Shown: positions 1 through 64,000 of the stretch, one piece after another | How positions within the stretch are numbered: the stretch's first letter is position 1 | Layout: every line of letters begins with the position of its first letter | Assembly (NCBI RefSeq): GCF_003075095.1 | Contig: NZ_QCZF01000004.1 | Location: 124,001 to 188,000 of the forward strand | DNA from: Blastococcus litoris | Lineage (GTDB): Bacteria; Actinomycetota; Actinomycetes; Mycobacteriales; Geodermatophilaceae | DNA: 64,000 nucleotides | Reading direction: 5' to 3' | Notes under the pieces: generated by a model | Seen by the model: the letters and a program-made list of their open reading frames with translations, nothing else | Database searches by the model: none | What the model was told of the DNA's origin: nothing | Made by a program: the position numbers and the translations under genes

Positions 1-1577
1 TCATGAGCTACACGGCGACGACGATCGGCTTCGGCGAGATCCCGTACCCGTTCACCTACAACCAGCGGATGTGGGTGACCATCTCGATCTACCTCACGGT
101 GATCGGGTGGGCCTACGCCATCGGCTCGCTGCTGGCGCTGCTGCAGGACCGCGCCTTCCGGTCCGCGCTGGCCCTCCAGCACTTCAGCCGCAAGGTGGCA
201 CGGCTGCGCGAGCCGTTCCTGCTGATCGCCGGCTACGGCCGCACGGGCGAGCTGCTGGGCCACTCCTTCGACGCGCTGGGCCGGCGCTTCGTCGTCCTGG
301 ACCGGGACAACGAGCGCATCGACGGCCTCGAGCTGGACAGCTACCACGCCGACGTCCCCGGCCTCACCGCCGACGCCCGCGACCCCGGGCACCTGGCCGT
401 CGCCGGCCTCGGCCACGCGTGCTGCGAGGCGGTGGTGGCCCTGACCGACGACGAGGAGGCCAACCTCGCCATCGTCATGGCCGCCGCGCTGCTGCGTCCC
501 GACCTGCCGGTGATCGCCCGGGTGACGTCGCGGACGATCGCCGAGCGGATGCAGGCGTTCGGGAGCCCGGCCACGGTCAACCCCTTCGACAGGTTCGGCG
601 ACCACCTGCGGCTGGCACTGCGGGCGCCGGCGTCCTACCAGTTGCTCACCTGGCTGGAGAGCGGTCCGGGGGCGGCGCTGCCCGAGCGCGGCTCGCCACC
701 ACGCAGCGGTCGCTGGATCGTGTGCGGCTACGGCCGGCTGGGCCGGGAGCTGACCAACGACCTGCGCGCCGAAGGCCTCGAGGTGACCGTGATCGAGTCG
801 GGCAGGCCCGACGTCGAGGACGCCGACCTGCTCGTCGGCGACGGCTCGGACCCATGGGTGCTGGCGCAGGCCGACCTCGATCGCGCCGTCGGGCTGGTGG
901 CGGGCACGGACAACGACACGACGAACCTCTCCCTGGTCGCCGCGGCCCGCCGGAGCAACCCGGCCCTCTTCCTCGCCGCCCGGCAGAACCGCGCGGCCAG
1001 CGCACCGCTGTTCGCCGCGATGGAGGTCGACGCGCTGCTGGTGCCGACGGAGGTGGTCGCCCACGAGGTGTACGCGCAGCTCTCGACGCCGCTGCTGTGG
1101 CGGTTCCTGCGGGACATGCCCGCGCAGGGGGACGAGTGGGCGGCGACCATCGTCGACCGGCTCAAGGGACTGTGCGGCACCCACCTCCAGGCGCTGTGGA
1201 AGGTCCGGCTCACCGCTCAGGAGGCACCGGCTCTGGGCTGGTGGCTGGACGGGGATGACGCCCGCCTCGGCCAGCTGCTGCGCAACCCCGAGGACCGGGA
1301 CGAACCGCTGCACGCGTTCGTCCTCCTGGTCATGCGCGACCGGGAGGTGATCCTGGCGCCGGAGGACGACTTCGTCCTGCGACCGGGGGACGAGCTGCTG
1401 CTCGGGGGCTGGGCCGCCGCCCGCCGCGCGCTCGACACGATCCTGCTCGTGCCCGGGGTCCTCGAGTACCTCGTGACGGGGACACGGGTCCCGTCCAGCT
1501 GGATCTGGCGGAAGCTCACGGGGACGCCGGAGACGGCGCGCCGCGGACCGGATGCGGCTCCCGCCCGGCGGGCCTAG
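1..1577 (+). CDS. K+ channel with two RCK (TrkA-N) domains, 5' truncated
   Basis: Partial gene: the reading frame is open at the window edge and the visible 524 residues begin inside the pore loop. Residues 6-12 read TTIGFGE, a K+ selectivity filter of the TxGYGD class with Phe and Glu variants, followed by one membrane helix (about 25-48). Two Rossmann-type RCK/TrkA-N domains follow, with glycine motifs AGYGRTGELLG near residue 76 and CGYGRLG near 240, and a TrkA-C-like module near 440-470. This is the layout of a two-RCK K+ channel subunit of the inner membrane, gated by a cytoplasmic ligand. The first membrane helix and true start lie upstream of the window. Ligand and ion direction cannot be read from sequence. 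Confidence 0.85.
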   Translation, partial: MSYTATTIGFGEIPYPFTYNQRMWVTISIYLTVIGWAYAIGSLLALLQDRAFRSALALQHFSRKVARLREPFLLIAGYGRTGELLGHSFDALGRRFVVLDRDNERIDGLELDSYHADVPGLTADARDPGHLAVAGLGHACCEAVVALTDDEEANLAIVMAAALLRPDLPVIARVTSRTIAERMQAFGSPATVNPFDRFGDHLRLALRAPASYQLLTWLESGPGAALPERGSPPRSGRWIVCGYGRLGRELTNDLRAEGLEVTVIESGRPDVEDADLLVGDGSDPWVLAQADLDRAVGLVAGTDNDTTNLSLVAAARRSNPALFLAARQNRAASAPLFAAMEVDALLVPTEVVAHEVYAQLSTPLLWRFLRDMPAQGDEWAATIVDRLKGLCGTHLQALWKVRLTAQEAPALGWWLDGDDARLGQLLRNPEDRDEPLHAFVLLVMRDREVILAPEDDFVLRPGDELLLGGWAAARRALDTILLVPGVLEYLVTGTRVPSSWIWRKLTGTPETARRGPDAAPARRA

Positions 1578-1586
1578 CCTGCGGGG

Positions 1587-1889
1587 ATGGTCAGGAAGGA
1601 CCTGCAGGACCTGGTGCGGCGCCGGCTCTGGGAGCTGGCCCGGACGCCGGAGGACGCCGCGCGCATGGCCCGCTGGGTGATCCCGCCGGAGACCCTCAAG
1701 CGCATGGCTCGCAGCGGTGGCGCCAGCTTCATCAGCGAGGGGCTCGCAGAGTTCCTGGCGCGGGCGCTGGACGTCCCGGAGAACCGCGTCCGGCGGGCCG
1801 CCGGCCTGCCGCTGGTGCCCGACGACCGGGAGAGCATCACCACCCGGCCCCACCTCCGCCTGGTCCCGAGGACGGGGGACGAGCGCTAG
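1587..1889 (+). CDS. Hypothetical protein, possible HTH-like segment
   Basis: A 100-residue basic protein starting ATG 9 bp after the K+ channel gene, so possibly co-transcribed with it. Residues 38-70 (an S-G-G-A-S-F-I-S-E-G-L-A-E-F-L-A-R-A-L-D stretch, then V-P-E-N-R-V-R-R-A) look like the helix-turn-helix arrangement of small XRE-type proteins, but no family is recognised with certainty. It ends base-to-base against the convergent gene at 1890. Function unknown. Confidence 0.6.
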   Translation: MVRKDLQDLVRRRLWELARTPEDAARMARWVIPPETLKRMARSGGASFISEGLAEFLARALDVPENRVRRAAGLPLVPDDRESITTRPHLRLVPRTGDER

Positions 1890-2144
1890 TCAGGCGTTCT
1901 GCCGGTGCATCGCGAGCATCCGGCCGATCACCTCGTGCCAGGCGGCCTGCACGTGCGGCGGCTCCTCGCTGACGATCGTCGTCACCTGCGCGGCGGTGCC
2001 CCGTCCCTCGCTGACGATCGCCTCGAAACCCAGGCGGAACAGCAGGTCCCGGATCCGGTCCAGGCCCAGCCCGGCGTCGATCAGCGGGCGGATGACCCAT
2101 TCGTGCTGCTGAGGAGAGACAGAACCCACGACAGGTCTTCGCAC
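1890..2144 (-). CDS. Hypothetical protein (84 aa)
   Basis: Small protein read from a GTG start; its stop codon abuts the stop of the convergent gene at 1889. It is soluble, with no signal peptide, transmembrane helix or metal motif. The segment WVIRPLIDAGLGLDRIRDLL followed by a conserved-looking FEAIVSEG suggests a compact helical fold. Codon use matches the neighbours, which supports it being real, but no family is recognised. It lies downstream of the tRNA-Lys on the same strand, separated by a strong hairpin. Confidence 0.5.
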   Translation of the reverse strand: MRRPVVGSVSPQQHEWVIRPLIDAGLGLDRIRDLLFRLGFEAIVSEGRGTAAQVTTIVSEEPPHVQAAWHEVIGRMLAMHRQNA

Positions 2145-2175
2145 GCAGCGGCACGTCCGGATGCACCTGGACGAC

Positions 2176-2209
2176 GAAGCGGCCCGGTCCAGGAGGACCG
2201 GGCCGCTTC
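2176..2209 (-). terminator. Hairpin terminator after tRNA-Lys
   Basis: A perfect 15-bp inverted repeat (2176-2190 and 2195-2209) around a 4-base loop, starting 8 bases past the 3' end of the tRNA-Lys in its direction of transcription. There is no clear U tract, as is common in high-GC actinobacteria. Best explained as the tRNA terminator. Confidence 0.75.
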
Positions 2210-2216
2210 TCGGAGG

Positions 2217-2289
<73 letters not shown>

Positions 2290-2468
2290 GTGTCGCCCCG
2301 GCTGCTGGGCGACGAGGGAGAACGATACCAGCGCCTACCGGGCCGGTTCGCGGGCCCCGGCGTGACGCTCGCCTCGGTGGGTTCGTTTGCCCGGGCGTGG
2401 ACACTGGATCGAAGGTGCACGGACCGGGCCGGACCGGTGCGTGGTCCCAGGGGAGAGGACGGGGCAGG

Positions 2469-3644
2469 GTGCGCAGGACAGCAGCCGTGATCACCGCGGG
2501 AGCGATGATCTTCCTGGCGGGGTGCAGCGGTGGGGACGACGACCCGCGCGGCTCGTCGGAGGAGTCGGCAGCCGCCGCGCCGGCGCCGGAGGTGTCGCTG
2601 GCGCTCGCGGACGGCTCCGCCGACGTCTCGCCCGTGACGCCGCTGGAGATCTCGGTCCCCGAGGGCGAGCTCGACGAGGTGACCCTGACCGACGCCGACG
2701 GGGCGTCGGTCACCGGCGCGGTGCAGCAGGAGGACGGCGCGGAGACCGCCGTCTGGGCGCCCGAGGCGCCGCTGGCCTACGGCACGGAGTACACCCTCAC
2801 GGCCACCGCGGTGAATGAGGACGACGAGGAGGCGAAGGCGACGTCGACCTTCACCACGGTCACCCCGGCCACCGTCTCGACGCCCGGCATCGGGCCGCTC
2901 GACGGCCAGACCGTCGGCGTCGGCATGCCGATCCGCGTGTACTTCGACGACCCGGTGGTCGACAAGGCCGCCGTGGAGAGCCACCTCGTCGTGACCAGCA
3001 CCCCGGCCACCGACGGCGTCTGGAACTGGTTCAGCGACACCGAGGTGCACTTCCGGCCCTCGCAGTACTGGCCGGCGCACACCGAGGTCCGCCTCGACGC
3101 CAACCTGTACGGGGTCGCCTTCGGCGAGGGCGTCTGGGGCGAGAAGGACCGCACGGTGTCCTTCACCATCGGCGAGAAGCACGTGTCGATCGCCGACGCC
3201 TCCACCCACACCATGGAGGTCTACGACAACGACCAGCTCGTGCAGAGCTGGCCGATGAGCGCGGGCAGCCCGGACAACCCGAGCTACAACGGCGCCCACG
3301 TGGTCACCGACATGAACCGGAACATGATCATGGACTCGAGCACCTACGGCGTCCCGGCGGACGCCCCGGGCGGCTACCGGACCCCGGTCGAGTACGCCGT
3401 CCGCATCTCCAACAACGGCGAGTTCGTGCACGCCGCCCCGTGGTCGGTCGCCCAGCAGGGCAACAGCAACGTCTCGCACGGCTGCATCAACCTCTCCACC
3501 GACCGCGCCGCCTGGTTCTTCAACTTCTCCCAGCCGGGCGACGTGGTGGAGATCCGCGGCTCGGCCGCGGGCACGCTGAGTTCCGACATCTACGACTGGA
3601 CCATCCCGTGGGAGGAGTGGCAGGCCGGCAGCGCGCTGAAGTGA
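2469..3644 (+). CDS. Lipoprotein L,D-transpeptidase (YkuD) with Ig-like domain
   Basis: Cross-links peptidoglycan stem peptides (3-3 linkages) at the outer face of the membrane. The chosen GTG start gives 391 residues with a short basic N-terminus, hydrophobic segment and lipobox LAGC (lipidated Cys19), then an acidic/Ala-rich linker, a bacterial Ig-like domain (about 50-230) and a YkuD domain. The catalytic motif SHGCINL places the nucleophile at Cys339, with an upstream His in FVHAAPW. This is the domain order of mycobacterial LdtMt2-type enzymes. An in-frame ATG at 2283 would overlap the tRNA-Lys and lacks a signal sequence, so it was rejected. A purine-rich ribosome site (GGAGAGGA) precedes the GTG. 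Confidence 0.92.
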   Translation: MRRTAAVITAGAMIFLAGCSGGDDDPRGSSEESAAAAPAPEVSLALADGSADVSPVTPLEISVPEGELDEVTLTDADGASVTGAVQQEDGAETAVWAPEAPLAYGTEYTLTATAVNEDDEEAKATSTFTTVTPATVSTPGIGPLDGQTVGVGMPIRVYFDDPVVDKAAVESHLVVTSTPATDGVWNWFSDTEVHFRPSQYWPAHTEVRLDANLYGVAFGEGVWGEKDRTVSFTIGEKHVSIADASTHTMEVYDNDQLVQSWPMSAGSPDNPSYNGAHVVTDMNRNMIMDSSTYGVPADAPGGYRTPVEYAVRISNNGEFVHAAPWSVAQQGNSNVSHGCINLSTDRAAWFFNFSQPGDVVEIRGSAAGTLSSDIYDWTIPWEEWQAGSALK

Positions 3645-3713
3645 GCTGAGCGCGGCGTTTCCCCTCCCCGGCGCACGGGCACAAGATCCCGTGGTTCCGA
3701 GGAGGGGATTGCC

Positions 3714-4133
3714 GTGGACACGTGGCTCATCGTCCTGATCGTCGTGGTCGCCGTCGTCCTGCTGGTGCTGCTGGCCCTGGCGCTGTCCAAGCGCTCCCGC
3801 GTGGCCAAGCTGCGCCAGCGCGAGCAGGCCCGCGAGCACCTCCAGGAGTCGCAGGTGCGCGCCGCACGGGCGGAGAAGGAGCAGGCGCTCGCCGAGGAGC
3901 AGGCCGCCCGCGCCCGGCGCGAGCGGGCCGAGGTCGAGGAGCGCACCCGCCTCGCCGAGCAGGAAGCCCGCGAACGGTCCCAGCGCGCCGGCGAGGAGGC
4001 CTCCGAGGCCGAGAAGCTCCGGGCGCGCGCCGAGAAGATCGCCCCCGACCTGGCGCACGACGGGCACACCCACCAGCAGCCCGACGCCCCGCAGCACGAC
4101 CAGCCCGGAGGTGGCGGCGCCACCCGCCGCTGA
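3714..4133 (+). CDS. Membrane-anchored coiled-coil protein
   Basis: A 139-residue protein starting GTG behind a GAGGAGGGG ribosome site. Residues 4-24 form a single hydrophobic helix. Residues 27-112 are a long Arg/Glu/Ala-rich helix with heptad character, that is a coiled coil, and the tail is His/Gln/Gly rich (HDGHTHQQP). It probably sits in the cytoplasmic membrane with the coiled coil in the cytoplasm. Proteins of this shape are common next to cell-wall genes in actinobacteria. No enzymatic motif is visible and the function is unknown. Confidence 0.75.
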   Translation: MDTWLIVLIVVVAVVLLVLLALALSKRSRVAKLRQREQAREHLQESQVRAARAEKEQALAEEQAARARRERAEVEERTRLAEQEARERSQRAGEEASEAEKLRARAEKIAPDLAHDGHTHQQPDAPQHDQPGGGGATRR

Positions 4134-4224
4134 GTTCCGGCGCCCCGGAAGGTCACACCTCCCGTGAGGCCGTCCGTGGTCCTACGGTCGCCCTCACGTC
4201 GATCCGTCGACTCCGGAGGGCGTC

Positions 4225-5307
4225 ATGACAGACCTGCTGGCCATCGGTACGCGCAAGGGGCTGTGGCTCGCCCGCAGCGACGACGACCGGCGCACGTGGA
4301 CGCTGGGTGAACCGCACCTGCTCGCGCAGGAGGTCGCCGCCGTCTCCATCGACACCCGGCGTCCGGCGCCGCGCGTGCTGGCCGGCATCCAGTACGGGCA
4401 CTGGGGTCCCACCGTCATGTGGAGCGACGACCTCGGCGGGAGCTGGCAGGAGACCGACCACGGTGCGATCCGCTTCCCCGAGAGGGAGGACGCCGCGCTC
4501 GCCCGCGTCTGGCAGCTGCGGCCGGACACCGCGGAGCGCCCCGACGTCGTCTGGGCCGGCTGCGAACCGCACTCGCTGTGGCGCAGCACCGACGGCGGTT
4601 GCTCGTTCGAGCTGGTCCGCGGCCTCTGGGACCACCCGCACCGGACGACGTGGGAGCCCGGCGGCGGGGGAGGGGCGGTGCACACGGTGCTGCCCAACCC
4701 GGCCTCGGACCGGGTGACCGTCGCGATGAGCACCGGCGGCGTCTACGTCAGCGAGGACGGCGGGGCGGCGTGGGAGCCGCGCAACCGGGGGATCACCGCG
4801 ACCTTCCTGCCCGACGAGCTGCCCGAGTACGGCCAGTGCGTGCACAAGGTGGCCGTCGACGCCTCCGGCCCGGACCGGCTGTACGCGCAGAACCACTTCG
4901 GCGTCTTCCGCAGCGACGACGCCGGCGGCTCCTGGACGTCGATCGCCGACGGGCTGCCCGCCGACTTCGGCTTCCCGATCGTCTCCTCGCCGCAGACCCC
5001 GGGCACGGCGTGGGTGATCCCGCTGGTGGCCGACATGCAGCGGGTGCCGCCGGGCGGCCGGCTCCGGGTGCACCGCACGAGCGACGCCGGCGGGACGTGG
5101 ACCGAGCTCGGCACCGGGCTGCCCGACGGCAACTGGAGCGCGGTCATGCGCGACGCCTTCTGCGCCGACGACCACGAGAGCACCGGGATCTACTTCGGGA
5201 CGCGGGACGGCTGCGTCTACGCGAGCGCGGACGGGGGCGAGGCGTTCACGCTGGTCGCCGACCACCTGCCCGACGTCCTCACCGTCCGCGCCGCGCGGGT
5301 GCCGTGA
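4225..5307 (+). CDS. BNR/Asp-box repeat (sialidase-fold-like) protein
   Basis: A 360-residue protein with at least six Asp-box/BNR repeats of the form S-x-D-x-G-x-x-W/F (for example SDDLGGSW, STDGGCSF, SEDGGAAW, SDDAGGSW, TSDAGGTW, SADGGEAF), predicting a six-bladed beta-propeller. There is no signal peptide, so it is probably cytoplasmic, which argues against a secreted sialidase. I see no sialidase arginine triad or FRIP motif. Start ATG is preceded by GGAGG. Its stop overlaps the start of the MoaD/ThiS-like gene by 4 bases, so the two are translationally coupled. Enzyme activity is not established. Confidence 0.8.
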   Translation: MTDLLAIGTRKGLWLARSDDDRRTWTLGEPHLLAQEVAAVSIDTRRPAPRVLAGIQYGHWGPTVMWSDDLGGSWQETDHGAIRFPEREDAALARVWQLRPDTAERPDVVWAGCEPHSLWRSTDGGCSFELVRGLWDHPHRTTWEPGGGGGAVHTVLPNPASDRVTVAMSTGGVYVSEDGGAAWEPRNRGITATFLPDELPEYGQCVHKVAVDASGPDRLYAQNHFGVFRSDDAGGSWTSIADGLPADFGFPIVSSPQTPGTAWVIPLVADMQRVPPGGRLRVHRTSDAGGTWTELGTGLPDGNWSAVMRDAFCADDHESTGIYFGTRDGCVYASADGGEAFTLVADHLPDVLTVRAARVP

Positions 5308-5588
5308 GCGTGCAGGTGGTGCTGCCCGGCGCCCTCGCCTCGCTCGCGGGGGGCGCCAGGCACCTGGACGTCGACCCGGCGGGAGGCACGCTGGCCGATC
5401 TGCTCGACGCGCTGGCCGCGCAGCACCCGATGCTCTGCCGCCGGATCCGCGACGAGACCGGCCAGGTGCGGCGCTTCGTCAACGTCTACGTCGACGGTGA
5501 CGACGTCCGGTTCCAGGGCGGGCTGGCCACCCCCGTGCCGGACGGCGCCGAGGTGCAGGTGCTGCCGTCGGTCGCCGGCGGCTGTTGA
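5304..5588 (+). CDS. MoaD/ThiS-family ubiquitin-like protein
   Basis: A 94-residue beta-grasp protein (GTG start in the GTGA overlap with the BNR gene). It has the MoaD/ThiS pattern: an N-terminal strand, a helix LADLLDALAAQHP, then RRFVNVYVDGDDVR, a loop with PVPDGAEVQVLPSVAGG and the C-terminus. Family members are sulfur carriers activated on a C-terminal Gly-Gly. Here the diglycine is followed by one extra residue, Cys94, before the stop. No MoaE, MoeB, ThiF-type enzyme or protease is nearby, so the partner is unknown. An alternative GTG at 5310 would shorten it by two residues. Confidence 0.85.
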   Translation: MSVQVVLPGALASLAGGARHLDVDPAGGTLADLLDALAAQHPMLCRRIRDETGQVRRFVNVYVDGDDVRFQGGLATPVPDGAEVQVLPSVAGGC

Positions 5589-5635
5589 AGGACCCCCCAC
5601 CACTCGCACGCTCGACGCGGGGCCCCGCAGGGGAC

Positions 5636-5878
5636 CTACAGGGCGGCGAGCTCCGCGCAGCTCTCGCACAGCTGCTGCTCGTCGTAGCCCTCCGGCGGCC
5701 AGGGCAGCTGCTCGTCGATGGAGACGTAGGCGCCGCACAGCGCCTTGCGGCTCTGCCCGCTGACCCGGCCGATCGTGGCGTGCGCGGGGCCGATCTGCCG
5801 CGGCTTCAGACCCTCCGCGCCGAAGGAGCCGACCATCACCACCGCGTGAGCCGTTCCGTACGCGTAGACGCTGGTCAT
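5636..5878 (-). CDS. Hypothetical protein with C-terminal CxxC
   Basis: An 80-residue protein convergent with the MoaD-like gene. It has three cysteines: one in KALCGAYVS and a CxxC pair in LCESCAEL near the C-terminus. This spacing resembles a small zinc ribbon as found in short actinobacterial proteins of unknown function. The ATG start is preceded by GAGGAC. No enzymatic motif and no membrane segment. Function unknown. Confidence 0.6.
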   Translation of the reverse strand: MTSVYAYGTAHAVVMVGSFGAEGLKPRQIGPAHATIGRVSGQSRKALCGAYVSIDEQLPWPPEGYDEQQLCESCAELAAL

Positions 5879-5970
5879 GTCCTCAGAGTCGGAGCCGCAC
5901 GCCCGTCACGCCAGCACCGCCGGTCACGTGTCCACCGCACCCGTCACACCGGCACCGCGCGCACCGCGGG

Positions 5971-6273
5971 TCAGCCCGGATCGGCGGTGATGATCTCCTG
6001 CAGCGCCCGGACGTGACCGGCGTAGGCCCGGGCCCCCGTGCGCGTGAGCGAGAGCCACACCCGGCTGCGGCCGTCGCGGACCGCCCGCTCCTGCGTGACG
6101 TAGCCGGCGTCGACGAGGTGCGACAGGTGCTTGCTCAGCGCGGACTTCGACAGCTCGAGGCGCTCCTGCAGGATGCCGAACTCCACGCTCTGCGCGGCGC
6201 TGAGCATCGCGCAGATCCGCAGCCGCTGCGGCGCGTGGACGACCTCGTCGAACGCCGCCGTCTCAGCGGCCAT
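5971..6273 (-). CDS. Winged-helix transcriptional regulator (ArsR/MarR-like)
   Basis: A 100-residue single-domain regulator. The wing-helix region reads LQERLELSKSALSKHLSHLV followed by GYVTQERAVRDGRSRVWLSLT, matching small winged-helix proteins that bind DNA as dimers. The chosen ATG (MAAETAAF) overlaps the end of the upstream membrane-protein gene by 11 bases, so the two form an operon. No Cys/His metal site is visible, so it is more MarR/HTH_27-like than metal-sensing ArsR. It is the obvious candidate to bind the 20-bp inverted repeat at 6710-6756 and control its own operon. That link is inference. Confidence 0.85.
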   Translation of the reverse strand: MAAETAAFDEVVHAPQRLRICAMLSAAQSVEFGILQERLELSKSALSKHLSHLVDAGYVTQERAVRDGRSRVWLSLTRTGARAYAGHVRALQEIITADPG

Positions 6274-6718
6274 CGCCGTACGTCCTCCGGTACCGGGCGC
6301 CGGTGACGAACACGACGGCAGCCGAGAACACGGCACCGACGATCCAGACCCACCGCGCACCGGTGGCCTCCGCGACCGCCCAGCAGACGGCGAAGCTGCC
6401 GAGGATCGCGGCCAGGAACGGGACCATGTCGGTGAGCTTCATCGATACCCAGCCGACGCCGTCGCGGTTGAGCCAGTACCGCGAGCCGAGGCCGCCCGCC
6501 GCCAGCGCGATGGCCAGGATGGCCACGAGCTGCGCCGTCCGGCCGGCGTCGCTGCTGGGCAGGAGGCGGATCAGGTGCAGGGCGGCGACGGCCCCCGCCT
6601 GCACGGCGAAGAACCAGGCCGGGATCGGCGGGTACCGCACCGCTTCCTCGTCGCCGGCCAGCTGCCGCAGCATCTCCTGCGCTTCGTGCGGCGTCGGGGC
6701 GCCGTCCTGGGTTGCCAT
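6263..6718 (-). CDS. Four-helix membrane protein co-transcribed with regulator
   Basis: A 151-residue integral membrane protein with four hydrophobic segments (about 37-55, 66-84, 102-118 and 124-141) and a charged N-terminus. Start ATG at 6718 lies inside the right arm (in the sense of transcription) of a perfect inverted repeat and only 7 bases after a -10-like box, so the mRNA is probably leaderless; no ribosome-binding site is present. Pairing of a small membrane protein with a winged-helix regulator suggests a signal-responsive two-gene unit. No substrate or family name can be assigned. Confidence 0.75.
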   Translation of the reverse strand: MATQDGAPTPHEAQEMLRQLAGDEEAVRYPPIPAWFFAVQAGAVAALHLIRLLPSSDAGRTAQLVAILAIALAAGGLGSRYWLNRDGVGWVSMKLTDMVPFLAAILGSFAVCWAVAEATGARWVWIVGAVFSAAVVFVTGARYRRTYGDGR

Positions 6719-6756
6719 GTAGGAAACTCTAGCGACGAGTTTCCTACATGGCAACC
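6710..6756 (-). promoter_or_regulatory. Promoter inside a perfect 20-bp inverted repeat (operator)
   Basis: Arms at 6710-6729 and 6737-6756 are perfect reverse complements with a 7-base spacer. On the minus strand a -35-like TTGCCA (6749-6754) and a -10-like TAGAGT (6726-6731) are exactly 17 bases apart, and the ATG of the membrane-protein gene follows the -10 by 7 bases. The repeat therefore covers the whole promoter and the start codon. Most likely operator for the winged-helix regulator encoded downstream. A hairpin role in the mRNA would require a transcript starting further upstream. Confidence 0.7.
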
Positions 6757-6764
6757 ATCGGATG

Positions 6765-8555
6765 TCAGCCGGCGTAGATCTTGTCCACCTCGCCGGCGAA
6801 CTCCTTCATGACCACCGACCGCTTCAGCTTCAGCGACGGCGTCAGCTGGCCGCCCTCGACGGTCCACTCGACCGGGAGGATCTCGAAGGACCGGATGGAC
6901 TCCGCCCGGGACACCTGCGTGTTCGCCGCGTCGACGGCGGCCTGGATCTCGGCCACCACCTCCGGGTCGTCGACCAGGTCGGTCATCGCGGTGCCCGAGG
7001 GGCGACCCTTGCTCTCCAGCCAGCCGGGCAGCGCCTCCACGTCGAGGGTGATCAGGCAGCCGATGAAGGGCCGGTTGTCGCCGACGACCATGCACTGGCT
7101 GACCAGCGGGTGCGCCCGGATCTTGTCCTCCAGCACGGCCGGGGAGACGTTCTTGCCCCCCGAGGTGACGATGAGCTCCTTGATCCGCCCGGTGATGGTC
7201 ACGTAGCCCTCGGCGTCGATCTCGCCGATGTCGCCGGTGGCGAACCAGCCGTCGCGCATGGTCTCGGCGGTCGCCGTCGGGTTGTTCCAGTAGCCGGTGA
7301 ACACCTGCGGGCCGCGGACCTGGATCTCGCCGAACTCGGCGATGCGCACCGCCGAGCCGGGCGCCGGACGGCCGACCGTCCCGACCTTGAGGCTGTCGGG
7401 ACCGCTGACCGTGGCCGGGCCGGTGGTCTCGGTCAGGCCGTAGCCCTCGAGGATGGTCACGCCGATGCCGCGGAAGAAGTGGCCGAGCCGCTCGCCCAGC
7501 GGGGCGCCGCCGGAGAGCGCGTACTCGACCTTGCCGCCCATCGCCGCGCGCAGCTTGCCGTAGACGAGGGCGTCGAACAGCTTGTGCTGCAGGTTGAGGC
7601 CGAGGCCGGCACCACCGGTGTCCTGGGCCTTGGACCAGGCGACGGCGACCCGCTCGGCGCGGTCGAAGATCGCCCCCTTGCCGCCGGCGTGCGCCTTCTG
7701 CCGGGCGCCGTTGTAGACCTTCTCGAACACCCGCGGCACCGCGACCAGGAACGTCGGCTGGAAGGTGCCGAGGTCGACCAGCAGCTGGGCGAGGTCGCCG
7801 GTGTGACCCAGGCGGGCACCGTTCTGGATGCAGCTGACCTCGATGATCCGCGCGAACACGTGGGCCAGCGGGAGGAACAGCAGCGAGCTCGCGTCCTCGG
7901 CGCGCATGGCCGGGATGACCGTCGGCGCCAGCTCGGCGACGTAGAGCAGGTTGCCGTGGGTCAGCTCGCAGCCCTTGGGCCGGCCGGTGGTCCCGGAGGT
8001 GTAGATGATCGTCGCCAGCGACTCGGCCGACAGGGTGGCGCGCCGGTCGGCCAGCTGGTCGGCGGGCACGTCGGCGCCTCGCGCCGCGACGTCCTCGAGG
8101 TCGCCGGCGTCGACCTGCCAGACGTCGCGCAGGCCGGGCAGCCCGTCCCGGACCGACTCCACCAGGGCCTGGTGCGCCGCCGTCTCGACGACCACCGCGA
8201 CGGCTCCCGAGTCGGAGAGGATCCACTGCGCCTGCTCGGCCGACGAGGTTTCGTAGATCGGGACGGCGACGCCGCCGGCGGTCCAGATCGCGTAGTCGGC
8301 GAGCGTCCACTCGTAGCGCGTCTTGCTCAGGATGCCGACGCGGTCACCGGCCTGGACGCCCGCGGCGACCATGCCGCGGGCCAGGGCGGACACCTGCTCG
8401 GCGAACTGGCGGCTGGTCACCGGCTCCCAGCGGCCGCCGACGTTGCGGCTGAGCGCGACGTGGTCGGGTGTCGACGTGGCGTGCTCGCCGACGGCGTCGG
8501 GGAGGGCGGCGGTCGAGGGGATCTCGAAGGCGGTGGGGCTGGAGTACTCCTGCAC
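6765..8555 (-). CDS. Long-chain acyl-CoA synthetase (FadD15-like)
   Basis: Activates fatty acids to acyl-CoA with ATP by way of an acyl-adenylate. The 596-residue protein has the AMP-binding P-loop IIYTSGTTGRPKG, the GYGLTET motif, the TGDIGEIDAEGYVTITGR hinge region and a C-terminal lid domain. Length fits bacterial long-chain ACSL/FadD15 types. The GTG start (VQEYSSP) has an AGGAG site 8 bases upstream; an upstream in-frame start would overlap the divergent promoter. It is divergent from the acyl-CoA dehydrogenase operon and shares a probable TetR operator at 8601-8628, so both are likely co-regulated. The catalytic lysine expected near the C-terminus is in LTPSLKLKRSVV. Confidence 0.93.
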   Translation of the reverse strand: MQEYSSPTAFEIPSTAALPDAVGEHATSTPDHVALSRNVGGRWEPVTSRQFAEQVSALARGMVAAGVQAGDRVGILSKTRYEWTLADYAIWTAGGVAVPIYETSSAEQAQWILSDSGAVAVVVETAAHQALVESVRDGLPGLRDVWQVDAGDLEDVAARGADVPADQLADRRATLSAESLATIIYTSGTTGRPKGCELTHGNLLYVAELAPTVIPAMRAEDASSLLFLPLAHVFARIIEVSCIQNGARLGHTGDLAQLLVDLGTFQPTFLVAVPRVFEKVYNGARQKAHAGGKGAIFDRAERVAVAWSKAQDTGGAGLGLNLQHKLFDALVYGKLRAAMGGKVEYALSGGAPLGERLGHFFRGIGVTILEGYGLTETTGPATVSGPDSLKVGTVGRPAPGSAVRIAEFGEIQVRGPQVFTGYWNNPTATAETMRDGWFATGDIGEIDAEGYVTITGRIKELIVTSGGKNVSPAVLEDKIRAHPLVSQCMVVGDNRPFIGCLITLDVEALPGWLESKGRPSGTAMTDLVDDPEVVAEIQAAVDAANTQVSRAESIRSFEILPVEWTVEGGQLTPSLKLKRSVVMKEFAGEVDKIYAG

Positions 8556-8600
8556 GGGTGGGCTCCTGTCGATAGGCACGACGCTGTGACCTGGATCGCG

Positions 8601-8628
8601 AACATACAGAACGGATGGTCTGTATGTT
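8601..8628. promoter_or_regulatory. Inverted repeat in divergent fadD / acyl-CoA dehydrogenase promoter
   Basis: Perfect 10-bp arms AACATACAGA (8601-8610) and TCTGTATGTT (8619-8628) around an 8-base GC-richer centre. The size fits a TetR-family operator, and it lies between two divergent fatty-acid catabolism genes. The TetR gene at 13300, last in the rightward operon, is the natural candidate to bind it (inference). Confidence 0.6.
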
Positions 8629-8683
8629 GAGGTTTCTGGCAGTCCTCGCGGCCCCAAACGATCACGCTCCCCGGAGGGTTCCT

Positions 8684-9826
<1,143 letters not shown>

Positions 9827-9882
9827 CCCCACTCCCGAGCTTCATGGCGATGAAGCACGCATCACCACCCGAGAGGATCCGC

Positions 9883-11097
9883 ATGACCGCCGAGGCGTTC
9901 ATCTACGACGCCGTGCGCACCCCGCGCGGCAAGGGCAAGAAGACCGGTGGGCTGCACTCGGTCAAGCCGATCAGCCTGACCACCGGGCTGATCGACGCGG
10001 TCCGCGACCGCAACCCCGGCCTGGACCCCGCCCTGGTCGACGACATCGTCCTGGGCGTCGTCTCGCCCGTGGGCGAGCAGGGCGCGGTCATCGCCCGGAC
10101 GGCGGCGCTGGCCGCCGGCCTGCCCGACACCGTGGCCGGCGTGCAGATCAACAGGTTCTGCGCCAGCGGCCTGGAGGCCGTGAACCTGGCCGCCCAGAAG
10201 GTGCGCTCCGGCTTCGAGGACCTCGTGCTCGCCGGGGGCGTCGAGTCGATGTCCCGCGTGCCCATGGGTTCGGACGGCGGCGCCTGGCCGATGGACCCCG
10301 AGACCGCCGCGCGTACCGGCTTCGTCCCGCAGGGCATCGGCGCCGACCTGATCGCGACGCTGGCCGGCTGGAGCCGGGAGGACGTCGACGCGTACGCCGC
10401 CGAGTCGCACGCCCGCGCCGCGAAGGCGTGGTCGAACGGCTACTTCGAGCGGTCCGTCGTCCCGGTGACCGACAAGAACGGCACCGTCGTGCTCGACACC
10501 GACGAGCTGGTCCGCCCGGGCACGACGGTGGAGTCGCTGGCCGGGCTGCCGTCGGCGTTCGCCGGCATCGGGGACATGGGCGGCTTCGACGCGGTGGCGC
10601 TGAACAAGTACCACTGGGTCGAGCGGATCGACCACGTGCACACCGCCGGCAACTCCAGCGGCATCGTCGACGGCGCCGCGCTGGTCGTCGTCGGCACCGA
10701 GGAGGCGGGCTCCCGCAACGGGCTGACCCCGCGCGCCCGCATCCTGAGCACCGCCGTCTCCGGCGCCGACCCCGTGATCATGCTGACCGGTCCGGCGCCG
10801 GCGACGCACAAGGCGCTGGCCAAGGCCGGCCTGACCGTCGACGACATCGACCTGGTCGAGATGAACGAGGCGTTCGCCGCCGTCGTCCTGCGGTTCATGG
10901 CCGACACCGGCTTCGACCACGAGCAGGTCAACGTCAACGGCGGCGCCATCTCGATGGGCCACCCGCTGGGCGCCACCGGCGCGATGATCCTGGGCTCGCT
11001 CGTCGACGAGCTCGAGCGGCGCGACCTGCGCTACGGCCTGGCCACCCTGTGCGTCGGCGGCGGCATGGGCATCGCCACCGTCGTCGAGCGAGTCTGA
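9883..11097 (+). CDS. fadA: Acetyl-CoA C-acetyltransferase (thiolase)
   Basis: Thiolytic cleavage of 3-ketoacyl-CoA at the end of beta-oxidation. 404 residues with the three catalytic motifs: nucleophile Cys in [12 protein letters not shown], His in [15 protein letters not shown] and the second Cys in LCVGGGMG. Start ATG (MTAEAF) follows GAGAGGA; an upstream ATG at 9844 falls in a small hairpin and is less likely. It sits between acyl-CoA dehydrogenase and FadB, so the operon encodes a full beta-oxidation cycle with the two-domain FadB. Confidence 0.94.
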
Positions 11098-11110
11098 GGA
11101 GCGAGCTGCA

Positions 11111-13288
11111 TTGTCTGAAGAGCAGATGACCTACAGCACCATCCGCTGGGAGCAGGACGCCGACGGCGTCGTCGTCCTCACCCTCGACGACCCCTCGTCG
11201 TCGGCGAACACCATGAACGACGCGTACGTGCGGTCGATGGGCGAGACGATCGACCGGCTGGAAGCCGAGAAGGGATCCGTCCGCGGCGTCGTCCTCACCA
11301 GCGCGAAGAAGACCTTCTTCGCCGGCGGCAACCTCGGCAGCCTCATCCAGGCGACGCCCGAGAGCCGCGACCAGGTCCTGGCCCAGGTGACGCTGGTGAA
11401 GAGCCAGCTGCGCCGGCTGGAGACGCTCGGCATCCCGGTCGCGTCGGCGATCAACGGCGCCGCGCTCGGCGGTGGGCTGGAGATCGCCCTGGCCACCCAC
11501 CACCGCGTCGTCCTGGACGACCCGAAGGTGAAGCTCGGCTTCCCCGAGGTGACCCTCGGCCTGCTGCCCGGTGGCGGCGGCGTCGTCCGCTCGGTGCGGC
11601 TGCTCGGCCTGACGACGGCGCTGCTCGAGCTGCTGCTCCAGGGCCAGCAGCTCCGCCCCGACAAGGCGCTGAAGCTGGGGCTGGTGCACGAGGTGGCGAG
11701 CGCCGACGAGCTGCTCGCGACGGCCAAGGCCTGGGTGCTGGCCAACGAGACCGCCCAGCAGCCCTACGACGTCAAGGGCTACAAGGTGCCCGGCGGCACG
11801 CCGTCGACGCCGTCGCTGGCGTCCAGCCTGCCCGCGTTCCCCGCGAACCTGACCAAGCAGCTCAAGGGCGCGCCCTACCCGGCGCCGTACGCGATCCTCT
11901 CGGCGGCGGTGGAGAGCCTGCAGGTCGACGTGGACACCGCGTTCACCGTCGAGGGCCGCTACTTCGTCGACCTGGTCGTCGGCCAGATCTCGACGAACAT
12001 GATCCAGGCGCTGTGGTTCGACCTGAACCGGATCAACGGCGGCGGCTCGCGGCCGTCCGGCCCGGCGCAGTACGCCGCATCGAAGGTCGGCGTCCTCGGG
12101 GCCGGGATGATGGGCGCCGGCATCGCGCACGCCTTCGCCAAGGTCGGGGTCGAGGTCGTCCTCAAGGACGTCAGCGCCGAGGCGGCGGAGAAGGGCAGGG
12201 CGCACGTCGAGGCGCTGGTCGGCAAGCAGGTGAGCCGCGGCCGGATGACGCAGGAGAAGGCCGACGCCTTCCTCGCGCGGATCACGCCGACCGGCGACGC
12301 CGCCGACCTCGCCGGCTGCGACGTGATCGTCGAGGCCGTCTTCGAGGACCAGGCGCTCAAGCACCGCGTCCTCTCCGAGGCCGAGGCGAACGCCCTGCCG
12401 GACGCGCTGCTGGCCAGCAACACGAGCACCCTGCCGATCACCGGACTGGCCGAGGGTGTCTCGCGGCCGGCCGACGTCGTGGGCATGCACTTCTTCTCGC
12501 CGGTGGACAAGATGCCGCTGGTCGAGCTGATCGTGGGGGAGCGGACCTCCGACGCGGCGCTGGCCCGCGCCTACGACGTCGTCCGGCAGATCGGCAAGAC
12601 GCCGATCGTCGTCCAGGACAGCCGGGGCTTCTTCACCAGCCGCGTGTTCGGCACCCTGGTGATGGAGGGCGCGGCCCTGCTGGCCGAGGGCCTGGCGCCG
12701 ATGAGCGTCGAGCGGGCCGCGCTGCAGGCCGGCTTCCCGGCCGGGCCGCTCACGCTGCTCGACGAGGTCACGCTGACGCTGCCGCTGAAGATCCGCGACG
12801 AGGCGGCCAAGGCCGGCGCCACCGACGACCACCCGGGCGTGGCCGTGCTGCGGACGCTGGTCGAGCAGGGCCGCACCGGCAAGTCCTCCGGCGCGGGCTT
12901 CTTCGACTGGGAGCCGGAGAAGCGGGTCTGGCCGGGGCTGGCCGAGCTCTTCCCGAGCTCCGACGCCGTCCCGTTCCGGGACGCGCAGGAGCGGCTGCTG
13001 TTCGCGATGGCGGTGGAGACCGCGCGCTGCGTGGAGGAGAAGGTCCTCAACTCGGTGGAGGACGCCAACATCGGCTCGATCATGGGCATCGGCTTCCCGC
13101 CCCTCTACGGCGGCGTGCTGCAGTACGTCGACCAGTACGAGGCCGGGGTGGCCGGGTTCGTGGCCAGGGCCGACGAGCTGGCCGACGCCTACGGCGAGCG
13201 GTTCCGTCCCCCGGCCATCCTGCTCGAGCGGGCCGTCCCGGCGGGGAGCCTGCGCGCCGTGCTGGCCGGTGCAGGGGCGTCCCGCTGA
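11111..13288 (+). CDS. fadB: FadB-type enoyl-CoA hydratase / 3-hydroxyacyl-CoA dehydrogenase
   Basis: Bifunctional beta-oxidation subunit. The N-terminal crotonase domain (about 1-250) carries the oxyanion-hole motifs FAGGNLGSL and GAALGGGLEIALA. A Rossmann NAD domain begins at about residue 326 (VLGAGMMGAGIAHAFAK), followed by the 3HCDH C-terminal domains with ASNTSTLPIT and VGMHFFSPVDKMPLVE. Length 725 matches actinobacterial FadB. Start is a TTG 13 bases after the thiolase stop, at good spacing from AGGAG at 11098. An ATG at 11126 is the alternative and would remove five residues. Confidence 0.94.
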   Translation: MSEEQMTYSTIRWEQDADGVVVLTLDDPSSSANTMNDAYVRSMGETIDRLEAEKGSVRGVVLTSAKKTFFAGGNLGSLIQATPESRDQVLAQVTLVKSQLRRLETLGIPVASAINGAALGGGLEIALATHHRVVLDDPKVKLGFPEVTLGLLPGGGGVVRSVRLLGLTTALLELLLQGQQLRPDKALKLGLVHEVASADELLATAKAWVLANETAQQPYDVKGYKVPGGTPSTPSLASSLPAFPANLTKQLKGAPYPAPYAILSAAVESLQVDVDTAFTVEGRYFVDLVVGQISTNMIQALWFDLNRINGGGSRPSGPAQYAASKVGVLGAGMMGAGIAHAFAKVGVEVVLKDVSAEAAEKGRAHVEALVGKQVSRGRMTQEKADAFLARITPTGDAADLAGCDVIVEAVFEDQALKHRVLSEAEANALPDALLASNTSTLPITGLAEGVSRPADVVGMHFFSPVDKMPLVELIVGERTSDAALARAYDVVRQIGKTPIVVQDSRGFFTSRVFGTLVMEGAALLAEGLAPMSVERAALQAGFPAGPLTLLDEVTLTLPLKIRDEAAKAGATDDHPGVAVLRTLVEQGRTGKSSGAGFFDWEPEKRVWPGLAELFPSSDAVPFRDAQERLLFAMAVETARCVEEKVLNSVEDANIGSIMGIGFPPLYGGVLQYVDQYEAGVAGFVARADELADAYGERFRPPAILLERAVPAGSLRAVLAGAGASR

Positions 13289-13299
13289 CCTCCACCACC

Positions 13300-13920
13300 G
13301 TGCGCGGGTCCCGCCCGCCGCTCCGCCGCACCCAGGCGGAGCGGCGGGCGGCGACCCGTGACGCCCTCGTCCGTGCGACCGTCGAGTCGCTGGTCGAGCT
13401 CGGCTACGCGCACACCACGACCCAGGAGGTGCAGCGCCGGGCGGGCGTCTCCCGCGGGGCGCTCACGCACCAGTTCACGTCCAAGGCCGACCTGGTCCTG
13501 GCCGCCGTCGACCACCTCTACGCGGAGTTCAGCGCGAGCGTCCGCGCGGCCGCCGCCGAGCTGCCCGAGGAGTCGGTGGCCCGCGTCCGGCTCGGGGTCG
13601 AGCTGGTCTGGCAGCGGTTCCACGGCCCGCTGTTCGTCGCGGCGATGGAGCTGTGGACGGCGGCCCGCACCGATCCCGAGCTGCGAGCGGCGCTGCTGCC
13701 GCACGAGCGCCGGCTGGGCGCGCAGCTGCGCGAGCTCGCCTTCGAGGTGTTCGGCGAGGAGGTCGCCCGCCACCCGGCGGCCGAGTCGGTGTACCAGGTG
13801 CTGCTCACGTCGATGCGCGGTCAGGCGCTGACCTACGCGCTGCAGCCGGAGGCCTCGCGGAGCCACTTCCTCCAGCACTGGCTGACCATCGTCGAGGCCC
13901 TCACCCCCCGCCCCTCCTGA
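13300..13920 (+). CDS. TetR-family regulator of the fad operon
   Basis: 206 residues with an N-terminal TetR HTH (residues about 10-60: RDALVRATVESLVELGYAHT, then QRRAGVSRGALTHQF) and a helical ligand domain. The GTG start lies 11 bp after fadB, so it is the last gene of the operon. It probably represses the divergent fadD/fadE promoter at 8601-8628 and is released by acyl-CoA. That mode is inferred from operon position. It converges on the acyl-CoA dehydrogenase at 13943. Confidence 0.88.
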   Translation: MRGSRPPLRRTQAERRAATRDALVRATVESLVELGYAHTTTQEVQRRAGVSRGALTHQFTSKADLVLAAVDHLYAEFSASVRAAAAELPEESVARVRLGVELVWQRFHGPLFVAAMELWTAARTDPELRAALLPHERRLGAQLRELAFEVFGEEVARHPAAESVYQVLLTSMRGQALTYALQPEASRSHFLQHWLTIVEALTPRPS

Positions 13921-13942
13921 GCATTCTGTACACAAAGCCGGG

Positions 13943-15082
13943 TCAAGCGAGGAGGAGCTTGGCGACGATCTCGGTCATGATCTCGTTGGTGCCGCCGCCG
14001 ATGCCGAGGATCCTGCTGTCGCGGTAGTGCCGCTCGACCTCGGTCTCGCGCATGTAACCCATGCCGCCGTGCAGCTGGACGGCGTTGTCGACGACGAAAT
14101 CGCACGCCTCGACGGCGGTGTTCTTCGCCATCGCCACCTGCGTGAACACGTTCTCGCCGGCCAGCCACGCGTCGATGACGGCGCGGGTGTACGTGCGGGC
14201 GACGTCGGTGCGCCGGGCCATCTCCGCCACGCGGTGGGCGACCACCTGGCGGCTGGCCAGCGGCCGGCCGAACGTCGTCCGGTCCTTGACCCACGCCAGG
14301 GTGAGGTCGAGGCAGCGCTGCGCGGTGGCGTAGGCCTGGACGGCCAGGCTCAGCCGCTCCGCGGCGAACTGGCCCATGATCGCGTAGAAGCCCTCGTCCT
14401 CCTTGCCGATCAGGTTGCCCACGGGAACGCGGACGTCGGTGAAGGTCAGCTCGGCGGTGTCGGAGCAGAGCCAGCCCATCTTCTTCAGCGGTGCCGACAC
14501 GGCGAGCCCGGGCATGCCCCGCTCGAGCAGGAGCAGCGAGATTCCCCCGGCGCCGTCCCCGCCGGTCCGGACGGCGACGGTGAAGAAGTCGGCCCGCGTC
14601 GCCGAGGTGATGTAGAGCTTGGCGCCGTTCACGACGTACTCGTCGCCGTCCCGGACGGCGCGGGTGGTGAGGCCCGCGACGTCGGAGCCCGCGCCGGGTT
14701 CGGTGATCGCCAGGGAGACGATCTTCTCGCCGGCCAGGACCGGCCGGGCGACCCGGTCGACCAGCACGGGGTCGCCGGCCTCGACCAGGTGCGGCAACCC
14801 GATGCCGTGCGTGAACAGCGACGCGACCAGCCCGCTGGAACCACCGGCCTGGATGATCTCCTCCGCGATCACCAGGGTGTCGATCGCCGACCCGCCGTCG
14901 CCACCGACCTCCTCGGCGAACCCCACCCCGAGCAACCCGGCCGCGGCCGCCTTCCGGTGCAGCTCGCGGGGGAGGGCGCCCGCCTCCTCCCAACCGGCCA
15001 GCGCCGGCACGATCTCCGCCTCCGTGAAACGGCGGGCGGACGCGCGCAGCTCGCGACGTTCGGCGGTGTCCCAGCTGCTCAC
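13943..15082 (-). CDS. Acyl-CoA dehydrogenase
   Basis: 379-residue FAD enzyme with [27 protein letters not shown], a VQLHGGMGYMRETEVERHYRD segment and the C-terminal GIGGGTNEIMTEIVAK motif. The GTG start follows GAGGAG. It is divergent from a TetR gene whose promoter region contains repeated ATCTTGTAC elements, so it is probably controlled by that regulator. Substrate length cannot be told. The paralogue at 8684 is clearly distinct in sequence. Confidence 0.92.
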   Translation of the reverse strand: MSSWDTAERRELRASARRFTEAEIVPALAGWEEAGALPRELHRKAAAAGLLGVGFAEEVGGDGGSAIDTLVIAEEIIQAGGSSGLVASLFTHGIGLPHLVEAGDPVLVDRVARPVLAGEKIVSLAITEPGAGSDVAGLTTRAVRDGDEYVVNGAKLYITSATRADFFTVAVRTGGDGAGGISLLLLERGMPGLAVSAPLKKMGWLCSDTAELTFTDVRVPVGNLIGKEDEGFYAIMGQFAAERLSLAVQAYATAQRCLDLTLAWVKDRTTFGRPLASRQVVAHRVAEMARRTDVARTYTRAVIDAWLAGENVFTQVAMAKNTAVEACDFVVDNAVQLHGGMGYMRETEVERHYRDSRILGIGGGTNEIMTEIVAKLLLA

Positions 15083-15111
15083 GGCGTCTCCTCGAAGTGT
15101 GTCGGCGACGA

Positions 15112-15155
15112 CATCTTGTACGCCGCGTTTCATCTTGTACAGTACCGCTCAAGAT
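15112..15155. promoter_or_regulatory. Repeat elements in divergent acyl-CoA dehydrogenase / TetR promoter
   Basis: CATCTTGTAC occurs twice as a direct repeat (15112-15121 and 15131-15140). The second copy pairs with CAAGAT at 15150-15155 to form an imperfect inverted repeat spanning 15132-15155. Placed 17 bp before the TetR start and 30 bp before the dehydrogenase start, it is a likely operator for the TetR protein. Confidence 0.5.
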
Positions 15156-15171
15156 TGGCGGGGAGGTGGAC

Positions 15172-15783
15172 GTGGTCGAGCGGGTGTACGCCGGGATGAG
15201 CGCCGAGGAGCGCTCGGCGCGACGGCGCGAGCAGTTCCTCGCCGCCGGCCTCGAGGTGTTCGCCGAGCGCGGGTGGGCGGCCAGCACGGTGGCCGACGTC
15301 TGCCGTTCGGCCGCGTTGAGCCCCCGCTACTTCTACGAGCTCTTCGGCAGCCGGGAGGACCTCTTCCGCGCCGTCTCCACCCGCATCGGCGAGGAGGTGC
15401 GCGCGACGGTGCGGTCCGCCGTCGCCGTCCAGGGCCTCGACCCGCAGGAGCGCGCCCGCGGCGTCCTCGCCGCCCTCGCCGAGTACTTCACCGCCGACCC
15501 GCGCACCGTCCGGGTCGCCCTGATGGAGTCGCTGGCCACCGAGGAGTTCCGCCGCGACCGCCGCGAGCTGATCGAGGGCTTCGGCACGCTGGCCGCCCGG
15601 CTCATGCGCTCGCTGCGCACCGGAGGCGCCGACGACCGGTCGCTGGAGACCAGCGCGGCCGTCCTCACCGGCGGCCTGGTGGAGCTGCTCGTGTCGGGGG
15701 TCGAGGAGCCGTTCACCCCGGCCGCGCTCGGCCGGCTGCTCGACCGGCTCACCGCCCTCTACACCGCCGCCGCCCAGCTCTGA
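15172..15783 (+). CDS. TetR-family regulator
   Basis: 203 residues. HTH domain: REQFLAAGLEVFAERGWAAS, then VADVCRSAALSPRYFYELFGSRE, a strong TetR match. The start was placed at GTG 15172 because GGGGAGG lies 5 bases upstream; a GTG at 15166 is inside that ribosome site. It is the first gene of a rightward run with thiolase, enoyl-CoA hydratase, monooxygenase and GMC oxidase, and divergent from an acyl-CoA dehydrogenase. It probably represses both directions in the absence of an acyl-CoA or ketone ligand (inference). Confidence 0.88.
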   Translation: MVERVYAGMSAEERSARRREQFLAAGLEVFAERGWAASTVADVCRSAALSPRYFYELFGSREDLFRAVSTRIGEEVRATVRSAVAVQGLDPQERARGVLAALAEYFTADPRTVRVALMESLATEEFRRDRRELIEGFGTLAARLMRSLRTGGADDRSLETSAAVLTGGLVELLVSGVEEPFTPAALGRLLDRLTALYTAAAQL

Positions 15784-15798
15784 CCCCGAGGAGAACCC

Positions 15799-17346
15799 GT
15801 GCCCGACGAGTCACGCACCCCCGTCCTGGTGGGGGTGGGCCAGCTCCGCGCCAACCGGGAGCGCACGGTGGACGGCGCGCGCGAGCCGCTGGACCTCGTG
15901 GCGCAGGCCCTGCGCCTGGCCGGGCGGGACGCCGGGGCGCCGGACCTCCTGCGGGCCGCCGACGCCGTCTTCGCCATCCGCACCGCGAGCTGGGCCTACG
16001 ACGACCTCGCCGCCTCCGTGGCGGCGAGCACCGGCGCGGCCCCGCGGACCTGCGAGAACACCGCGCTCGGCGGTCACCTGCCGGCCCGGCTGCTGGACCG
16101 GGCGTCCGCGGCGATCTGGGCGGGGGAGAGCGACGTCGCGGTGATCGTCGGCGGCGAGGCGCAGGCGTCGGCCAACGTCCTGGCGAAGGCGGGGGTCGAC
16201 CCGCGGGAGCGCGGCTGGAGCGCCGCCCCCGGTGGCCCACCACCCCTGGACCTCGGCGAGCTCGGCTCGGCGGAGATGCTGGCCGCCGGCCTCTTCCTCC
16301 CGCCGCGGATGTACCCGCTGTTCGAGAACCGCCTGCAGGCCGACCTCGGGCTCACCCCGGAGGAGAACGCGGCGTGGTCGGCACGCCTGTACGCCGACCT
16401 CAGCCGCGTGGCGGCGCAGAACCCCCACGCCTGGAACCCCGAGGAGCTGACCCCCGAGCAGGTCGGCACGGTGGGGCCGGGCAACCGCATGGTCTGCGAG
16501 CCCTATCCGCTGTCGATGAACGCGATGCCCAACGTCGACCAGGCCGTCGCCGTCGTCGTCACCTCGCTGCGGGCCGCCCGCCGGCACGGCATCCCGGAGG
16601 ACCGGCTCACGTACGTGTGGGGCGGCGCGGGCGCCGACGACCTGCCCGACCCCCTGCGCCGCACGGGCTTCTCCGGCTCCGAGGCGCTCGGCCGGGCGCT
16701 GGACAGCTCGCTGGAGGCCGCCGGGCTCGGCATCGGCGACGTCGACCTCGTCGACGTCTACAGCTGCTTCCCGATCGTGCCGAAGCTGGCCACCCTGCAC
16801 CTGGGGCTCGACCGCGACGCCGTGCTCAGCGTGGCGGGCGGCCACTCCGCGTTCGGCGGGCCGCTCAACACCTACTCGCTGCACGCCGTCGCCACCATGG
16901 TCGAGCGGCTGCGGGCCGGGGCGGGCACCGGCCTCGTGCACGCCAACGGTGGCTACCTCTCCTACCAGCACTCCGTCCTGCTCGGCGCCCGCCCGCACCC
17001 GGAGGGGTACGTCGGCAGCCCGGAGCCGGCGCGCGTGACGCACCCGGACGCGCCCCCGGTGCTCGAGGCCGCGACCGCCGCGCAGGACGGCCCGGAGCTC
17101 ACCGTCGAGACCGCCACCGTCGAGCACGGCCGCGACGGCGCCCCGCAGCAGGCGTTCGTGGTCGGCCGCCTCCCGTCGGGGGAGCGGGTCGCGGCCGCCA
17201 CCGCACCCGACGACCGCACCGCGGCCGCCGCGCTCTCGCTTGCCGCCCTGCCGCCGGGCGCCGTCTCGCACGTCGGCCGGACCGTGCGGCTGTCCCTCCG
17301 GGACGGCCAGGCCGCCGTCACCCTCCCGTCAGGAGCTCCCGCATGA
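15799..17346 (+). CDS. SCP2-type thiolase-like protein (acetyl-CoA acetyltransferase family)
   Basis: 515 residues with thiolase fold features: VGVGQLRANRER near the start, DVDLVDVYSCFPIVPKLA and GGHSAFGGPLNTYSLHA with the conserved His. Where classical thiolases have the nucleophilic Cys, this protein reads ALGGHLPARLLDRA, as in the SCP2-like branch, so simple thiolysis through that Cys is doubtful. The C-terminal ~130 residues form an added beta-rich extension typical of this branch. GTG start behind GAGGAGAAC. The stop overlaps the ATG of the enoyl-CoA hydratase by 4 bases. Confidence 0.85.
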   Translation: MPDESRTPVLVGVGQLRANRERTVDGAREPLDLVAQALRLAGRDAGAPDLLRAADAVFAIRTASWAYDDLAASVAASTGAAPRTCENTALGGHLPARLLDRASAAIWAGESDVAVIVGGEAQASANVLAKAGVDPRERGWSAAPGGPPPLDLGELGSAEMLAAGLFLPPRMYPLFENRLQADLGLTPEENAAWSARLYADLSRVAAQNPHAWNPEELTPEQVGTVGPGNRMVCEPYPLSMNAMPNVDQAVAVVVTSLRAARRHGIPEDRLTYVWGGAGADDLPDPLRRTGFSGSEALGRALDSSLEAAGLGIGDVDLVDVYSCFPIVPKLATLHLGLDRDAVLSVAGGHSAFGGPLNTYSLHAVATMVERLRAGAGTGLVHANGGYLSYQHSVLLGARPHPEGYVGSPEPARVTHPDAPPVLEAATAAQDGPELTVETATVEHGRDGAPQQAFVVGRLPSGERVAAATAPDDRTAAAALSLAALPPGAVSHVGRTVRLSLRDGQAAVTLPSGAPA

Positions 17347-18137
17347 CCGACGACCAGCCCAGCGTCCTCACCGAGCGGACCGGCCACACGCTGGTGATCA
17401 CGCTCAACCGGCCGCGGGCGCGCAACGCCGTCGACGCCGACGTCGCGACCCGCGTGGCCGACGCGCTGGCCGCGGCCGACGCCGACCGGGAGGTGCGCTG
17501 CGTCGTCCTCACCGGCGCCGGCGACACGGCGTTCTGCGCGGGCGCCGACCTCAAGGCGCTCGGCCGGGGCGAGACACCCCTGGCGCCCGGCCGCGAGCAG
17601 CTGGGGTTCGCCGGGTTCGTCCGCCACCCGGTCAGCACGCCGGTGATCGCCGCGGTCAACGGCCAGGCGCTCGGCGGCGGCACCGAGCTGGTGCTCGCCA
17701 GCGACCTCGCGATCGCGGCCGACACCGCGAGCTTCGGCCTGCCGGAGATCTCCCGCGGCATCTTCGCCGCCGCCGGGGGAGTGCTCCGCCTGCCCGAGCA
17801 GCTGCCCCGCAAGGTGGCGATGCGGCTGATCCTGACCGGCGACCCGATGCCGGCCGCCGACGCGCTGCGCTGGGGCCTGGTCAACGAGGTCGTGCCCGCC
17901 GCCGACGTGCTGCCGACGGCATTGGCCCTGGCCGAGCGGATCGCCGCCAACGCGCCGCTCGCCGTGCAGGCCAGCAAGCGCCTGGCCCTCGGCATCGTCG
18001 ACGGCGACCTGCCGCACGAGGCCGCGGCGTGGCGGCGCAACGACACCGAGATCGCCGCGATCGGGCAGAGTGCCGACGCGATGGAGGGCATCGTCGCCTT
18101 CATCGAGCGCCGCACCCCCACGTGGACCGCGGGCTGA
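17343..18137 (+). CDS. Enoyl-CoA hydratase/isomerase (crotonase family)
   Basis: 264 residues. Oxyanion-hole segments are FCAGADLKAL and VNGQALGGGTELVLASDL. The Glu normally used for hydration at the end of helix 4 is in FGLPEISRGIFAAAGG, where the pattern (PEI.RG) fits a hydratase. ATGA overlap with the preceding thiolase-like gene and 18 bp to the monooxygenase gene indicate one operon. Substrate unknown; the neighbours suggest products of cyclic ketone or sterol side-chain breakdown. Confidence 0.92.
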   Translation: MTDDQPSVLTERTGHTLVITLNRPRARNAVDADVATRVADALAAADADREVRCVVLTGAGDTAFCAGADLKALGRGETPLAPGREQLGFAGFVRHPVSTPVIAAVNGQALGGGTELVLASDLAIAADTASFGLPEISRGIFAAAGGVLRLPEQLPRKVAMRLILTGDPMPAADALRWGLVNEVVPAADVLPTALALAERIAANAPLAVQASKRLALGIVDGDLPHEAAAWRRNDTEIAAIGQSADAMEGIVAFIERRTPTWTAG

Positions 18138-18155
18138 GCGACGAGGGGAACAGCG

Positions 18156-19637
18156 ATGACCAGGGTGGCCGTCATCGGGACCGGCTTCGGCGGGATCGCC
18201 GTCGCCGTCCGGCTCAAGCAGGCCGGCGTCAGCGACCTCGTGCTGTTCGAGAAGAGCCATGACGTCGGCGGCGTGTGGCGCGAGAACACCTATCCCGGCG
18301 CCGCGTGCGACGTCCCCTCGCACCTGTACTCGCTCTCCTTCGCGCCCAAGGCGGACTGGTCGCGGCGGTTCGCCCCGCAGGCCGAGATCCACCAGTACCT
18401 GCGCGACGTCGCCCGCGACTTCGACGTCCTGCCGCACATCCGGTTCGGGACCGAGGTGCTGGCCGCGACCTGGGACGACGACGACGGCGTCTGGCGGCTC
18501 ACCCTGGCCGGCGGCGGCGAGCACGAGGCCGACGTCCTCGTCGCGGCGACCGGCCAGCTCAGCCGGCCGAGCACGCCGGCCATCCCGGGCCTCGACCGGT
18601 TCGAGGGCACGATGTTCCACTCCGCGCAGTGGGACCACGGGCACGACCTGACCGGCGAGCGGGTCGCCGTCCTCGGCACCGGGGCCAGCGCCATCCAGTT
18701 CGTGCCGGCCATCGCGCCCCGGACGGCATCGCTGACGGTGTTCCAGCGCTCGGCGCCCTACGTGCTCGCCAAGCCCGACCGGGCCTACCGCGAGCGGGCG
18801 AAGAAGGCGTTCGCCCGCGTCCCCGGGCTGCTGCGCCTCTCCCGCGAGGGCAACTACTTCTCCAACGAGCTGCGCTCCCTCGGCTTCAACACCGAGCCGC
18901 GGCTGCTCTTCGCGCACAAGGCCGCCTACCGCAAGCACCTGCGCGCGGCGGTGGCCGACCCGGCGCTGCGGGAGAAGCTCACGCCGACCGACCCGATGGG
19001 CTGCAAGCGCATCCTCATGTCCAACGACTGGTACCCGGCGCTGCAGCTGCCGCAGGTGGAGGTGGTCACCGACCGCATCGCCGAGGTGCGGGCGCACTCG
19101 GTCGTCACCGCCGACGGCGCCGAGCGCGAGGTCGACACCATCGTGCTCGGCACCGGGTTCGCGGCCACCGAGTTCCTGCTGCCCATGCGCATCACCGGCC
19201 GCGGCGGCTGCGACCTGCACGAGCAGTGGAAGGACGGCGCCCGGGCCCACCTCGGCACCGTCGTACCCGGCTTCCCCAACTTCTTCGTGCTCTACGGCCC
19301 GAACACCAACCTCGGGCACAACTCGATCATCGTGATGCTGGAGGCGCAGGTGTCGTGGGTCGTGCAGGCGGTCCGGGCGCTGCGCGACGGCCGGGTGCGG
19401 GAGCTGGAGGTCCGCCGCGACGTCGCGGAGCGGTTCGACGCCTGGGTGCAGGAGCGGGTGGGGCACACGGTCTTCGCCGGCGGCTGCTCCAGCTGGTACA
19501 TCGACGAGCACGGCCGCAACACGCAGAACTGGCCGGCCTCGACGCTCACCTTCCGGCGCCGTCTGCGGCGCCTCCGGCTCGAGGAGTTCGAGCCGTCCCC
19601 CGTCGCCGTCGCTGGAGGGGCCCGTGCCCAGGACTGA
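18156..19637 (+). CDS. FAD-dependent monooxygenase, Baeyer-Villiger type
   Basis: Inserts one oxygen into a ketone (or hydroxylates) using FAD and NADPH. 493 residues with the N-terminal FAD Rossmann motif VIGTGFGGIAVAVRL, the Baeyer-Villiger fingerprint FEGTMFHSAQW at residues 149-159, the NADPH Rossmann motif VAVLGTGASAIQ and the late-domain TGF motif VLGTGFAATEF. A GAGGGGAACAGCG ribosome site precedes the ATG. The gene overlaps the GMC oxidase gene by 14 bases. Substrate cannot be read; operon partners suggest a lipid-derived ketone or steroid. Confidence 0.9.
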   Translation: MTRVAVIGTGFGGIAVAVRLKQAGVSDLVLFEKSHDVGGVWRENTYPGAACDVPSHLYSLSFAPKADWSRRFAPQAEIHQYLRDVARDFDVLPHIRFGTEVLAATWDDDDGVWRLTLAGGGEHEADVLVAATGQLSRPSTPAIPGLDRFEGTMFHSAQWDHGHDLTGERVAVLGTGASAIQFVPAIAPRTASLTVFQRSAPYVLAKPDRAYRERAKKAFARVPGLLRLSREGNYFSNELRSLGFNTEPRLLFAHKAAYRKHLRAAVADPALREKLTPTDPMGCKRILMSNDWYPALQLPQVEVVTDRIAEVRAHSVVTADGAEREVDTIVLGTGFAATEFLLPMRITGRGGCDLHEQWKDGARAHLGTVVPGFPNFFVLYGPNTNLGHNSIIVMLEAQVSWVVQAVRALRDGRVRELEVRRDVAERFDAWVQERVGHTVFAGGCSSWYIDEHGRNTQNWPASTLTFRRRLRRLRLEEFEPSPVAVAGGARAQD

Positions 19638-21342
19638 GCACACGGACGTCGTCGTCGTCGGCAGCGGCTTCGGTGGCAGCACCGCAGCCCTCCGGCTGAC
19701 CGAGAAGGGCTACCGCGTCACCGTGCTCGAGGCGGGGCGCCGGTTCGCCGACGACGAGCTGCCGAAGACCTCCTGGGACCTGCGCCGCTATGTGTGGGCG
19801 CCGCAGCTGGGCTGCTACGGCGTGCAGCGCATCCACCTGCTGCCCGACGTCCTGGTGATGGCCGGCGCGGGCGTCGGCGGGGGGTCGCTGAACTACGCGA
19901 ACACCCTCTACAAGCCGCCGCCCACCTTCTTCCGGGACCCGCAGTGGGCGGGCATCACCGACTGGGCCGCCGAGCTCGAGCCGTACTACGAGCAGGCGTC
20001 GCGCATGCTCGGCGTCACCACCAACCCGACGACCACGGCGGCCGACGAGATCTTCCGCCAGGTCGCCGAGGAGATGGGTGTCGGCGACACGGTGGTCCCC
20101 ACGCCGGTGGGCGTCTTCTTCGGCGAACCGGGTGTCACCGTGCCCGACCCGTTCTTCGGTGGCGTCGGACCCGACCGCACCGGGTGCACCGAGTGCGGCT
20201 CGTGCATGACCGGCTGCGCGGTCGGTGGCAAGAACACCCTGGTGAAGAACTACCTGTACCTGGCCGAGCGCAGCGGGGCGGTGGTCCACCCGCTGACGAC
20301 CGTCACGTCGGTGCGCCCGCGCCCCGGTGGCGGCTACGAGGTCGAGACGCGGCGCACCGGCGCGTGGCTCGGCAGGCGCACGGTCCGCCGCTGGACCTGC
20401 GACCAGGTCGTGCTGGCCGCCGGCACCTACGGCACCCAGCGGCTGCTGCACGCCATGAAGGACGGGGGCACACTGCCGGGGCTGTCGCCCACCCTGGGGC
20501 ACCAGACGCGGACGAACTCCGAGGCGGTGCTCGCCGCGACCGGCCGCCGGGGCGGGCCCACCGACTTCAGCCGCGGTGTCGCCATCACGTCGTCGTTCCA
20601 CCTCGACGAGCACACCCACGTCGAGCCGGTGCGCTACGGCAAGGGCAGCAACGCGATCGGGCTGCTGCAGACCGTGCTGGTCGACGGCGGCGGCCGGCTG
20701 CCCCGCTGGCTGAAGGCGCTCGGCGTGATCGCCCGCCACCCGGGGGCGTTCGTGCGGAGCCTCTCGGTGCGCGGCTGGTCGGAGCGCACGCTCATCGCGC
20801 TGGTCATGCAGACGCGGGACAACAGCATCGTCGTCTCCGGGCGGACGGGGCGGTTCGGCCGGAAGCTCACCAGCCGGCCGGGCCCGGGGGAGCCGGTGCC
20901 CACCTGGATCCCCGGCGGGCACGAGGCGGTGCGGCGGATCGCGGCCACGATCGGCGGTGACCCGGGCGGCGCCTTCACCGACCTGGCGAACATCCCGATG
21001 ACCGCCCACTTCCTCGGCGGCTGCGTGATCGGGGCCACCGCGCAGGACGGCGTCGTCGACCCCTACCACCGGGTGCACGGCTACCCGGGGCTCTCGATCG
21101 TGGACGGGTCGGCGGTGTCGGCGAACCTGGGCGTGAACCCGTCGCTGACCATCACCGCGCAGGCGGAGCGGGCGACCGCGCTGTGGCCCAACAGGGGCGA
21201 GGCCGACCCCCGGCCCGCGCCGGGTGAGCCCTACCGGCCGGTCGCACCGGTGCCGCCGCGTCGGCCCGTGGTGCCCGCGCACGCACCGGGAGCGCTGCGG
21301 CTGCTCCCGCTGACCGTCGTCCGCCGGTCCGAGGTCGGCTGA
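19624..21342 (+). CDS. GMC-family oxidoreductase, cholesterol-oxidase-like
   Basis: FAD-dependent oxidation of an alcohol, probably a sterol-like one, to the ketone. 572 residues with the FAD motif VVVVGSGFGGSTAALRL, AGAGVGGGSLNYANTLY, an iron-sulfur-looking but short TGCTECGSCMTGCAVGGKN segment (residues about 180-200), and the GMC C-terminal motif with VDGSAVSANLGVNPSLTIT. These features match the actinobacterial choD-type GMC group. The C-terminal tail is Pro-rich and there is no signal peptide. Starts at a GTG inside the end of the monooxygenase gene, preceded by GGAGGGG. Confidence 0.88.
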   Translation: MPRTEHTDVVVVGSGFGGSTAALRLTEKGYRVTVLEAGRRFADDELPKTSWDLRRYVWAPQLGCYGVQRIHLLPDVLVMAGAGVGGGSLNYANTLYKPPPTFFRDPQWAGITDWAAELEPYYEQASRMLGVTTNPTTTAADEIFRQVAEEMGVGDTVVPTPVGVFFGEPGVTVPDPFFGGVGPDRTGCTECGSCMTGCAVGGKNTLVKNYLYLAERSGAVVHPLTTVTSVRPRPGGGYEVETRRTGAWLGRRTVRRWTCDQVVLAAGTYGTQRLLHAMKDGGTLPGLSPTLGHQTRTNSEAVLAATGRRGGPTDFSRGVAITSSFHLDEHTHVEPVRYGKGSNAIGLLQTVLVDGGGRLPRWLKALGVIARHPGAFVRSLSVRGWSERTLIALVMQTRDNSIVVSGRTGRFGRKLTSRPGPGEPVPTWIPGGHEAVRRIAATIGGDPGGAFTDLANIPMTAHFLGGCVIGATAQDGVVDPYHRVHGYPGLSIVDGSAVSANLGVNPSLTITAQAERATALWPNRGEADPRPAPGEPYRPVAPVPPRRPVVPAHAPGALRLLPLTVVRRSEVG

Positions 21343-21414
21343 CCGTTCGACCGGAACTGGAGCGACTCCAATCATCCCGCTCAACACGGTGGACGGGGTG
21401 CCGATGAGGAAGGG

Positions 21415-22743
21415 GTGACTCCCACCCCTGTCGCGACGACGGCGTCCCGGCCCAGCGGCTTCCTGGCATCCCTCCCGCGCGGCGTGCGCCTGGACGAGCC
21501 GAGCTTCCGGTCCCGCCACCAGATCATCGCCGGCATCCTGGCCGTCCACCCGCCGGTGCTCCTGGGCATCGGCGTCTGGCAGCACCACACCCACGGACCG
21601 TGGCTCTGGGTCGAGCTCGGCGCGATCGTCGCGATGTGCCTGCTCGGCCAGGTGCTGCGCAGCCAGGTCGCCCGCGCGAGCGCTGTGGGTGTCGGCCTGA
21701 TGCTCTCCGCCGGGACGCTCGTGCACGTCAGCGGCGGTCTGACCGACATGCACATCTGGTTCTACGCGCTGCTCGCGCTGGTGGCGCTCTACCAGTCGTG
21801 GGTGCCGTTCCTGCTCGCCGTGGCCTTCGTCGCCGTGCACCACGGGACGATGAGCCTGGTCATGCCCGAGATGGTGTACTCGACGCCGCTCGCGCTCGAC
21901 TACCCGATGGCGTTCGCGCTGCTGCACGCGGTCTTCCTGCTCGCCGAGGCGACGTTCCTCGCCTACGGGTGGAAGTTCACCGAGGAGGCCGACCGCGGCC
22001 GCCGCGCCGAGCAGCGCCGGGCCGAGGAGCAGGCGCTGGCCCAGGCCGCCGTCCAGGCCGAGCTCGCCGAGGAGCGCGCCCGGGCAGCCGACAGCGCCGC
22101 GGCCGAGCTCGCGCAGCGCACGCAGCGCGCGGCCCTGCTGGAGCACCAGCTCGCCGAGCTGGTCGACGCCGGCCAGCGGCTGGACGAGAACGTGGGCACC
22201 GCCACCTCCGTGATGGCCGGCCTCCGCGAGGCGATCTCGGAGATCGCCGCCGCGGCCAGCTCGGCCACCACGACGGCGAACCAGGCCAGCGCGGGCTCGC
22301 GGGAGAGCGCCGAGACCGTCGAGCGGCTGGCCGAGACCATGGCCGAGATCGACCAGATCGCCGGCAGCATCTCCACCATCGCCGACCAGACGAACCTCCT
22401 GGCGCTCAACGCGACCATCGAGTCGGCCCGGGCCGGGGAGGCGGGCAAGGGCTTCGCCGTCGTCGCCGGGGAGGTCAAGGACCTGGCGGGGGAGACGGCG
22501 AAGGCGACCGAGCGGATCCGGCGCGTCGTCGACGCCGTGCGCGGTGACGTCGAGGCGGCCGGCACCGCGCTGACCAGCGTCCAGGAGGTCATCCTGGGCG
22601 TCGTGGAGGCGCAGACCACCATCGCCGCGGCGGTGGAGGAGCAGAGCGCGTCGACCGCGCAGGCGCAGGACGCGATCGTCGGCGCCTCGCGGGAGGCGAC
22701 CCGGATGGCCGCCGACCTGCAGCGCATCGTCGACGGCGTCTGA
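21415..22743 (+). CDS. Methyl-accepting chemotaxis protein
   Basis: 442 residues. Residues about 36-185 hold some six closely spaced hydrophobic helices with almost no external loop, then a coiled coil (190-245) and a signalling domain with the conserved hairpin tip containing [20 protein letters not shown] and [15 protein letters not shown]. There is no HAMP domain or periplasmic sensor, so it may sense something in the membrane (energy state, lipid or light). No che or flagellar gene is in the window. GTG start behind GAGGAAGGGG. Confidence 0.9.
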
Positions 22744-22850
22744 TCCGGCGAGGTCGTCTCTCGGGGGGCTCCGCACCTGGTCAGCGCCTGGTCGACGTTC
22801 GTACGGACCGTCGGTCATCCGGGCGAGGGGGGCTGTGGCACGGTGTCGCG

Positions 22851-24248
22851 GTGAGCTCGGACCACCCTCGGACCGTTCCGGCACCGTCGGTCCGTCGCCG
22901 GGCGAGCCGCTCGGCGGCCACCCGTGGGTTCCGCCACCCGGGCCAGGTGATCGCGGGCTCCTTCGCCGCTGCGGTCGCCGTCGGGACAGCGCTGCTCTCG
23001 CTGCCGATCGCCACGGCCGGACCGGGCCGCGCCGATCTCCTCACCGCGCTGTTCCACGCCACCTCGGCCGTCTGCGTCACCGGTCTGGTCACCGTGGACA
23101 CCGGCACGTACTGGTCGGGCTTCGGGCAGGCGGTCATCCTCGGCTGCATCCAGGCCGGCGGGCTCGGGATCGCCACGCTCGCGACCCTGTTCGCGCTGCT
23201 GGTGTCCCGGCGCCTGGGGCTGCGGGCGCGGCTGGTGGCGCAGGCCGAGACGAAGGCGCTGTCGGCCGCGGACGTGCGCCGGGTGGTGGCCAGGGTCGTG
23301 GTCTTCGTCGTGGCCGCGGAAGCGGTCGTGGCCGTCGTGCTGGCGCTCCGGTTCGCCCTCGGCTACGGCCAGTCGTGGTCGTCGGCGGCCTACCACGGGG
23401 TGTTCCACGCCATCTCCGCGTTCAACAACGCCGGGTTCGGGCTGCGGGCCGACAGCCTCGTGCGCTACGTCGCCGATCCGTGGATCAGCCTGACCATCTG
23501 CACCGCCGTCATCGTCGGCGGCCTCGGCTTCCCGGTGGTGTTCGAGCTCGCCCGCGAGTGGCGCACACCGAGGACCTGGTCGGTGCTCACACGGATCACG
23601 GTCGTCGTCACCGCCCTGCTGCTCCTCGTCGGCACCCTCGTCTTCCTGTTCGCCGAGGCCGGCAACCCCGGCACGCTGGGCCCTCTCGGCGCCGGGACCA
23701 AGGTCCTCGCCGCCTTCACGGCGGCCGTGATGCCGCGCACCGCCGGGTTCAACAACCTGGACGTCGGCGCGTACCAGCCGGAGACGCTCCTGCTCACCGA
23801 CGCCCTCATGTTCATCGGCGGCGGGTCCGCCGGCACGGCCGGCGGGATCAAGGTCACCACGTTCGGCCTGCTGGCCTACGTCCTGTGGGCCGAGATGCGC
23901 GGCGACCCCGACGTGGAGGTCGGTCGCCGCCAGGTGCCCGCGAGCAACCAGCGCCAGGCGCTCGCCGTCGCCCTGCTCGGTCTCGGCGTGGTCGCCGTCG
24001 CGACGTTCGCCATGGAGGCGCTGACCGACTTCACCTTCGACCAGGTGCTGTTCGAGACGGTGTCGGCGTTCGCGACGGTCGGGTTGTCCACCGGCATCAC
24101 CGCCGACCTGCCCGCCCCCGCCCAGTTCCTGCTCGTGCTGCTCATGTTCATCGGCCGTATCGGCCCCCTGACCCTGGCCTCGGGGCTCGCTCTCCGTGAA
24201 CGGGCCCGTCGCCACTCGCTGCCGGAGGAGAGAACCATCGTTGGCTAG
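22851..24248 (+). CDS. Potassium uptake protein TrkH/KtrB
   Basis: Membrane K+ translocating subunit, 465 residues, built from four M1-P-M2 repeats. Filter glycines are visible in each pore loop: AVCVTGL, FNNAGFG, RTAGFNN and ATVGLSTG. The GIKVTTFG segment matches the intramembrane loop of the Ktr/Trk family. GTG start. The end of the gene overlaps the start of the TrkA-type regulatory subunit by 8 bases, which is the standard arrangement for a two-component K+ uptake system. Confidence 0.94.
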   Translation: MSSDHPRTVPAPSVRRRASRSAATRGFRHPGQVIAGSFAAAVAVGTALLSLPIATAGPGRADLLTALFHATSAVCVTGLVTVDTGTYWSGFGQAVILGCIQAGGLGIATLATLFALLVSRRLGLRARLVAQAETKALSAADVRRVVARVVVFVVAAEAVVAVVLALRFALGYGQSWSSAAYHGVFHAISAFNNAGFGLRADSLVRYVADPWISLTICTAVIVGGLGFPVVFELAREWRTPRTWSVLTRITVVVTALLLLVGTLVFLFAEAGNPGTLGPLGAGTKVLAAFTAAVMPRTAGFNNLDVGAYQPETLLLTDALMFIGGGSAGTAGGIKVTTFGLLAYVLWAEMRGDPDVEVGRRQVPASNQRQALAVALLGLGVVAVATFAMEALTDFTFDQVLFETVSAFATVGLSTGITADLPAPAQFLLVLLMFIGRIGPLTLASGLALRERARRHSLPEERTIVG

Positions 24249-24903
24249 CCGCAGGGATCCCGTCGCCGTCATCGGCCTGGGGCGGTTCGGCCGCGCCCTG
24301 GCCCAGGAACTCGCCCGCGGGGGCACCGAGGTGCTCGCGGTCGACCGCAGGGCCGACATCGTCCAGAAGCTCTCGGGCCAGCTGGGCCAGGTCGTCGTCG
24401 CCGACTCGACGGACCCCGACGCGCTCGCCGAGATCGGCATTGCCGACATCCCCCGCGTGGTGGTCGCGATCGGCAACGACCTGGAGGCCAGCATCCTGAC
24501 CACGGCGCTGCTGTCCGAGATCGGCGTCCCCGACATCTGGGCCAAGGCGATCAGCCGCCAGCAGGCCACCATCCTGGAGCGCGTCGGCGCGCACCACGTG
24601 GTGTTCCCGGAGCAGGACATGGGTGAGCGGATCGCCCACCTGGTCTCCGGCCGGTTGCTGGACTGGGTGGAGCTGGACCCCCAGTGGGTGTTCGCCAAGA
24701 CCCGCCCGCCCCGCGAGATCGTCGGCGTCCCCCTCGGCGAGACGGGGCTGCGCACGAAGCACCGCGTCACGGTCGTGTCGGTCAGACCGGAGAACCAGAC
24801 CAGCTACTCGCACGCCGGCTACGACACCGTCCTGACCTACGGGGCCGAGATCGTCATCGCCGGGCGGCCGGCCGACGTCGAGCGGTTCGTCGAACTGCAG
24901 TGA
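24241..24903 (+). CDS. TrkA/KtrA-type K+ uptake regulatory subunit
   Basis: 220 residues: N-terminal RCK/TrkA-N Rossmann fold with VIGLGRFGRALAQEL and the acidic end of strand 2 (VLAVDRRAD), then TrkA-C (about 135-220). Binds nucleotides and gates the membrane subunit encoded just upstream. The start is a TTG that overlaps the trkH stop, with GGAGGAGAG 8-16 bases upstream; the frame has no better ATG or GTG. It converges on the NhaP-type antiporter gene. Confidence 0.93.
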   Translation: MASRRDPVAVIGLGRFGRALAQELARGGTEVLAVDRRADIVQKLSGQLGQVVVADSTDPDALAEIGIADIPRVVVAIGNDLEASILTTALLSEIGVPDIWAKAISRQQATILERVGAHHVVFPEQDMGERIAHLVSGRLLDWVELDPQWVFAKTRPPREIVGVPLGETGLRTKHRVTVVSVRPENQTSYSHAGYDTVLTYGAEIVIAGRPADVERFVELQ

Positions 24904-24921
24904 CCGGCGGCGCTCGCGTCC

Positions 24922-26487
24922 TCAGCCCCCGTAGCGCGTCGCCCGGGCCTCGATGTCGAAGAGGACGTCGTCCGCGGCGGCCGGGCTGACCTGACCGGAC
25001 CGCCGGGCCTCCAGGACCGCCTCCCGCTCGGCCTCGGCCGCGCGGGCGAGCAGCGAGCGGAGGTGCTCCCCGGCGTGGTGGCCACCCAGGTCACCGTCGA
25101 CGAGATCGTGCACCTGCCCGCGGTAGGCCAGCCGGCTCTCGTACTGCTGCAGGACGGCCGCCTTCACCTCCGCGGGCACGTCGTCCGCCCGGCGGATCTG
25201 CTCGAGCGCGGCTTCGGCCACCAGGCTCTGCAACCTCCGGGCGTCGGCGCGCACGTCCACCGTCCCGGCCACGCCGAGCCGCCGGATGAGCGGGGCGAGG
25301 GTGAGCCCCTGCAGGACGAGGGTCACGATCACCACGAGGAGGGCGACGAGGACGACCTCGTCCCGGAGCGGGAAGGAGGACCCGCTGTCGGTCGTCTGCG
25401 GCAGCGCCAGGGCGGTCGCCACCGTCACGACGCCTCGCATGCCCGCCCACGAGGCGACCGTCGCCTCGCGCCAGCCGTAGGGCACCGCCGAGGCGGCGCG
25501 CCGGGCCCGGCTGCCCGCGACCGCCGACGCCAGCGACATGGCGGCGGCCCGGGACACGACCAGCACCCCGGTCACCGCCGCGGCGACACCCAGCGTGCCG
25601 CCGTCGCCGAGGAGGGGGGTGTCCTCCAGGACGTCGGCCAGCTCGACCCCCAGGAAGGCGAACAGGAGACCGCTCACCGCGAAGTCGACGTACTGCCACA
25701 CGGACCGCCCGAGCAGCCAGCCGGCCGAGGTCACCTCGCGCGACGTGGTGGCCCGGAGGTAGAGGCCGGCGACCAGGACCGCGAGGACCCCGGAGGCGCC
25801 GATCTCGTCGGCGACCAGGAAGAGGGCGAAGGGCACCGCGATGGTCACGGTCGTCTCCGCACCGGGGTCGTGCAGCAGACCCAGCGCCCGCCGGGCCAGC
25901 CACCCGCCGGCGAACCCGATGAGGGCGCCGCCGAGCACGGCCACGACCAGACCGGCGGCGACCTGGGTGACGGTGACCCCGCCGGCCACCACCGCCATGA
26001 CCGAGAGCTGGTAGAGCACGAGCGCGGTGGCGTCGTTGAACTGCCCCTCGCCCTCGAGCACCGTCACGAGGCGGGGCGGGAGCCGCAACCGACCCGCGAC
26101 CGCGCTCGCCGCGACCGGGTCCGGGGGCGACACCACCGCACCCAGGACCGCGGCCACCGCCCAGGGCAGACCGAGCGCGTGGGCGACGACGGTCACCAGG
26201 GCCGCGGTCGCGACGGTCAGCCCCACGGCGAGGCCGAGGATCGGCCGCGCAGCCGCCCGCAGCTCCCTCGTCGAGGTGGTCTGGGTGGCCGCGAACAGCA
26301 GCGGGGGGAGCACGAGCGGCAGGATGAGCTCCGGTGGCAGGTCCGGGGCCGGGATGCCGGGCGCGAAGCCGAGGGCGATGCCGAACACGGTGAGCAGCAC
26401 GGGTTGGGGCACCCCGATCCGGTCGGCCACCGGCGTCAGGACGACGACTCCGAGGACCAGCAGGCCGAGCAGCACGACGGCGTCCAC
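24922..26487 (-). CDS. Na+/H+ (or K+/H+) antiporter, CPA1/NhaP type
   Basis: 521 residues, with about 12 membrane helices and a cytoplasmic tail of about 120 residues. Diagnostic motifs: SPPDPVAA in TM4-5, EGEGQFNDATALVLY with the ND pair of electroneutral CPA1 exchangers, and WAGMRGVVTVATALALP. Exchanges monovalent cations for protons. Start ATG (MDAVVLLG). It lies tail-to-tail with the K+ uptake pair, consistent with a cation homeostasis neighbourhood. Cation specificity cannot be read. Confidence 0.92.
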   Translation of the reverse strand: MDAVVLLGLLVLGVVVLTPVADRIGVPQPVLLTVFGIALGFAPGIPAPDLPPELILPLVLPPLLFAATQTTSTRELRAAARPILGLAVGLTVATAALVTVVAHALGLPWAVAAVLGAVVSPPDPVAASAVAGRLRLPPRLVTVLEGEGQFNDATALVLYQLSVMAVVAGGVTVTQVAAGLVVAVLGGALIGFAGGWLARRALGLLHDPGAETTVTIAVPFALFLVADEIGASGVLAVLVAGLYLRATTSREVTSAGWLLGRSVWQYVDFAVSGLLFAFLGVELADVLEDTPLLGDGGTLGVAAAVTGVLVVSRAAAMSLASAVAGSRARRAASAVPYGWREATVASWAGMRGVVTVATALALPQTTDSGSSFPLRDEVVLVALLVVIVTLVLQGLTLAPLIRRLGVAGTVDVRADARRLQSLVAEAALEQIRRADDVPAEVKAAVLQQYESRLAYRGQVHDLVDGDLGGHHAGEHLRSLLARAAEAEREAVLEARRSGQVSPAAADDVLFDIEARATRYGG

Positions 26488-26547
26488 GTCCCCGATCCTG
26501 GGAGGGCCAACCGATCCCGGCCACTCGCGGGTCGTGCGCCGGGCGGA

Positions 26548-27123
26548 TCAGCCGCGATCGCCACCGTCGCGAGCGCGCCGCGCGCGGCGGTGGTCGACGC
26601 CGGCCGCGTCGGAGAGCCCGCGTCGGACGAGGGTCCCGTCCGGCTCCGGGCCGTTCTCGCGGACGATGGTGAGCTCGCCCTTCGTCTCGTACAGCACGTA
26701 GCGGAGCTCGGCGATCTCCCGGACGCCGAGTTCGCGCAGCTTGGCGAGGACGTCGTTCTCGGTGAGGCCGCAGATGCGCAGCTGGTCGCGCCGGAGTACG
26801 CCGTGGTCGACCAGCACCCGCACCCGGTGGTCGACGGCCTTGGCCACCCACCTGTTCCCCCGGCCGAGCGTGACGACGGCGTGCGCGGCCAGGAAGGTCA
26901 CGAGCGCGGTCGCGCCGACCAGGAAGGACTGGCCCTCCGCCACCGCGGTGCGGCCCATGACGGCGCCGATCGCCACCGCCGCGGCGAAGTCGATCGCCGT
27001 CCACTGCGCCAGGGTCCGGCGGTGCGCGATCCGCAGGCCCACCACGGCGGTGCCGTACACCAGCAACGCCTTCGCCGCGACGACGACCAGCGCGTCGTCC
27101 TGTCCCAGGAACCACGTGGGCAT
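26548..27123 (-). CDS. DUF421 membrane protein (YetF/YcaP type)
   Basis: 191 residues. Three N-terminal hydrophobic helices (about 12-30, 40-58, 64-82) are followed by a cytoplasmic DUF421 domain with RRDQLRICGLTENDVLAKLRE, matching the family's signature for the small alpha/beta domain. Start ATG at 27123 has GGGAGGAGG just upstream. Upstream of the antiporter gene on the same strand with a 60-bp gap, so possibly co-transcribed. Molecular role of the family is unknown. Confidence 0.87.
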   Translation of the reverse strand: MPTWFLGQDDALVVVAAKALLVYGTAVVGLRIAHRRTLAQWTAIDFAAAVAIGAVMGRTAVAEGQSFLVGATALVTFLAAHAVVTLGRGNRWVAKAVDHRVRVLVDHGVLRRDQLRICGLTENDVLAKLRELGVREIAELRYVLYETKGELTIVRENGPEPDGTLVRRGLSDAAGVDHRRARRARDGGDRG

Positions 27124-27352
27124 GACGCCTCCTCCCGACCCGTCCGAGCCCCGACTGCCGCGCCGGTACCCGCATCGCGCACCCGTCACGAGGTCGTCAC
27201 GCGGACGCACGGTCACCGCAAGACGCCGGGCGGAGCATCGGATGCGGAGGGCCGGCGAGGGCGCCGGCACCCTCCACGCCCACACCGAGTTCCGCCGGCT
27301 GCTCCCCGCACCGCGCCGTGGTGGCCGCGGACACGACCCGTTGGAGCCCGTC

Positions 27353-27625
27353 ATGCTCCGAGCAGTCCTCGCGATCCTGGCAGTTCTCGGCATCGTCGCC
27401 GCGACGGCGGTGACCGGCCCGTTCTGGCTCACCGTGCTGGTGGTGGGGGCGGCGCTCCTGCTGGGCGCTGCGGGGCTGAGCCTGCTCCCGGTGCCGGAGG
27501 AGGACGAGGAGGGCGGCGAGGGGGACGACGCAGGGGCGGACGTGCTGTCGATCGCCCCGCGGGCCGGCGGCGGTTCCCGGACCCGTGTGCCCGGGACGGC
27601 CGGTGGGCTCGGCCAGGCGGCGTGA
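27353..27625 (+). CDS. Small two-helix membrane protein
   Basis: 90 residues with two hydrophobic segments (about 2-20 and 24-45), then an acidic stretch (PVPEEDEEGGEGDDAG) and a Gly/Arg tail. The ATG start has GGAG 8 bases upstream. The same frame is open further upstream, but that part reads as anti-sense to the DUF421 gene and has no good start. No family recognised. It lies 76 bp before the ArsR-type regulator. Confidence 0.55.
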   Translation: MLRAVLAILAVLGIVAATAVTGPFWLTVLVVGAALLLGAAGLSLLPVPEEDEEGGEGDDAGADVLSIAPRAGGGSRTRVPGTAGGLGQAA

Positions 27626-27701
27626 CCGCCTCCCGGCGTCGATCCGGGCGCCAGGGTTACCCGTAGGCCCGTACGGACATGGGTGGTCCGGAGGTGCCCC
27701 C

Positions 27702-28079
27702 ATGTCCGATCTCGATCATGCCCACCCGGTCGACCCCGCGCGGGTCGCCCACGCCCGCGACCGGCTCCCCGGCCGGGAGGAGACCGCCCAGCTGACCAGC
27801 GTGCTGAGTCTCATGGCCGACCCCACCCGGGCGCGGGTGCTGTTCGCCCTGGACGTGGTCGAGGAACTGTGCGTCGGGGACCTCGCGCTGGCCCTCGACG
27901 CGAACGAGGACGCCGTCGGCTACGCACTGCGGCTGCTGCGCACCGCAGGTCTCGTCGCCAACCGGAAGCAGGGACGCGTCGTGTACTACCGGCTCGCCGA
28001 AGGTTTCCCCGAGCCGCTGCGCAACCACTGCCTCCGCCAGTTGGTCGTCCTCGCGAACGCAGCGCCGGAGGAGGACTGA
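27702..28079 (+). CDS. ArsR-family regulator with Cys/His residues
   Basis: 125 residues with the ArsR winged helix. The recognition region reads ELCVGDLALALDANEDAVGYALRLLRTAGLV, related to the ELCVCDL helix of metal-sensing ArsR/CmtR proteins, but the second Cys is Gly. A further Cys/His pair occurs in LRNHCLRQLV near the C-terminus, close to the alpha-5 metal site of SmtB-type sensors. It probably responds to a metal ion or a thiol signal. It lies 171 bp upstream of the complex I-like operon on the same strand and is the best candidate for controlling it. Confidence 0.85.
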   Translation: MSDLDHAHPVDPARVAHARDRLPGREETAQLTSVLSLMADPTRARVLFALDVVEELCVGDLALALDANEDAVGYALRLLRTAGLVANRKQGRVVYYRLAEGFPEPLRNHCLRQLVVLANAAPEED

Positions 28080-28250
28080 CCCGCGTCGTCGAGGCCGCCG
28101 CGGGGGCCGGGCGGTCGGTCGTCGCCGCGCGACGGCCCTTCGCCGCCCCTACAGTCGGCGATACCCGGACGGTTGTTCGGATGTCGCTGCCGAGTCCGGG
28201 CCGGACCCGGACGAGGCGCGGCGGACCACCCGTGAGGCGAGGAGGGCGGC

Positions 28251-28592
28251 ATGATCGCTCTGCTGTCGCTGACGGGACTCGTCGTGGCCGGCGTCCTCGG
28301 TCTGCACGCGCTCTCCGCCGCGGTGCGGAGCACGCGCGAGACGGCGTCCGTGCTGCCGTACGAGTCGGGTCTGCGCCCGCAGCAGCACGCCGTCTCCCGC
28401 TACCACGCCCGGTGGTACGCGATCACGGTCCTCTTCCTCGCCTTCGACATGGAGATGATCTTCATGTACCCGTGGGCGGTCGTGGTCGCCGACCTGGGTG
28501 CGCAAGCGGTCGCCGAGATGTTCGGGTTCCTCGCGGTCCTGCTCGTCGGTGTCGTGTACGTCTGGCGTGAGGGTGCACTGCGATGGGCCTGA
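28251..28592 (+). CDS. NuoA-like membrane subunit of a complex I-related complex
   Basis: 113 residues, three membrane helices. NuoA hallmarks are present: YESGLRP followed by the conserved acidic TM2 segment FLAFDMEMIFMYPWAV (canonical FDVEVIFLYPWA). The ATG has a GAGGAGGGCGG site upstream. First structural gene of an eight-gene operon (28251-36524) whose genes overlap by 4-10 bases. In the neighbour order of normal nuo operons, nuoB should follow; here a fused relic follows. Confidence 0.9.
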   Translation: MIALLSLTGLVVAGVLGLHALSAAVRSTRETASVLPYESGLRPQQHAVSRYHARWYAITVLFLAFDMEMIFMYPWAVVVADLGAQAVAEMFGFLAVLLVGVVYVWREGALRWA

Positions 28593-29668
28593 TCGCCCGA
28601 CTGCGGACCTGGGCGCTGTCCCGTCCGGCTGTGCTGCTCGTCGACGTACCGGGCGAGACGACTCTCCGGTGGGCCGCCGAGGCCGAGCTCGAGCGTCGCG
28701 GCTGGCGGCGCGCCGCGACGCCTGCCGACACCGACCTGGTCGTCGTCCTGGGCGAACCCGGACCCGAGCTCGCGGCAGCGGTGGACCTCCTGTGGAGCCA
28801 GGTCCCGGAACCGCGGCACCGGATCGTCGTCCGCGGGCAGGGCGACGTCTCCGCCGAGCTCGACGCGGGCCTCGGTGAGCTCGTCCGGCGCGCCGCAGGC
28901 GGTCCACGAGGGGACCGTCGTCCGTCGCCCACCTCGTTCCTGGACGAGGACGGGGGCATGGACCACGGGGGCATGGACCACGGGGGCATGGACCACGGGG
29001 GCATGGACCACGAGGGCATGGACCACATGCACCACGGGGGAGAGGTGGCCGGGCTGCCCATGGCGTCGACCGGCCCCGACCGTGACGGCCTCGAACTCGA
29101 CGTCCTGGAGGTCGCGCTCGGACCGGTGCTACCGGGCTGGCCCACCGGGCTGGTGCTGCGGGCGGACCTGCAGGGTGACGTCCTGGTGTCGGCCGAGCTC
29201 GCCTGGCTGGACGCCGACGCGCTTCCCACCGGCAACCCGCCGGAGGACTCGCAGTGCGCCGCGCTGGACCGGCTCGCCCGCTTCCTCGACGTCGCCGGCT
29301 GGCCGACGGCAGCCCGCCAGGCCCGCCGGGCGCGCGACGGCCTGCTGGCCGGGACGGATCCAGCCCGAGCACAGCGGCTGGCCCGGGCCGTGGCGAGGCG
29401 GATCCGCCGGTCCCGGGCCCTGGCGTGGACGGCCGGCGGCATAGGGCAGGTCCCCTCGCAGGACGGTGCAGGCGAGGGTGTCGTGGACCGCGTCCGGCGC
29501 TGGTGCGACAGCGCAGCGGGGCAGCCGGTCGACGAGCGGCCCGCGCCGTCGCTGGACGAGGCCGCCGGCCTCCTGCGAGGCACGGAGGTCGGCGGGGCGC
29601 GCCTGATCGTGGCCAGCCTGGACCTGCCGATGCCTGCTCCGACGGCGCCGGAGCGCGCGCATGCCTGA
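28583..29668 (+). CDS. Degenerate NuoB-NuoD-like fusion with Met/His repeat linker
   Basis: 361 residues, overlapping nuoA-like by 10 bases and nuoH-like by 8. Residues 47-80 (PADTDLVVVLG, then WSQVPEPRHRI) follow the NuoB pattern of AD-L-VVAG-K-AP-x-L-YDQM-EP-K/R, but the N-terminal region has no cysteine, so the N2 iron-sulfur cluster cannot be held. Residues 124-148 are five copies of GGMDH or EGMDH, then MHHGG. Residues 177-361 show NuoD landmarks in order: LGPVLPGWPTG (NuoD GPQHxxTHG, His residues lost), GGIGQVP at 285-291 (NuoD GGVAxDLP) and LRG with LIVASLD at 331-347 (NuoD IRG, LIVYLGSID). No NuoC is seen. Homology is my by-eye reading. Probably a structural cap on the membrane arm. 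Confidence 0.65.
   Translation: MGLIARLRTWALSRPAVLLVDVPGETTLRWAAEAELERRGWRRAATPADTDLVVVLGEPGPELAAAVDLLWSQVPEPRHRIVVRGQGDVSAELDAGLGELVRRAAGGPRGDRRPSPTSFLDEDGGMDHGGMDHGGMDHGGMDHEGMDHMHHGGEVAGLPMASTGPDRDGLELDVLEVALGPVLPGWPTGLVLRADLQGDVLVSAELAWLDADALPTGNPPEDSQCAALDRLARFLDVAGWPTAARQARRARDGLLAGTDPARAQRLARAVARRIRRSRALAWTAGGIGQVPSQDGAGEGVVDRVRRWCDSAAGQPVDERPAPSLDEAAGLLRGTEVGGARLIVASLDLPMPAPTAPERAHA
28952..29026 (+). repeat. Five tandem 15-bp units encoding GGMDH
   Basis: Units of 15 bp in frame with the fused NuoB/NuoD-like gene: four near-identical copies of GGGGGCATGGACCAC, then a fifth beginning GAG. They encode residues 124-148, a Met/Asp/His-rich linker resembling copper- or other metal-binding tracts. 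Near identity at DNA level suggests recent expansion or slippage. Confidence 0.9.
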
Positions 29669-30599
29669 GCAGACCTCGGCGGATGCCTGGGGGCTGGCGC
29701 CGGCTCTCCTGGGTGTCCTCGTGGTCGGCCTGCTCCTGGGGTTGGTCGTGGCGGCCGCCGACCGTGCCGTCGTCGCCGGCACACCGAGGCGCGCACTCGA
29801 CCCGCTGCGCTCGAGCGCGCGCCTGCTGGTCGAGCAGCGGCGGACCACGCTCGCGCCCGACCGGCTGCTGTGGCGGCTGGCATGCGGGGCGGTTCCGGTC
29901 CTGGCGCTGCTGACCCTGGCGGTGGTCCCGATCGGGGGTCGGACGCTGTGGTCGACCAGCGCCGACCTCGTGTGGTTCAACGCCATGGAGGCCCTGCTGT
30001 GGGCGGTGGTCTGGCTGGTCGGCTGGGGTCCGAACGCCTTCCACGCCCTGACCGGCGGCTACCGCTTCCTCGCCCAGGGGCTGGCCTACGAGCTGCCGCT
30101 GATGTTCGCCCTCATCACGGCCGGCCTGGCAGCCGGCTCGCTGCGCATGACGGACGTCCTCGCCGCCCAGCAGGACATGTGGTTCGTGGTGACCATGCCC
30201 GTCGCCTTCCTGGTGTTCCTGGCCGGCGCCGCCGCCTTCGCCTTCTGGGGTCCGTTCGCCGCACCCGCCGGAGCCGACATCGCCGGCGGGGTCACCTCGG
30301 AGCTGTCGGGCGTCGATCGGCTGCTGGTCGAGGCCGGCCGGGCGGTGTTCCTGGGGGCGAGCGCGGCCATGGCGGCCGCGCTGTTCCTCGGCGGCGGCTC
30401 CGGGCCCTGGCTGCCCGGCCCGGTGTGGCACCTGCTCAAGACGCTCGCCGTCATCGCGGCGCTGGTGTGGCTGGGCCGGCGGCTCCCGGTGCTGCGCCCT
30501 GACCGGACGGTCGAGGTGGGCTGGGTGGTGCTGGTGCCGCTCACGCTCGTGCAGGCGCTGGTCGTCGCGGTCCTCGTGCTGAGCGGCTTCTACGCGTGA
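29661..30599 (+). CDS. NuoH-like membrane subunit, degenerate quinone loop
   Basis: 312 residues with about eight membrane helices. It matches NuoH at RFLAQGLAYELPLMFALITAG (canonical RAAAQxISYELPLGL) and at the N-terminal TPRRALDPLRSSARLLVEQ region. The normally acidic loop FDLPEAESELVSGYNxEYSG reads here FAAPAGADIAGGVTSELSG: at least two of the conserved acidic residues are missing. In complex I this loop forms the quinone entrance and proton link, so quinone reduction is unlikely. Start ATG within the end of the previous gene. Confidence 0.83.
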   Translation: MPEQTSADAWGLAPALLGVLVVGLLLGLVVAAADRAVVAGTPRRALDPLRSSARLLVEQRRTTLAPDRLLWRLACGAVPVLALLTLAVVPIGGRTLWSTSADLVWFNAMEALLWAVVWLVGWGPNAFHALTGGYRFLAQGLAYELPLMFALITAGLAAGSLRMTDVLAAQQDMWFVVTMPVAFLVFLAGAAAFAFWGPFAAPAGADIAGGVTSELSGVDRLLVEAGRAVFLGASAAMAAALFLGGGSGPWLPGPVWHLLKTLAVIAALVWLGRRLPVLRPDRTVEVGWVVLVPLTLVQALVVAVLVLSGFYA

Positions 30600-30609
30600 G
30601 GAGGACACG

Positions 30610-31191
30610 ATGCTGACCGACCTGTCCGGCGGGGCGATCGCCGCGGTGGCGGGGCTCGGCGTGCTGGCGGTGGCCGCCGGTGTCGCGGTCTTCCGCGTGG
30701 ACTCGATGGCCCGTGCGACGTTCGCGCTGCTGGCGTCGTTCCTGGCCGTCGCCGGCGTCCTGCTGGCCTTCGACCTGGTCTACCTGGCCGTCGTGACGGC
30801 GCTGATGATGACGATCGAGATGGCGATCATGGCCGTCTTCATGATCGCGTTCATGATGAACCCGGCCGGGCTGATGCCGATGACGATGGTGCACAACACC
30901 ACGGGGTCGGCCGTCGTCGGTGCCGGCGCGTTCGCCGTCCTCGCCGTCGGGATCTGGACCGCCGACTGGCCGACCCGCTCCGGACGCCGGCCCGCCGACA
31001 GCACCCGGCAGCTCGGCGAGGCGATCATGGGCGGACACATGCTGGTGATGCTGGTGATCGGCATCGCGCTGTTCGCCACGATCCTCGCCGGCACGGTGCT
31101 GGCCACCTCGCGCGGCCGGTACGACCGCTTCGGTGCCGACCTGGCCGCGTCGCGGCCGGACGACCCGGTGCCCGGGGGGCTGCCCCGATGA
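30610..31191 (+). CDS. NuoJ-like membrane subunit
   Basis: 193 residues with five membrane helices. The NuoJ-type helix 2-3 region reads ATFALLASFLAVAGVLLAFD then LVYLAVVTALMMTIEMAIMAVFM, which keeps the conserved Glu in TM3. Unusually rich in methionine (about 10% within 78-105). Preceded by GAGGACACG and overlapping nuoK-like by 4 bases. In complex I this helix takes part in the central proton path. Confidence 0.87.
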   Translation: MLTDLSGGAIAAVAGLGVLAVAAGVAVFRVDSMARATFALLASFLAVAGVLLAFDLVYLAVVTALMMTIEMAIMAVFMIAFMMNPAGLMPMTMVHNTTGSAVVGAGAFAVLAVGIWTADWPTRSGRRPADSTRQLGEAIMGGHMLVMLVIGIALFATILAGTVLATSRGRYDRFGADLAASRPDDPVPGGLPR

Positions 31192-31505
31192 CCGCGGAGG
31201 TGGTGCTCCAGATCGTGCTGACCGTGGCGGCCGGCCTGATCGGGGTCGGGCTGTTCGGCGCGCTGTCCCAGCAGTCGATCGTCATGGTGATGATGGGTCT
31301 GGAGCTGGTGCTCAACGGGGTGCTGCTGGCCGGCGGGGCGGCCTGGTACTTCCTCGCACCCGAGCTGCCGGACGCGCAGGTGCTCGTGGTCGTCGCACTG
31401 GTCGTCATGGCCGTGGAGATGGCGATGGGCTTCGCCGTCACGGTCGCCATCTACCGCGCCCGGCAGGTGGACATGGTCGACATGGCGACGGACCTGCGCG
31501 GATGA
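31188..31505 (+). CDS. NuoK-like membrane subunit
   Basis: 105 residues and three helices. The two membrane glutamates essential for proton transfer in NuoK are kept: MMGLELVLNGVLL in TM2 and MAVEMAMGFAVTVAIYR in TM3. Starts in an ATGA overlap with nuoJ-like and ends in an ATGA overlap with nuoL-like. The same fold is MrpC in Mrp antiporters, so the gene also fits an antiporter-like complex. Confidence 0.9.
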   Translation: MTAEVVLQIVLTVAAGLIGVGLFGALSQQSIVMVMMGLELVLNGVLLAGGAAWYFLAPELPDAQVLVVVALVVMAVEMAMGFAVTVAIYRARQVDMVDMATDLRG

Positions 31506-33439
31506 CCGCTGCGCTCGCCGCCCTGGTGCTGCTGCCCGCCGTGACCGGGGCGGCGCTGCTGATCGCGGGACGACGGGCCGACCGGGTCGCCGGCCCGGCG
31601 GCCGTCGGGATCACCGGAGTCGCCGTCGTGCTCGCCGCCCTGTCGGCGGCCGCCCGCCCGAGCATCTCCGCGCCGTTCCTGGGCATCGTCGACGGCGGGG
31701 ACCTGCGCCTGGTCGTCGACGGCCTGTCCGCGGTGCTCGTCCTGCTGGTCGCGGGGATCGCCCTGCTGGTCACCGTCTTCGCCGTCGCGGACCTGCCGGT
31801 CGGTGCGGCGCGCGCCCGCTTCTCCGGGTTCGTCCTGCTGTTCGTCGCGGCCATGCTCGCGACCGTCACCGCGGCCACGCTGCCGGCTCTGCTGCTGGCC
31901 TGGGAGGTGATGGGTGCGACGTCCTACGCGCTGATCGGCTTCCGCTGGGACGAGCCCGGCAAGCTCGCTGCCGGCACCCGGGCGTTCGTCACCACCCGGG
32001 CCGGCGACCTCGGGCTGTACGTGGCGGCGGGGGCCGCTCTCGCGGCCACCGGCAGCCTGGCGCTGGCCGACCTCGGGGCCGCGGACGGCGGATGGGCGGA
32101 CCTCGCCGCGGCCGGCGTGCTCGTCGCTGCGCTCGGCAAGTCGGCGCAGCTGCCCTTCTCGGCGTGGCTCTCGGCAGCGATGCAGGGCCCCAGCCCGGTC
32201 AGCGCGCTGCTGCACTCGGCCACGATGGTCGCCGCCGGCGGCTACCTGCTGCTCCGGATGCAGCCGCTGCTCGCCGGTACCGGCTGGGCGGCCACGACCG
32301 CGGCCTGGGTCGGCGCACTCACCGCGCTGGTCCTGGGCGCGGTCGCCGTGGCGCAGACGGACCTCAAGCAGTTGCTGGCCGCCAGCACCGCCGCCCAGAT
32401 CGGGTTCGTCGTCCTCGCCGCCGGTGCCGGTGCCACCGCCGGCGGCACCGCGCACCTGGTCGGGCACGCCGCGGTCAAGGCGGGGTTGTTCGTCGCCGCG
32501 GGGGCATGGCTGTCGGCGCTGGGCACCAAGCAGCTAGCCGGCCTGCGGGGTGCCGCCCGGCGATACCCGGGGGTGGGGGCGGCGGCCACCGTGGCGGCGC
32601 TGGCGCTGGCCGGCGTGCCGCCGCTCTCGCTGTGGGCGACCAAGGACCAGGTGCTGGCCGGCGTCGAGGGGACGGCGCTGACGGTCGTGGGGCTCGCCGC
32701 CGCGGTGCTCTCGGCCGTCTACGCCGGGAAGATCCTGGCCGTCGTCCTGGCCCGGCCGACGGGGGAGGAGGTCCTCGACGAGGAGGAGCCGGGGACCCGG
32801 CATGTCCCGCTGCCGACCCGAGTTGCAGCCGGCGTCCTGGCGGTGTTCGCCGCCGGGCTCGGGGTGCTCGCCCTGCCGGCCGTGGCCGACGCGCTGAGGA
32901 CGGTGCTGGACGCGGAGGGCGAGCCCTCTCCCGGGCTCGGGGAGCTGCTCCTCTCCGGCGGGCTCGCCGTGGCGGCCCTGGCGCTGACCGTCCTGGTCGG
33001 CCGGGCCCGGCCGGCGGTCGGCATGGCTCTCGAGCGGAGCCCGCTCGCCGCGTGGGCCGGGCTGGGGCACCTGCTCTCGCCGCGGCCGGCGCTCGCGGTC
33101 GCCCGCGTGCTGGCCGCCGTCGACGACCGCGGGATCGACCGGGTGGTCCGGGGGGCGGGGACCGTCGTGCGCCGGGTCGCGGGGCTGGCTGCCCGGGCCG
33201 ACGACGGCGGCATCGACCGGGCGGTCACCGCTGTCGTCGCCGGGACACGGCGGGTGGCGGCCGCCTCGGCCCGCACCGACGACGGGCTCGTCGACGGCGC
33301 CGTCCGTGGGATCGCGCGGGCGGTGCGCCGCGCCGGTGACGCCGCGCGGCGCCCCCAGACCGGGCTCCTGCACCAGTACTACGCCCAGACCGCCGCCGGT
33401 CTGGGGTTCCTGCTCGTCCTCCTGCTCGTGGTGAGGTGA
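31502..33439 (+). CDS. NuoL-like antiporter-type subunit with triplicated C-terminal repeat
   Basis: 645 residues. Core residues of the proton channel are kept: Glu135 in LLAWEVMGATSYALIGF, Lys in GKSAQLPFSAWL, His-Lys segment VGHAAVKAGLFV and Lys in WATKDQVLAG. The C-terminus, where NuoL has its long lateral helix, holds three successive repeats beginning DDRGIDRVVRG, DDGGIDRAVTA and DDGLVDGAVRG (about residues 540-620), followed by a final hydrophobic helix. GTGA/ATGA overlaps join it to nuoK-like and nuoM-like. Confidence 0.9.
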   Translation: MTAALAALVLLPAVTGAALLIAGRRADRVAGPAAVGITGVAVVLAALSAAARPSISAPFLGIVDGGDLRLVVDGLSAVLVLLVAGIALLVTVFAVADLPVGAARARFSGFVLLFVAAMLATVTAATLPALLLAWEVMGATSYALIGFRWDEPGKLAAGTRAFVTTRAGDLGLYVAAGAALAATGSLALADLGAADGGWADLAAAGVLVAALGKSAQLPFSAWLSAAMQGPSPVSALLHSATMVAAGGYLLLRMQPLLAGTGWAATTAAWVGALTALVLGAVAVAQTDLKQLLAASTAAQIGFVVLAAGAGATAGGTAHLVGHAAVKAGLFVAAGAWLSALGTKQLAGLRGAARRYPGVGAAATVAALALAGVPPLSLWATKDQVLAGVEGTALTVVGLAAAVLSAVYAGKILAVVLARPTGEEVLDEEEPGTRHVPLPTRVAAGVLAVFAAGLGVLALPAVADALRTVLDAEGEPSPGLGELLLSGGLAVAALALTVLVGRARPAVGMALERSPLAAWAGLGHLLSPRPALAVARVLAAVDDRGIDRVVRGAGTVVRRVAGLAARADDGGIDRAVTAVVAGTRRVAAASARTDDGLVDGAVRGIARAVRRAGDAARRPQTGLLHQYYAQTAAGLGFLLVLLLVVR

Positions 33440-35058
33440 CCGTGCTGCTGACCGTCGTGATCTTCCTGCCGCTCCTGGCGGCGGCCGTGCTCGTCGCCTC
33501 CCCCGGGATGTCCGGGCGGTCAGCGACCGGGCTCTGGATCGCCGCCTCCGCCGCGGACCTGGTGCTCGTCGGCTGGATGTGGTGGAGGTTCGAGCCCGGC
33601 ACGGGTGCCTCGGGCGTCCTCGACGGGCCGGCCTTCGAGGCCGACCTGCAGTGGATCCCGACGGTGGACGCCGGCTACCACGTCGGCGTCGACGGGCTGT
33701 CGCTGCCGCTGCTGGCGCTGACGGGCGTGCTCTTCCTCGCCTGCGCCGTGTACTCGCTGCGTGAGCCCGATCGGCCGCGCACCTACGCGGCGTTGTTCCT
33801 CTTCCTGCAGACCGCGTGCGTGGGCACCTTCGCGTCGCTGGACCTCATCCTCTTCTTCGTCTTCTTCGACCTGACGATCGTCGGGATGTACTTCGTCATC
33901 GCCGGCTGGGGGCACGGCAACGCCCGTCGCAGCGCGCTGACGTTCTTCCTCTACACCTTCATCGGGTCGCTCGCCCTGCTCGTGGGCTTCATCGGGCTGT
34001 TCCTCGGCAGCGAGGAGCGCACCTTCGACATGGTGGCCCTGGCAGCCGACCCACCGCTGGCGGACTCCCCGGTGGCCGGTGGGCTGGTGCTGCTCGCGAT
34101 CGGGCTCGGGCTGGCGGTGAAGACGCCGCTGTTCCCGTTCCACACCTGGCTGCCCGACGCGCACACCGACGCACCGGCGGCCGGGTCCGCCGTGCTCGCG
34201 GGCGTCCTGCTCAAGCTCGGCACGTACGGCTTCGTGCGCATCGCGATGCCGATCCTCCCCGACGCGTGGCAGCGCTGGGCGATGGTCGCCGTGGTCGTCG
34301 GGGTGATCAGCGTGCTGTGGGGGGCGTTCGTCGCGCTGGCCCAGACGGACGTGAAGCGGATGATCGCCTACACCTCGGTCAACCACATGGGCTACGTCCT
34401 GCTCGGCCTCGGCGCCGCGGGGCTGGTGGCCTCGGCGGACGAGGGGGCGCGCACGGTGGCCACCGTGGGTGCGATGTACCAGATGGTCAGCCACGGTCTC
34501 CTCACCGGCGCGCTGTTCCTGCTCAGCGGCTGGCTGTGGTCCCGCGGGCACACCTACGCCTTCGAGCAGTGGGGCGGGCTCGCCCGTCCGGCACCGGTGT
34601 TCGCCGCCTGCCTCGCCGTGGCGGCCTTCGGATCGCTGGGGCTCCCGGGGCTCTCCGGATTCATCGCCGAGTTCCAGGTCTTCACCGGGGCGCTCGAGGC
34701 CGTGCCGGTCGCCACCGTGATCGCCGTCGTCGGCATCCTGGTCACCGCGGGGCTGTTCCTGCTCGCCCTGCAGCGGCTGCTCACCGGCGACACCGTCGCC
34801 CCCGGCGGGACGGATCCCGGTGGGGAGCCCGGCGCCGGTCGGGCGGGAGAGGGACGGGCTCCCGCGCGCGCCGGCGCTGTCTCATCGGTCGCGACGGAGG
34901 TCCCGCCAGCGACGGGCATCCGTGACCTCCGCGGCCACGAGCTCCTGGCGATCGTCCCGCTCCTCGCGCTCGCCGTGGTGCTGGGTCTGTTCCCCCGCGT
35001 CCTGCTCGACGTCCTCGAGCCCGCTGCGACGGCGGTGGTGGAGCTGGTGGCCCGGTGA
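33436..35058 (+). CDS. NuoM-like antiporter-type subunit, TM5 Glu replaced by Asp
   Basis: 540 residues. The TM7-8 region AVKTPLFPFHTWLPDAHTDA with LLKLGTYGF and the TM12 Glu in SGFIAEFQVFTGAL are canonical NuoM features. The TM5 glutamate of NuoM (FFEAxLIPMY) is Asp145 here in FFDLTIVGMYF. A 40-residue Gly/Pro/Ala-rich insert (about 455-495) sits before the last helix. Starts at GTG in a GTGA overlap. Confidence 0.9.
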   Translation: MTVLLTVVIFLPLLAAAVLVASPGMSGRSATGLWIAASAADLVLVGWMWWRFEPGTGASGVLDGPAFEADLQWIPTVDAGYHVGVDGLSLPLLALTGVLFLACAVYSLREPDRPRTYAALFLFLQTACVGTFASLDLILFFVFFDLTIVGMYFVIAGWGHGNARRSALTFFLYTFIGSLALLVGFIGLFLGSEERTFDMVALAADPPLADSPVAGGLVLLAIGLGLAVKTPLFPFHTWLPDAHTDAPAAGSAVLAGVLLKLGTYGFVRIAMPILPDAWQRWAMVAVVVGVISVLWGAFVALAQTDVKRMIAYTSVNHMGYVLLGLGAAGLVASADEGARTVATVGAMYQMVSHGLLTGALFLLSGWLWSRGHTYAFEQWGGLARPAPVFAACLAVAAFGSLGLPGLSGFIAEFQVFTGALEAVPVATVIAVVGILVTAGLFLLALQRLLTGDTVAPGGTDPGGEPGAGRAGEGRAPARAGAVSSVATEVPPATGIRDLRGHELLAIVPLLALAVVLGLFPRVLLDVLEPAATAVVELVAR

Positions 35059-36524
35059 CGAGCATGTCCGGTGGCACGGAGGCGTGGCCGGCCCTCCTGC
35101 CCGAGGGGCTGCTCCTGCTCGGCGCGGTCGGCGGGCTGCTGCTCGGGCTGTGGACCCCGCAGCAGGCGCAGTGGCGGGTGCGGCTCCTGGTCACGGCGGC
35201 CTGCCTGGCCAGCGCGACGGCTGGGGCGGTCGCGATGTCCCGTCCGGACGAGCGGGTCTTCGAGGGCACCTGGGTCGTCGACACCACCACGGGCGTCGTC
35301 CGGATCGTCGTCGCCCTCGGGGTCGCCGTCCTCGTCTGGCTGGCGGCTCCCTCGGTGGCCGGGCACCCGCGGGAGACCGAGGCCTACGTCCTCATGCTGC
35401 TGGGGGCGCTGGGCAGCGTCGCGCTGGCGGCCGGCGGCGACCTGCTCCTGCTGGTGGCCGCCTACCTCCTGGCGAGCGTGCCGCTCTACGCCCTGGCCGG
35501 TGTCGCCAAGGACGCCGCCGGCACCGAGGCGACGATGAAGTACTACCTCATGGGCGCCTTCGCCGGCGTGCTCCTGCTGGTGGGCGTCGCCGCGCTCGTG
35601 CTCGCCTCGGGCACCACCGGCTACCCGGAGCTGGCCGCCGCCCTCCCGGACGCGTCTCCCGCGCTGCTGGCCCTCGGCGTCCTCGGGGTGCTGGCGGGGG
35701 TGGCGTTCAAGGCAGGCGCCGTGCCGGTCCACTTCTGGGTTCCCGACGTCACGGCCGGGACGACGCCTCCGATGGCCGCCTACCTCACCACGATCCCCAA
35801 GATCGGTGCGGTCGCGGCCGCGTTCCGCCTGGTCGCCGAGCCGTTCGCCGGTCTGCCGCTCGACGTCCCGCTGCTCGTCGCCGTCCTCGCGACGGCCAGC
35901 ATGACGCTGGGCAACCTGGCCGCGTTCTCCCAGACCGACGTCCTGCGGCTGCTGGCGTACTCCACGGTCAGCCAGGTCGGCTACCTCTTCATGGTCGTCG
36001 CGGTGGCCGCCCGGACCGATCTCGCCGGCCCGGCCCTCGCGCTCTACCTGGCCGCGTACGCGGTGACCAACATCGGCGCCTTCGCAGCCGTCGCCGCCAC
36101 ACCGGCGGCACGGACGATCACGGACTGGGTCACGGCCGCAGGACGGCACCGCCGGCTGGTGGGGAGCCTCGTGGTGTGCCTGCTCGGCCTGGTCGGGACC
36201 CCGCCGACGGCGGTCTTCGTGGGCAAGCTCGCCGTCTTCACCGCAGCATGGGACGGCGGACTGGCGTGGTTGGTCGTCGTGGCTGCGGTCAACACCGTCG
36301 CCAGCCTCTTCTACTACCTGCGCTGGGTGGCCCCTGCGTTCGCCGGGGTACCCGTCGCGCCCGTCCCGGCGGAGGGGCCGGTGGGCAGCGGTGCACGCAC
36401 GTCGGCCGGAACGCGGCAGGAGGTCCGCCGGTCGCCGGAGGCGATCCTGCACGCGGCCGCCGTCGGATCCGTCCTCCTCGGCGTGGGTGCCGGCGTGTGG
36501 CTGGGGGTCAGCGGGGCCTCCTGA
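35055..36524 (+). CDS. NuoN-like antiporter-type subunit lacking the TM5 Glu
   Basis: 489 residues. Retains the channel lysines in GVAFKAGAVPVHFWVPDV, IPKIGAVAAAF and FVGKLAVFTAAW. The TM5 segment is LLLLVAAYLLASVPLYALAG: the conserved glutamate (canonical GIELxSLPLY) aligns with Tyr137, so the entry residue of the Glu-Lys pair is lost. Last gene of the operon. GTG start overlaps the nuoM-like stop. The tail has an insert of low-complexity sequence before the final helix. Confidence 0.88.
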   Translation: MTSMSGGTEAWPALLPEGLLLLGAVGGLLLGLWTPQQAQWRVRLLVTAACLASATAGAVAMSRPDERVFEGTWVVDTTTGVVRIVVALGVAVLVWLAAPSVAGHPRETEAYVLMLLGALGSVALAAGGDLLLLVAAYLLASVPLYALAGVAKDAAGTEATMKYYLMGAFAGVLLLVGVAALVLASGTTGYPELAAALPDASPALLALGVLGVLAGVAFKAGAVPVHFWVPDVTAGTTPPMAAYLTTIPKIGAVAAAFRLVAEPFAGLPLDVPLLVAVLATASMTLGNLAAFSQTDVLRLLAYSTVSQVGYLFMVVAVAARTDLAGPALALYLAAYAVTNIGAFAAVAATPAARTITDWVTAAGRHRRLVGSLVVCLLGLVGTPPTAVFVGKLAVFTAAWDGGLAWLVVVAAVNTVASLFYYLRWVAPAFAGVPVAPVPAEGPVGSGARTSAGTRQEVRRSPEAILHAAAVGSVLLGVGAGVWLGVSGAS

Positions 36525-36563
36525 TCCGCGCGCCGGGCCGCATCGGCGGCGGCAGGATGGCTC

Positions 36564-37226
36564 ATGGCCTTCGTGACGGTGGACCTCTTCAGCGCCCTGC
36601 TGGACTCACGGGCGGGTGGCACGAGGGCGCTGCAGCTGATCGGGGGCGGGCGTGGCTGGCCGGTGGGCGCAGCGACGGTCTACGACACCTGGGACGCACG
36701 GAACAAGGCGTCGCAGAAGGAGACCACCGGGTGGATGTCCTTCGCCGAGCACTCGCGGCGCGCGCTGCGCGCGACCTACCGGGAGCTGGGACTGCGCGGG
36801 GATCCCGACGTCGACACCGGGCGGCTGCTGGACAGCGTCGCCGACTGGCCCCTGTGGCCCGACGTCCCGGCCGCCCTCGACGCGCTGCGCGGCGTGCACC
36901 GGGTGGGGGTCCTGTCCAACGTGGACGACGCCGTCTTCGCCCCGACGGCGGTGGCCCGGCTCGTGGATCCGGCCGACGTGCTGACCAGCGAGCGGCTCGG
37001 CGCCTACAAGCCGCACCCGGCGCTCTACCGCAGCGCGCGCCAGGCCGGTGTCGACGTGCACGTGCCGGCGTCCGCGCGCGACACCCGCGGAGCGCTGGAG
37101 GCGGGCATGCGCGTGGTGCGGGTGCGACGGCCCGGGCACTCGGTGGATCCCGACGGCCCGCACCCCGGGCTGGAGATCCCCGACCTGCTCGGGCTGCCGG
37201 AGGCGGTCGCCACGGTGATGGGGTGA
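36564..37226 (+). CDS. HAD-superfamily hydrolase
   Basis: 220 residues with the HAD core: nucleophile Asp in VTVDLFSALLDS, motif II Ser in VGVLSNVDD and the Lys in RLGAYKPHPALYR. A motif IV acidic pair is weaker (SARDTRGALEAG, where the usual G-D is R-D). The closest type is 2-haloacid dehalogenase/phosphatase. Substrate unknown. ATG start, only a weak ribosome site. It lies 39 bp after the complex I-like operon but need not belong to it. Confidence 0.83.
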   Translation: MAFVTVDLFSALLDSRAGGTRALQLIGGGRGWPVGAATVYDTWDARNKASQKETTGWMSFAEHSRRALRATYRELGLRGDPDVDTGRLLDSVADWPLWPDVPAALDALRGVHRVGVLSNVDDAVFAPTAVARLVDPADVLTSERLGAYKPHPALYRSARQAGVDVHVPASARDTRGALEAGMRVVRVRRPGHSVDPDGPHPGLEIPDLLGLPEAVATVMG

Positions 37227-37268
37227 CCACGCCGGCGGGCGGCAGTCGCCGCGGAGGCCGGTCGCAAC

Positions 37269-37308
37269 AGGAGAGGCCCTGGTCAGCGGGCTGACCAGGG
37301 CCTCTCCT
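37269..37308. terminator. Strong bidirectional hairpin terminator
   Basis: A perfect 19-bp inverted repeat (37269-37287 and 37290-37308) separated by two bases. It lies between the HAD gene (rightward) and the tRNA-His (leftward), and can end transcription from both sides. No U tract. Confidence 0.8.
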
Positions 37309-37310
37309 CG

Positions 37311-37386
37311 TGGGGTGAGTGACGGGGCTCGAACCCGCGACACCCAGGATCACAACCTGGTGCTCTACCAACTGAGCTACACCCAC
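37311..37386 (-). tRNA. tRNA-His(GTG)
   Basis: Minus-strand cloverleaf: acceptor GTGGGTG paired with CACTCAC, D arm AGCTCAGTTGGTAGAGC, anticodon stem CCAGG/CCTGG around loop TTGTGAT with anticodon GTG (His), T arm GGGTTCGAGCCCC. Discriminator C73 is followed by an encoded CCA (37311-37313). The base at 37387 supplies the extra G-1 typical of tRNA-His, pairing with C73. Confidence 0.97.
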
Positions 37387-37446
37387 CGTCGCTCCCCGGA
37401 GGCGCACGCGCCAGGAGGGGAACCGGAGCAACGATACCGGAGCGGG

Positions 37447-38127
37447 TCAGCTCCCCGACGCGGCCGGGGGTGCGGCGTCGGCGGCGGGGCTGGCGTCGCC
37501 GGCCGCCAGCACGTCGGCGAACGCGCCGACGACCTCCTCGGCCGCGCCCTTGGCCTGGTCGCTGCTGGGCCCGGGGGCGGGCACGAACAGGGTGCGACGG
37601 TAGTAGGCCAGCTCCCGGACCGACTCGATGATGTCGGCGAGCGCGCGGTGGGCCAGGCCCTTCTGCGGCTGCGCGAAGTAGACCCGCGGGAACCAGCGGC
37701 GGGCGAGCTCCTTGATCGAGGAGACGTCGACCATCCGGTAGTGCAGGTGGTCGTCCAGCTCGGGCATGTCGCGGGCGAGGAAGCCGCGGTCGGTGCCGAT
37801 CGAGTTGCCGCACAACGGGGCGGTGCGCCGCTCGGGCACCCAGCGCTTGATGTAGCCGAGCAGCTGCTGCTCGGCCTCGGCCACCGTGAGCGAGGAGGCC
37901 CGGACCGCGTCGGTGAGCCCGGACTTGCGGTGCATCTCGACCACGACCTCGTCCATGCCGTCGAGGTCGGCGTCGTCCGCGGCGATGATCAGGTCCAGGC
38001 CGGGGTCGAGGACGTTGAGCTCCGAGTCGGTGACGACGACCGCGACCTCGATGAGCTTGTCCTTGACGATGTCGAGCCCGGTCATCTCGCAGTCGATCCA
38101 GACCAGGTGCCCTGCGCTCTCTGCCAC
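37447..38127 (-). CDS. orn: Oligoribonuclease
   Basis: Degrades 2-5 nt RNA (and pGpG) to mononucleotides, 3' to 5'. 226 residues with DEDDh exonuclease motifs: ExoI D12/E14 in [10 protein letters not shown], ExoII around [20 protein letters not shown] and Exo[16 protein letters not shown] start ([10 protein letters not shown]) just before the first motif, the usual position. The tail beyond residue 190 is an Ala-rich, low-complexity extension. It follows the tRNA-His region and is divergent from the membrane protein gene at 38275. Confidence 0.95.
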
Positions 38128-38274
38128 GTCGCCCGACAGTACGCACCGTGCGCACCGCTCGCCCCGTGTGCCCGGCTGATAGCGCAGGTGTCGCGAACCT
38201 GCCACTCGGACGCTCGGAATCGGCCCTCTCCGCCGCTAGGGTCGGGGCCAGTCCACCGAGCCCGAGGAATCCCC

Positions 38275-39459
38275 GTGCCCCCTGCTGCCGCTCCCGCCGT
38301 CCGCGAGGTCCCTCCGGCTCCGGGGACCCTCCGCAACGGGCTGGCCCACCCGGTCGCCCTCGTGCGCTGGCTCTGGCTGGCGTACATGACACCGGGTCGC
38401 CCGGGCCGGGCCACGACCGAGACCGAACTGCGCTGGATCTACACGGCGTGGCTGGGCGCCTTCCTGCTCAAGATGCTCGGCTCGTCCTGGGACGTCTCCT
38501 GGCACTTCCGGTGGCTGCGCGACGACCTCGCGCCCCCGCACCTGCTCAACTCCGCCGGCACGGCGGTCGTCATCGGCCTGGTCGTCTTCCACAGCTACAG
38601 CGGCTACGGGGTCGACCGGCGGGCGCTGCACCTCATGCAGTGGGGGATCGGGACGTTCCTGATCGCGATCCCGATCGACATCCTCAACCACCGCATCAAC
38701 GGCCTGGACATCACCAGCTGGAGCCCCAGCCACGCGCTGCTCTACATCGGGACGGCGATCATGCTCGCCGGTGCCATCCGGGGCTGGTGGCTGTACGCGG
38801 CGCCGGGCCGGGTGCGCGACCTCGTGTCGCTGGGCCTGTGGCTGTTCTTCGTGGAGAACGTCCTCTTCCCCAACCAGCACCAGGAGTACGGCGTCCTCTC
38901 GCTGGCGGCCTACCTCGACGGCCGCACGACGGCCGAGCCGCAGCTGCTGGACTTCGCCGCCTCCCAGGGCCAGACGCCGACGATGTTCATGCTGCCGGTG
39001 CCCTCGTGGGTCCACCCGGCCTGGCTGGTCTGCGCCGGCCTCCTCTCGCTCGTGGTCGCCCGCAAGGTCGTCGGCCTGCGCTGGACGGCCACGATCATCG
39101 CGGCGACCTACCTCGCCTACCGCGCCGTCATGTGGCTGGGCCTGGTCGCGATGGGCTTCCCGCCCTCGGTCCTGCCCGTGGTGCTGGTCGTCGGGGCGGT
39201 CCTCGTCGACGTCGCCGTCACCCGCCGGGTGCCCGGCTGGCTGGCCGGCCTGGTCGTCACCGCGGCCGTCTACGGGGTCGCGGTGGCGCAGGAGGCGCTC
39301 GACCTCCTGCCGCCGTGGAACTGGTGGTCCGTGCTGCCGGTCGGCGTGGGCTTCGCGGTGCTCTGGACGGCGGTGGACCTGGTGGGCCGCAGCGGCTCGT
39401 TCGCCCGGTGGCGTGCTCCCCAGGAGCCCGCGGGCGAGGAGCAGCCCGCCCACGCCTGA
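38275..39459 (+). CDS. Polytopic membrane protein of unknown function
   Basis: 394 residues, eight or so membrane helices. The loop regions contain distinctive polar motifs that look conserved: SSWDVSWHFRWLRDD, APPHLLNSAG, DITSWSPSHALLY and ENVLFPNQHQEYG. These Trp/His/Asp-rich stretches hint at a metal or cofactor site in the membrane. I do not recognise the family. GTG start with a GAGGAAT site. Divergent from orn. Confidence 0.65.
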   Translation: MPPAAAPAVREVPPAPGTLRNGLAHPVALVRWLWLAYMTPGRPGRATTETELRWIYTAWLGAFLLKMLGSSWDVSWHFRWLRDDLAPPHLLNSAGTAVVIGLVVFHSYSGYGVDRRALHLMQWGIGTFLIAIPIDILNHRINGLDITSWSPSHALLYIGTAIMLAGAIRGWWLYAAPGRVRDLVSLGLWLFFVENVLFPNQHQEYGVLSLAAYLDGRTTAEPQLLDFAASQGQTPTMFMLPVPSWVHPAWLVCAGLLSLVVARKVVGLRWTATIIAATYLAYRAVMWLGLVAMGFPPSVLPVVLVVGAVLVDVAVTRRVPGWLAGLVVTAAVYGVAVAQEALDLLPPWNWWSVLPVGVGFAVLWTAVDLVGRSGSFARWRAPQEPAGEEQPAHA

Positions 39460-39639
39460 CAGCTGCGCTCCGGCGCGCGCACGCCGTGTGCCCACCGCGA
39501 TGACGTAGCGTCGTGAGCAGCTGCCGGCGCCGGGTGGACCGCGTACGGGCAGTGCGCGCCGGGGGGCGCCCTGCCCGGGTCCACGGCGTCCGCGGCCACG
39601 ACCGACACAGACCCCCGACCGCCCCGGAGGACACCCGAC

Positions 39640-41394
39640 GTGCTGGCCCTGACCCCGGCGCCGCTGCAGACGGCGGGGGAGCGAGCCCTCTTCGGCGAGC
39701 TGACGCGCTGGGACACCGGCGCCTCGGTCCGCGCCGCCGTGGTCGCCGCCCTCCCGCTCATCGACGGGCCGCTCGGACGACGCATCTCCGACGCGGTCCT
39801 GCTCGTGCCCGAGGGCATCGCCGTCGTCCGGATCGCCGAGGTGCTGCGCCAGTCCGGCGTGATCAAGGCGGTCCCGGAGGGCGCGTGGACGATCGCGCCC
39901 GAGTCGGGGCCCGGTCAGGCCCTCCAGCTCGCCGGCGGCGGGTCCACCCCCCTCGACGGCCTCATGCGCGCGGGCATGGAGGTCGCGATGAAGCTGCGGC
40001 GCGCCGGCCTCGAACCCGGTCGCATCGCCCGGCTCACCGTGCTGGTCGGCGACGTGACCGGCCTCGTCCCGGCCGACGGCGATCTCGGCGAGGGCGACCT
40101 GGTGTCGCTGCTCGAGACGCGCTCGCTGCTGCTCGGCATCGCCCGCTCCAGCCGGTACTCCGGCGTCGACAACCCCCGGCTGTGGACGACGGCCGACGTG
40201 CGCGCCGCCCTGGAGGCGCTGGAGCTGCCCGGGCGCGGGCCCTCCGTCGAGGAGCTCAACGGCGAGGGCTTCCCGTACTCCCCGTACGTCCTGCGCCGGC
40301 CGGAGCTGCTCGCGCCGGCCGCGCTCGGCGCCCCGGCCACGCCCGCCCCGGCGCCCGCCACCGCCCCGGCCGGCCAGGAGCCGCCCGCTCCGCCGGTCCG
40401 CGAGCAGCCCAGCCCCGAGGCGATCGCCGCCGCCGTCGCCGCCTCGGCGGCGGCCGGGCACGCCGCGGCGGCCCAGGAGGCGGCCGCCGCGCAGCAGGCG
40501 GGCGTGCAGCAGGCCCCTGGCCCGGTCGCGCCTCCCCGGGACACGGTCGCCATCGACGAGCCGTCCGCCTCGCGGGACGACGCGGGCGGCATCGGCGGCC
40601 TGTTCGCCGGCGCCGAGCCGGAGCCGCCGGCGGTGGGCAAGGTCGTCCCGCCCCGGACCGCTGCGCCGCCCACCGCGGCGTTCCAGCAGCCTCCGCCGCC
40701 GGCGCCCCCGGCGATGCCGCCCCTGTACTGGGACCAGAACCAGCAGGCCGAGGACGCCGAGGAGCGCAGCGGGGCGCGCGGCCGCGTGCTGCTGATGACG
40801 CTGGTCGCCGTCCTCGTCGTGGCCGCGCTCGGGCTCGGCGGCTGGTTCCTGCTGCGGGACGGCGACGACGGCGGCAGCGGCGGCACCGGCGCGGCCCCGA
40901 CCGCCCCGCAGACGCAGGTCACCGGGCCCGCCGTCGGCGACGTCCAGGTGGTCGGCGCCGCCGAGTACCGCGTGGAGGCGTTGCAGGTCGACGCCACCTG
41001 CGCGGGCCACGCCTACGGCGACACCGCCGACTTCTTCGCCGGGCTGGACTGCACCGGGCTGTCCCGGGCGCTGTACTCGACCCAGGTCGAGGGCGCCGCG
41101 GTGGTCGTGGCGGTGTCCCGGGTCCGGATGCCCGACACCGGTGCGGCCCGCAACCTCCAGGCGCTCACCGACCGCAACGGTAGCGGGAACGTCAGCGACC
41201 TGCTGCGGGAAGGCGTCCGGTACACCGGCAGCCCGGACGAGCTCTCCGGCGCCGAGTACGCCAGCGCGGTCTCCGGCCCGGCGGTGACGATCGTGGAGAG
41301 CGCCTGGGTCGACGAGGAGACCGCGGGGAGCTCGGCGGCGATCGACGCGGTCGCCGAGGCGGGCCTGTCGCTGGCCACCCCGCCGTTCGAGTAG
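39640..41394 (+). CDS. Single-pass membrane protein with extracytoplasmic C-terminal domain
   Basis: 584 residues. Residues 1-215 form a folded, probably cytoplasmic domain (helical, with LTVLVGDVTGLVPADGDLG). A Pro/Ala/Gln-rich linker (220-375) leads to one transmembrane helix at about 382-405 (VLLMTLVAVLVVAALGLGGWFL), after which about 175 residues lie outside, including two Cys that may form a disulfide. The layout resembles actinobacterial cell-envelope sensors or scaffold proteins but no family is recognised. GTG start behind GGAGGA. Confidence 0.7.
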   Translation: MLALTPAPLQTAGERALFGELTRWDTGASVRAAVVAALPLIDGPLGRRISDAVLLVPEGIAVVRIAEVLRQSGVIKAVPEGAWTIAPESGPGQALQLAGGGSTPLDGLMRAGMEVAMKLRRAGLEPGRIARLTVLVGDVTGLVPADGDLGEGDLVSLLETRSLLLGIARSSRYSGVDNPRLWTTADVRAALEALELPGRGPSVEELNGEGFPYSPYVLRRPELLAPAALGAPATPAPAPATAPAGQEPPAPPVREQPSPEAIAAAVAASAAAGHAAAAQEAAAAQQAGVQQAPGPVAPPRDTVAIDEPSASRDDAGGIGGLFAGAEPEPPAVGKVVPPRTAAPPTAAFQQPPPPAPPAMPPLYWDQNQQAEDAEERSGARGRVLLMTLVAVLVVAALGLGGWFLLRDGDDGGSGGTGAAPTAPQTQVTGPAVGDVQVVGAAEYRVEALQVDATCAGHAYGDTADFFAGLDCTGLSRALYSTQVEGAAVVVAVSRVRMPDTGAARNLQALTDRNGSGNVSDLLREGVRYTGSPDELSGAEYASAVSGPAVTIVESAWVDEETAGSSAAIDAVAEAGLSLATPPFE

Positions 41395-41397
41395 CCC

Positions 41398-42003
41398 TCA
41401 GGCGGTGGCGGCCGCCCAGGCCATGTCGCCGAGCAGCGCGGCGGTCGCGGGGCGGCCCAGCCGTCCCGCGCTGTGCGGGGTGGAGTTGATCAGGCCGAAG
41501 ACGGCGTGCGCCCTCGCCCGGCAGGCGGCTGCGTCGGCCGCGGGGTGCAACCGGGCGAGCACGGCCACCCACACCTCGACGTAGCGCCGCTGGAGCCGGC
41601 GGACCTGGGCGGCGTCGGCGTCGGCCAGGTTGCCGAGGTCGCGGTCCTGCACGGTGATCAGCGCCGGGTTGTCGAGCGCGAAGTCGACGTGGAAGGCGAC
41701 GAGCGCCCGCAGCTGGGCCTCCGGGTCCCCGCCGGCGTCCTGCACCCGTTGGCTGCCGCCCTCGAGCAGGTGCTCGCTGATGCGCACGAGCATCTCGGCG
41801 AGCATCGCGTCCTTGCTGGCGAAGTGCCGGTAGATGGCCGGTCCGGTCACGCCGACCGCAGCCCCGACGTCGTCCACCCCGACGGCGCGTGACCCGCGCT
41901 CCGCGAACAGCTGGGCGGCCGCCTGGAGGATCTGCTCCCGGCGCGAGGGCCGGTCGACGTCGGCGTGCAGGGCCGCATCCCGGCCGGTGCGCGTCGAGGT
42001 CAC
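41398..42003 (-). CDS. TetR-family regulator of the carboxylase operon
   Basis: 201 residues. HTH: RREQILQAAAQLFAERGSRA, then VDDVGAAVGVTGPAIYRHFASKD. The C-terminal domain is helical. GTG start, 90 bp from the divergent carboxyltransferase start. Two copies of a GTGAACGAYCGTTAAC element between them are likely its binding sites. By position it resembles regulators of branched-chain or short acyl-CoA catabolism. The ligand is not known. Confidence 0.88.
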   Translation of the reverse strand: MTSTRTGRDAALHADVDRPSRREQILQAAAQLFAERGSRAVGVDDVGAAVGVTGPAIYRHFASKDAMLAEMLVRISEHLLEGGSQRVQDAGGDPEAQLRALVAFHVDFALDNPALITVQDRDLGNLADADAAQVRRLQRRYVEVWVAVLARLHPAADAAACRARAHAVFGLINSTPHSAGRLGRPATAALLGDMAWAAATA

Positions 42004-42024
42004 GCCGGGGATGCTAGCCCTCGC

Positions 42025-42085
42025 GTGAACGATCGTTAACCACTCCGGGGTGTGAGGTGGACCGTCGGAGTGAACGACCGTTAAC
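42025..42085. promoter_or_regulatory. Two TetR-type operators in divergent promoter
   Basis: GTGAACGATCGTTAAC at 42025-42040 and GTGAACGACCGTTAAC at 42070-42085, 45 bp apart. The core AACGATCGTT is a perfect palindrome, with one mismatch in the second. The second site ends 8 bp before the GTG start of the carboxyltransferase gene, so a bound repressor would block that promoter. Confidence 0.75.
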
Positions 42086-42093
42086 CTCGCTCC

Positions 42094-43704
<1,611 letters not shown>

Positions 43705-43753
43705 CGGCAGTGACCGCGCGCTCCATCGCGACGAAGCACCCAGGGGGCTGCTG

Positions 43754-45757
43754 ATGTTCGACACCGTGCTCGTGGCCAACCGGGGCGAGATCGCCGTCCG
43801 GGTGATCCGCACGCTGCAAGCGATGGGGATCCGCTCCGTCGCGGTGCACAGCGACGCCGACGCCGGCGCGCTGCACACCCGGCTCGCCGACGTCGCAGTC
43901 CCGATCGGCCCGGCGCCGGCCGCGCAGAGCTACCTCTCGATCGAGCGGGTGCTCGAGGCCGCGGCCCGCACCGGCGCGCAGGCGATCCACCCCGGTTACG
44001 GCTTCCTCTCGGAGAACGTCGAGTTCGCGCGCGCCGCCGAGAAGGCCGGGATCGTCTTCATCGGCCCGCCGGTGGCCGCGATCGAAGCCATGGCCGACAA
44101 GATCCGCGCCAAGCAGACGGTGATGGCCGCGGGTGTCCCGGTGGTCCCCGGGCGCAGCGACCCCGGCATGGACGACGCCGCCGTGGCCGCGGCGGCGGTG
44201 GCCGTCGGCTTCCCGGTGCTGCTCAAGCCCAGCGCCGGCGGCGGGGGCAAGGGCATGCGCGTCGTGCGCAGCGAGGACGAGCTGTTCGGCGCCATCGCCT
44301 CGGCCCGGCGGGAGGCGTCGGGCTCCTTCGGCGACGACACGCTGCTGGTCGAGCGTTATGTCGGCAACTCGCGGCACATCGAGGTGCAGGTCCTCGGCGA
44401 CGCGCACGGGAACGTGATCCACCTCGGCGAGCGCGAGTGCAGCCTGCAACGCCGGCACCAGAAGGTGATCGAGGAGGCGCCGTCGCCGCTGCTGGACACC
44501 GCCTCCCGGGCGTCGATGGGGCGCGCCGCCGTCGAGGCGGCGAAGGCCGTCGGCTACACCGGTGCGGGCACCGTCGAGTTCATCGTGGACGCCGACCGGC
44601 CGCGCGAGTTCTTCTTCCTCGAGATGAACACCCGCCTGCAGGTCGAGCACCCGGTCACCGAGCTGATCACCGGCCTGGACCTCGTCGAGCAGCAGATCCG
44701 CGTGGCGGCGGGGGAGCCCCTGCCGCTGGACCAGAGCGACATCTCGCTCGACGGCCACGCCATCGAGGCGCGGCTCTACGCCGAGGACCCGGCCCGCGGC
44801 TTCCTCCCGCAGGCAGGCACGGTGCTGGGGCTGGTCGAGCCGTCGGGCCCGGGCGTGCGGGTGGACAGCTCGCTGGCGGTCGGCTCCGTCGTCGGCACCG
44901 ACTACGACCCGATGCTGGCCAAGATCATCACCTGGGGGCCGACCCGCGAGACCGCCCGCGCCCGCCTGGTCGGCGCGCTGGGCCGCACCGCCGTCCTCGG
45001 GGTGACGACGAACGCGGCCTTCCTGCGGTCGCTGCTCACCGATCCCGACGTCGTCGCCGGGAAGCTCGACACCGGGCTCATCGAGCGGCGCGGCGACGAC
45101 CTCACGCTGCCCGAGCCGCCCCCGCCGCACGTCTACGCGGCCGCCGCGCTGGCGCTGCTCATCGAGGACGAGCCGATCGGTCCCGTCGTCGACCGGTGGG
45201 ACGTACCCGACGGCTGGCGGCTGGGCGAGCCGGCCTGGACCGTGCGCCGGCTGCAGGTCGCCGGCGGCGAGCCGGTGGAGGTGCGCCTGCGCGGCCGGTC
45301 CACCGCCGCCGAGGTCCGGGTGGGGGACGGCGACCCCGTGCCCGCGCGCGCGGTCCGGGACGGTGACCGCCTCACGGTGACCCTCGACGGGCTGACGGCG
45401 TCCTACGCCGTCGTCCACGCGGGCGGGACCGTCTGGCTGGCTGCAGACGGCCGCGTCGCAGCACTGCGCGAGCAGGAGCGGCTGGCGGCGCACGGCGAGG
45501 GCGCGGGCGCCGACGGCGCGGTGACCGCACCCATGCCCGGGACCGTGACCGTGGTGCAGGCCGCGGTCGGCGACGAGGTGGCGGCGGGGACCCCGCTGCT
45601 GGTCGTCGAGGCGATGAAGATGGAGCACGTGCTGACCGCCCCCGTCGCGGGGACGGTCACCGAGCTCGGCGTGACAGCCGGCCAGACGGTCGCGCTGGAC
45701 GAGCGGGTGGCCCTGGTGACCCCAGCGGCGGCCGCGCCTGAGCAGCAGGAGAAGTGA
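43754..45757 (+). CDS. accA1: Biotin carboxylase/BCCP subunit (AccA1/MccA type)
   Basis: 667 residues. ATP-grasp biotin carboxylase domain (1-450) with the [20 protein letters not shown] start, the glycine-rich [14 protein letters not shown] and [14 protein letters not shown]; a linker domain; and the C-terminal biotinyl domain with [15 protein letters not shown], biotinylated at Lys622. Carboxylates its own biotin using ATP and bicarbonate. Works with the carboxyltransferase encoded upstream. The stop overlaps the acyl-CoA dehydrogenase gene by one base. Confidence 0.95.
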
Positions 45758-46911
45758 TGCTGGACTACCGGCTCAGCGACGAGACCGAGACCCTCCGGAA
45801 GACCGTCCGTGCGTTCGCGCAGGAGGTCATCGCCCCGCAGATCGGGGAGTTCTACGAGCGCGACGAGTTCCCCACGGAGATCGTGCGCCAGATGGGCGAG
45901 CTGGGGCTGTTCGGGCTGCCCTTCCCCGAGGAGTACGGCGGCGCCGGAGGCACCTACTTCGACCTGTGCGTCGCGCTGGAGGAGCTGGCCCGCGTCGACT
46001 CGTCCATGGCGATCACCGTGGAGGCCGGCGTCTCCCTCGGCGCGATGCCGATCTACCGGTTCGGCACCGAGGAGCAGAAGCAGGAGTGGCTGCCGCGGCT
46101 GTGCGCGGGGGAGTCGCTCGGTGCCTTCGGGCTGACCGAGCCCGGCGGCGGGTCGGACGCCGGCGCCACCAGGACGACGGCCCGGCTCGAGGACGGGCAC
46201 TGGGTGATCAACGGCTCCAAGGCGTTCATCACCAACGCGGGCACCGACCTGACCGCCCTGGTCACCGTCACCGCGGTGACCGGCACGCGGCCGGACGGCG
46301 GCAAGGAGATCTCGGCGATCATCGTGCCGTCGGGCACCCCCGGGTTCGCCGTCGGCCGGCGCTACTCGAAGGTCGGCTGGAACGCCTCCGACACCCGCGA
46401 GCTGTCGTTCGCCGAGGTCCGGGTGCCCGAGGAGAACCTGGTGGGGGAGCGCGGCCGCGGCTACGCGCAGTTCCTGTCGATCCTCGACGAGGGGCGGATC
46501 GCGATCTCGGCGCTGTCGGTGGGACTGGCGCAGGGCTGCGTCGACGAGTCGGTGAAGTACGCGCAGCAGCGCGAGGCGTTCGGGCAGGCGATCGGGAAGA
46601 ACCAGGCGATCCAGTTCATGATCGCCGACATGGAGGTCCGCGCCTCCACCGCGCGGCTGGCCTACTACCGGGCGGCGGAGAAGATGCTGCGCGGGGAGCC
46701 GTTCAAGCGCGAGGCGTCGATCGCCAAGCTGTACAGCTCCGAGGTCGCCATGGACAACGCCCGCTACGCCACCCAGGTGCACGGCGGGTACGGCTTCATG
46801 AACGAGTTCCCGGTCGGCCGCTTCTACCGCGACGCCAAGATCCTGGAGATCGGCGAGGGGACCAGCGAGGTGCAGCGGATGCTGATCGCCCGCGATCTCG
46901 GCGTCGGCTGA
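45757..46911 (+). CDS. Acyl-CoA dehydrogenase (FadE19 / isovaleryl-CoA-dehydrogenase-like)
   Basis: 384 residues: LTEPGGGSDAGATRTTA, WVINGSKAFITNAG, the QVHGGYGFMNEFPVGRFYRDAK segment and ILEIGEGTSEVQRMLIAR with the EGTSE loop. The pattern matches short branched-chain acyl-CoA dehydrogenases. In a methylcrotonyl-carboxylase operon it probably oxidises isovaleryl-CoA (leucine catabolism). ATG at 45757 chosen over GTG 45754 because AGGAG lies 5 bases before it. Confidence 0.93.
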   Translation: MLDYRLSDETETLRKTVRAFAQEVIAPQIGEFYERDEFPTEIVRQMGELGLFGLPFPEEYGGAGGTYFDLCVALEELARVDSSMAITVEAGVSLGAMPIYRFGTEEQKQEWLPRLCAGESLGAFGLTEPGGGSDAGATRTTARLEDGHWVINGSKAFITNAGTDLTALVTVTAVTGTRPDGGKEISAIIVPSGTPGFAVGRRYSKVGWNASDTRELSFAEVRVPEENLVGERGRGYAQFLSILDEGRIAISALSVGLAQGCVDESVKYAQQREAFGQAIGKNQAIQFMIADMEVRASTARLAYYRAAEKMLRGEPFKREASIAKLYSSEVAMDNARYATQVHGGYGFMNEFPVGRFYRDAKILEIGEGTSEVQRMLIARDLGVG

Positions 46912-47117
46912 GCCACCGATCCGGAACGGGAACGCGCGTCTGACCAGGCCGTTCGCGCGCGGGTAGCCCACGAGTCGACACGGCGCTTGGCAACTCCGGC
47001 CGTCGCCGGCCGGTGCGGGTGTGGCCGCTGGGACCTGCGGGACCCGGACCGGCGAACGCGCTGGTCAGGCGGCGTGTCGCGGGTCGGCGGCGCCGGGGGC
47101 CGACAGGCTCCGCACGG

Positions 47118-47140
47118 CTCGCGGCGACGGTCGCCGCGAG
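47118..47140 (+). promoter_or_regulatory. 5' leader hairpin upstream of surface protein gene
   Basis: A perfect 10-bp inverted repeat (47118-47127 and 47131-47140) with a 3-base loop ends 6 bases before the GGAG ribosome site of the gene at 47156. It may influence translation. The rest of the 244-bp gap 46912-47155 shows no ORF with good start and no riboswitch that I recognise. Confidence 0.4.
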
Positions 47141-47155
47141 ACCGCCGGAGACATC

Positions 47156-49075
47156 GTGAAGCAGTGGTCCCGCGTGGCTCGCGGACTCGTCCCGATCGCC
47201 GCCCTGCTGGCGCTGACCGCCGGCGTCCTGCCGGCCGCGTCCGCGGCACCGGCGTCGGTCCCGAGCGTCGGCGCCGTGCGCCACCTCGACCTCGACCTCG
47301 ACGTGAAGGGCGCGCTGCCGCTCGGGATGCTGCCCTCGGGTGTGGGCTTCACGTTCACGTCGGCGACGGCCTCCGGCACGTGCGTCACCGACCTGCTCAG
47401 CCACTGCGACGTGGACTGGACCGACGGCCGGGTCTCCGGCAGCGGGACCTCGCACCTCGACCTGCCGGCCGGCGTGTACACGATCACCCAGGACCCGGCC
47501 CGGGCGCTGCCCGGCGTGGCACCGAGGACCGGCCCCATCGCCACGGTCGACATCGGGGACCACTGGGTGAAGGCGGGCCGGATCAAGCTCTGGCCGAAGG
47601 TCGACCGGCTCACGGTCGAGAACCAGTCCCTGTACCGCCCCGCGGTCACCGCCCGCGTCGTCGACCAGGCGGGTAACGCCGTCCGCGGCGCGCGGTTCCA
47701 CCTGGGCGGCCCCGGCCTCCCGATGGCCGGCAGCGACGTGACCAACGGCAACGGCTACCTCACGATCCGGGCGCCGTTCAACCTGCCGATCTACCGGCCC
47801 GGGGCGTGGACGCTGACCCCGGTGGGCCTGCCGGACACCTACGACGGCAGCGCGCACACGGTGGAGATCACCGATGCGGGTGTGGGCGCTTCCGCACTCG
47901 ACCTCGGCACCGTGCGGCTGGCGGCGGCGCCGCCGCAGACGGGCACCGGCACGCTCCGCGTCCAGCCGGCCGGCGACGTGCCGCCGGGGCTCGACCTCTC
48001 CGGTGCCACGTTCTCGCTCGCCGGCGGTTCGACGTCAGCCACGTGCGTGACCGACGCAGCCGGGGTCTGCGCCGTCGAGGTGGTCCCTGCCGGCGGCAGC
48101 AGCACCCTCCCCGGGACGGGTGCCACACGGATCGCGCTGCCGGCCGGGACGTACTCGGTCGAGCAGACGTCCGCACCCACCGGCCTCGCCGTCGACGCGG
48201 ACGTCGAAGACCTGGTCCTCTGCACGTCGGCGGTGGCCGGGCGGTGCGCCGCCACGGTGGTCGCCGACGGTCGGTCCCTCTTCCACAGGTCGGTGAGCGC
48301 CGGCGTCAGCGGAGACGGCGCGGCGGTCGAGGGGATGGAGCTGACCCTGACCGGCCCCGGCTACCGGGTGCAGGTCGCCGGGGGAGCGGCGGGTGGGGTG
48401 ACCGCCCCCGCGGCCACGTGGCCGGGCTACCGGAGCGCGTCCGTGGCGACCGACGACGAGGGCGTCGCGTCGTGGGACGGCTGGTTCCTGCCCGGCACCT
48501 GGACCATCAGCGCCACCGGCGCGGAGGAGCCGCTCCTGGTCTTCCCGCTCGGGCCGCCGAGCGACGGAGCGCCGGCCGGACTGGTGATCCAGCTCCCCGC
48601 GACGCCCGTGCCGTCCACCCCGACGACGTCGGCCCCGCCCACCTCCGCGGCGCCCACGTCAGCGGCACCGACGTCCGCCGCGCCCAGCACTGCCACGGAG
48701 TCGAGCACGGCCGGGACCGCCGGGTCGGGTGCGGGCGCCGCCCCGGCCGCGGGTGCGCCCGGGACCACGGCGGCCACGGGCGGCCGTGCCGGTGGGGCGT
48801 CGCGCGCCGCCGGTGCGCCGGCTCCCTCCGCCGCGGCGTCACCGACCGCGGGTCCGTCGACCGCCGGGCGGACGACCGCGCCGTCCTCGACGCGCAGCCC
48901 GGCGGCCCAGGACGGGCCGCAGGTCTTCGTCGCGGCCGAGGAGCCGCGGCTCGAGACCGCCGGCGCCGCCGAGCCCTTCAACGGCGGCGTCGTCCTCGGC
49001 GTCGGCCTGCTGTTCGTCGCCGTCGTCGTCTCGGGCGTGATGCTGGTCCGTCGCCGCGTCGGCCGGCTGGGCTGA
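47156..49075 (+). CDS. Secreted, membrane-anchored surface protein with prealbumin-like repeats
   Basis: 639 residues. A signal peptide (1-33: basic start, hydrophobic core, AASA-A) precedes several beta-rich modules of the SpaA/prealbumin-like type (for example GVGFTFTSATASGTCVTDLL with YTITQDPARALPG, and ATFSLAGGSTSATCV with GTYSVEQTSAPTGLAV). A 120-residue Ser/Thr/Ala/Pro-rich stalk and a C-terminal helix (about 607-628) with an RRRVGRLG tail follow. A canonical LPxTG is not seen; the nearest is LETAG. Anchoring may be through the helix itself. GTG start with GGAG 5 bases away. Confidence 0.82.
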   Translation: MKQWSRVARGLVPIAALLALTAGVLPAASAAPASVPSVGAVRHLDLDLDVKGALPLGMLPSGVGFTFTSATASGTCVTDLLSHCDVDWTDGRVSGSGTSHLDLPAGVYTITQDPARALPGVAPRTGPIATVDIGDHWVKAGRIKLWPKVDRLTVENQSLYRPAVTARVVDQAGNAVRGARFHLGGPGLPMAGSDVTNGNGYLTIRAPFNLPIYRPGAWTLTPVGLPDTYDGSAHTVEITDAGVGASALDLGTVRLAAAPPQTGTGTLRVQPAGDVPPGLDLSGATFSLAGGSTSATCVTDAAGVCAVEVVPAGGSSTLPGTGATRIALPAGTYSVEQTSAPTGLAVDADVEDLVLCTSAVAGRCAATVVADGRSLFHRSVSAGVSGDGAAVEGMELTLTGPGYRVQVAGGAAGGVTAPAATWPGYRSASVATDDEGVASWDGWFLPGTWTISATGAEEPLLVFPLGPPSDGAPAGLVIQLPATPVPSTPTTSAPPTSAAPTSAAPTSAAPSTATESSTAGTAGSGAGAAPAAGAPGTTAATGGRAGGASRAAGAPAPSAAASPTAGPSTAGRTTAPSSTRSPAAQDGPQVFVAAEEPRLETAGAAEPFNGGVVLGVGLLFVAVVVSGVMLVRRRVGRLG

Positions 49076-49082
49076 CGTCGGT

Positions 49083-49114
49083 CCCCTCGTCGCGGGTCGA
49101 CCCGCGACGAGGGG
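49083..49114 (+). terminator. Perfect 32-bp palindrome terminator
   Basis: Two 16-bp halves (49083-49098 and 49099-49114) are exact reverse complements with no spacer, 7 bases after the stop of the surface protein gene. As RNA it forms a strong GC hairpin with a short loop. No U tract, typical of high-GC terminators. Confidence 0.8.
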
Positions 49115-49230
49115 GCCGGTCGCCCGGAGGGCGGCGCACGCACCCGGCCGCGGTTGCCCCGCGCAGTGACCTCCCTCACGCTGGCGGGAGTTCTCCACCC
49201 GACCGCGGGGGAGGCGCAGGGAGGTTCCGG

Positions 49231-50724
49231 GTGGACGTACAGCTTCTCCTCGCACTCGTGCTCGGCATCGCGACGATCGTCGTCCTCGTGCTGCGCACCC
49301 GCCTCGACGCGTTCGTGGCGCTCCTGATCGCCGCCCTGGTGACCGGTTTCGTGGCGGGCGCCCCGGCCGGGGAGATCATCACCTCGATCACGACGGGTTT
49401 CGGGAACACCCTCGCCTCGATCGGCATCGTCATCGGCCTCGGTGTCGCCATCGGCAAGATCCTCGAGGTCTCGGGTGCGGCCGACGCGCTGGCGCAGAAG
49501 TTCGTCAAGGTCCTCGGCGAGGGGCGTGAGCACTGGGCCATGGCCGGGACCGGCGCGGTCGTCTCCATCCCGGTCTTCTGCGACTCCGGCTACGTGATCA
49601 TGAATCCGCTGGCCCGGTCCATCGCCCGGCGGCTCCGGGGCCGCTACGTGACCCTGGCCCTGGCGCTGGGCTGCGGGATGACCCTGACCCACCACCTCGT
49701 CCCGCCGACCCCCGGGCCCCTGGGTGTCGCCGGGATCCTGGGTGCCGACCTGGGTGGCCTGATCCTCGCCGGACTCGTCTTCGCGGTCCTGCTGGTCCCG
49801 GTGGTCATCGGCTACGCCGCCTTCATCGGACCCAAGCTCGAGAGCGAGATCACCCCGCAGGTGCGGGAGGCGGTCTACCACGGCGTGCCGGCGAGCACGG
49901 GAGCCGCCCGGACGGGCACCGGCGGCGGCGCCGGCACCGGTGCCGACGACCTGGACGGCGGTGAGCCCCTGCGGGAGGAGCCACCCACCAGCGAGCTGGG
50001 GGAGCCCCCCGCCGGCGCGAAGCCGCACCGGGTCGGCTTCGGGCTGGCCGCCGTGCCGCTGTTCGTGCCCCTGCTGCTGATCGTGCTGAACACGGTCACG
50101 ACGGCGATCGACCGCAACGCCCAGGGAGTGCTGTCGCCGACGGACGAGTACACCCCCTCGGGGTTCGCCGCGATCATGGCCTTCCTCGGCAACCCCGTCG
50201 TCGCGCTGGTGATCGGCATCATCCTGGCCGTCTACCTGCTGCTGCCCCGCTGGACGCCGCGCAAGCGGGTCCACGGCTGGCTCGCCGATGCCGCCGCGTC
50301 GGCCGGTCTGATCATCCTGATCACCGGTGCCGGGGGTGCCCTCGGTCAGGTGCTGCGCGACACCGGCGTCGGGGACGAGCTGGCCGAGGCGGTGTCGAGC
50401 CTGTCGCTGCCCAGCGTGCTGGTGCCCTTCCTGATCGCGTCCCTGGTACGCATCGCCCAGGGTTCGGGCACCGTCGCGATGATCACGGCGGCGTCGGTGT
50501 CCGCTCCGCTGGTCGACGGACTGGGGCTCTCCGCGCTGCTCGCGGCGCTGGCCTGCTGCGCCGGTTCGATGGTCTTCAGCTACTTCAACGACTCCTACTT
50601 CTGGGTCGTCACCCGGTTCACCGGGCTCGAGGGGACGGCGGCCCTGCGCGGCTGGTCGGGCATCACCACGGCCGTCTGGCTGGCCTCGCTGCCGTTGCTG
50701 CTGATCGCCAGCCTGTTCCTCTGA
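49231..50724 (+). CDS. GntP-family sugar-acid permease
   Basis: 497 residues, about 12 membrane helices. GntP signatures: SIPVFCDSGYVIMNPLARSIAR, GMTLTHHLVPPTPGPLGVAGILG and a C-terminal CCAGSMVFSYFNDSYFWVVTRF. Transports gluconate-like sugar acids with H+. A 50-residue Gly/Pro/acidic insert (about 225-265) lies in the central loop. First gene of a three-gene operon with DUF1537 kinase and PdxA2, so the likely cargo is a four-carbon acid such as threonate or erythronate. GTG start behind GGGAGG. Confidence 0.9.
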   Translation: MDVQLLLALVLGIATIVVLVLRTRLDAFVALLIAALVTGFVAGAPAGEIITSITTGFGNTLASIGIVIGLGVAIGKILEVSGAADALAQKFVKVLGEGREHWAMAGTGAVVSIPVFCDSGYVIMNPLARSIARRLRGRYVTLALALGCGMTLTHHLVPPTPGPLGVAGILGADLGGLILAGLVFAVLLVPVVIGYAAFIGPKLESEITPQVREAVYHGVPASTGAARTGTGGGAGTGADDLDGGEPLREEPPTSELGEPPAGAKPHRVGFGLAAVPLFVPLLLIVLNTVTTAIDRNAQGVLSPTDEYTPSGFAAIMAFLGNPVVALVIGIILAVYLLLPRWTPRKRVHGWLADAAASAGLIILITGAGGALGQVLRDTGVGDELAEAVSSLSLPSVLVPFLIASLVRIAQGSGTVAMITAASVSAPLVDGLGLSALLAALACCAGSMVFSYFNDSYFWVVTRFTGLEGTAALRGWSGITTAVWLASLPLLLIASLFL

Positions 50725-50751
50725 TCCGGCACCGCGACGTGGAGCCGGCCG

Positions 50752-52077
50752 ATGGCTGACGTGCTCGTCGTCGCCGACGACCTGACCGGGGCGAACGCCA
50801 CGGCCGCAGGGTTCGCCGGCGCCGGGCTCCGGGCGGCGACGGCGAGCGTCGCCTCCGGGGTCGACGCCATCAGCGGGATGGTGTCCCGCTTCGACGTGGT
50901 GGTCGCCACGACGGACAGCCGGCACATCGCGCCCGCCACCGCCGCGGCGATGGTCCGTTCCGCCGTGCGGGAGGGCTGGCCCGCCCGCCTGGTCTGCAAT
51001 CGGATCGACACCACGCTGCGCGGCAACATCGGGGCGACCACCGAAGCCGTGGTCGCCGAGGTGCACGCCCTCACGGGCGCGCGGGTGGTGGCGCTCTGCG
51101 CCCCGGCGCACCCAACGGCTGGGCGCCACACGATCGGTGGGACCCAGCTCCTCGACGGACGGCGGCTCGAGGAGACGGAGGTGGCCCGGGACGCGCGCAG
51201 CCCGATGCGGACCTCGGACGTCGTCGAGATCCTGCACCAGCAGACCGACCTGCCCACCCACGTGCTGCCGATCGCGGTGGTGACCGGTCGCCGGGAGGAG
51301 CTCGTGGTCGCTATCAGGTCCGCCCTCGACGCCGGCGCCGCCGTGCTCGTCGCCGACGCCACGACCGAGGAGCACCTCCAGCGGATCGCGGACGCCGCGG
51401 TGGCGGCGTCCGAGGGCACCGGCCTGGTCTGGGTGACCAGCGATCCGGGACCGGGGTCGGTGGCCATGGCACAGGCGCTGGGTCTGCACCCTGCGACGCG
51501 CGGCGAGCCGCTGCTCGTCGTGTCCGGTTCGGCGACCGAGCTCACCCGCAAGCAGCTGCAGCAGCTCGTCGCGGAGCGGGGGGCCACGGTGCACCGGGTG
51601 CCGTGCCTGCCAGACAGCGCCGTGCCCGATCCCGAGGCGGCGACGGCGGTGCTCGACGCCGCTCTCGCCGCCGCCGACGCCGACGCGATCGTCGTCTTCG
51701 CCACGGTCCTGGAGGACGCGGACGTGCGGCCCACGTCGGCGCATGACGCCGACCTCATCCCACGCGAGCTGGCCGGCGCGGTGCGGCGGGCGCTGGACGG
51801 GCATGCCGTCGGCGGGCTGTTCACCACGGGCGGCGACGTCACCGCCGCCGTCCTGTCCGAGCTGGGGTCGCACGGGCTGGAGATCTCCGGGGAGATCGTC
51901 CCCCTCGCCGTGGCGGGCACCCTCGTCGGCGGCCCGTGGGACGGTCTGCACATCGCCACCAAGGGGGGCCTGGTCGGCGACGTGACGACGACCGTGGCCT
52001 GCCTCGACCACCTCCGGCAGGCCGTGCAGCTGGAGCGCCGCCATGTTGCCGCGGCCCGGTCCCGGGCATCCACCTGA
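50752..52077 (+). CDS. Four-carbon acid sugar kinase (DUF1537)
   Basis: 441 residues. N-terminal DUF1537 domain with VLVVADDLTGANATAAGF and CNRIDTTLRGNIG, and the C-terminal nucleotide-binding domain with VVSGSATELTRKQ, GGLFTTGGDVTAAV and GGPWDGLHIATKGGLVGD. Members phosphorylate D-threonate, L-threonate or D-erythronate at O4. Located between a GntP permease and PdxA2, the known partner set. Which acid is used cannot be told. Confidence 0.92.
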   Translation: MADVLVVADDLTGANATAAGFAGAGLRAATASVASGVDAISGMVSRFDVVVATTDSRHIAPATAAAMVRSAVREGWPARLVCNRIDTTLRGNIGATTEAVVAEVHALTGARVVALCAPAHPTAGRHTIGGTQLLDGRRLEETEVARDARSPMRTSDVVEILHQQTDLPTHVLPIAVVTGRREELVVAIRSALDAGAAVLVADATTEEHLQRIADAAVAASEGTGLVWVTSDPGPGSVAMAQALGLHPATRGEPLLVVSGSATELTRKQLQQLVAERGATVHRVPCLPDSAVPDPEAATAVLDAALAAADADAIVVFATVLEDADVRPTSAHDADLIPRELAGAVRRALDGHAVGGLFTTGGDVTAAVLSELGSHGLEISGEIVPLAVAGTLVGGPWDGLHIATKGGLVGDVTTTVACLDHLRQAVQLERRHVAAARSRAST

Positions 52078-52108
52078 CCGAGGCCCACCACCATCCAGGG
52101 AGACGGAC

Positions 52109-53146
52109 ATGACCAGGCACGTACTCGCACTGACCCTCGGTGATCCCGTGGGCATCGGCCCCGAGATCACGGCGCGGACGCTGGCCGAGCAGGCCGGCGC
52201 CGCCGACCACCACGGCGTCGCCGTCGGTGATGCGGCAGCCCTCCGACGCGGCGTCGAGGCCATGGGCCTGGACGTGGAGGTGCGCACCGTCGACGACTTC
52301 GGCGTCGAGCCCGCCGACGGGGTCATCGACATCGTCGACACCGGCGTGCTGGGGGACGACGTCCCCGAGTGGGGCAAGGTCGACGAGCGTGCCGGCCGGG
52401 CTGCGGTCGCCGCGATCGAGACCGCCACCCGCGCCGCCATGGACCGGGAGGTGGCCGGCATCGTCACCGGGCCGATCAACAAGGAGGCCATCTGGGCCGC
52501 GGGCTCGAAGCACCTGGGCCACACCGAGATGCTGGGCGAGCTGACCGGGGTCACCGAGCAGGACACCATGTTCGTCGTCCGCAATTCCGCGGCCGAGGGC
52601 CACCACCTGCGCATCTTCTTCACGACGCGCCACGTGTCCCTGCGCAAGGCCATCGACCAGCTGACCCAGGAGCGCATCCAGGACTCCATCCGCAAGGCGC
52701 ACACGGCGCTGCAGGTGTTCGGTGTGCAGAGCCCCCGGCTGGCCGTCGCCGCGCTGAACCCGCACGGGGGCGAGAACGGCAACTTCGGGGACGAGGAGAT
52801 CGTGCACATCGCGCCCGCCTGCGAGGCGGCGCGTGCCGAGGGCCTGGACGTCAGCGGCCCGGTCCCGGCCGACTCGGTGTTCCACCAGGGCCTGGTCGGC
52901 CGCTACGACGGAGTGCTGTCGCAGTACCACGACCAGGGCCACATCCCGGCGAAGACCTTCGACTTCGACGGCACGATCTCGGTCACCGTCGGCCTGCCCA
53001 TCCTGCGGACCTCGGTCGACCACGGCACCGCGTTCGACATCGCCGGCACCGGGAAGGCGGGGCACGGGACGATGCTGTCGGCCTACCTCGCGGCGGTGGA
53101 CTACGCGCCCTTCGTCGACAACATCCGCCGCACCTACGGGTCCTGA
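52109..53146 (+). CDS. pdxA2: PdxA2, 4-phospho-threonate dehydrogenase family
   Basis: 345 residues with the PdxA motif LTLGDPVGIGPEITART near the start, metal-binding His/Asp residues in SKHLGHTEML, LNPHGGENGNFG and VLSQYHDQGHIPAKTF, and the terminal TSVDHGTAFDIAGTGKA. In DUF1537 operons PdxA2 oxidises and decarboxylates the 4-phosphate product to dihydroxyacetone phosphate rather than making vitamin B6. The ATG (MTRHVLALT) has CAGGGAGAC upstream. Confidence 0.92.
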   Translation: MTRHVLALTLGDPVGIGPEITARTLAEQAGAADHHGVAVGDAAALRRGVEAMGLDVEVRTVDDFGVEPADGVIDIVDTGVLGDDVPEWGKVDERAGRAAVAAIETATRAAMDREVAGIVTGPINKEAIWAAGSKHLGHTEMLGELTGVTEQDTMFVVRNSAAEGHHLRIFFTTRHVSLRKAIDQLTQERIQDSIRKAHTALQVFGVQSPRLAVAALNPHGGENGNFGDEEIVHIAPACEAARAEGLDVSGPVPADSVFHQGLVGRYDGVLSQYHDQGHIPAKTFDFDGTISVTVGLPILRTSVDHGTAFDIAGTGKAGHGTMLSAYLAAVDYAPFVDNIRRTYGS

Positions 53147-53195
53147 GCCAGGGGCGGGCGTCCCTGGGCGGGGCGCGCCGCCGCACCCGGAGGTC

Positions 53196-54332
53196 TCAGC
53201 CCGGTGGCGGCTGACCGAGGTGGTGCAGGGCGATCTGCCGTCCCACGGCCGCCAGCAGGCTGCTCGCCTCGGTCATGCAGCGCCCCGTGTCGGGTTCGAG
53301 GTCGGTCAGCGGGTAGACCGCCTCGATCCCGGCCTCCCGCAGTTGCCCGGTCCCCAGCGTCGTCCGTCCGCAGACCGCGACCACGGAGGCGCCGGCGTCC
53401 CTCGCCAGCCGCGCGACCCCGACGGGCGCCTTGCCGTGCAGGGTCTGCTCGTCCAGGGAGCCCTCGCCGACGATCACGAGGTCGGCACCCGCGACGTGCG
53501 CCCCGAAGTCGAGCAGTTCGAGCATGAGGTCGATGCCCGGTCGGAGGGCGGCACCCAGTACCGCCATCGCGGCGAAACCGACACCGCCCGCGGCGCCCGC
53601 GCCGGCCGCCTCGCGCACGTCGTGGCCGGTTGCCTCCGCGATCCGATCGGCCAGTCGCGAGAGCCCGTCGTCCAGCAGATCGACGTGTCCCTGGTCGGCA
53701 CCCTTCTGGGGGCCGTACACCGCGGCCGCTCCCCGGGGCCCGGTCAACGGATTGTCGACGTCGCATGCCACCACGATCTCGGCCGCGGCGAGGCGAGGGT
53801 GCAGGAACCGGGTGTCGACCGTCGCCAGGTGGTGGAGGGCCCCGCCGCCCGGGCCGATCGCGCCGCCGTCCGCATCGAGGAGCCGGACGCCCAGGGCCTG
53901 CAGCATCCCGGCGCCGCCGTCGGTGCAGGCGCTGCCACCGATGCCCACGACGATCCGCCGGGCCCCGGCGTCCAGCGCCGCAGCGAGGACCTCGCCGGTG
54001 CCGCGACTGCTCGCCGTCAGCGGCTCTGGGCGCCCGGCCGGCAGCCGGGAGAGGCCCGACACGTCGGCCATCTCCACGACGGCGTCGGTGCCGCGCCGGC
54101 CGTAGGCGGTGCCGACCGGTTCACCCGTCGGCCCCGTGGCGGTGACCGGTACGCGCCGGAACCCGGCGGCGACCGCGGCGGCCAGCGTGCCGTCCCCGCC
54201 GTCGGCGACCGGCAGCGAGGTCACGTCGAGGTGGGGGATCTCCGCAGTGAGCCCACGGGTGACGGCCTCGGCGACCTCGGACGCGGAGAGGGAGCCCTTG
54301 AACTTGTCCGGAGCGACGAGGACCCGTGCCAT
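53196..54332 (-). CDS. Glycerate kinase (GlxK/GarK family)
   Basis: 378 residues: VLVAPDKFKGSLSASEVAEA at the N-terminus, VADGGDGTLAA, VGIGGSACTDGGAGMLQALG and VIVGEGSLDEQTLHGKAPVGVA, all signatures of the type-I glycerate kinase family. Phosphorylates D-glycerate to 2- or 3-phosphoglycerate. Convergent with the pdxA2 operon; on the same strand as, and 65 bp after, the cupin gene. Start ATG; the frame upstream has no good ribosome site. Confidence 0.93.
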   Translation of the reverse strand: MARVLVAPDKFKGSLSASEVAEAVTRGLTAEIPHLDVTSLPVADGGDGTLAAAVAAGFRRVPVTATGPTGEPVGTAYGRRGTDAVVEMADVSGLSRLPAGRPEPLTASSRGTGEVLAAALDAGARRIVVGIGGSACTDGGAGMLQALGVRLLDADGGAIGPGGGALHHLATVDTRFLHPRLAAAEIVVACDVDNPLTGPRGAAAVYGPQKGADQGHVDLLDDGLSRLADRIAEATGHDVREAAGAGAAGGVGFAAMAVLGAALRPGIDLMLELLDFGAHVAGADLVIVGEGSLDEQTLHGKAPVGVARLARDAGASVVAVCGRTTLGTGQLREAGIEAVYPLTDLEPDTGRCMTEASSLLAAVGRQIALHHLGQPPPG

Positions 54333-54397
54333 GCCGCGATCGTGCCAGGACTGCTGCTGCGTGACCCGGTCGACAGGGCGACCTGACGACACGTCGA

Positions 54398-54745
54398 TCA
54401 GTCGGCCAGGGGTGCCCGGTCCGGGACGGCGACGCTGAGCAGGACGACGCTGTCCTCGTCGGCGTGCAGGCTGTGCCGCCGGTCGGGGACGGGGCTGAAC
54501 TCGTGGGGGCCGACCTCGACGGTCCGGTCACCGGCCACCACGCGGACGCGGCCCTGCAGCACCAGCAGGCTGGCCGGGCCCGGGCTCTCGTGCTCGCCCA
54601 GCTCCGCGCCGGCCAGGAGGGCGATCAGCGTCTGCCGGAGGCCGTCCACCGGGTGCGGCAGCGTGCTGGCCGCCCGGTGTGCCGACCCTCGCGCGGCGCG
54701 GTCCAGCAGTTCGGCGGAGAGCTGGTGCACGTCCACGGTGCTCAT
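54398..54745 (-). CDS. Cupin-domain protein
   Basis: 115-residue single-domain beta-barrel. Motif 1 is partial (LLAGAELGEHESPGPASLLVLQG, one His) and motif 2 is PHEFSPVPDRRHSLHADED. Matches small cupins such as LuxR-associated or stress-response types. Metal ligands fit a degenerate site. Start ATG. In the same orientation as glycerate kinase and the quinone oxidoreductase; no function assigned. Confidence 0.85.
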   Translation of the reverse strand: MSTVDVHQLSAELLDRAARGSAHRAASTLPHPVDGLRQTLIALLAGAELGEHESPGPASLLVLQGRVRVVAGDRTVEVGPHEFSPVPDRRHSLHADEDSVVLLSVAVPDRAPLAD

Positions 54746-54767
54746 GCGCGCAGCCTAGGCACGCAGG

Positions 54768-55781
54768 TCACGCCGTGACATCGATGAGCACCTTGCCGAC
54801 CGCGCCGTCCTGCACCGCCTGGTGCGCCTGCGCGGTCCGGTCGAGCGGGAACACGTGCAGCGGCAGCCCGGCCTCACGCCCGACGCGGACGGCGCCGTCC
54901 AGCACCGCGGCGTCGACGTCCTCGACGCCGATCTCCTTGGCCCGGGCCGGCTCGGTGTAGACGAGCACGAACTGCCACCGGGCGTTGGGACCCATCTGCA
55001 GGCGCACGGGGACGGTCACCTCCGCCCCGCCGTCGTCGGCGTACATCGCGACGGCGCCGTGCATGCCGATGACCTGTGCGTCGACGCCGGCGTTGACCGC
55101 TGCCGACACCTCCACGATGGAGTCGACGCCCTTCGGGGCCACCTTCCGCACCTCGGCGACGACGTCCTGCTGCCTGTAGTCGACGACGTGGTCGGCGCCG
55201 GCCGCCGCGGCGAGCTGCGCCTTGGCCGCGCTGCTGACGGTGGCGATGACCGTGGCGTCGGCCCAGCGCGCCAGCTGGATGGCGGCGTTGCCCACAGCGC
55301 CTGCCCCGCCCTGCACGAGCACCACCCGGCCGGTCAGCGCGCCGGGGCCGAGGCGGTCGGGCAGCGACTCGGCCACGGTGAGGCAGCGGTGAGCGGTGAG
55401 GAACGGGATGCCGAGCGAGGCCCCGAGCTCGAAGGAGGGCTCGGCGCCCAGCAGCACGGTCTGCCGGGCCGGGACGACGGTGTACTCGGCGGCCGTGCCC
55501 CAGGGGCGCTGCCAGGCGGCTTCCCAGATCCAGACCCGTTCCCCGACGAGGACGGGGTCCACGCCCTGGCCGACCGCGTCGACGGTCCCGGCGCCGTCCT
55601 GGTTCGGCACCTGTCCCTCGGGTCCGGGCGGGGTCTTGCTGCGGGACTTCCAGTCGGTCGGGTTGACGCCGGAGAAGGCGATGCGGACCCGCACCTCCCC
55701 GGGACCGGGCTCGGGGACCGGGCGGTCGGTCAGCTGGAGGACGTCGGGACCACCGGGCTGGCTGTAGGAGACGGCGCGCAC
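54768..55781 (-). CDS. NADPH:quinone oxidoreductase / MDR-family
   Basis: 337 residues. MDR superfamily without zinc: N-terminal GroES-like domain with VRAVSYSQPGGPDVLQL and PGPGEVRVRIAFSGVNPTDW, and a Rossmann domain with VVLVQGGAGAVGNAAIQLARW. Reduces quinones or enones with NADPH. GTG start placed next to AAGGAGACC. It ends 22 bp from the cupin gene. Confidence 0.92.
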   Translation of the reverse strand: MRAVSYSQPGGPDVLQLTDRPVPEPGPGEVRVRIAFSGVNPTDWKSRSKTPPGPEGQVPNQDGAGTVDAVGQGVDPVLVGERVWIWEAAWQRPWGTAAEYTVVPARQTVLLGAEPSFELGASLGIPFLTAHRCLTVAESLPDRLGPGALTGRVVLVQGGAGAVGNAAIQLARWADATVIATVSSAAKAQLAAAAGADHVVDYRQQDVVAEVRKVAPKGVDSIVEVSAAVNAGVDAQVIGMHGAVAMYADDGGAEVTVPVRLQMGPNARWQFVLVYTEPARAKEIGVEDVDAAVLDGAVRVGREAGLPLHVFPLDRTAQAHQAVQDGAVGKVLIDVTA

Positions 55782-55818
55782 GGTCTCCTTCCTACCGCCG
55801 GGCGGCGAGGAGGGCGCG

Positions 55819-56136
55819 ATGAGTTCCGCGGCGAGGGCAGGTCCACCCCCCGTGACCACCTACCCCCAGCCGCTGGACGTCGTCTTCACCGCGCCGATCG
55901 AGAAGGACGGCGCCTTCGCCACCTTCGTCACGGTGCCCGGCTCGGCCGAGGCACTCGGCACCCGGCGGCCGGTGAAGGTGGGCGGGACGATCGACGGTCA
56001 CGAGTTCGCCGCCACGCTGATGCCCTCGGGCGCCGGACCGCACTGGCTGCCGCTCCGGGCGGCGCTCTGCACCGCGACGGGCAAGTCGCGGGCCGGTGAG
56101 CAGGTGACGGTCGAGCTCCGTCAGCGGTTCAGCTGA
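55819..56136 (+). CDS. DUF1905 protein
   Basis: 105 residues of the small all-beta DUF1905 family: LDVVFTAPIEKDGAFATFVTVP, RRPVKVGGTIDGHEF and GPHWLPLRAALCTATGKSRAGEQVTVEL. Family members are often fused to YdeI-like domains; function unknown. Start ATG at 55819 has GAGGAGGGC upstream; a later GTG (55852) is possible. Confidence 0.85.
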   Translation: MSSAARAGPPPVTTYPQPLDVVFTAPIEKDGAFATFVTVPGSAEALGTRRPVKVGGTIDGHEFAATLMPSGAGPHWLPLRAALCTATGKSRAGEQVTVELRQRFS

Positions 56137-56140
56137 GCGG

Positions 56141-56557
56141 TCAGCCGGCGGGCGCGTCGTCGTCCGTCGGCCACTCGGGCAGCGGCAGGCCGGCCAGCGC
56201 GAGCAGCTTCTCGACGGTCTCCTCCACCGACTCCTCGGCGGGCGGGGCGCCGTCCGGCGCGGCCAGCAGCCGGCGGACGTCGTCGGGGTCGACGTCCGTG
56301 CCGGTCGTCTGCTCCACCCAGCGGGCGAACCCCTCGGCCTCGGCGCGGGTGTCGACCGGCGGGGAGGCGTCCGGTTCCTCGAAGTAGATGCGCGGCTCGT
56401 AGCCGAGGAAGAACCGCCCGCCCGAGGCGTCGGCCGCGCGGTGGTCGATCGTCGCGATGCGGCTGTCGTGGACGTCGACGAGGAGGAAGGGCACCGCGGT
56501 CGGGCGTCCCGCCGTCCACCGCCCGTCGCTGTACGCGAGCCTGCCGGAGTACCCCAC
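56141..56557 (-). CDS. Hypothetical protein (138 aa)
   Basis: Acidic soluble protein from a GTG start. The first 65 residues look folded (MGYSGRLAYSDGRWTAGRP, IATIDHRAADASGGRFFLGY, IYFEEPDASPP), and the rest is a charged helical tail. No recognised family. It converges on DUF1905 with 4 bp between the stops and follows the HAD gene on the same strand by 24 bp, so it may be in one operon with it. Confidence 0.6.
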   Translation of the reverse strand: MGYSGRLAYSDGRWTAGRPTAVPFLLVDVHDSRIATIDHRAADASGGRFFLGYEPRIYFEEPDASPPVDTRAEAEGFARWVEQTTGTDVDPDDVRRLLAAPDGAPPAEESVEETVEKLLALAGLPLPEWPTDDDAPAG

Positions 56558-56581
56558 GGCCGGAGGCTAGCTGCCGGCCGG

Positions 56582-57211
56582 TCAGCGCCAGGTGAGGGTC
56601 TCGGGACGGCGGCCCAGGGTGCGCTCGACCCGGCGTGCGGCCCGCTCGCCGGCGTTGACGAGGACGGGGCGTGGCGTGCCCGAGAACAGCGGCAGGTCGG
56701 AGGCGCTGTCGCTGTAGACCGCCGCCCACGGCGGCGGGTGGCCGCGGTCGATCAGCATCGACACCTTCGACCCGCCCATCGCGCGCCGTACCGGCACGGT
56801 GGCCGCCGACCCGACGACGTCGAGGTGCCCGAGGCCGATCGCGGTCAGGAAGCCGCGGGCGAGGGTCTCCTCGCAGCCGGTCGCCACGACGACGGTGTCC
56901 CCGGCCCGCTCGTGCGACCGCAGGCACGCGATCGCCTCCGCCACCGCCGCCTCCGGCTTGACGGTCAGGACCTCCCGGTAGGCGGCGGCGATGCCGTCGA
57001 CGTCACCCCGGGTCACGGCCAGCCGGGTCATCAGCCGGGCACCCAGCGGCCTGGTCTGCGGCAGCGCGGCGCCGAGGAGCAGCACCGGGGAGGCGAGCAC
57101 GAGGGGCACGGCTCTCCCCGGTGCCTGCCGGAGCCGCCCGTGCAGGAACAGCGTCGAGGCGTCCCCGCCGAGCAGCACCTTGTCGAGGTCGAAGACGACG
57201 GTGGGCGCCAT
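56582..57211 (-). CDS. HAD-superfamily IB phosphatase (SerB-like)
   Basis: 209 residues. Nucleophile motif FDLDKVLLGGD (Asp-x-Asp), motif II in VVVATGCEETLARG, Lys in GGSKVSMLIDRG and motif IV YSDSASDLPLFSG. This is the HAD-IB pattern of phosphoserine phosphatase-like enzymes and CicA-like lipid phosphatases; two hydrophobic stretches at 30-52 suggest membrane association. ATG start (MAPTVVFD). Confidence 0.87.
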   Translation of the reverse strand: MAPTVVFDLDKVLLGGDASTLFLHGRLRQAPGRAVPLVLASPVLLLGAALPQTRPLGARLMTRLAVTRGDVDGIAAAYREVLTVKPEAAVAEAIACLRSHERAGDTVVVATGCEETLARGFLTAIGLGHLDVVGSAATVPVRRAMGGSKVSMLIDRGHPPPWAAVYSDSASDLPLFSGTPRPVLVNAGERAARRVERTLGRRPETLTWR

Positions 57212-57221
57212 ACGGGGGTGA

Positions 57222-58070
57222 TTACCGGTCCGGCGAGGGGGCGGAAACGTCGGGACCGGGGGCGGGTCCGGCGGCGCGGGCCCGCTCCTCGACCGTCTCG
57301 ACAGCGCGACGCAGGTCGTCGAGGTGGCGTTGCACCATGCCGGTCGTGGACATCACCTGCCGCCGCCAGGTCAGGTTGATCGTCGCGATCACCCGGTCGT
57401 CGAGCCGCACCGGCATGGCGATGGACTCACGGCCGTCGTCGACCTCGGACCGCGGGTGCGTCGGGTCGCCGCCGAAGTCGGGGGCCCGCACGCCGTACCC
57501 CCGGTCGCGCGTGCTGGCCCGCAGCCTGCGCAGGGCCTCGTCGTCGAAGGCCAGGCCCCGCCCGTCCGGCTCGCGGGCCCGCAGCCGGCGCAGGACGGCG
57601 TCGAACTCCTGCTCGCTGCAGAAGGCGAGGTAGGCGCGACCTGACGCCGACCCGAGCATGTTCACGCGGAAGCCGCGTGGCCGGGGCGGGAGGGCGTCGA
57701 AGTAGGTACGGGTGCTGTTGGTCTCCAGCGTCTCCATGTGGTCCAGCCGGGGCACGGCCAGCACCGACGGCCACTGCACCCGGCCGGCGAGCTCGTCGAG
57801 GACGGGCGAGGCGACCTCCACGAGCCACGCATCGTGGTCCGGCTCGAGCCGGCGCTGGGTGTGGCTGGGCAGGAAGGCGCCGTCGACCATGCGCTGCCAC
57901 ACCAGGCCCTGCTGGTGGGCCGTCCAGAGGATGCGGGTCAGGGTCGGTTTGGGGATGCCCGTCGCGACGTGCAGGTCGTGCAGGCTGGCGGCGCACACCT
58001 CCTGCAGCGTCTGCAGCACCTGCAGACCGCGCGCCAGCGACTCGATCGGCTTGACCCGGTAGTTCCGCAT
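57222..58070 (-). CDS. IclR-family transcriptional regulator
   Basis: 282 residues. N-terminal winged helix: VKPIESLARGLQVLQTLQE, then LHDLHVATGIPKPTLTRILW; C-terminal ligand domain with RVNMLGSASGRAYLAFC and a SIAMPVRL segment. This pattern is of the PcaR/PobR type. ATG 58070 selected; a GTG four codons upstream is possible. Divergent (87-bp gap) from the acetoacetyl-CoA synthetase/carboxylase operon and so probably its regulator, sensing the pathway substrate. Confidence 0.9.
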   Translation of the reverse strand: MRNYRVKPIESLARGLQVLQTLQEVCAASLHDLHVATGIPKPTLTRILWTAHQQGLVWQRMVDGAFLPSHTQRRLEPDHDAWLVEVASPVLDELAGRVQWPSVLAVPRLDHMETLETNSTRTYFDALPPRPRGFRVNMLGSASGRAYLAFCSEQEFDAVLRRLRAREPDGRGLAFDDEALRRLRASTRDRGYGVRAPDFGGDPTHPRSEVDDGRESIAMPVRLDDRVIATINLTWRRQVMSTTGMVQRHLDDLRRAVETVEERARAAGPAPGPDVSAPSPDR

Positions 58071-58157
58071 CCGCTCGGCCACCTGCGTCTTTTCGCACCG
58101 TGAAATGTCGTCAGGTGAGTGTTGCCGATCAGATGTGGTCTGCGCCACTGTCTGCGC

Positions 58158-60146
58158 ATGCCGGTCCGAGCGACGTCCCAGGTCCGCGAGGGCGACCTGC
58201 TCTGGACGCCGGACCCCGAGCGCGCCGCGCGCGCCCGCCTCGTCGAGTTCACCGCCTTCGCGCAAGCACGCACCGGCCGCAGCTTCCCCGACTACGCCGC
58301 CCTCTGGTCGTGGTCGACCACCGAGCTCGAGCAGTTCTGGCAGGCGGTGTGGGACTTCTTCGAGGTGCGGTCGTCGTCCCCGCACACCGCCGTCCTCGAG
58401 AGCCGGGCGATGCCGGGCGCCCGCTGGTTCCCCGGCGCCCGCCTCAACCTCGCCGAGCACGTCCTGGCGCGGGAGACCCCGGGTGCCCCCGTGCTGCTCT
58501 TCGCGGACGAGACCTCTCCGCTGCGCGAGTTCCGGTGGGAGGAGTTCGCCCGCCAGGTCCGGGTGCTGGCGACCCACCTCCGGGAGCTGGGGGTGGCCCC
58601 CGGCGACCGGGTGGTCGCCTACCTCCCCAACGTGCCGCAGGCCATGGTCGCGATGCTGGCGACCGCCGCCGTCGGTGCGGTCTGGGCCAGCGTGTCGCCG
58701 GACTTCGGCCCGCGCGGCGCCCTCGACCGGCTCGGCCAGCTGGACCCGGTCGTGCTGCTCGCGGCGGACGGCTACCGGTACGGCGGCCGCGACTTCGACC
58801 GCCGCAGCGAGGTGGCCGAGCTCGTGGCCGGCATGCCCGGGCTCCGCGAGGTCGTCGCCGTCCCGGTCCTCGGGCTGGACCAGCCCGGCACCCCCTGGGA
58901 CGACGTGGTGTCGGGGGACGACGTCGACGGGTTCGCGTTCGAGCAGGTCCCCTTCGACCACCCGCTCTGGGTGCTGTTCTCCTCGGGCACCACCGGCCTG
59001 CCCAAGGCGATCGTGCACGGGCACGGCGGGATCCTGCTGGAGCACCTGAAGCTGCACGTGCTGCACCACGACATGCGCCCCGGTGACCGCGCCTTCTTCT
59101 TCACCACCACCGGCTGGATGATGTGGAACTTCCTCCTCACCATGCCGCTGGTGGGAGCCGTGCCGGTGCTCTACGACGGCAACCCGGCGCACCCGGACGT
59201 CGACGTCCTCTGGCGGATCGCGCAGGACGGCCGCGCCCGCCTCTTCGGGGCGAGCCCCACCTTCGTCGAGCTCATGCAGAAGGCGGGCGTCGTGCCGGGG
59301 GAGCGGTTCGACCTCTCCGCCCTGGACGTCGTGATGCCGGCCGGCTCCCCGGTGGGCCCGGCGGTCACCGCGTGGTTCTACTCGGACGTGAAGGCCGACC
59401 TCTCGGTCGCGACGGGCAGCGGGGGCACCGACTGCTGCACCGGCTTCGTCGGCGGCGTCCCGACGCTGCCCGTGCACGCCGGGGAGATCCAGGCGCGCTC
59501 GCTGGGGGTGGCGGCGCAGGCGTGGGACGAGTCGGGGAACTCCGTCGTCGGCCAGGTGGGCGAGCTGGTCATCACCGAGCCGATGCCCTCGATGCCGCTG
59601 TTCTTCTGGGGGGACGACGACGGCGCCCGCTACCGGAGCAGCTACTTCGAGACCTTCCCCGGCGTGTGGCGGCACGGGGACTTCTTCGAGGTCAACGAGC
59701 GCGGCGGGTGCTTCGTGCGCGGCCGGTCCGACGCCGTGCTCAACCGGCAGGGCGTGCGGATCGGCACCGCGGAGATCTACCGCGTGGTCGAGGACGACCC
59801 CGCCGTCCTCGGCGCGCTCGTCACGAACCTCGACCTGCCCGACGGTGGGTTCTTCATGCCGCTGTTCGTCTCCCTCGCGCCGGGCGTGGTCCTGGACGAC
59901 GAGGTGCAGGGGCGGCTGCGCCGGAGGCTCCGCCAGGAGTACACGCCCCGGCACGTGCCCGACCGGATCGTCGCCGTCACCGCCATCCCGCTGACCCGCA
60001 GCGGCAAGAAGATGGAGATCCCGGTCCGCCGGCTGCTGCTCGGTGCCGATCCCGCCGCCGTCGCCGACCCCGACGCCATGTCCGATCCCACCGCCCTGGA
60101 CGACTTCGTCGCGTACGCCCGCACCCAGACCGACTACTCCCTCTGA
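58158..60146 (+). CDS. Acetoacetyl-CoA synthetase
   Basis: 662 residues. Matches the AacS family: WSTTELEQFWQAVWDFFEV and MPGARWFPGARLNLAEH in the N-terminal ACAS-N domain; AMP-binding FSSGTTGLPKAIVHGHGG; TTTGWMMWNFLLTMPL; GSGGTDCCTGFVGG; GRSDAVLNRQGVRIGTAEIYR; and the C-terminal catalytic-lysine motif SGKKMEIPVRRLLLG. Activates acetoacetate to acetoacetyl-CoA (ATP to AMP). The ATG 58158 lacks a clear ribosome site. First gene of the operon continuing to the right edge. Confidence 0.93.
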   Translation: MPVRATSQVREGDLLWTPDPERAARARLVEFTAFAQARTGRSFPDYAALWSWSTTELEQFWQAVWDFFEVRSSSPHTAVLESRAMPGARWFPGARLNLAEHVLARETPGAPVLLFADETSPLREFRWEEFARQVRVLATHLRELGVAPGDRVVAYLPNVPQAMVAMLATAAVGAVWASVSPDFGPRGALDRLGQLDPVVLLAADGYRYGGRDFDRRSEVAELVAGMPGLREVVAVPVLGLDQPGTPWDDVVSGDDVDGFAFEQVPFDHPLWVLFSSGTTGLPKAIVHGHGGILLEHLKLHVLHHDMRPGDRAFFFTTTGWMMWNFLLTMPLVGAVPVLYDGNPAHPDVDVLWRIAQDGRARLFGASPTFVELMQKAGVVPGERFDLSALDVVMPAGSPVGPAVTAWFYSDVKADLSVATGSGGTDCCTGFVGGVPTLPVHAGEIQARSLGVAAQAWDESGNSVVGQVGELVITEPMPSMPLFFWGDDDGARYRSSYFETFPGVWRHGDFFEVNERGGCFVRGRSDAVLNRQGVRIGTAEIYRVVEDDPAVLGALVTNLDLPDGGFFMPLFVSLAPGVVLDDEVQGRLRRRLRQEYTPRHVPDRIVAVTAIPLTRSGKKMEIPVRRLLLGADPAAVADPDAMSDPTALDDFVAYARTQTDYSL

Positions 60147-60171
60147 CCGCCCCCACCGCCGAGGACACGTC

Positions 60172-61980
60172 ATGACCGAGCGCTCGTTCCCCCTCCCGTC
60201 GCAGCTCGAGGCCGTTCCCGGGGCGGAGGGCTGGGAGGCGATGTACCCCTACTTCTCCCGGTTCCAGCCCGAGGACGACCAGCGCTTCTGGTTCTACAAC
60301 TCGATGCACTTCCCGGAGGTGGTCCCCGCCTTCGACGGCATCACCTCGGAGATCCCCTACACCGCGATCGGTGCCAACACCGCCCGGCTGTTCTCCTTCC
60401 CGACGACGATGGGGATCGAGTACCGCATCGTCAACGGGCGGGTCTACATCACCGCCAACCCGGTGCTCGACGAGGCCGAGCAGGGGAAGCGCTTCGCCGC
60501 CTTCCAGGAGCGCGCGGGCCACTACTACGCCAACTGGGACCGCATCTACGGCGAGTGGCAGCAGCGCATCGAGGCCCTGATCGCCGACATCGAGGCCGTC
60601 GAGGTGCCCGAGCTCGGCGAGCTCGACCCGATCGAGGTGGTCACCGGCGGCCGCGGCTTCGCGTCCAACCACTTCCTCCGCGAGCGGTTCCACCGCTGCA
60701 TCGACCTGTACTCGAAGATGTGGCACCACCACACCGAGCTGCTGATGCTCGGCTACGGCGCCTACGTCGTCTTCTTCGAGTTCTGCAAGCAGGCCTTCCC
60801 CGAGATGGGCGACCAGATGGTCGCCCGCATGGTGGCCGGCATGGACGTGACCATGTACCGCCCGGACGACGAGCTGAAGAAGCTGGCCGGGCTCGCCGTC
60901 GAGCTCGACCTGCGCGACCTGTTCGTCGAGGGCGCGGATCCGGCGAAGGTGCTCGCGTCCCTGGCCGAGCGGGGCGACGCCGGCGCCCGCTGGCTGGCCG
61001 CGCTGGACGCCGCCAAGGACCCGTGGTTCAACGTCTCGGTCGGCGACGGCTTCTACCACCACCACCTGTCCTGGGCCGACGACCTGACCGTCCCCTTCGC
61101 CGCCCTGCCGCGCTACGTCGAGCAGATCGCCGCCGGGGAGGACCTCACCCGGCCGACCGAGCGGCTGGCTGAGGAGCGCGACCGCATCGCCGGTGAGTAC
61201 CGGGCGCTGCTGGACGCCGAGGAGGAGAAGGCGGCCTTCGACCAGATGCTGGGGCTGTGCCGGCAGGTCTTCCCCTACATCGAGTCGCACAAGTTCTACT
61301 GCGAGCACTGGTTCACCACCCGGTTCTTCCAGAAGATCCGGGCCTTCGGCCGGCTCCTGGCCGACCGGGGTGTGCTGGAAGCGGCCGACGACGTCTTCCA
61401 CCTCCGCCACCTGGAGGTCGAGGACGCCCTGGTCGACGTCTCGCTCGCCTGGGCGTCGGGCGGGACCGAGCTCGGTGCCCGGCACTGGCAGCCGATCGTG
61501 GCCGAGCGGAAGCGGATCGTCGAGGCGCTGTCGGGCTGGTCGGCGCCGCCCGCGCTGGGGGCCGTCCCGGAGGCGCTGAACGACCCGGCCGTGAAGATGC
61601 TCTGGGGCATCACCCAGGACACGATCGAGACCTGGCTCGGCGGGGACGAGGACGACGAGTCCAGCGTCCGCGGTTACGCGGCCTCGCCCGGCGTCGTCGA
61701 GGGCGTCGCGCGGGTGCTGCTCAACGTTAACGACATCGGCCAGATCCGCGAGGGCGAGGTGCTGGTCTGCCCGGTCACCGCCCCCAGCTGGGGCCCGGTG
61801 TTCGGCAAGATCGCCGCAGCCGTCTCCGACATCGGCGGCACGATGTCGCACGCGGCGATCGTGGCGCGCGAGTACGGCATGCCGGCCGTCGTCGGCACCG
61901 GCATGGCCACCGTCCGGATCCGCACCGGTGACCGCGTCCGCGTGGACGGCGACCGCGGCGTCGTCACCGTGCTGAGCTGA
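60172..61980 (+). CDS. PEP-synthase-like phosphotransferase, mobile-domain subunit
   Basis: 602 residues. The last 75 residues are the PEP-utilizer swivelling domain, with phosphate-carrying His560 in GGTMSHAAIVAREYGMPAVVGTG. The ~500 residues before are a helical region with many conserved aromatic and His residues (KMWHHHTELLMLGYG, FYHHHLSWADDL, HKFYCEHWF) and are not like the PEP/pyruvate-binding barrel. The ATP-binding half is a separate gene overlapping by one base. Size and layout resemble subunit 1 of phenylphosphate synthase from anaerobic phenol degraders. Substrate likely a small ketone or phenol (inference). Confidence 0.82.
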   Translation: MTERSFPLPSQLEAVPGAEGWEAMYPYFSRFQPEDDQRFWFYNSMHFPEVVPAFDGITSEIPYTAIGANTARLFSFPTTMGIEYRIVNGRVYITANPVLDEAEQGKRFAAFQERAGHYYANWDRIYGEWQQRIEALIADIEAVEVPELGELDPIEVVTGGRGFASNHFLRERFHRCIDLYSKMWHHHTELLMLGYGAYVVFFEFCKQAFPEMGDQMVARMVAGMDVTMYRPDDELKKLAGLAVELDLRDLFVEGADPAKVLASLAERGDAGARWLAALDAAKDPWFNVSVGDGFYHHHLSWADDLTVPFAALPRYVEQIAAGEDLTRPTERLAEERDRIAGEYRALLDAEEEKAAFDQMLGLCRQVFPYIESHKFYCEHWFTTRFFQKIRAFGRLLADRGVLEAADDVFHLRHLEVEDALVDVSLAWASGGTELGARHWQPIVAERKRIVEALSGWSAPPALGAVPEALNDPAVKMLWGITQDTIETWLGGDEDDESSVRGYAASPGVVEGVARVLLNVNDIGQIREGEVLVCPVTAPSWGPVFGKIAAAVSDIGGTMSHAAIVAREYGMPAVVGTGMATVRIRTGDRVRVDGDRGVVTVLS

Positions 61981-63059
61981 TGGGAACCCTCGTGACCACC
62001 CGCTCCGTCCTGCACTTCCGCGACGTCGGCCTCGGCGACGTCGCGACCGTCGGCGGGAAGGGCGCCAGCCTCGGCGAGCTGCTGCGCGCCGGCATCCGCG
62101 TGCCGACCGGCTTCGCCGTGACGACGGCGGCCTTCAGGCAGACAGTCGAGCACCTGACCGTCGGCGGCGAGCCCGTCCCGGCCCGGGTGACCGCCCTCGA
62201 CCCCGGGGACGCCGCGCGGCTGGCCGCCGCGACGGCGGAGATCCGGGCGGTCCTGGAGTCCGCCCCGCCGCCGGCCGACGTCGCGGCGGCCGTGACGGCC
62301 GCGTACGCGGCCTTGTGCGAGGAGTGCGGTGACCCCGAGCTGCCCGTCGCCGTCCGGTCGAGCGCGACCAGCGAGGACAGCGCGGAGGCCAGCTTCGCCG
62401 GACTGCAGGACACCTACCTGTGGGTGCGCGGGGCCGACTCGGTGCTGGAGCACGTCCGCCGCTGCTGGGCCAGCCTGTACAGCGTCGAGTCGGTGACCTA
62501 CCGGCTGCGCCGCGGCATCCCCGAGACCGATCTGGGGATGGCCGTCGTCGTGCAGCGGATGGTGGGCGCCCGCAGCTCGGGGGTGATGTTCACCCGGAGC
62601 CCGAAGAGCGGCGACAAGTCGGTGGTGGCCATCGACGCCAGCTGGGGCCTGGGCTCGGCCGTGGTCAGCGGCGACGTCACACCGGACTCCTTCGTCGTCA
62701 GCAAGGTGACCGGTGAGATGAAGCGGACCGTGGCCACCAAGACCCGCTGGCACCGCCCCGGTCCGTCGGGCGAGGGCGTGGTGGAGACCGACGTGCCGGC
62801 GGAGCTGCAGGACCGGCCGTCGGTGTCCGACGAGGAGATCGCCGTGCTGGTGGCCACCGCGCGCCGCGTCGAGGCGCACTACGGCTGCCCGCAGGACATC
62901 GAGTGGGCGGTGGACGACGCCGGCGAGGTGTTCCTGCTGCAGAGCCGGCCCGAGACGGTGTGGGCCGACAAGGACCACGCGGCGAAGGCGGCACCGGCCG
63001 CGCGACCGTTCGACCACGTCTTCAACCTGCTGGGCGGCAAGCGCCCGTCCGGGGGCTGA
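61980..63059 (+). CDS. PEP-synthase-like ATP-binding subunit
   Basis: 359 residues. PEP/pyruvate-binding N-terminal ATP-grasp domain: VGGKGASLGELLRAGIRVPTG, AVRSSATSEDSAEASFAGLQDTY, VVVQRMVGARSSGVMFTRSP, ASWGLGSAVVSGDVTPD and DIEWAVDDAGEVFLLQSRP. It takes ATP and phosphorylates the His of the partner subunit encoded just upstream (TGATG overlap). It ends after this domain, so the two genes split a PEP-synthase-like enzyme. Resembles subunit 2 of phenylphosphate synthase in length and content. Confidence 0.88.
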   Translation: MGTLVTTRSVLHFRDVGLGDVATVGGKGASLGELLRAGIRVPTGFAVTTAAFRQTVEHLTVGGEPVPARVTALDPGDAARLAAATAEIRAVLESAPPPADVAAAVTAAYAALCEECGDPELPVAVRSSATSEDSAEASFAGLQDTYLWVRGADSVLEHVRRCWASLYSVESVTYRLRRGIPETDLGMAVVVQRMVGARSSGVMFTRSPKSGDKSVVAIDASWGLGSAVVSGDVTPDSFVVSKVTGEMKRTVATKTRWHRPGPSGEGVVETDVPAELQDRPSVSDEEIAVLVATARRVEAHYGCPQDIEWAVDDAGEVFLLQSRPETVWADKDHAAKAAPAARPFDHVFNLLGGKRPSGG

Positions 63060-63064
63060 CCGCG

Positions 63065-63532
63065 GTGGAGCTGACCCCCGACGACGTCCGCGACGTCCTG
63101 CGGGTCCTCGACTCCAGCGGCCTGGACGAACTGCACCTGGAGCTCGCCGACTTGACCCTGACCGTCCGGCGCGGGGGCGCCGCCGGCTGGACGGCGGAGC
63201 AGCAGGTGCGACGGGCGCCGCAGCTGGACCAGCCCGCCGCGGCGGCGGTCTCCGCCGAGGCACCGGTGACCGCCGCGGAGGTGGGGGAGGGGCTGGTGGC
63301 GGTGCACCCGCCGCTGCTCGGCACCTTCTACCGGGCACCGCAGCCGGGCGCCCCGCCGTTCGTGGACGTCGGCGACCGGGTCGACGAGGAGACCGTCGTC
63401 GGGATCGTCGAGACCATGAAGATGATGACGCCGGTGCACGCCGGCGTCCGGGGGACCGTGGTGGAGTTCCGGCTGGGCAACGGCGAGTTCGCCGCGGCGG
63501 AGTCGGTGCTGCTGGTGGTGGAGCCCGCATGA
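63065..63532 (+). CDS. Biotin carboxyl carrier protein
   Basis: 155 residues. N-terminal AccB-like helix (VRDVLRVLDSSGLDELHLEL), an Ala/Pro-rich linker and a biotinyl domain with HPPLLGTFYRAPQPGAPPFV and the biotinylation site ETMKMMTPVHAG at Lys119. Here Thr replaces the usual Ala before MKM. GTG start 5 bp after the previous stop; ATGA overlap with the biotin carboxylase gene. Functions in the carboxylase of this operon. Confidence 0.93.
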   Translation: MELTPDDVRDVLRVLDSSGLDELHLELADLTLTVRRGGAAGWTAEQQVRRAPQLDQPAAAAVSAEAPVTAAEVGEGLVAVHPPLLGTFYRAPQPGAPPFVDVGDRVDEETVVGIVETMKMMTPVHAGVRGTVVEFRLGNGEFAAAESVLLVVEPA

Positions 63533-64000
63533 GGAGGATCCGCCGGCTGCTCATCGCCAACCGGGGGGAGATCGCCGCCCGGGTGATCCGGAGCTGCCGC
63601 CGGCTGGGCATCGAGCCGGTCCTCGCCGCCTCCGACGCCGACCTGGAATCGCTCCCCGCGCGCCTGGCCGACCGGGTCGTCCGGCTCGGTCCGGCGGACG
63701 CGGGGCGCAGCTACCTCGACCCGGCGGCCGTCGTGCGGGCGGCGCAGGCGGTGGACGCGGACGCCGTCCACCCCGGCTACGGCTTCCTGTCCGAGAACCC
63801 CTCGCTCGCGCGGGCGTGCGCCGCAGCCGGGATCGTCTTCGTGGGCCCCGCCCCGGAGTCGCTCGAGGCGGTGGGCGACAAGCTCACCGCTCGGTCACAC
63901 GCGCTCACCGCCGGGCTGCCCGTCGTGCCCGGCGGGGAGGCCGGGGGCCTGGACCAGGCACGGGCGGTGGCGGCCGAGGTCGGCTACCCGCTGCTGGTCA
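63529..64000 (+). CDS. accC: Biotin carboxylase, 3' truncated by window edge
   Basis: 157 codons visible. The N-terminus [56 protein letters not shown] and FVGPAPESLEAVGDK are biotin carboxylase signatures. It continues past base 64000. Together with the separate carrier protein it forms an AccB/AccC-type pair, distinct from the fused AccA1 at 43754. A carboxyltransferase would be expected next, outside the window. Confidence 0.93.
   Translation, partial: MRRIRRLLIANRGEIAARVIRSCRRLGIEPVLAASDADLESLPARLADRVVRLGPADAGRSYLDPAAVVRAAQAVDADAVHPGYGFLSENPSLARACAAAGIVFVGPAPESLEAVGDKLTARSHALTAGLPVVPGGEAGGLDQARAVAAEVGYPLLV

Follow-up and report, generated by a model that had tools for sequence, protein, structure and literature searches.

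A complex I-like membrane arm with a NuoB-NuoD remnant: a candidate copper(I)-handling complex

The operon and its relatives

What does the membrane arm of complex I do in an operon that carries none of the electron-transfer subunits? The question is raised by a stretch of 64,000 nucleotides of the Blastococcus litoris genome, analyzed here as a whole and referred to as the window. Positions 28251-36524 of its + strand contain eight genes that abut or overlap one another, arranged as nuoA-X-H-J-K-L-M-N and assigned by Pfam and NCBIfam matches. All seven membrane subunits of complex I (A, H, J, K, L, M and N) were matched, and none of the eight genes gave a match to nuoC, E, F, G or I; the Pfam families of the operon genes are of the complex I type only. 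The first-pass annotation had described a full membrane arm devoid of electron-transfer subunits, and these searches agree with it. The features are:

27702..28079, + strand: ArsR/SmtB-family regulator on the operon's upstream side (NCBIfam HTH_metalloreg, E 1.5e-18)
28251..28592, + strand: nuoA (PF00507, E 1e-28), with the family-specific M69, M72 and H52
28583..29668, + strand: X, a fused and shrunken NuoB-NuoD remnant of 361 aa (AlphaFold pLDDT 87, pTM 0.84)
28583..28897, + strand: NuoB-like domain of X, residues ~1-105, without the tandem cysteines (profile match to NuoB/NDUFS7, E 1.3e-6)
28952..29035, + strand: His/Met/Asp-rich tract of X with MDHGG repeats, residues ~124-151 (from the sequence; low pLDDT)
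29063..29641, + strand: NuoD-like domain of X, residues ~161-353
29661..30599, + strand: nuoH (PF00146, E 2e-40), with quinone-tunnel residues partly gone, from the residue states
30610..31191, + strand: nuoJ, with 11 family-specific near-invariant methionines plus E70 and H95
30805..30858, + strand: methionine-rich third helix of NuoJ, residues 66-83 (model helix 57-81; conservation)
31188..31505, + strand: nuoK, with the family-specific M33, M74 and M78 adjoining retained glutamates
31490..33439, + strand: nuoL (PF00361, E 5e-48), start uncertain, at 31490 or 31502
33436..35058, + strand: nuoM (PF00361, E 7.4e-64)
35055..36524, + strand: nuoN (PF00361, E 8.2e-45)

A scan for relatives gave at least 533 matches encoding a NuoA relative, some of them perhaps canonical, and the best 80 were kept. 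Their titles are those of actinomycetes except for L042, which is titled Bacillus and is a contig from a genome placed in the window's genus. Among these best 80 of at least 533 loci, the whole cluster is present in 69, each time in the order nuoA-X-H-J-K-L-M-N, and the other 11 end at a contig end. Edge loss or decay is thus ruled out, as the first-pass annotation had maintained, and the conservation of gene order that it proposed to check is confirmed. The HAD gene was considered as a member of the system and rejected, having no matches in the relatives. With a cut-off on NuoA, family members were found in 25 of 296 genomes; 27 passed it, and the two in which the gene adjoins a full NuoD (G062 and G244) were counted as canonical. 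The partial operon occurs twice in the window's genome, its other copy lying on a separate contig. Separate canonical nuo genes whose products co-purify with these subunits were named by the first-pass annotation as evidence that would tell against its reading; the first half of this, the separate genes, is borne out for the subunits searched, as a third contig encodes a canonical NuoD together with canonical homologues of NuoA, H and J to N.

A NuoH tree built from 50 family rows and 21 canonical ones separates the family from the rest at a branch supported at 100/100. Two of the family's three deep branches contain proteobacterial rows, which fits transfer between phyla as far as a tree of NuoH alone can tell.

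That X is a shrunken NuoB/NuoD fusion, as first proposed, is upheld by the NuoB/NDUFS7 profile match and by hhalign against NuoB (90%); a two-sequence profile comparison with NuoD gave a probability of 0.3%, Foldseek gave no match at E<=0.001, and no NuoB chain is among the 50 VIA matches listed. We assembled a set of X proteins from which the loci L043, L073, L081 and L108 were removed, with further rows removed for the fold alignment (66 rows); an X match in one genome (G011) through the repeat tract alone was also dropped, so that 12 of 61 genomes stay of the 13 listed. The CC motif of the NuoB tandem cysteines is absent from all 84 X proteins. Between the NuoB-like and NuoD-like parts, with limits set by a crude pattern, the linker contains at least 6 His in 61/84 X proteins (7 His and 7 Met in the window), and at most 1 His with no heavy-metal-binding domain (HMBD) motif in 12/84; because of these 12, the tract cannot be essential to the complex. 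At the same position the X proteins of Nitratireductor, Rubrobacter and Paracoccus have HMBD arrays (PF19335, E 2e-27 to 2e-41). Different soft-metal modules thus occupy one site of X in different lineages, which points to selection for metal binding across most of the family. Lacking the NuoB cysteines and carrying at its domain junction a His/Met-rich tract in the window's lineage or HMBDs in some others, X may have a metal-loading role. Among nine plasmid X proteins, four match no Pfam family at E<=0.1.

The nearest known systems differ from the family in several respects. Complex I (NDH-1) has the same seven membrane subunits and shares most proton-channel residues, but it also has NADH and Fe-S modules, which the family lacks: the Fe-S peripheral arm (B with its tandem cysteines, C, E, F, G and I) is absent from the operon, NuoB and NuoD are reduced to X, NuoA, J and K are methionine-rich, and the family stands as a separate clade in the NuoH tree. 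The Mrp antiporter likewise has antiporter-like subunits without redox partners; the operon, however, has NuoA, NuoH and X, and none of its genes matches MrpE, F or G. The large subunit of group 4 [NiFe] hydrogenases has four metal-binding cysteines, whereas 58 of the 59 X proteins counted, some of them partial, have fewer than four Cys in total. The copper exporters of the RND (CusA) and P1B ATPase (CopA) types belong to unrelated families, and the operon is without their folds.

Residues kept, lost and gained

Residue states were read from family rows, among which some contigs occur twice; for the methionines these rows were set against canonical subunits drawn from 19 loci in those genomes, from E. 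coli and Ensifer, and from the genome of the window. The proton-channel residues of NuoL, M, N and K are mostly retained (E. coli numbering for NuoK): NuoL K229, K342 and K399 in 113/113 rows; NuoM K234 in 114/114 and E407 in 112/114; NuoN K247 and K395 in 110/110 and K217 in 102/110; NuoK E36 in 117/117 and E72 in 113/117. There are two substitutions, NuoM E144 being Asp in 102/114 rows and NuoN E133 being Leu in 103/110. In NuoH, several quinone-tunnel residues are changed, and these losses argue against quinone reduction by the complex, to judge from residue states. The first-pass annotation had likewise read the antiporter lysines as kept and quinone-site features of NuoH as lost.

What the family has gained lies elsewhere. 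NuoA, J and K together contain 16 near-invariant methionines, found in none of their 20-22 canonical counterparts. Eleven of them are in NuoJ (M33, 66, 67, 71, 74, 78, 82, 83, 91, 93 and 144), each present in 115-116 of 116 family rows versus 0/20 canonical; E. coli NuoJ had Met at one of these columns in a first alignment, and the refined alignment gives the 0/20. NuoJ E70 and H95 are gained as well (116/116 versus 0/20). In NuoA, M69 and M72 are found in 126/126 rows and H52 in 124/126, against 0/22 for all three; in NuoK, M33, M74 and M78 occur in 117, 116 and 113 of 117 rows, against 0/20. The NuoJ rows are diverse: pairwise identity falls as low as 25%, clustering at 90% identity leaves 91 groups, and eight rows are proteobacterial. 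NuoH has no family-specific near-invariant Met when family and canonical rows are compared, and Met content is not raised in NuoH, L, M or N (first alignment). By our reading of complex I structures, the methionine-bearing helices of A, J and K border the path that leads from the quinone site to the antiporter subunits. The NuoJ model has a helix at 57-81 (overall pLDDT 71.6). Placement of the methionines on one helix face gave p 0.05 and 0.17 with window numbering and p 0.007 with the first alignment; such a placement is not clear.

Copper genes, plasmids and regulation

The genes that recur beside the operon were clustered at 87 loci, namely the best 80 of at least 533, six further ones (some perhaps of the same strains) and the window. 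They encode a DUF305 lipoprotein (29 loci), ArsR (25, the cluster of the window's own regulator), CsoR (22, named by a PF02583 match at the same place), an F510_1955-type protein (20), a short DUF305 membrane protein (19), DUF6153 (13), a CopA-type ATPase (12), a BlaI/CopY-type regulator (12), CopZ-like, M56 peptidase and thioredoxin-like proteins (11 each), a K+-channel-like protein (10), multicopper oxidase (6) and Csp (4). An uncontrolled tally of the best 80 of at least 533 loci, all of them named, finds a copper-type neighbor at 44/80: 23 of 24 Geodermatophilaceae, as judged by titles, and 21 of the other 56, which leaves 35/56 without one.

For a controlled test we used the 38 genomes that hold the family or pass its NuoA cut-off. 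A DUF305 or CsoR gene is found no farther than 10 kb from 27/39 family nuoA genes, versus 0/43 canonical nuoA genes and 0.98 expected at random places; the loci are not independent, since two families supply 24 of the 27 (10/14 loci of the window's family and 14/15 of the family containing Rubrobacter, with 3/10 elsewhere). The remaining 12/39 family loci have neither gene within 10 kb.

The window's NuoH matched 34 plasmid records, and of the 22 examined one was canonical and one had too few gene names to judge, leaving 20 readable loci in Actinomycetota (Rubrobacter included) and in Alpha- and Gammaproteobacteria. Copper or heavy-metal efflux genes are in the stretch seen at 14/20, a count that includes three with a generic heavy-metal P-type ATPase and two pairs of near-duplicates. 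One further locus has DUF305 alone and five have no copper or heavy-metal genes in the stretch seen; in two of these five, X itself is named heavy metal-binding. Genes that share an island may be inherited together without sharing a function.

Scanning with a motif that we take to represent CsoR-type palindromes, we found sites within 300 bp upstream of nuoA at 10/126 loci (8 independent, versus 0.94 expected), whereas canonical nuo loci totalling 365 kb had no such site. There is none in the window either, whose ArsR regulator is compatible, by analogy, with a copper sensor, such sensors including ArsR and CopY types (PMC3817396, in excerpt).

A tblastn search of the 64-kb window with the 14 neighbor clusters detected no copper genes, the ArsR positive control being found. 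The window copy therefore bears on the copper reading solely through its family. Near it are genes for a Na+/H+ exchanger, a TrkA protein and a YetF-type protein. The first-pass annotation had taken the K+/Na+ surroundings as a clue; we rejected it, as the genes recurring beside relatives are mostly copper genes. The copper link of the family as a whole is strong, and we think it very likely that the complex has to do with copper or some similar soft metal.

Readings of the complex

We suggest that the membrane arm of complex I has become a Cu(I)-handling complex. Metal transport seems rather probable, given the gene linkage and the conserved putative ligands, and the complex would then probably be a proton-driven Cu(I) exporter. 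If the subunits assemble with complex I geometry, X would cap the former quinone chamber and charge it with Cu(I) gathered from the cytoplasm; the ion would travel along the near-invariant methionines of NuoA, J and K, a region replacing the one that couples quinone to the antiporter subunits; and NuoL, M and N, with their lysines kept, would couple its movement to protons flowing inward, the proton gradient thereby pushing Cu(I) out of the cell. This mechanism in full, proton-driven export included, we consider evenly poised between true and false. A methionine ladder for Cu(I) has been proposed for CusA, a proton-driven HME-RND exporter (PMC7558416, in excerpt); the proposed principle would be shared, but here the path would cross complex I subunits.

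The gene set itself is already known, and the statement in the first-pass annotation that no description exists does not hold. By described gene set and order, the window cluster is very probably the 'partial NDH-1 operon 2', or nuoAHJKLMN marine adaptation genes. Excerpts of Penn and Jensen (2012; PMC3314556) report that Salinispora has a second NDH-1 operon, a partial one made up of seven membrane genes, infer its horizontal acquisition, with proteobacterial clades nearest, and propose Na+ or H+ pumping in seawater; those of PMC6676996 list the genes of Streptomyces, Salinispora and Kocuria in the order seen here, nuoA being followed by a hypothetical protein. The marine reading is repeated in PMC4018334, PMC6002675 and PMC8622039, likewise in excerpt. 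The passages available from the partial NDH-1 operon papers neither identify the hypothetical protein nor mention copper, and we found no report of a link between operon and copper in the excerpts of open-licence PMC papers. Two carriers named in such excerpts are a Kocuria from a copper mine (PMC6002675) and a Streptomyces from copper-rich mine fluids (PMC6676996). As far as our searches show, it has not been published what X is, nor that the family has metal-binding features, these methionines and a copper linkage.

On the reading put forward in the marine-adaptation papers and in the first-pass annotation, there as a complex resembling Mrp, the operon would encode an ion pump or a cation/proton antiporter that serves under salt, pH or osmotic stress, with the copper genes as passengers on stress islands. 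Several points are in keeping with it: the membrane arm retains its antiporter residues; excerpts of PMC3314556 and PMC6676996 claim that the genes are enriched in marine strains and that growth on artificial seawater is faster; a Na+/H+ exchanger and a TrkA protein are near the window copy; and K+-channel-like genes occur at 10 of the 87 loci. We nevertheless regard it as unlikely: it leaves unexplained the metal-binding X, the confinement of the methionines to A, J and K, and the copper linkage, and the operon's special tie to the sea is already doubted in the excerpts of PMC6676996 itself. Copper might instead be signal and not cargo, the complex being a proton or cation channel gated by copper, or a pump under the control of a sensor, in one variant protecting or restoring the proton gradient when copper harms the respiratory chain. 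The same metal-binding features and copper linkage would suit such a device, but the run of methionines along the NuoJ core into A and K appears to exceed a single regulatory site, and we think it improbable.

Movement in the opposite direction, by a Cu(I) importer or loader for extracytoplasmic copper enzymes, is suggested by several loci where genes for such enzymes (multicopper oxidase, sulfocyanin, DUF305/CopM proteins) adjoin the operon. The usual neighbors, CopA, CopZ, CsoR and storage proteins, fit detoxification better, and the metal-binding tract is on the X side, which in complex I is cytoplasmic; import thus seems quite unlikely. A redox enzyme, in which X with another donor or with borrowed canonical Nuo subunits reduces quinone, could find partners, as PF00346 (NuoD) matches are present in 37/38 genomes searched. 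It is nonetheless very unlikely: X already stands where NuoB and NuoD would be, none of the 84 X proteins has the tandem cysteines of NuoB, the quinone-tunnel residues of NuoH are changed, and copper potentials are too high to reduce menaquinone.

We return to the Cu(I)-handling complex as the preferred reading. That it represents a new class of metal transporter, a proton-driven Cu(I) exporter whose quinone-coupling core has become a methionine-lined copper path and whose metal loader is a NuoB-NuoD remnant, and that plasmids and copper-resistance islands have carried it between phyla, falls slightly short of an even call. If copper merely regulates the complex, an arm of complex I free of redox parts and capped by a metal-binding protein would still be new. 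If the proposal is true, the ion-pumping arm of complex I has exchanged its coupling to quinone reduction for a coupling to copper, which would provide both a natural experiment on energy transmission in the arm and a new kind of copper pump, and would correct the literature that places these genes under marine salt adaptation.

Second copy in the Blastococcus litoris genome

The partial operon, nuoA-X-H-J-K-L-M-N, is present twice in the Blastococcus litoris genome, the second copy (locus L026) lying on contig C13 at 12000-31900. There, DUF305 genes and genes for CsoR, a CopA-type ATPase and a Csp-like protein are found between or near ArsR and nuoA. A further record carrying the operon, SPQJ01000007.1 (L042), is titled Bacillus sp. 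AZ43 and is probably mislabelled, as the contig points to Blastococcus itself.

Gene families beside the operon

Across 87 loci (the best 80 of at least 533 NuoA-relative matches, six further loci and the window), neighbour clustering placed F510_1955-type lipoproteins at 20 loci and DUF6153 proteins at 13; both are families without assigned function that accompany the operon as well as copper genes. At 10 loci of this same best-80-based set the operon has a K+-channel-like gene as a recurrent neighbour, which is left unexplained by the reading of the operon as encoding a copper(I)-handling complex, probably a proton-driven Cu(I) exporter.

Loci with a K+-channel-like gene near the operon
L026, L045, L048, L053, L054, L055, L074, L088, L112, L118: neighbour gene
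L134:7945-8823, Pseudarthrobacter plasmid
L136:9653-10057, Acuticoccus plasmid

Plasmid-borne copies

On the Pseudarthrobacter plasmid, an IS3-family transposase gene (L134:9411-11231), apparently seated within X, the fused and shrunken NuoB-NuoD remnant, separates X from nuoH. Two Rhodobacterales plasmids carry genes for a sigma-70-family factor, DUF6629 and a short "proton-conducting transporter membrane subunit" upstream of nuoA:

L139:5893-9551
L140:4903-9322

The operon is also found on Mycobacterium avium complex plasmids (L123 and L135), where genes for an integrase and for a P-type ATPase of the heavy-metal kind lie nearby.
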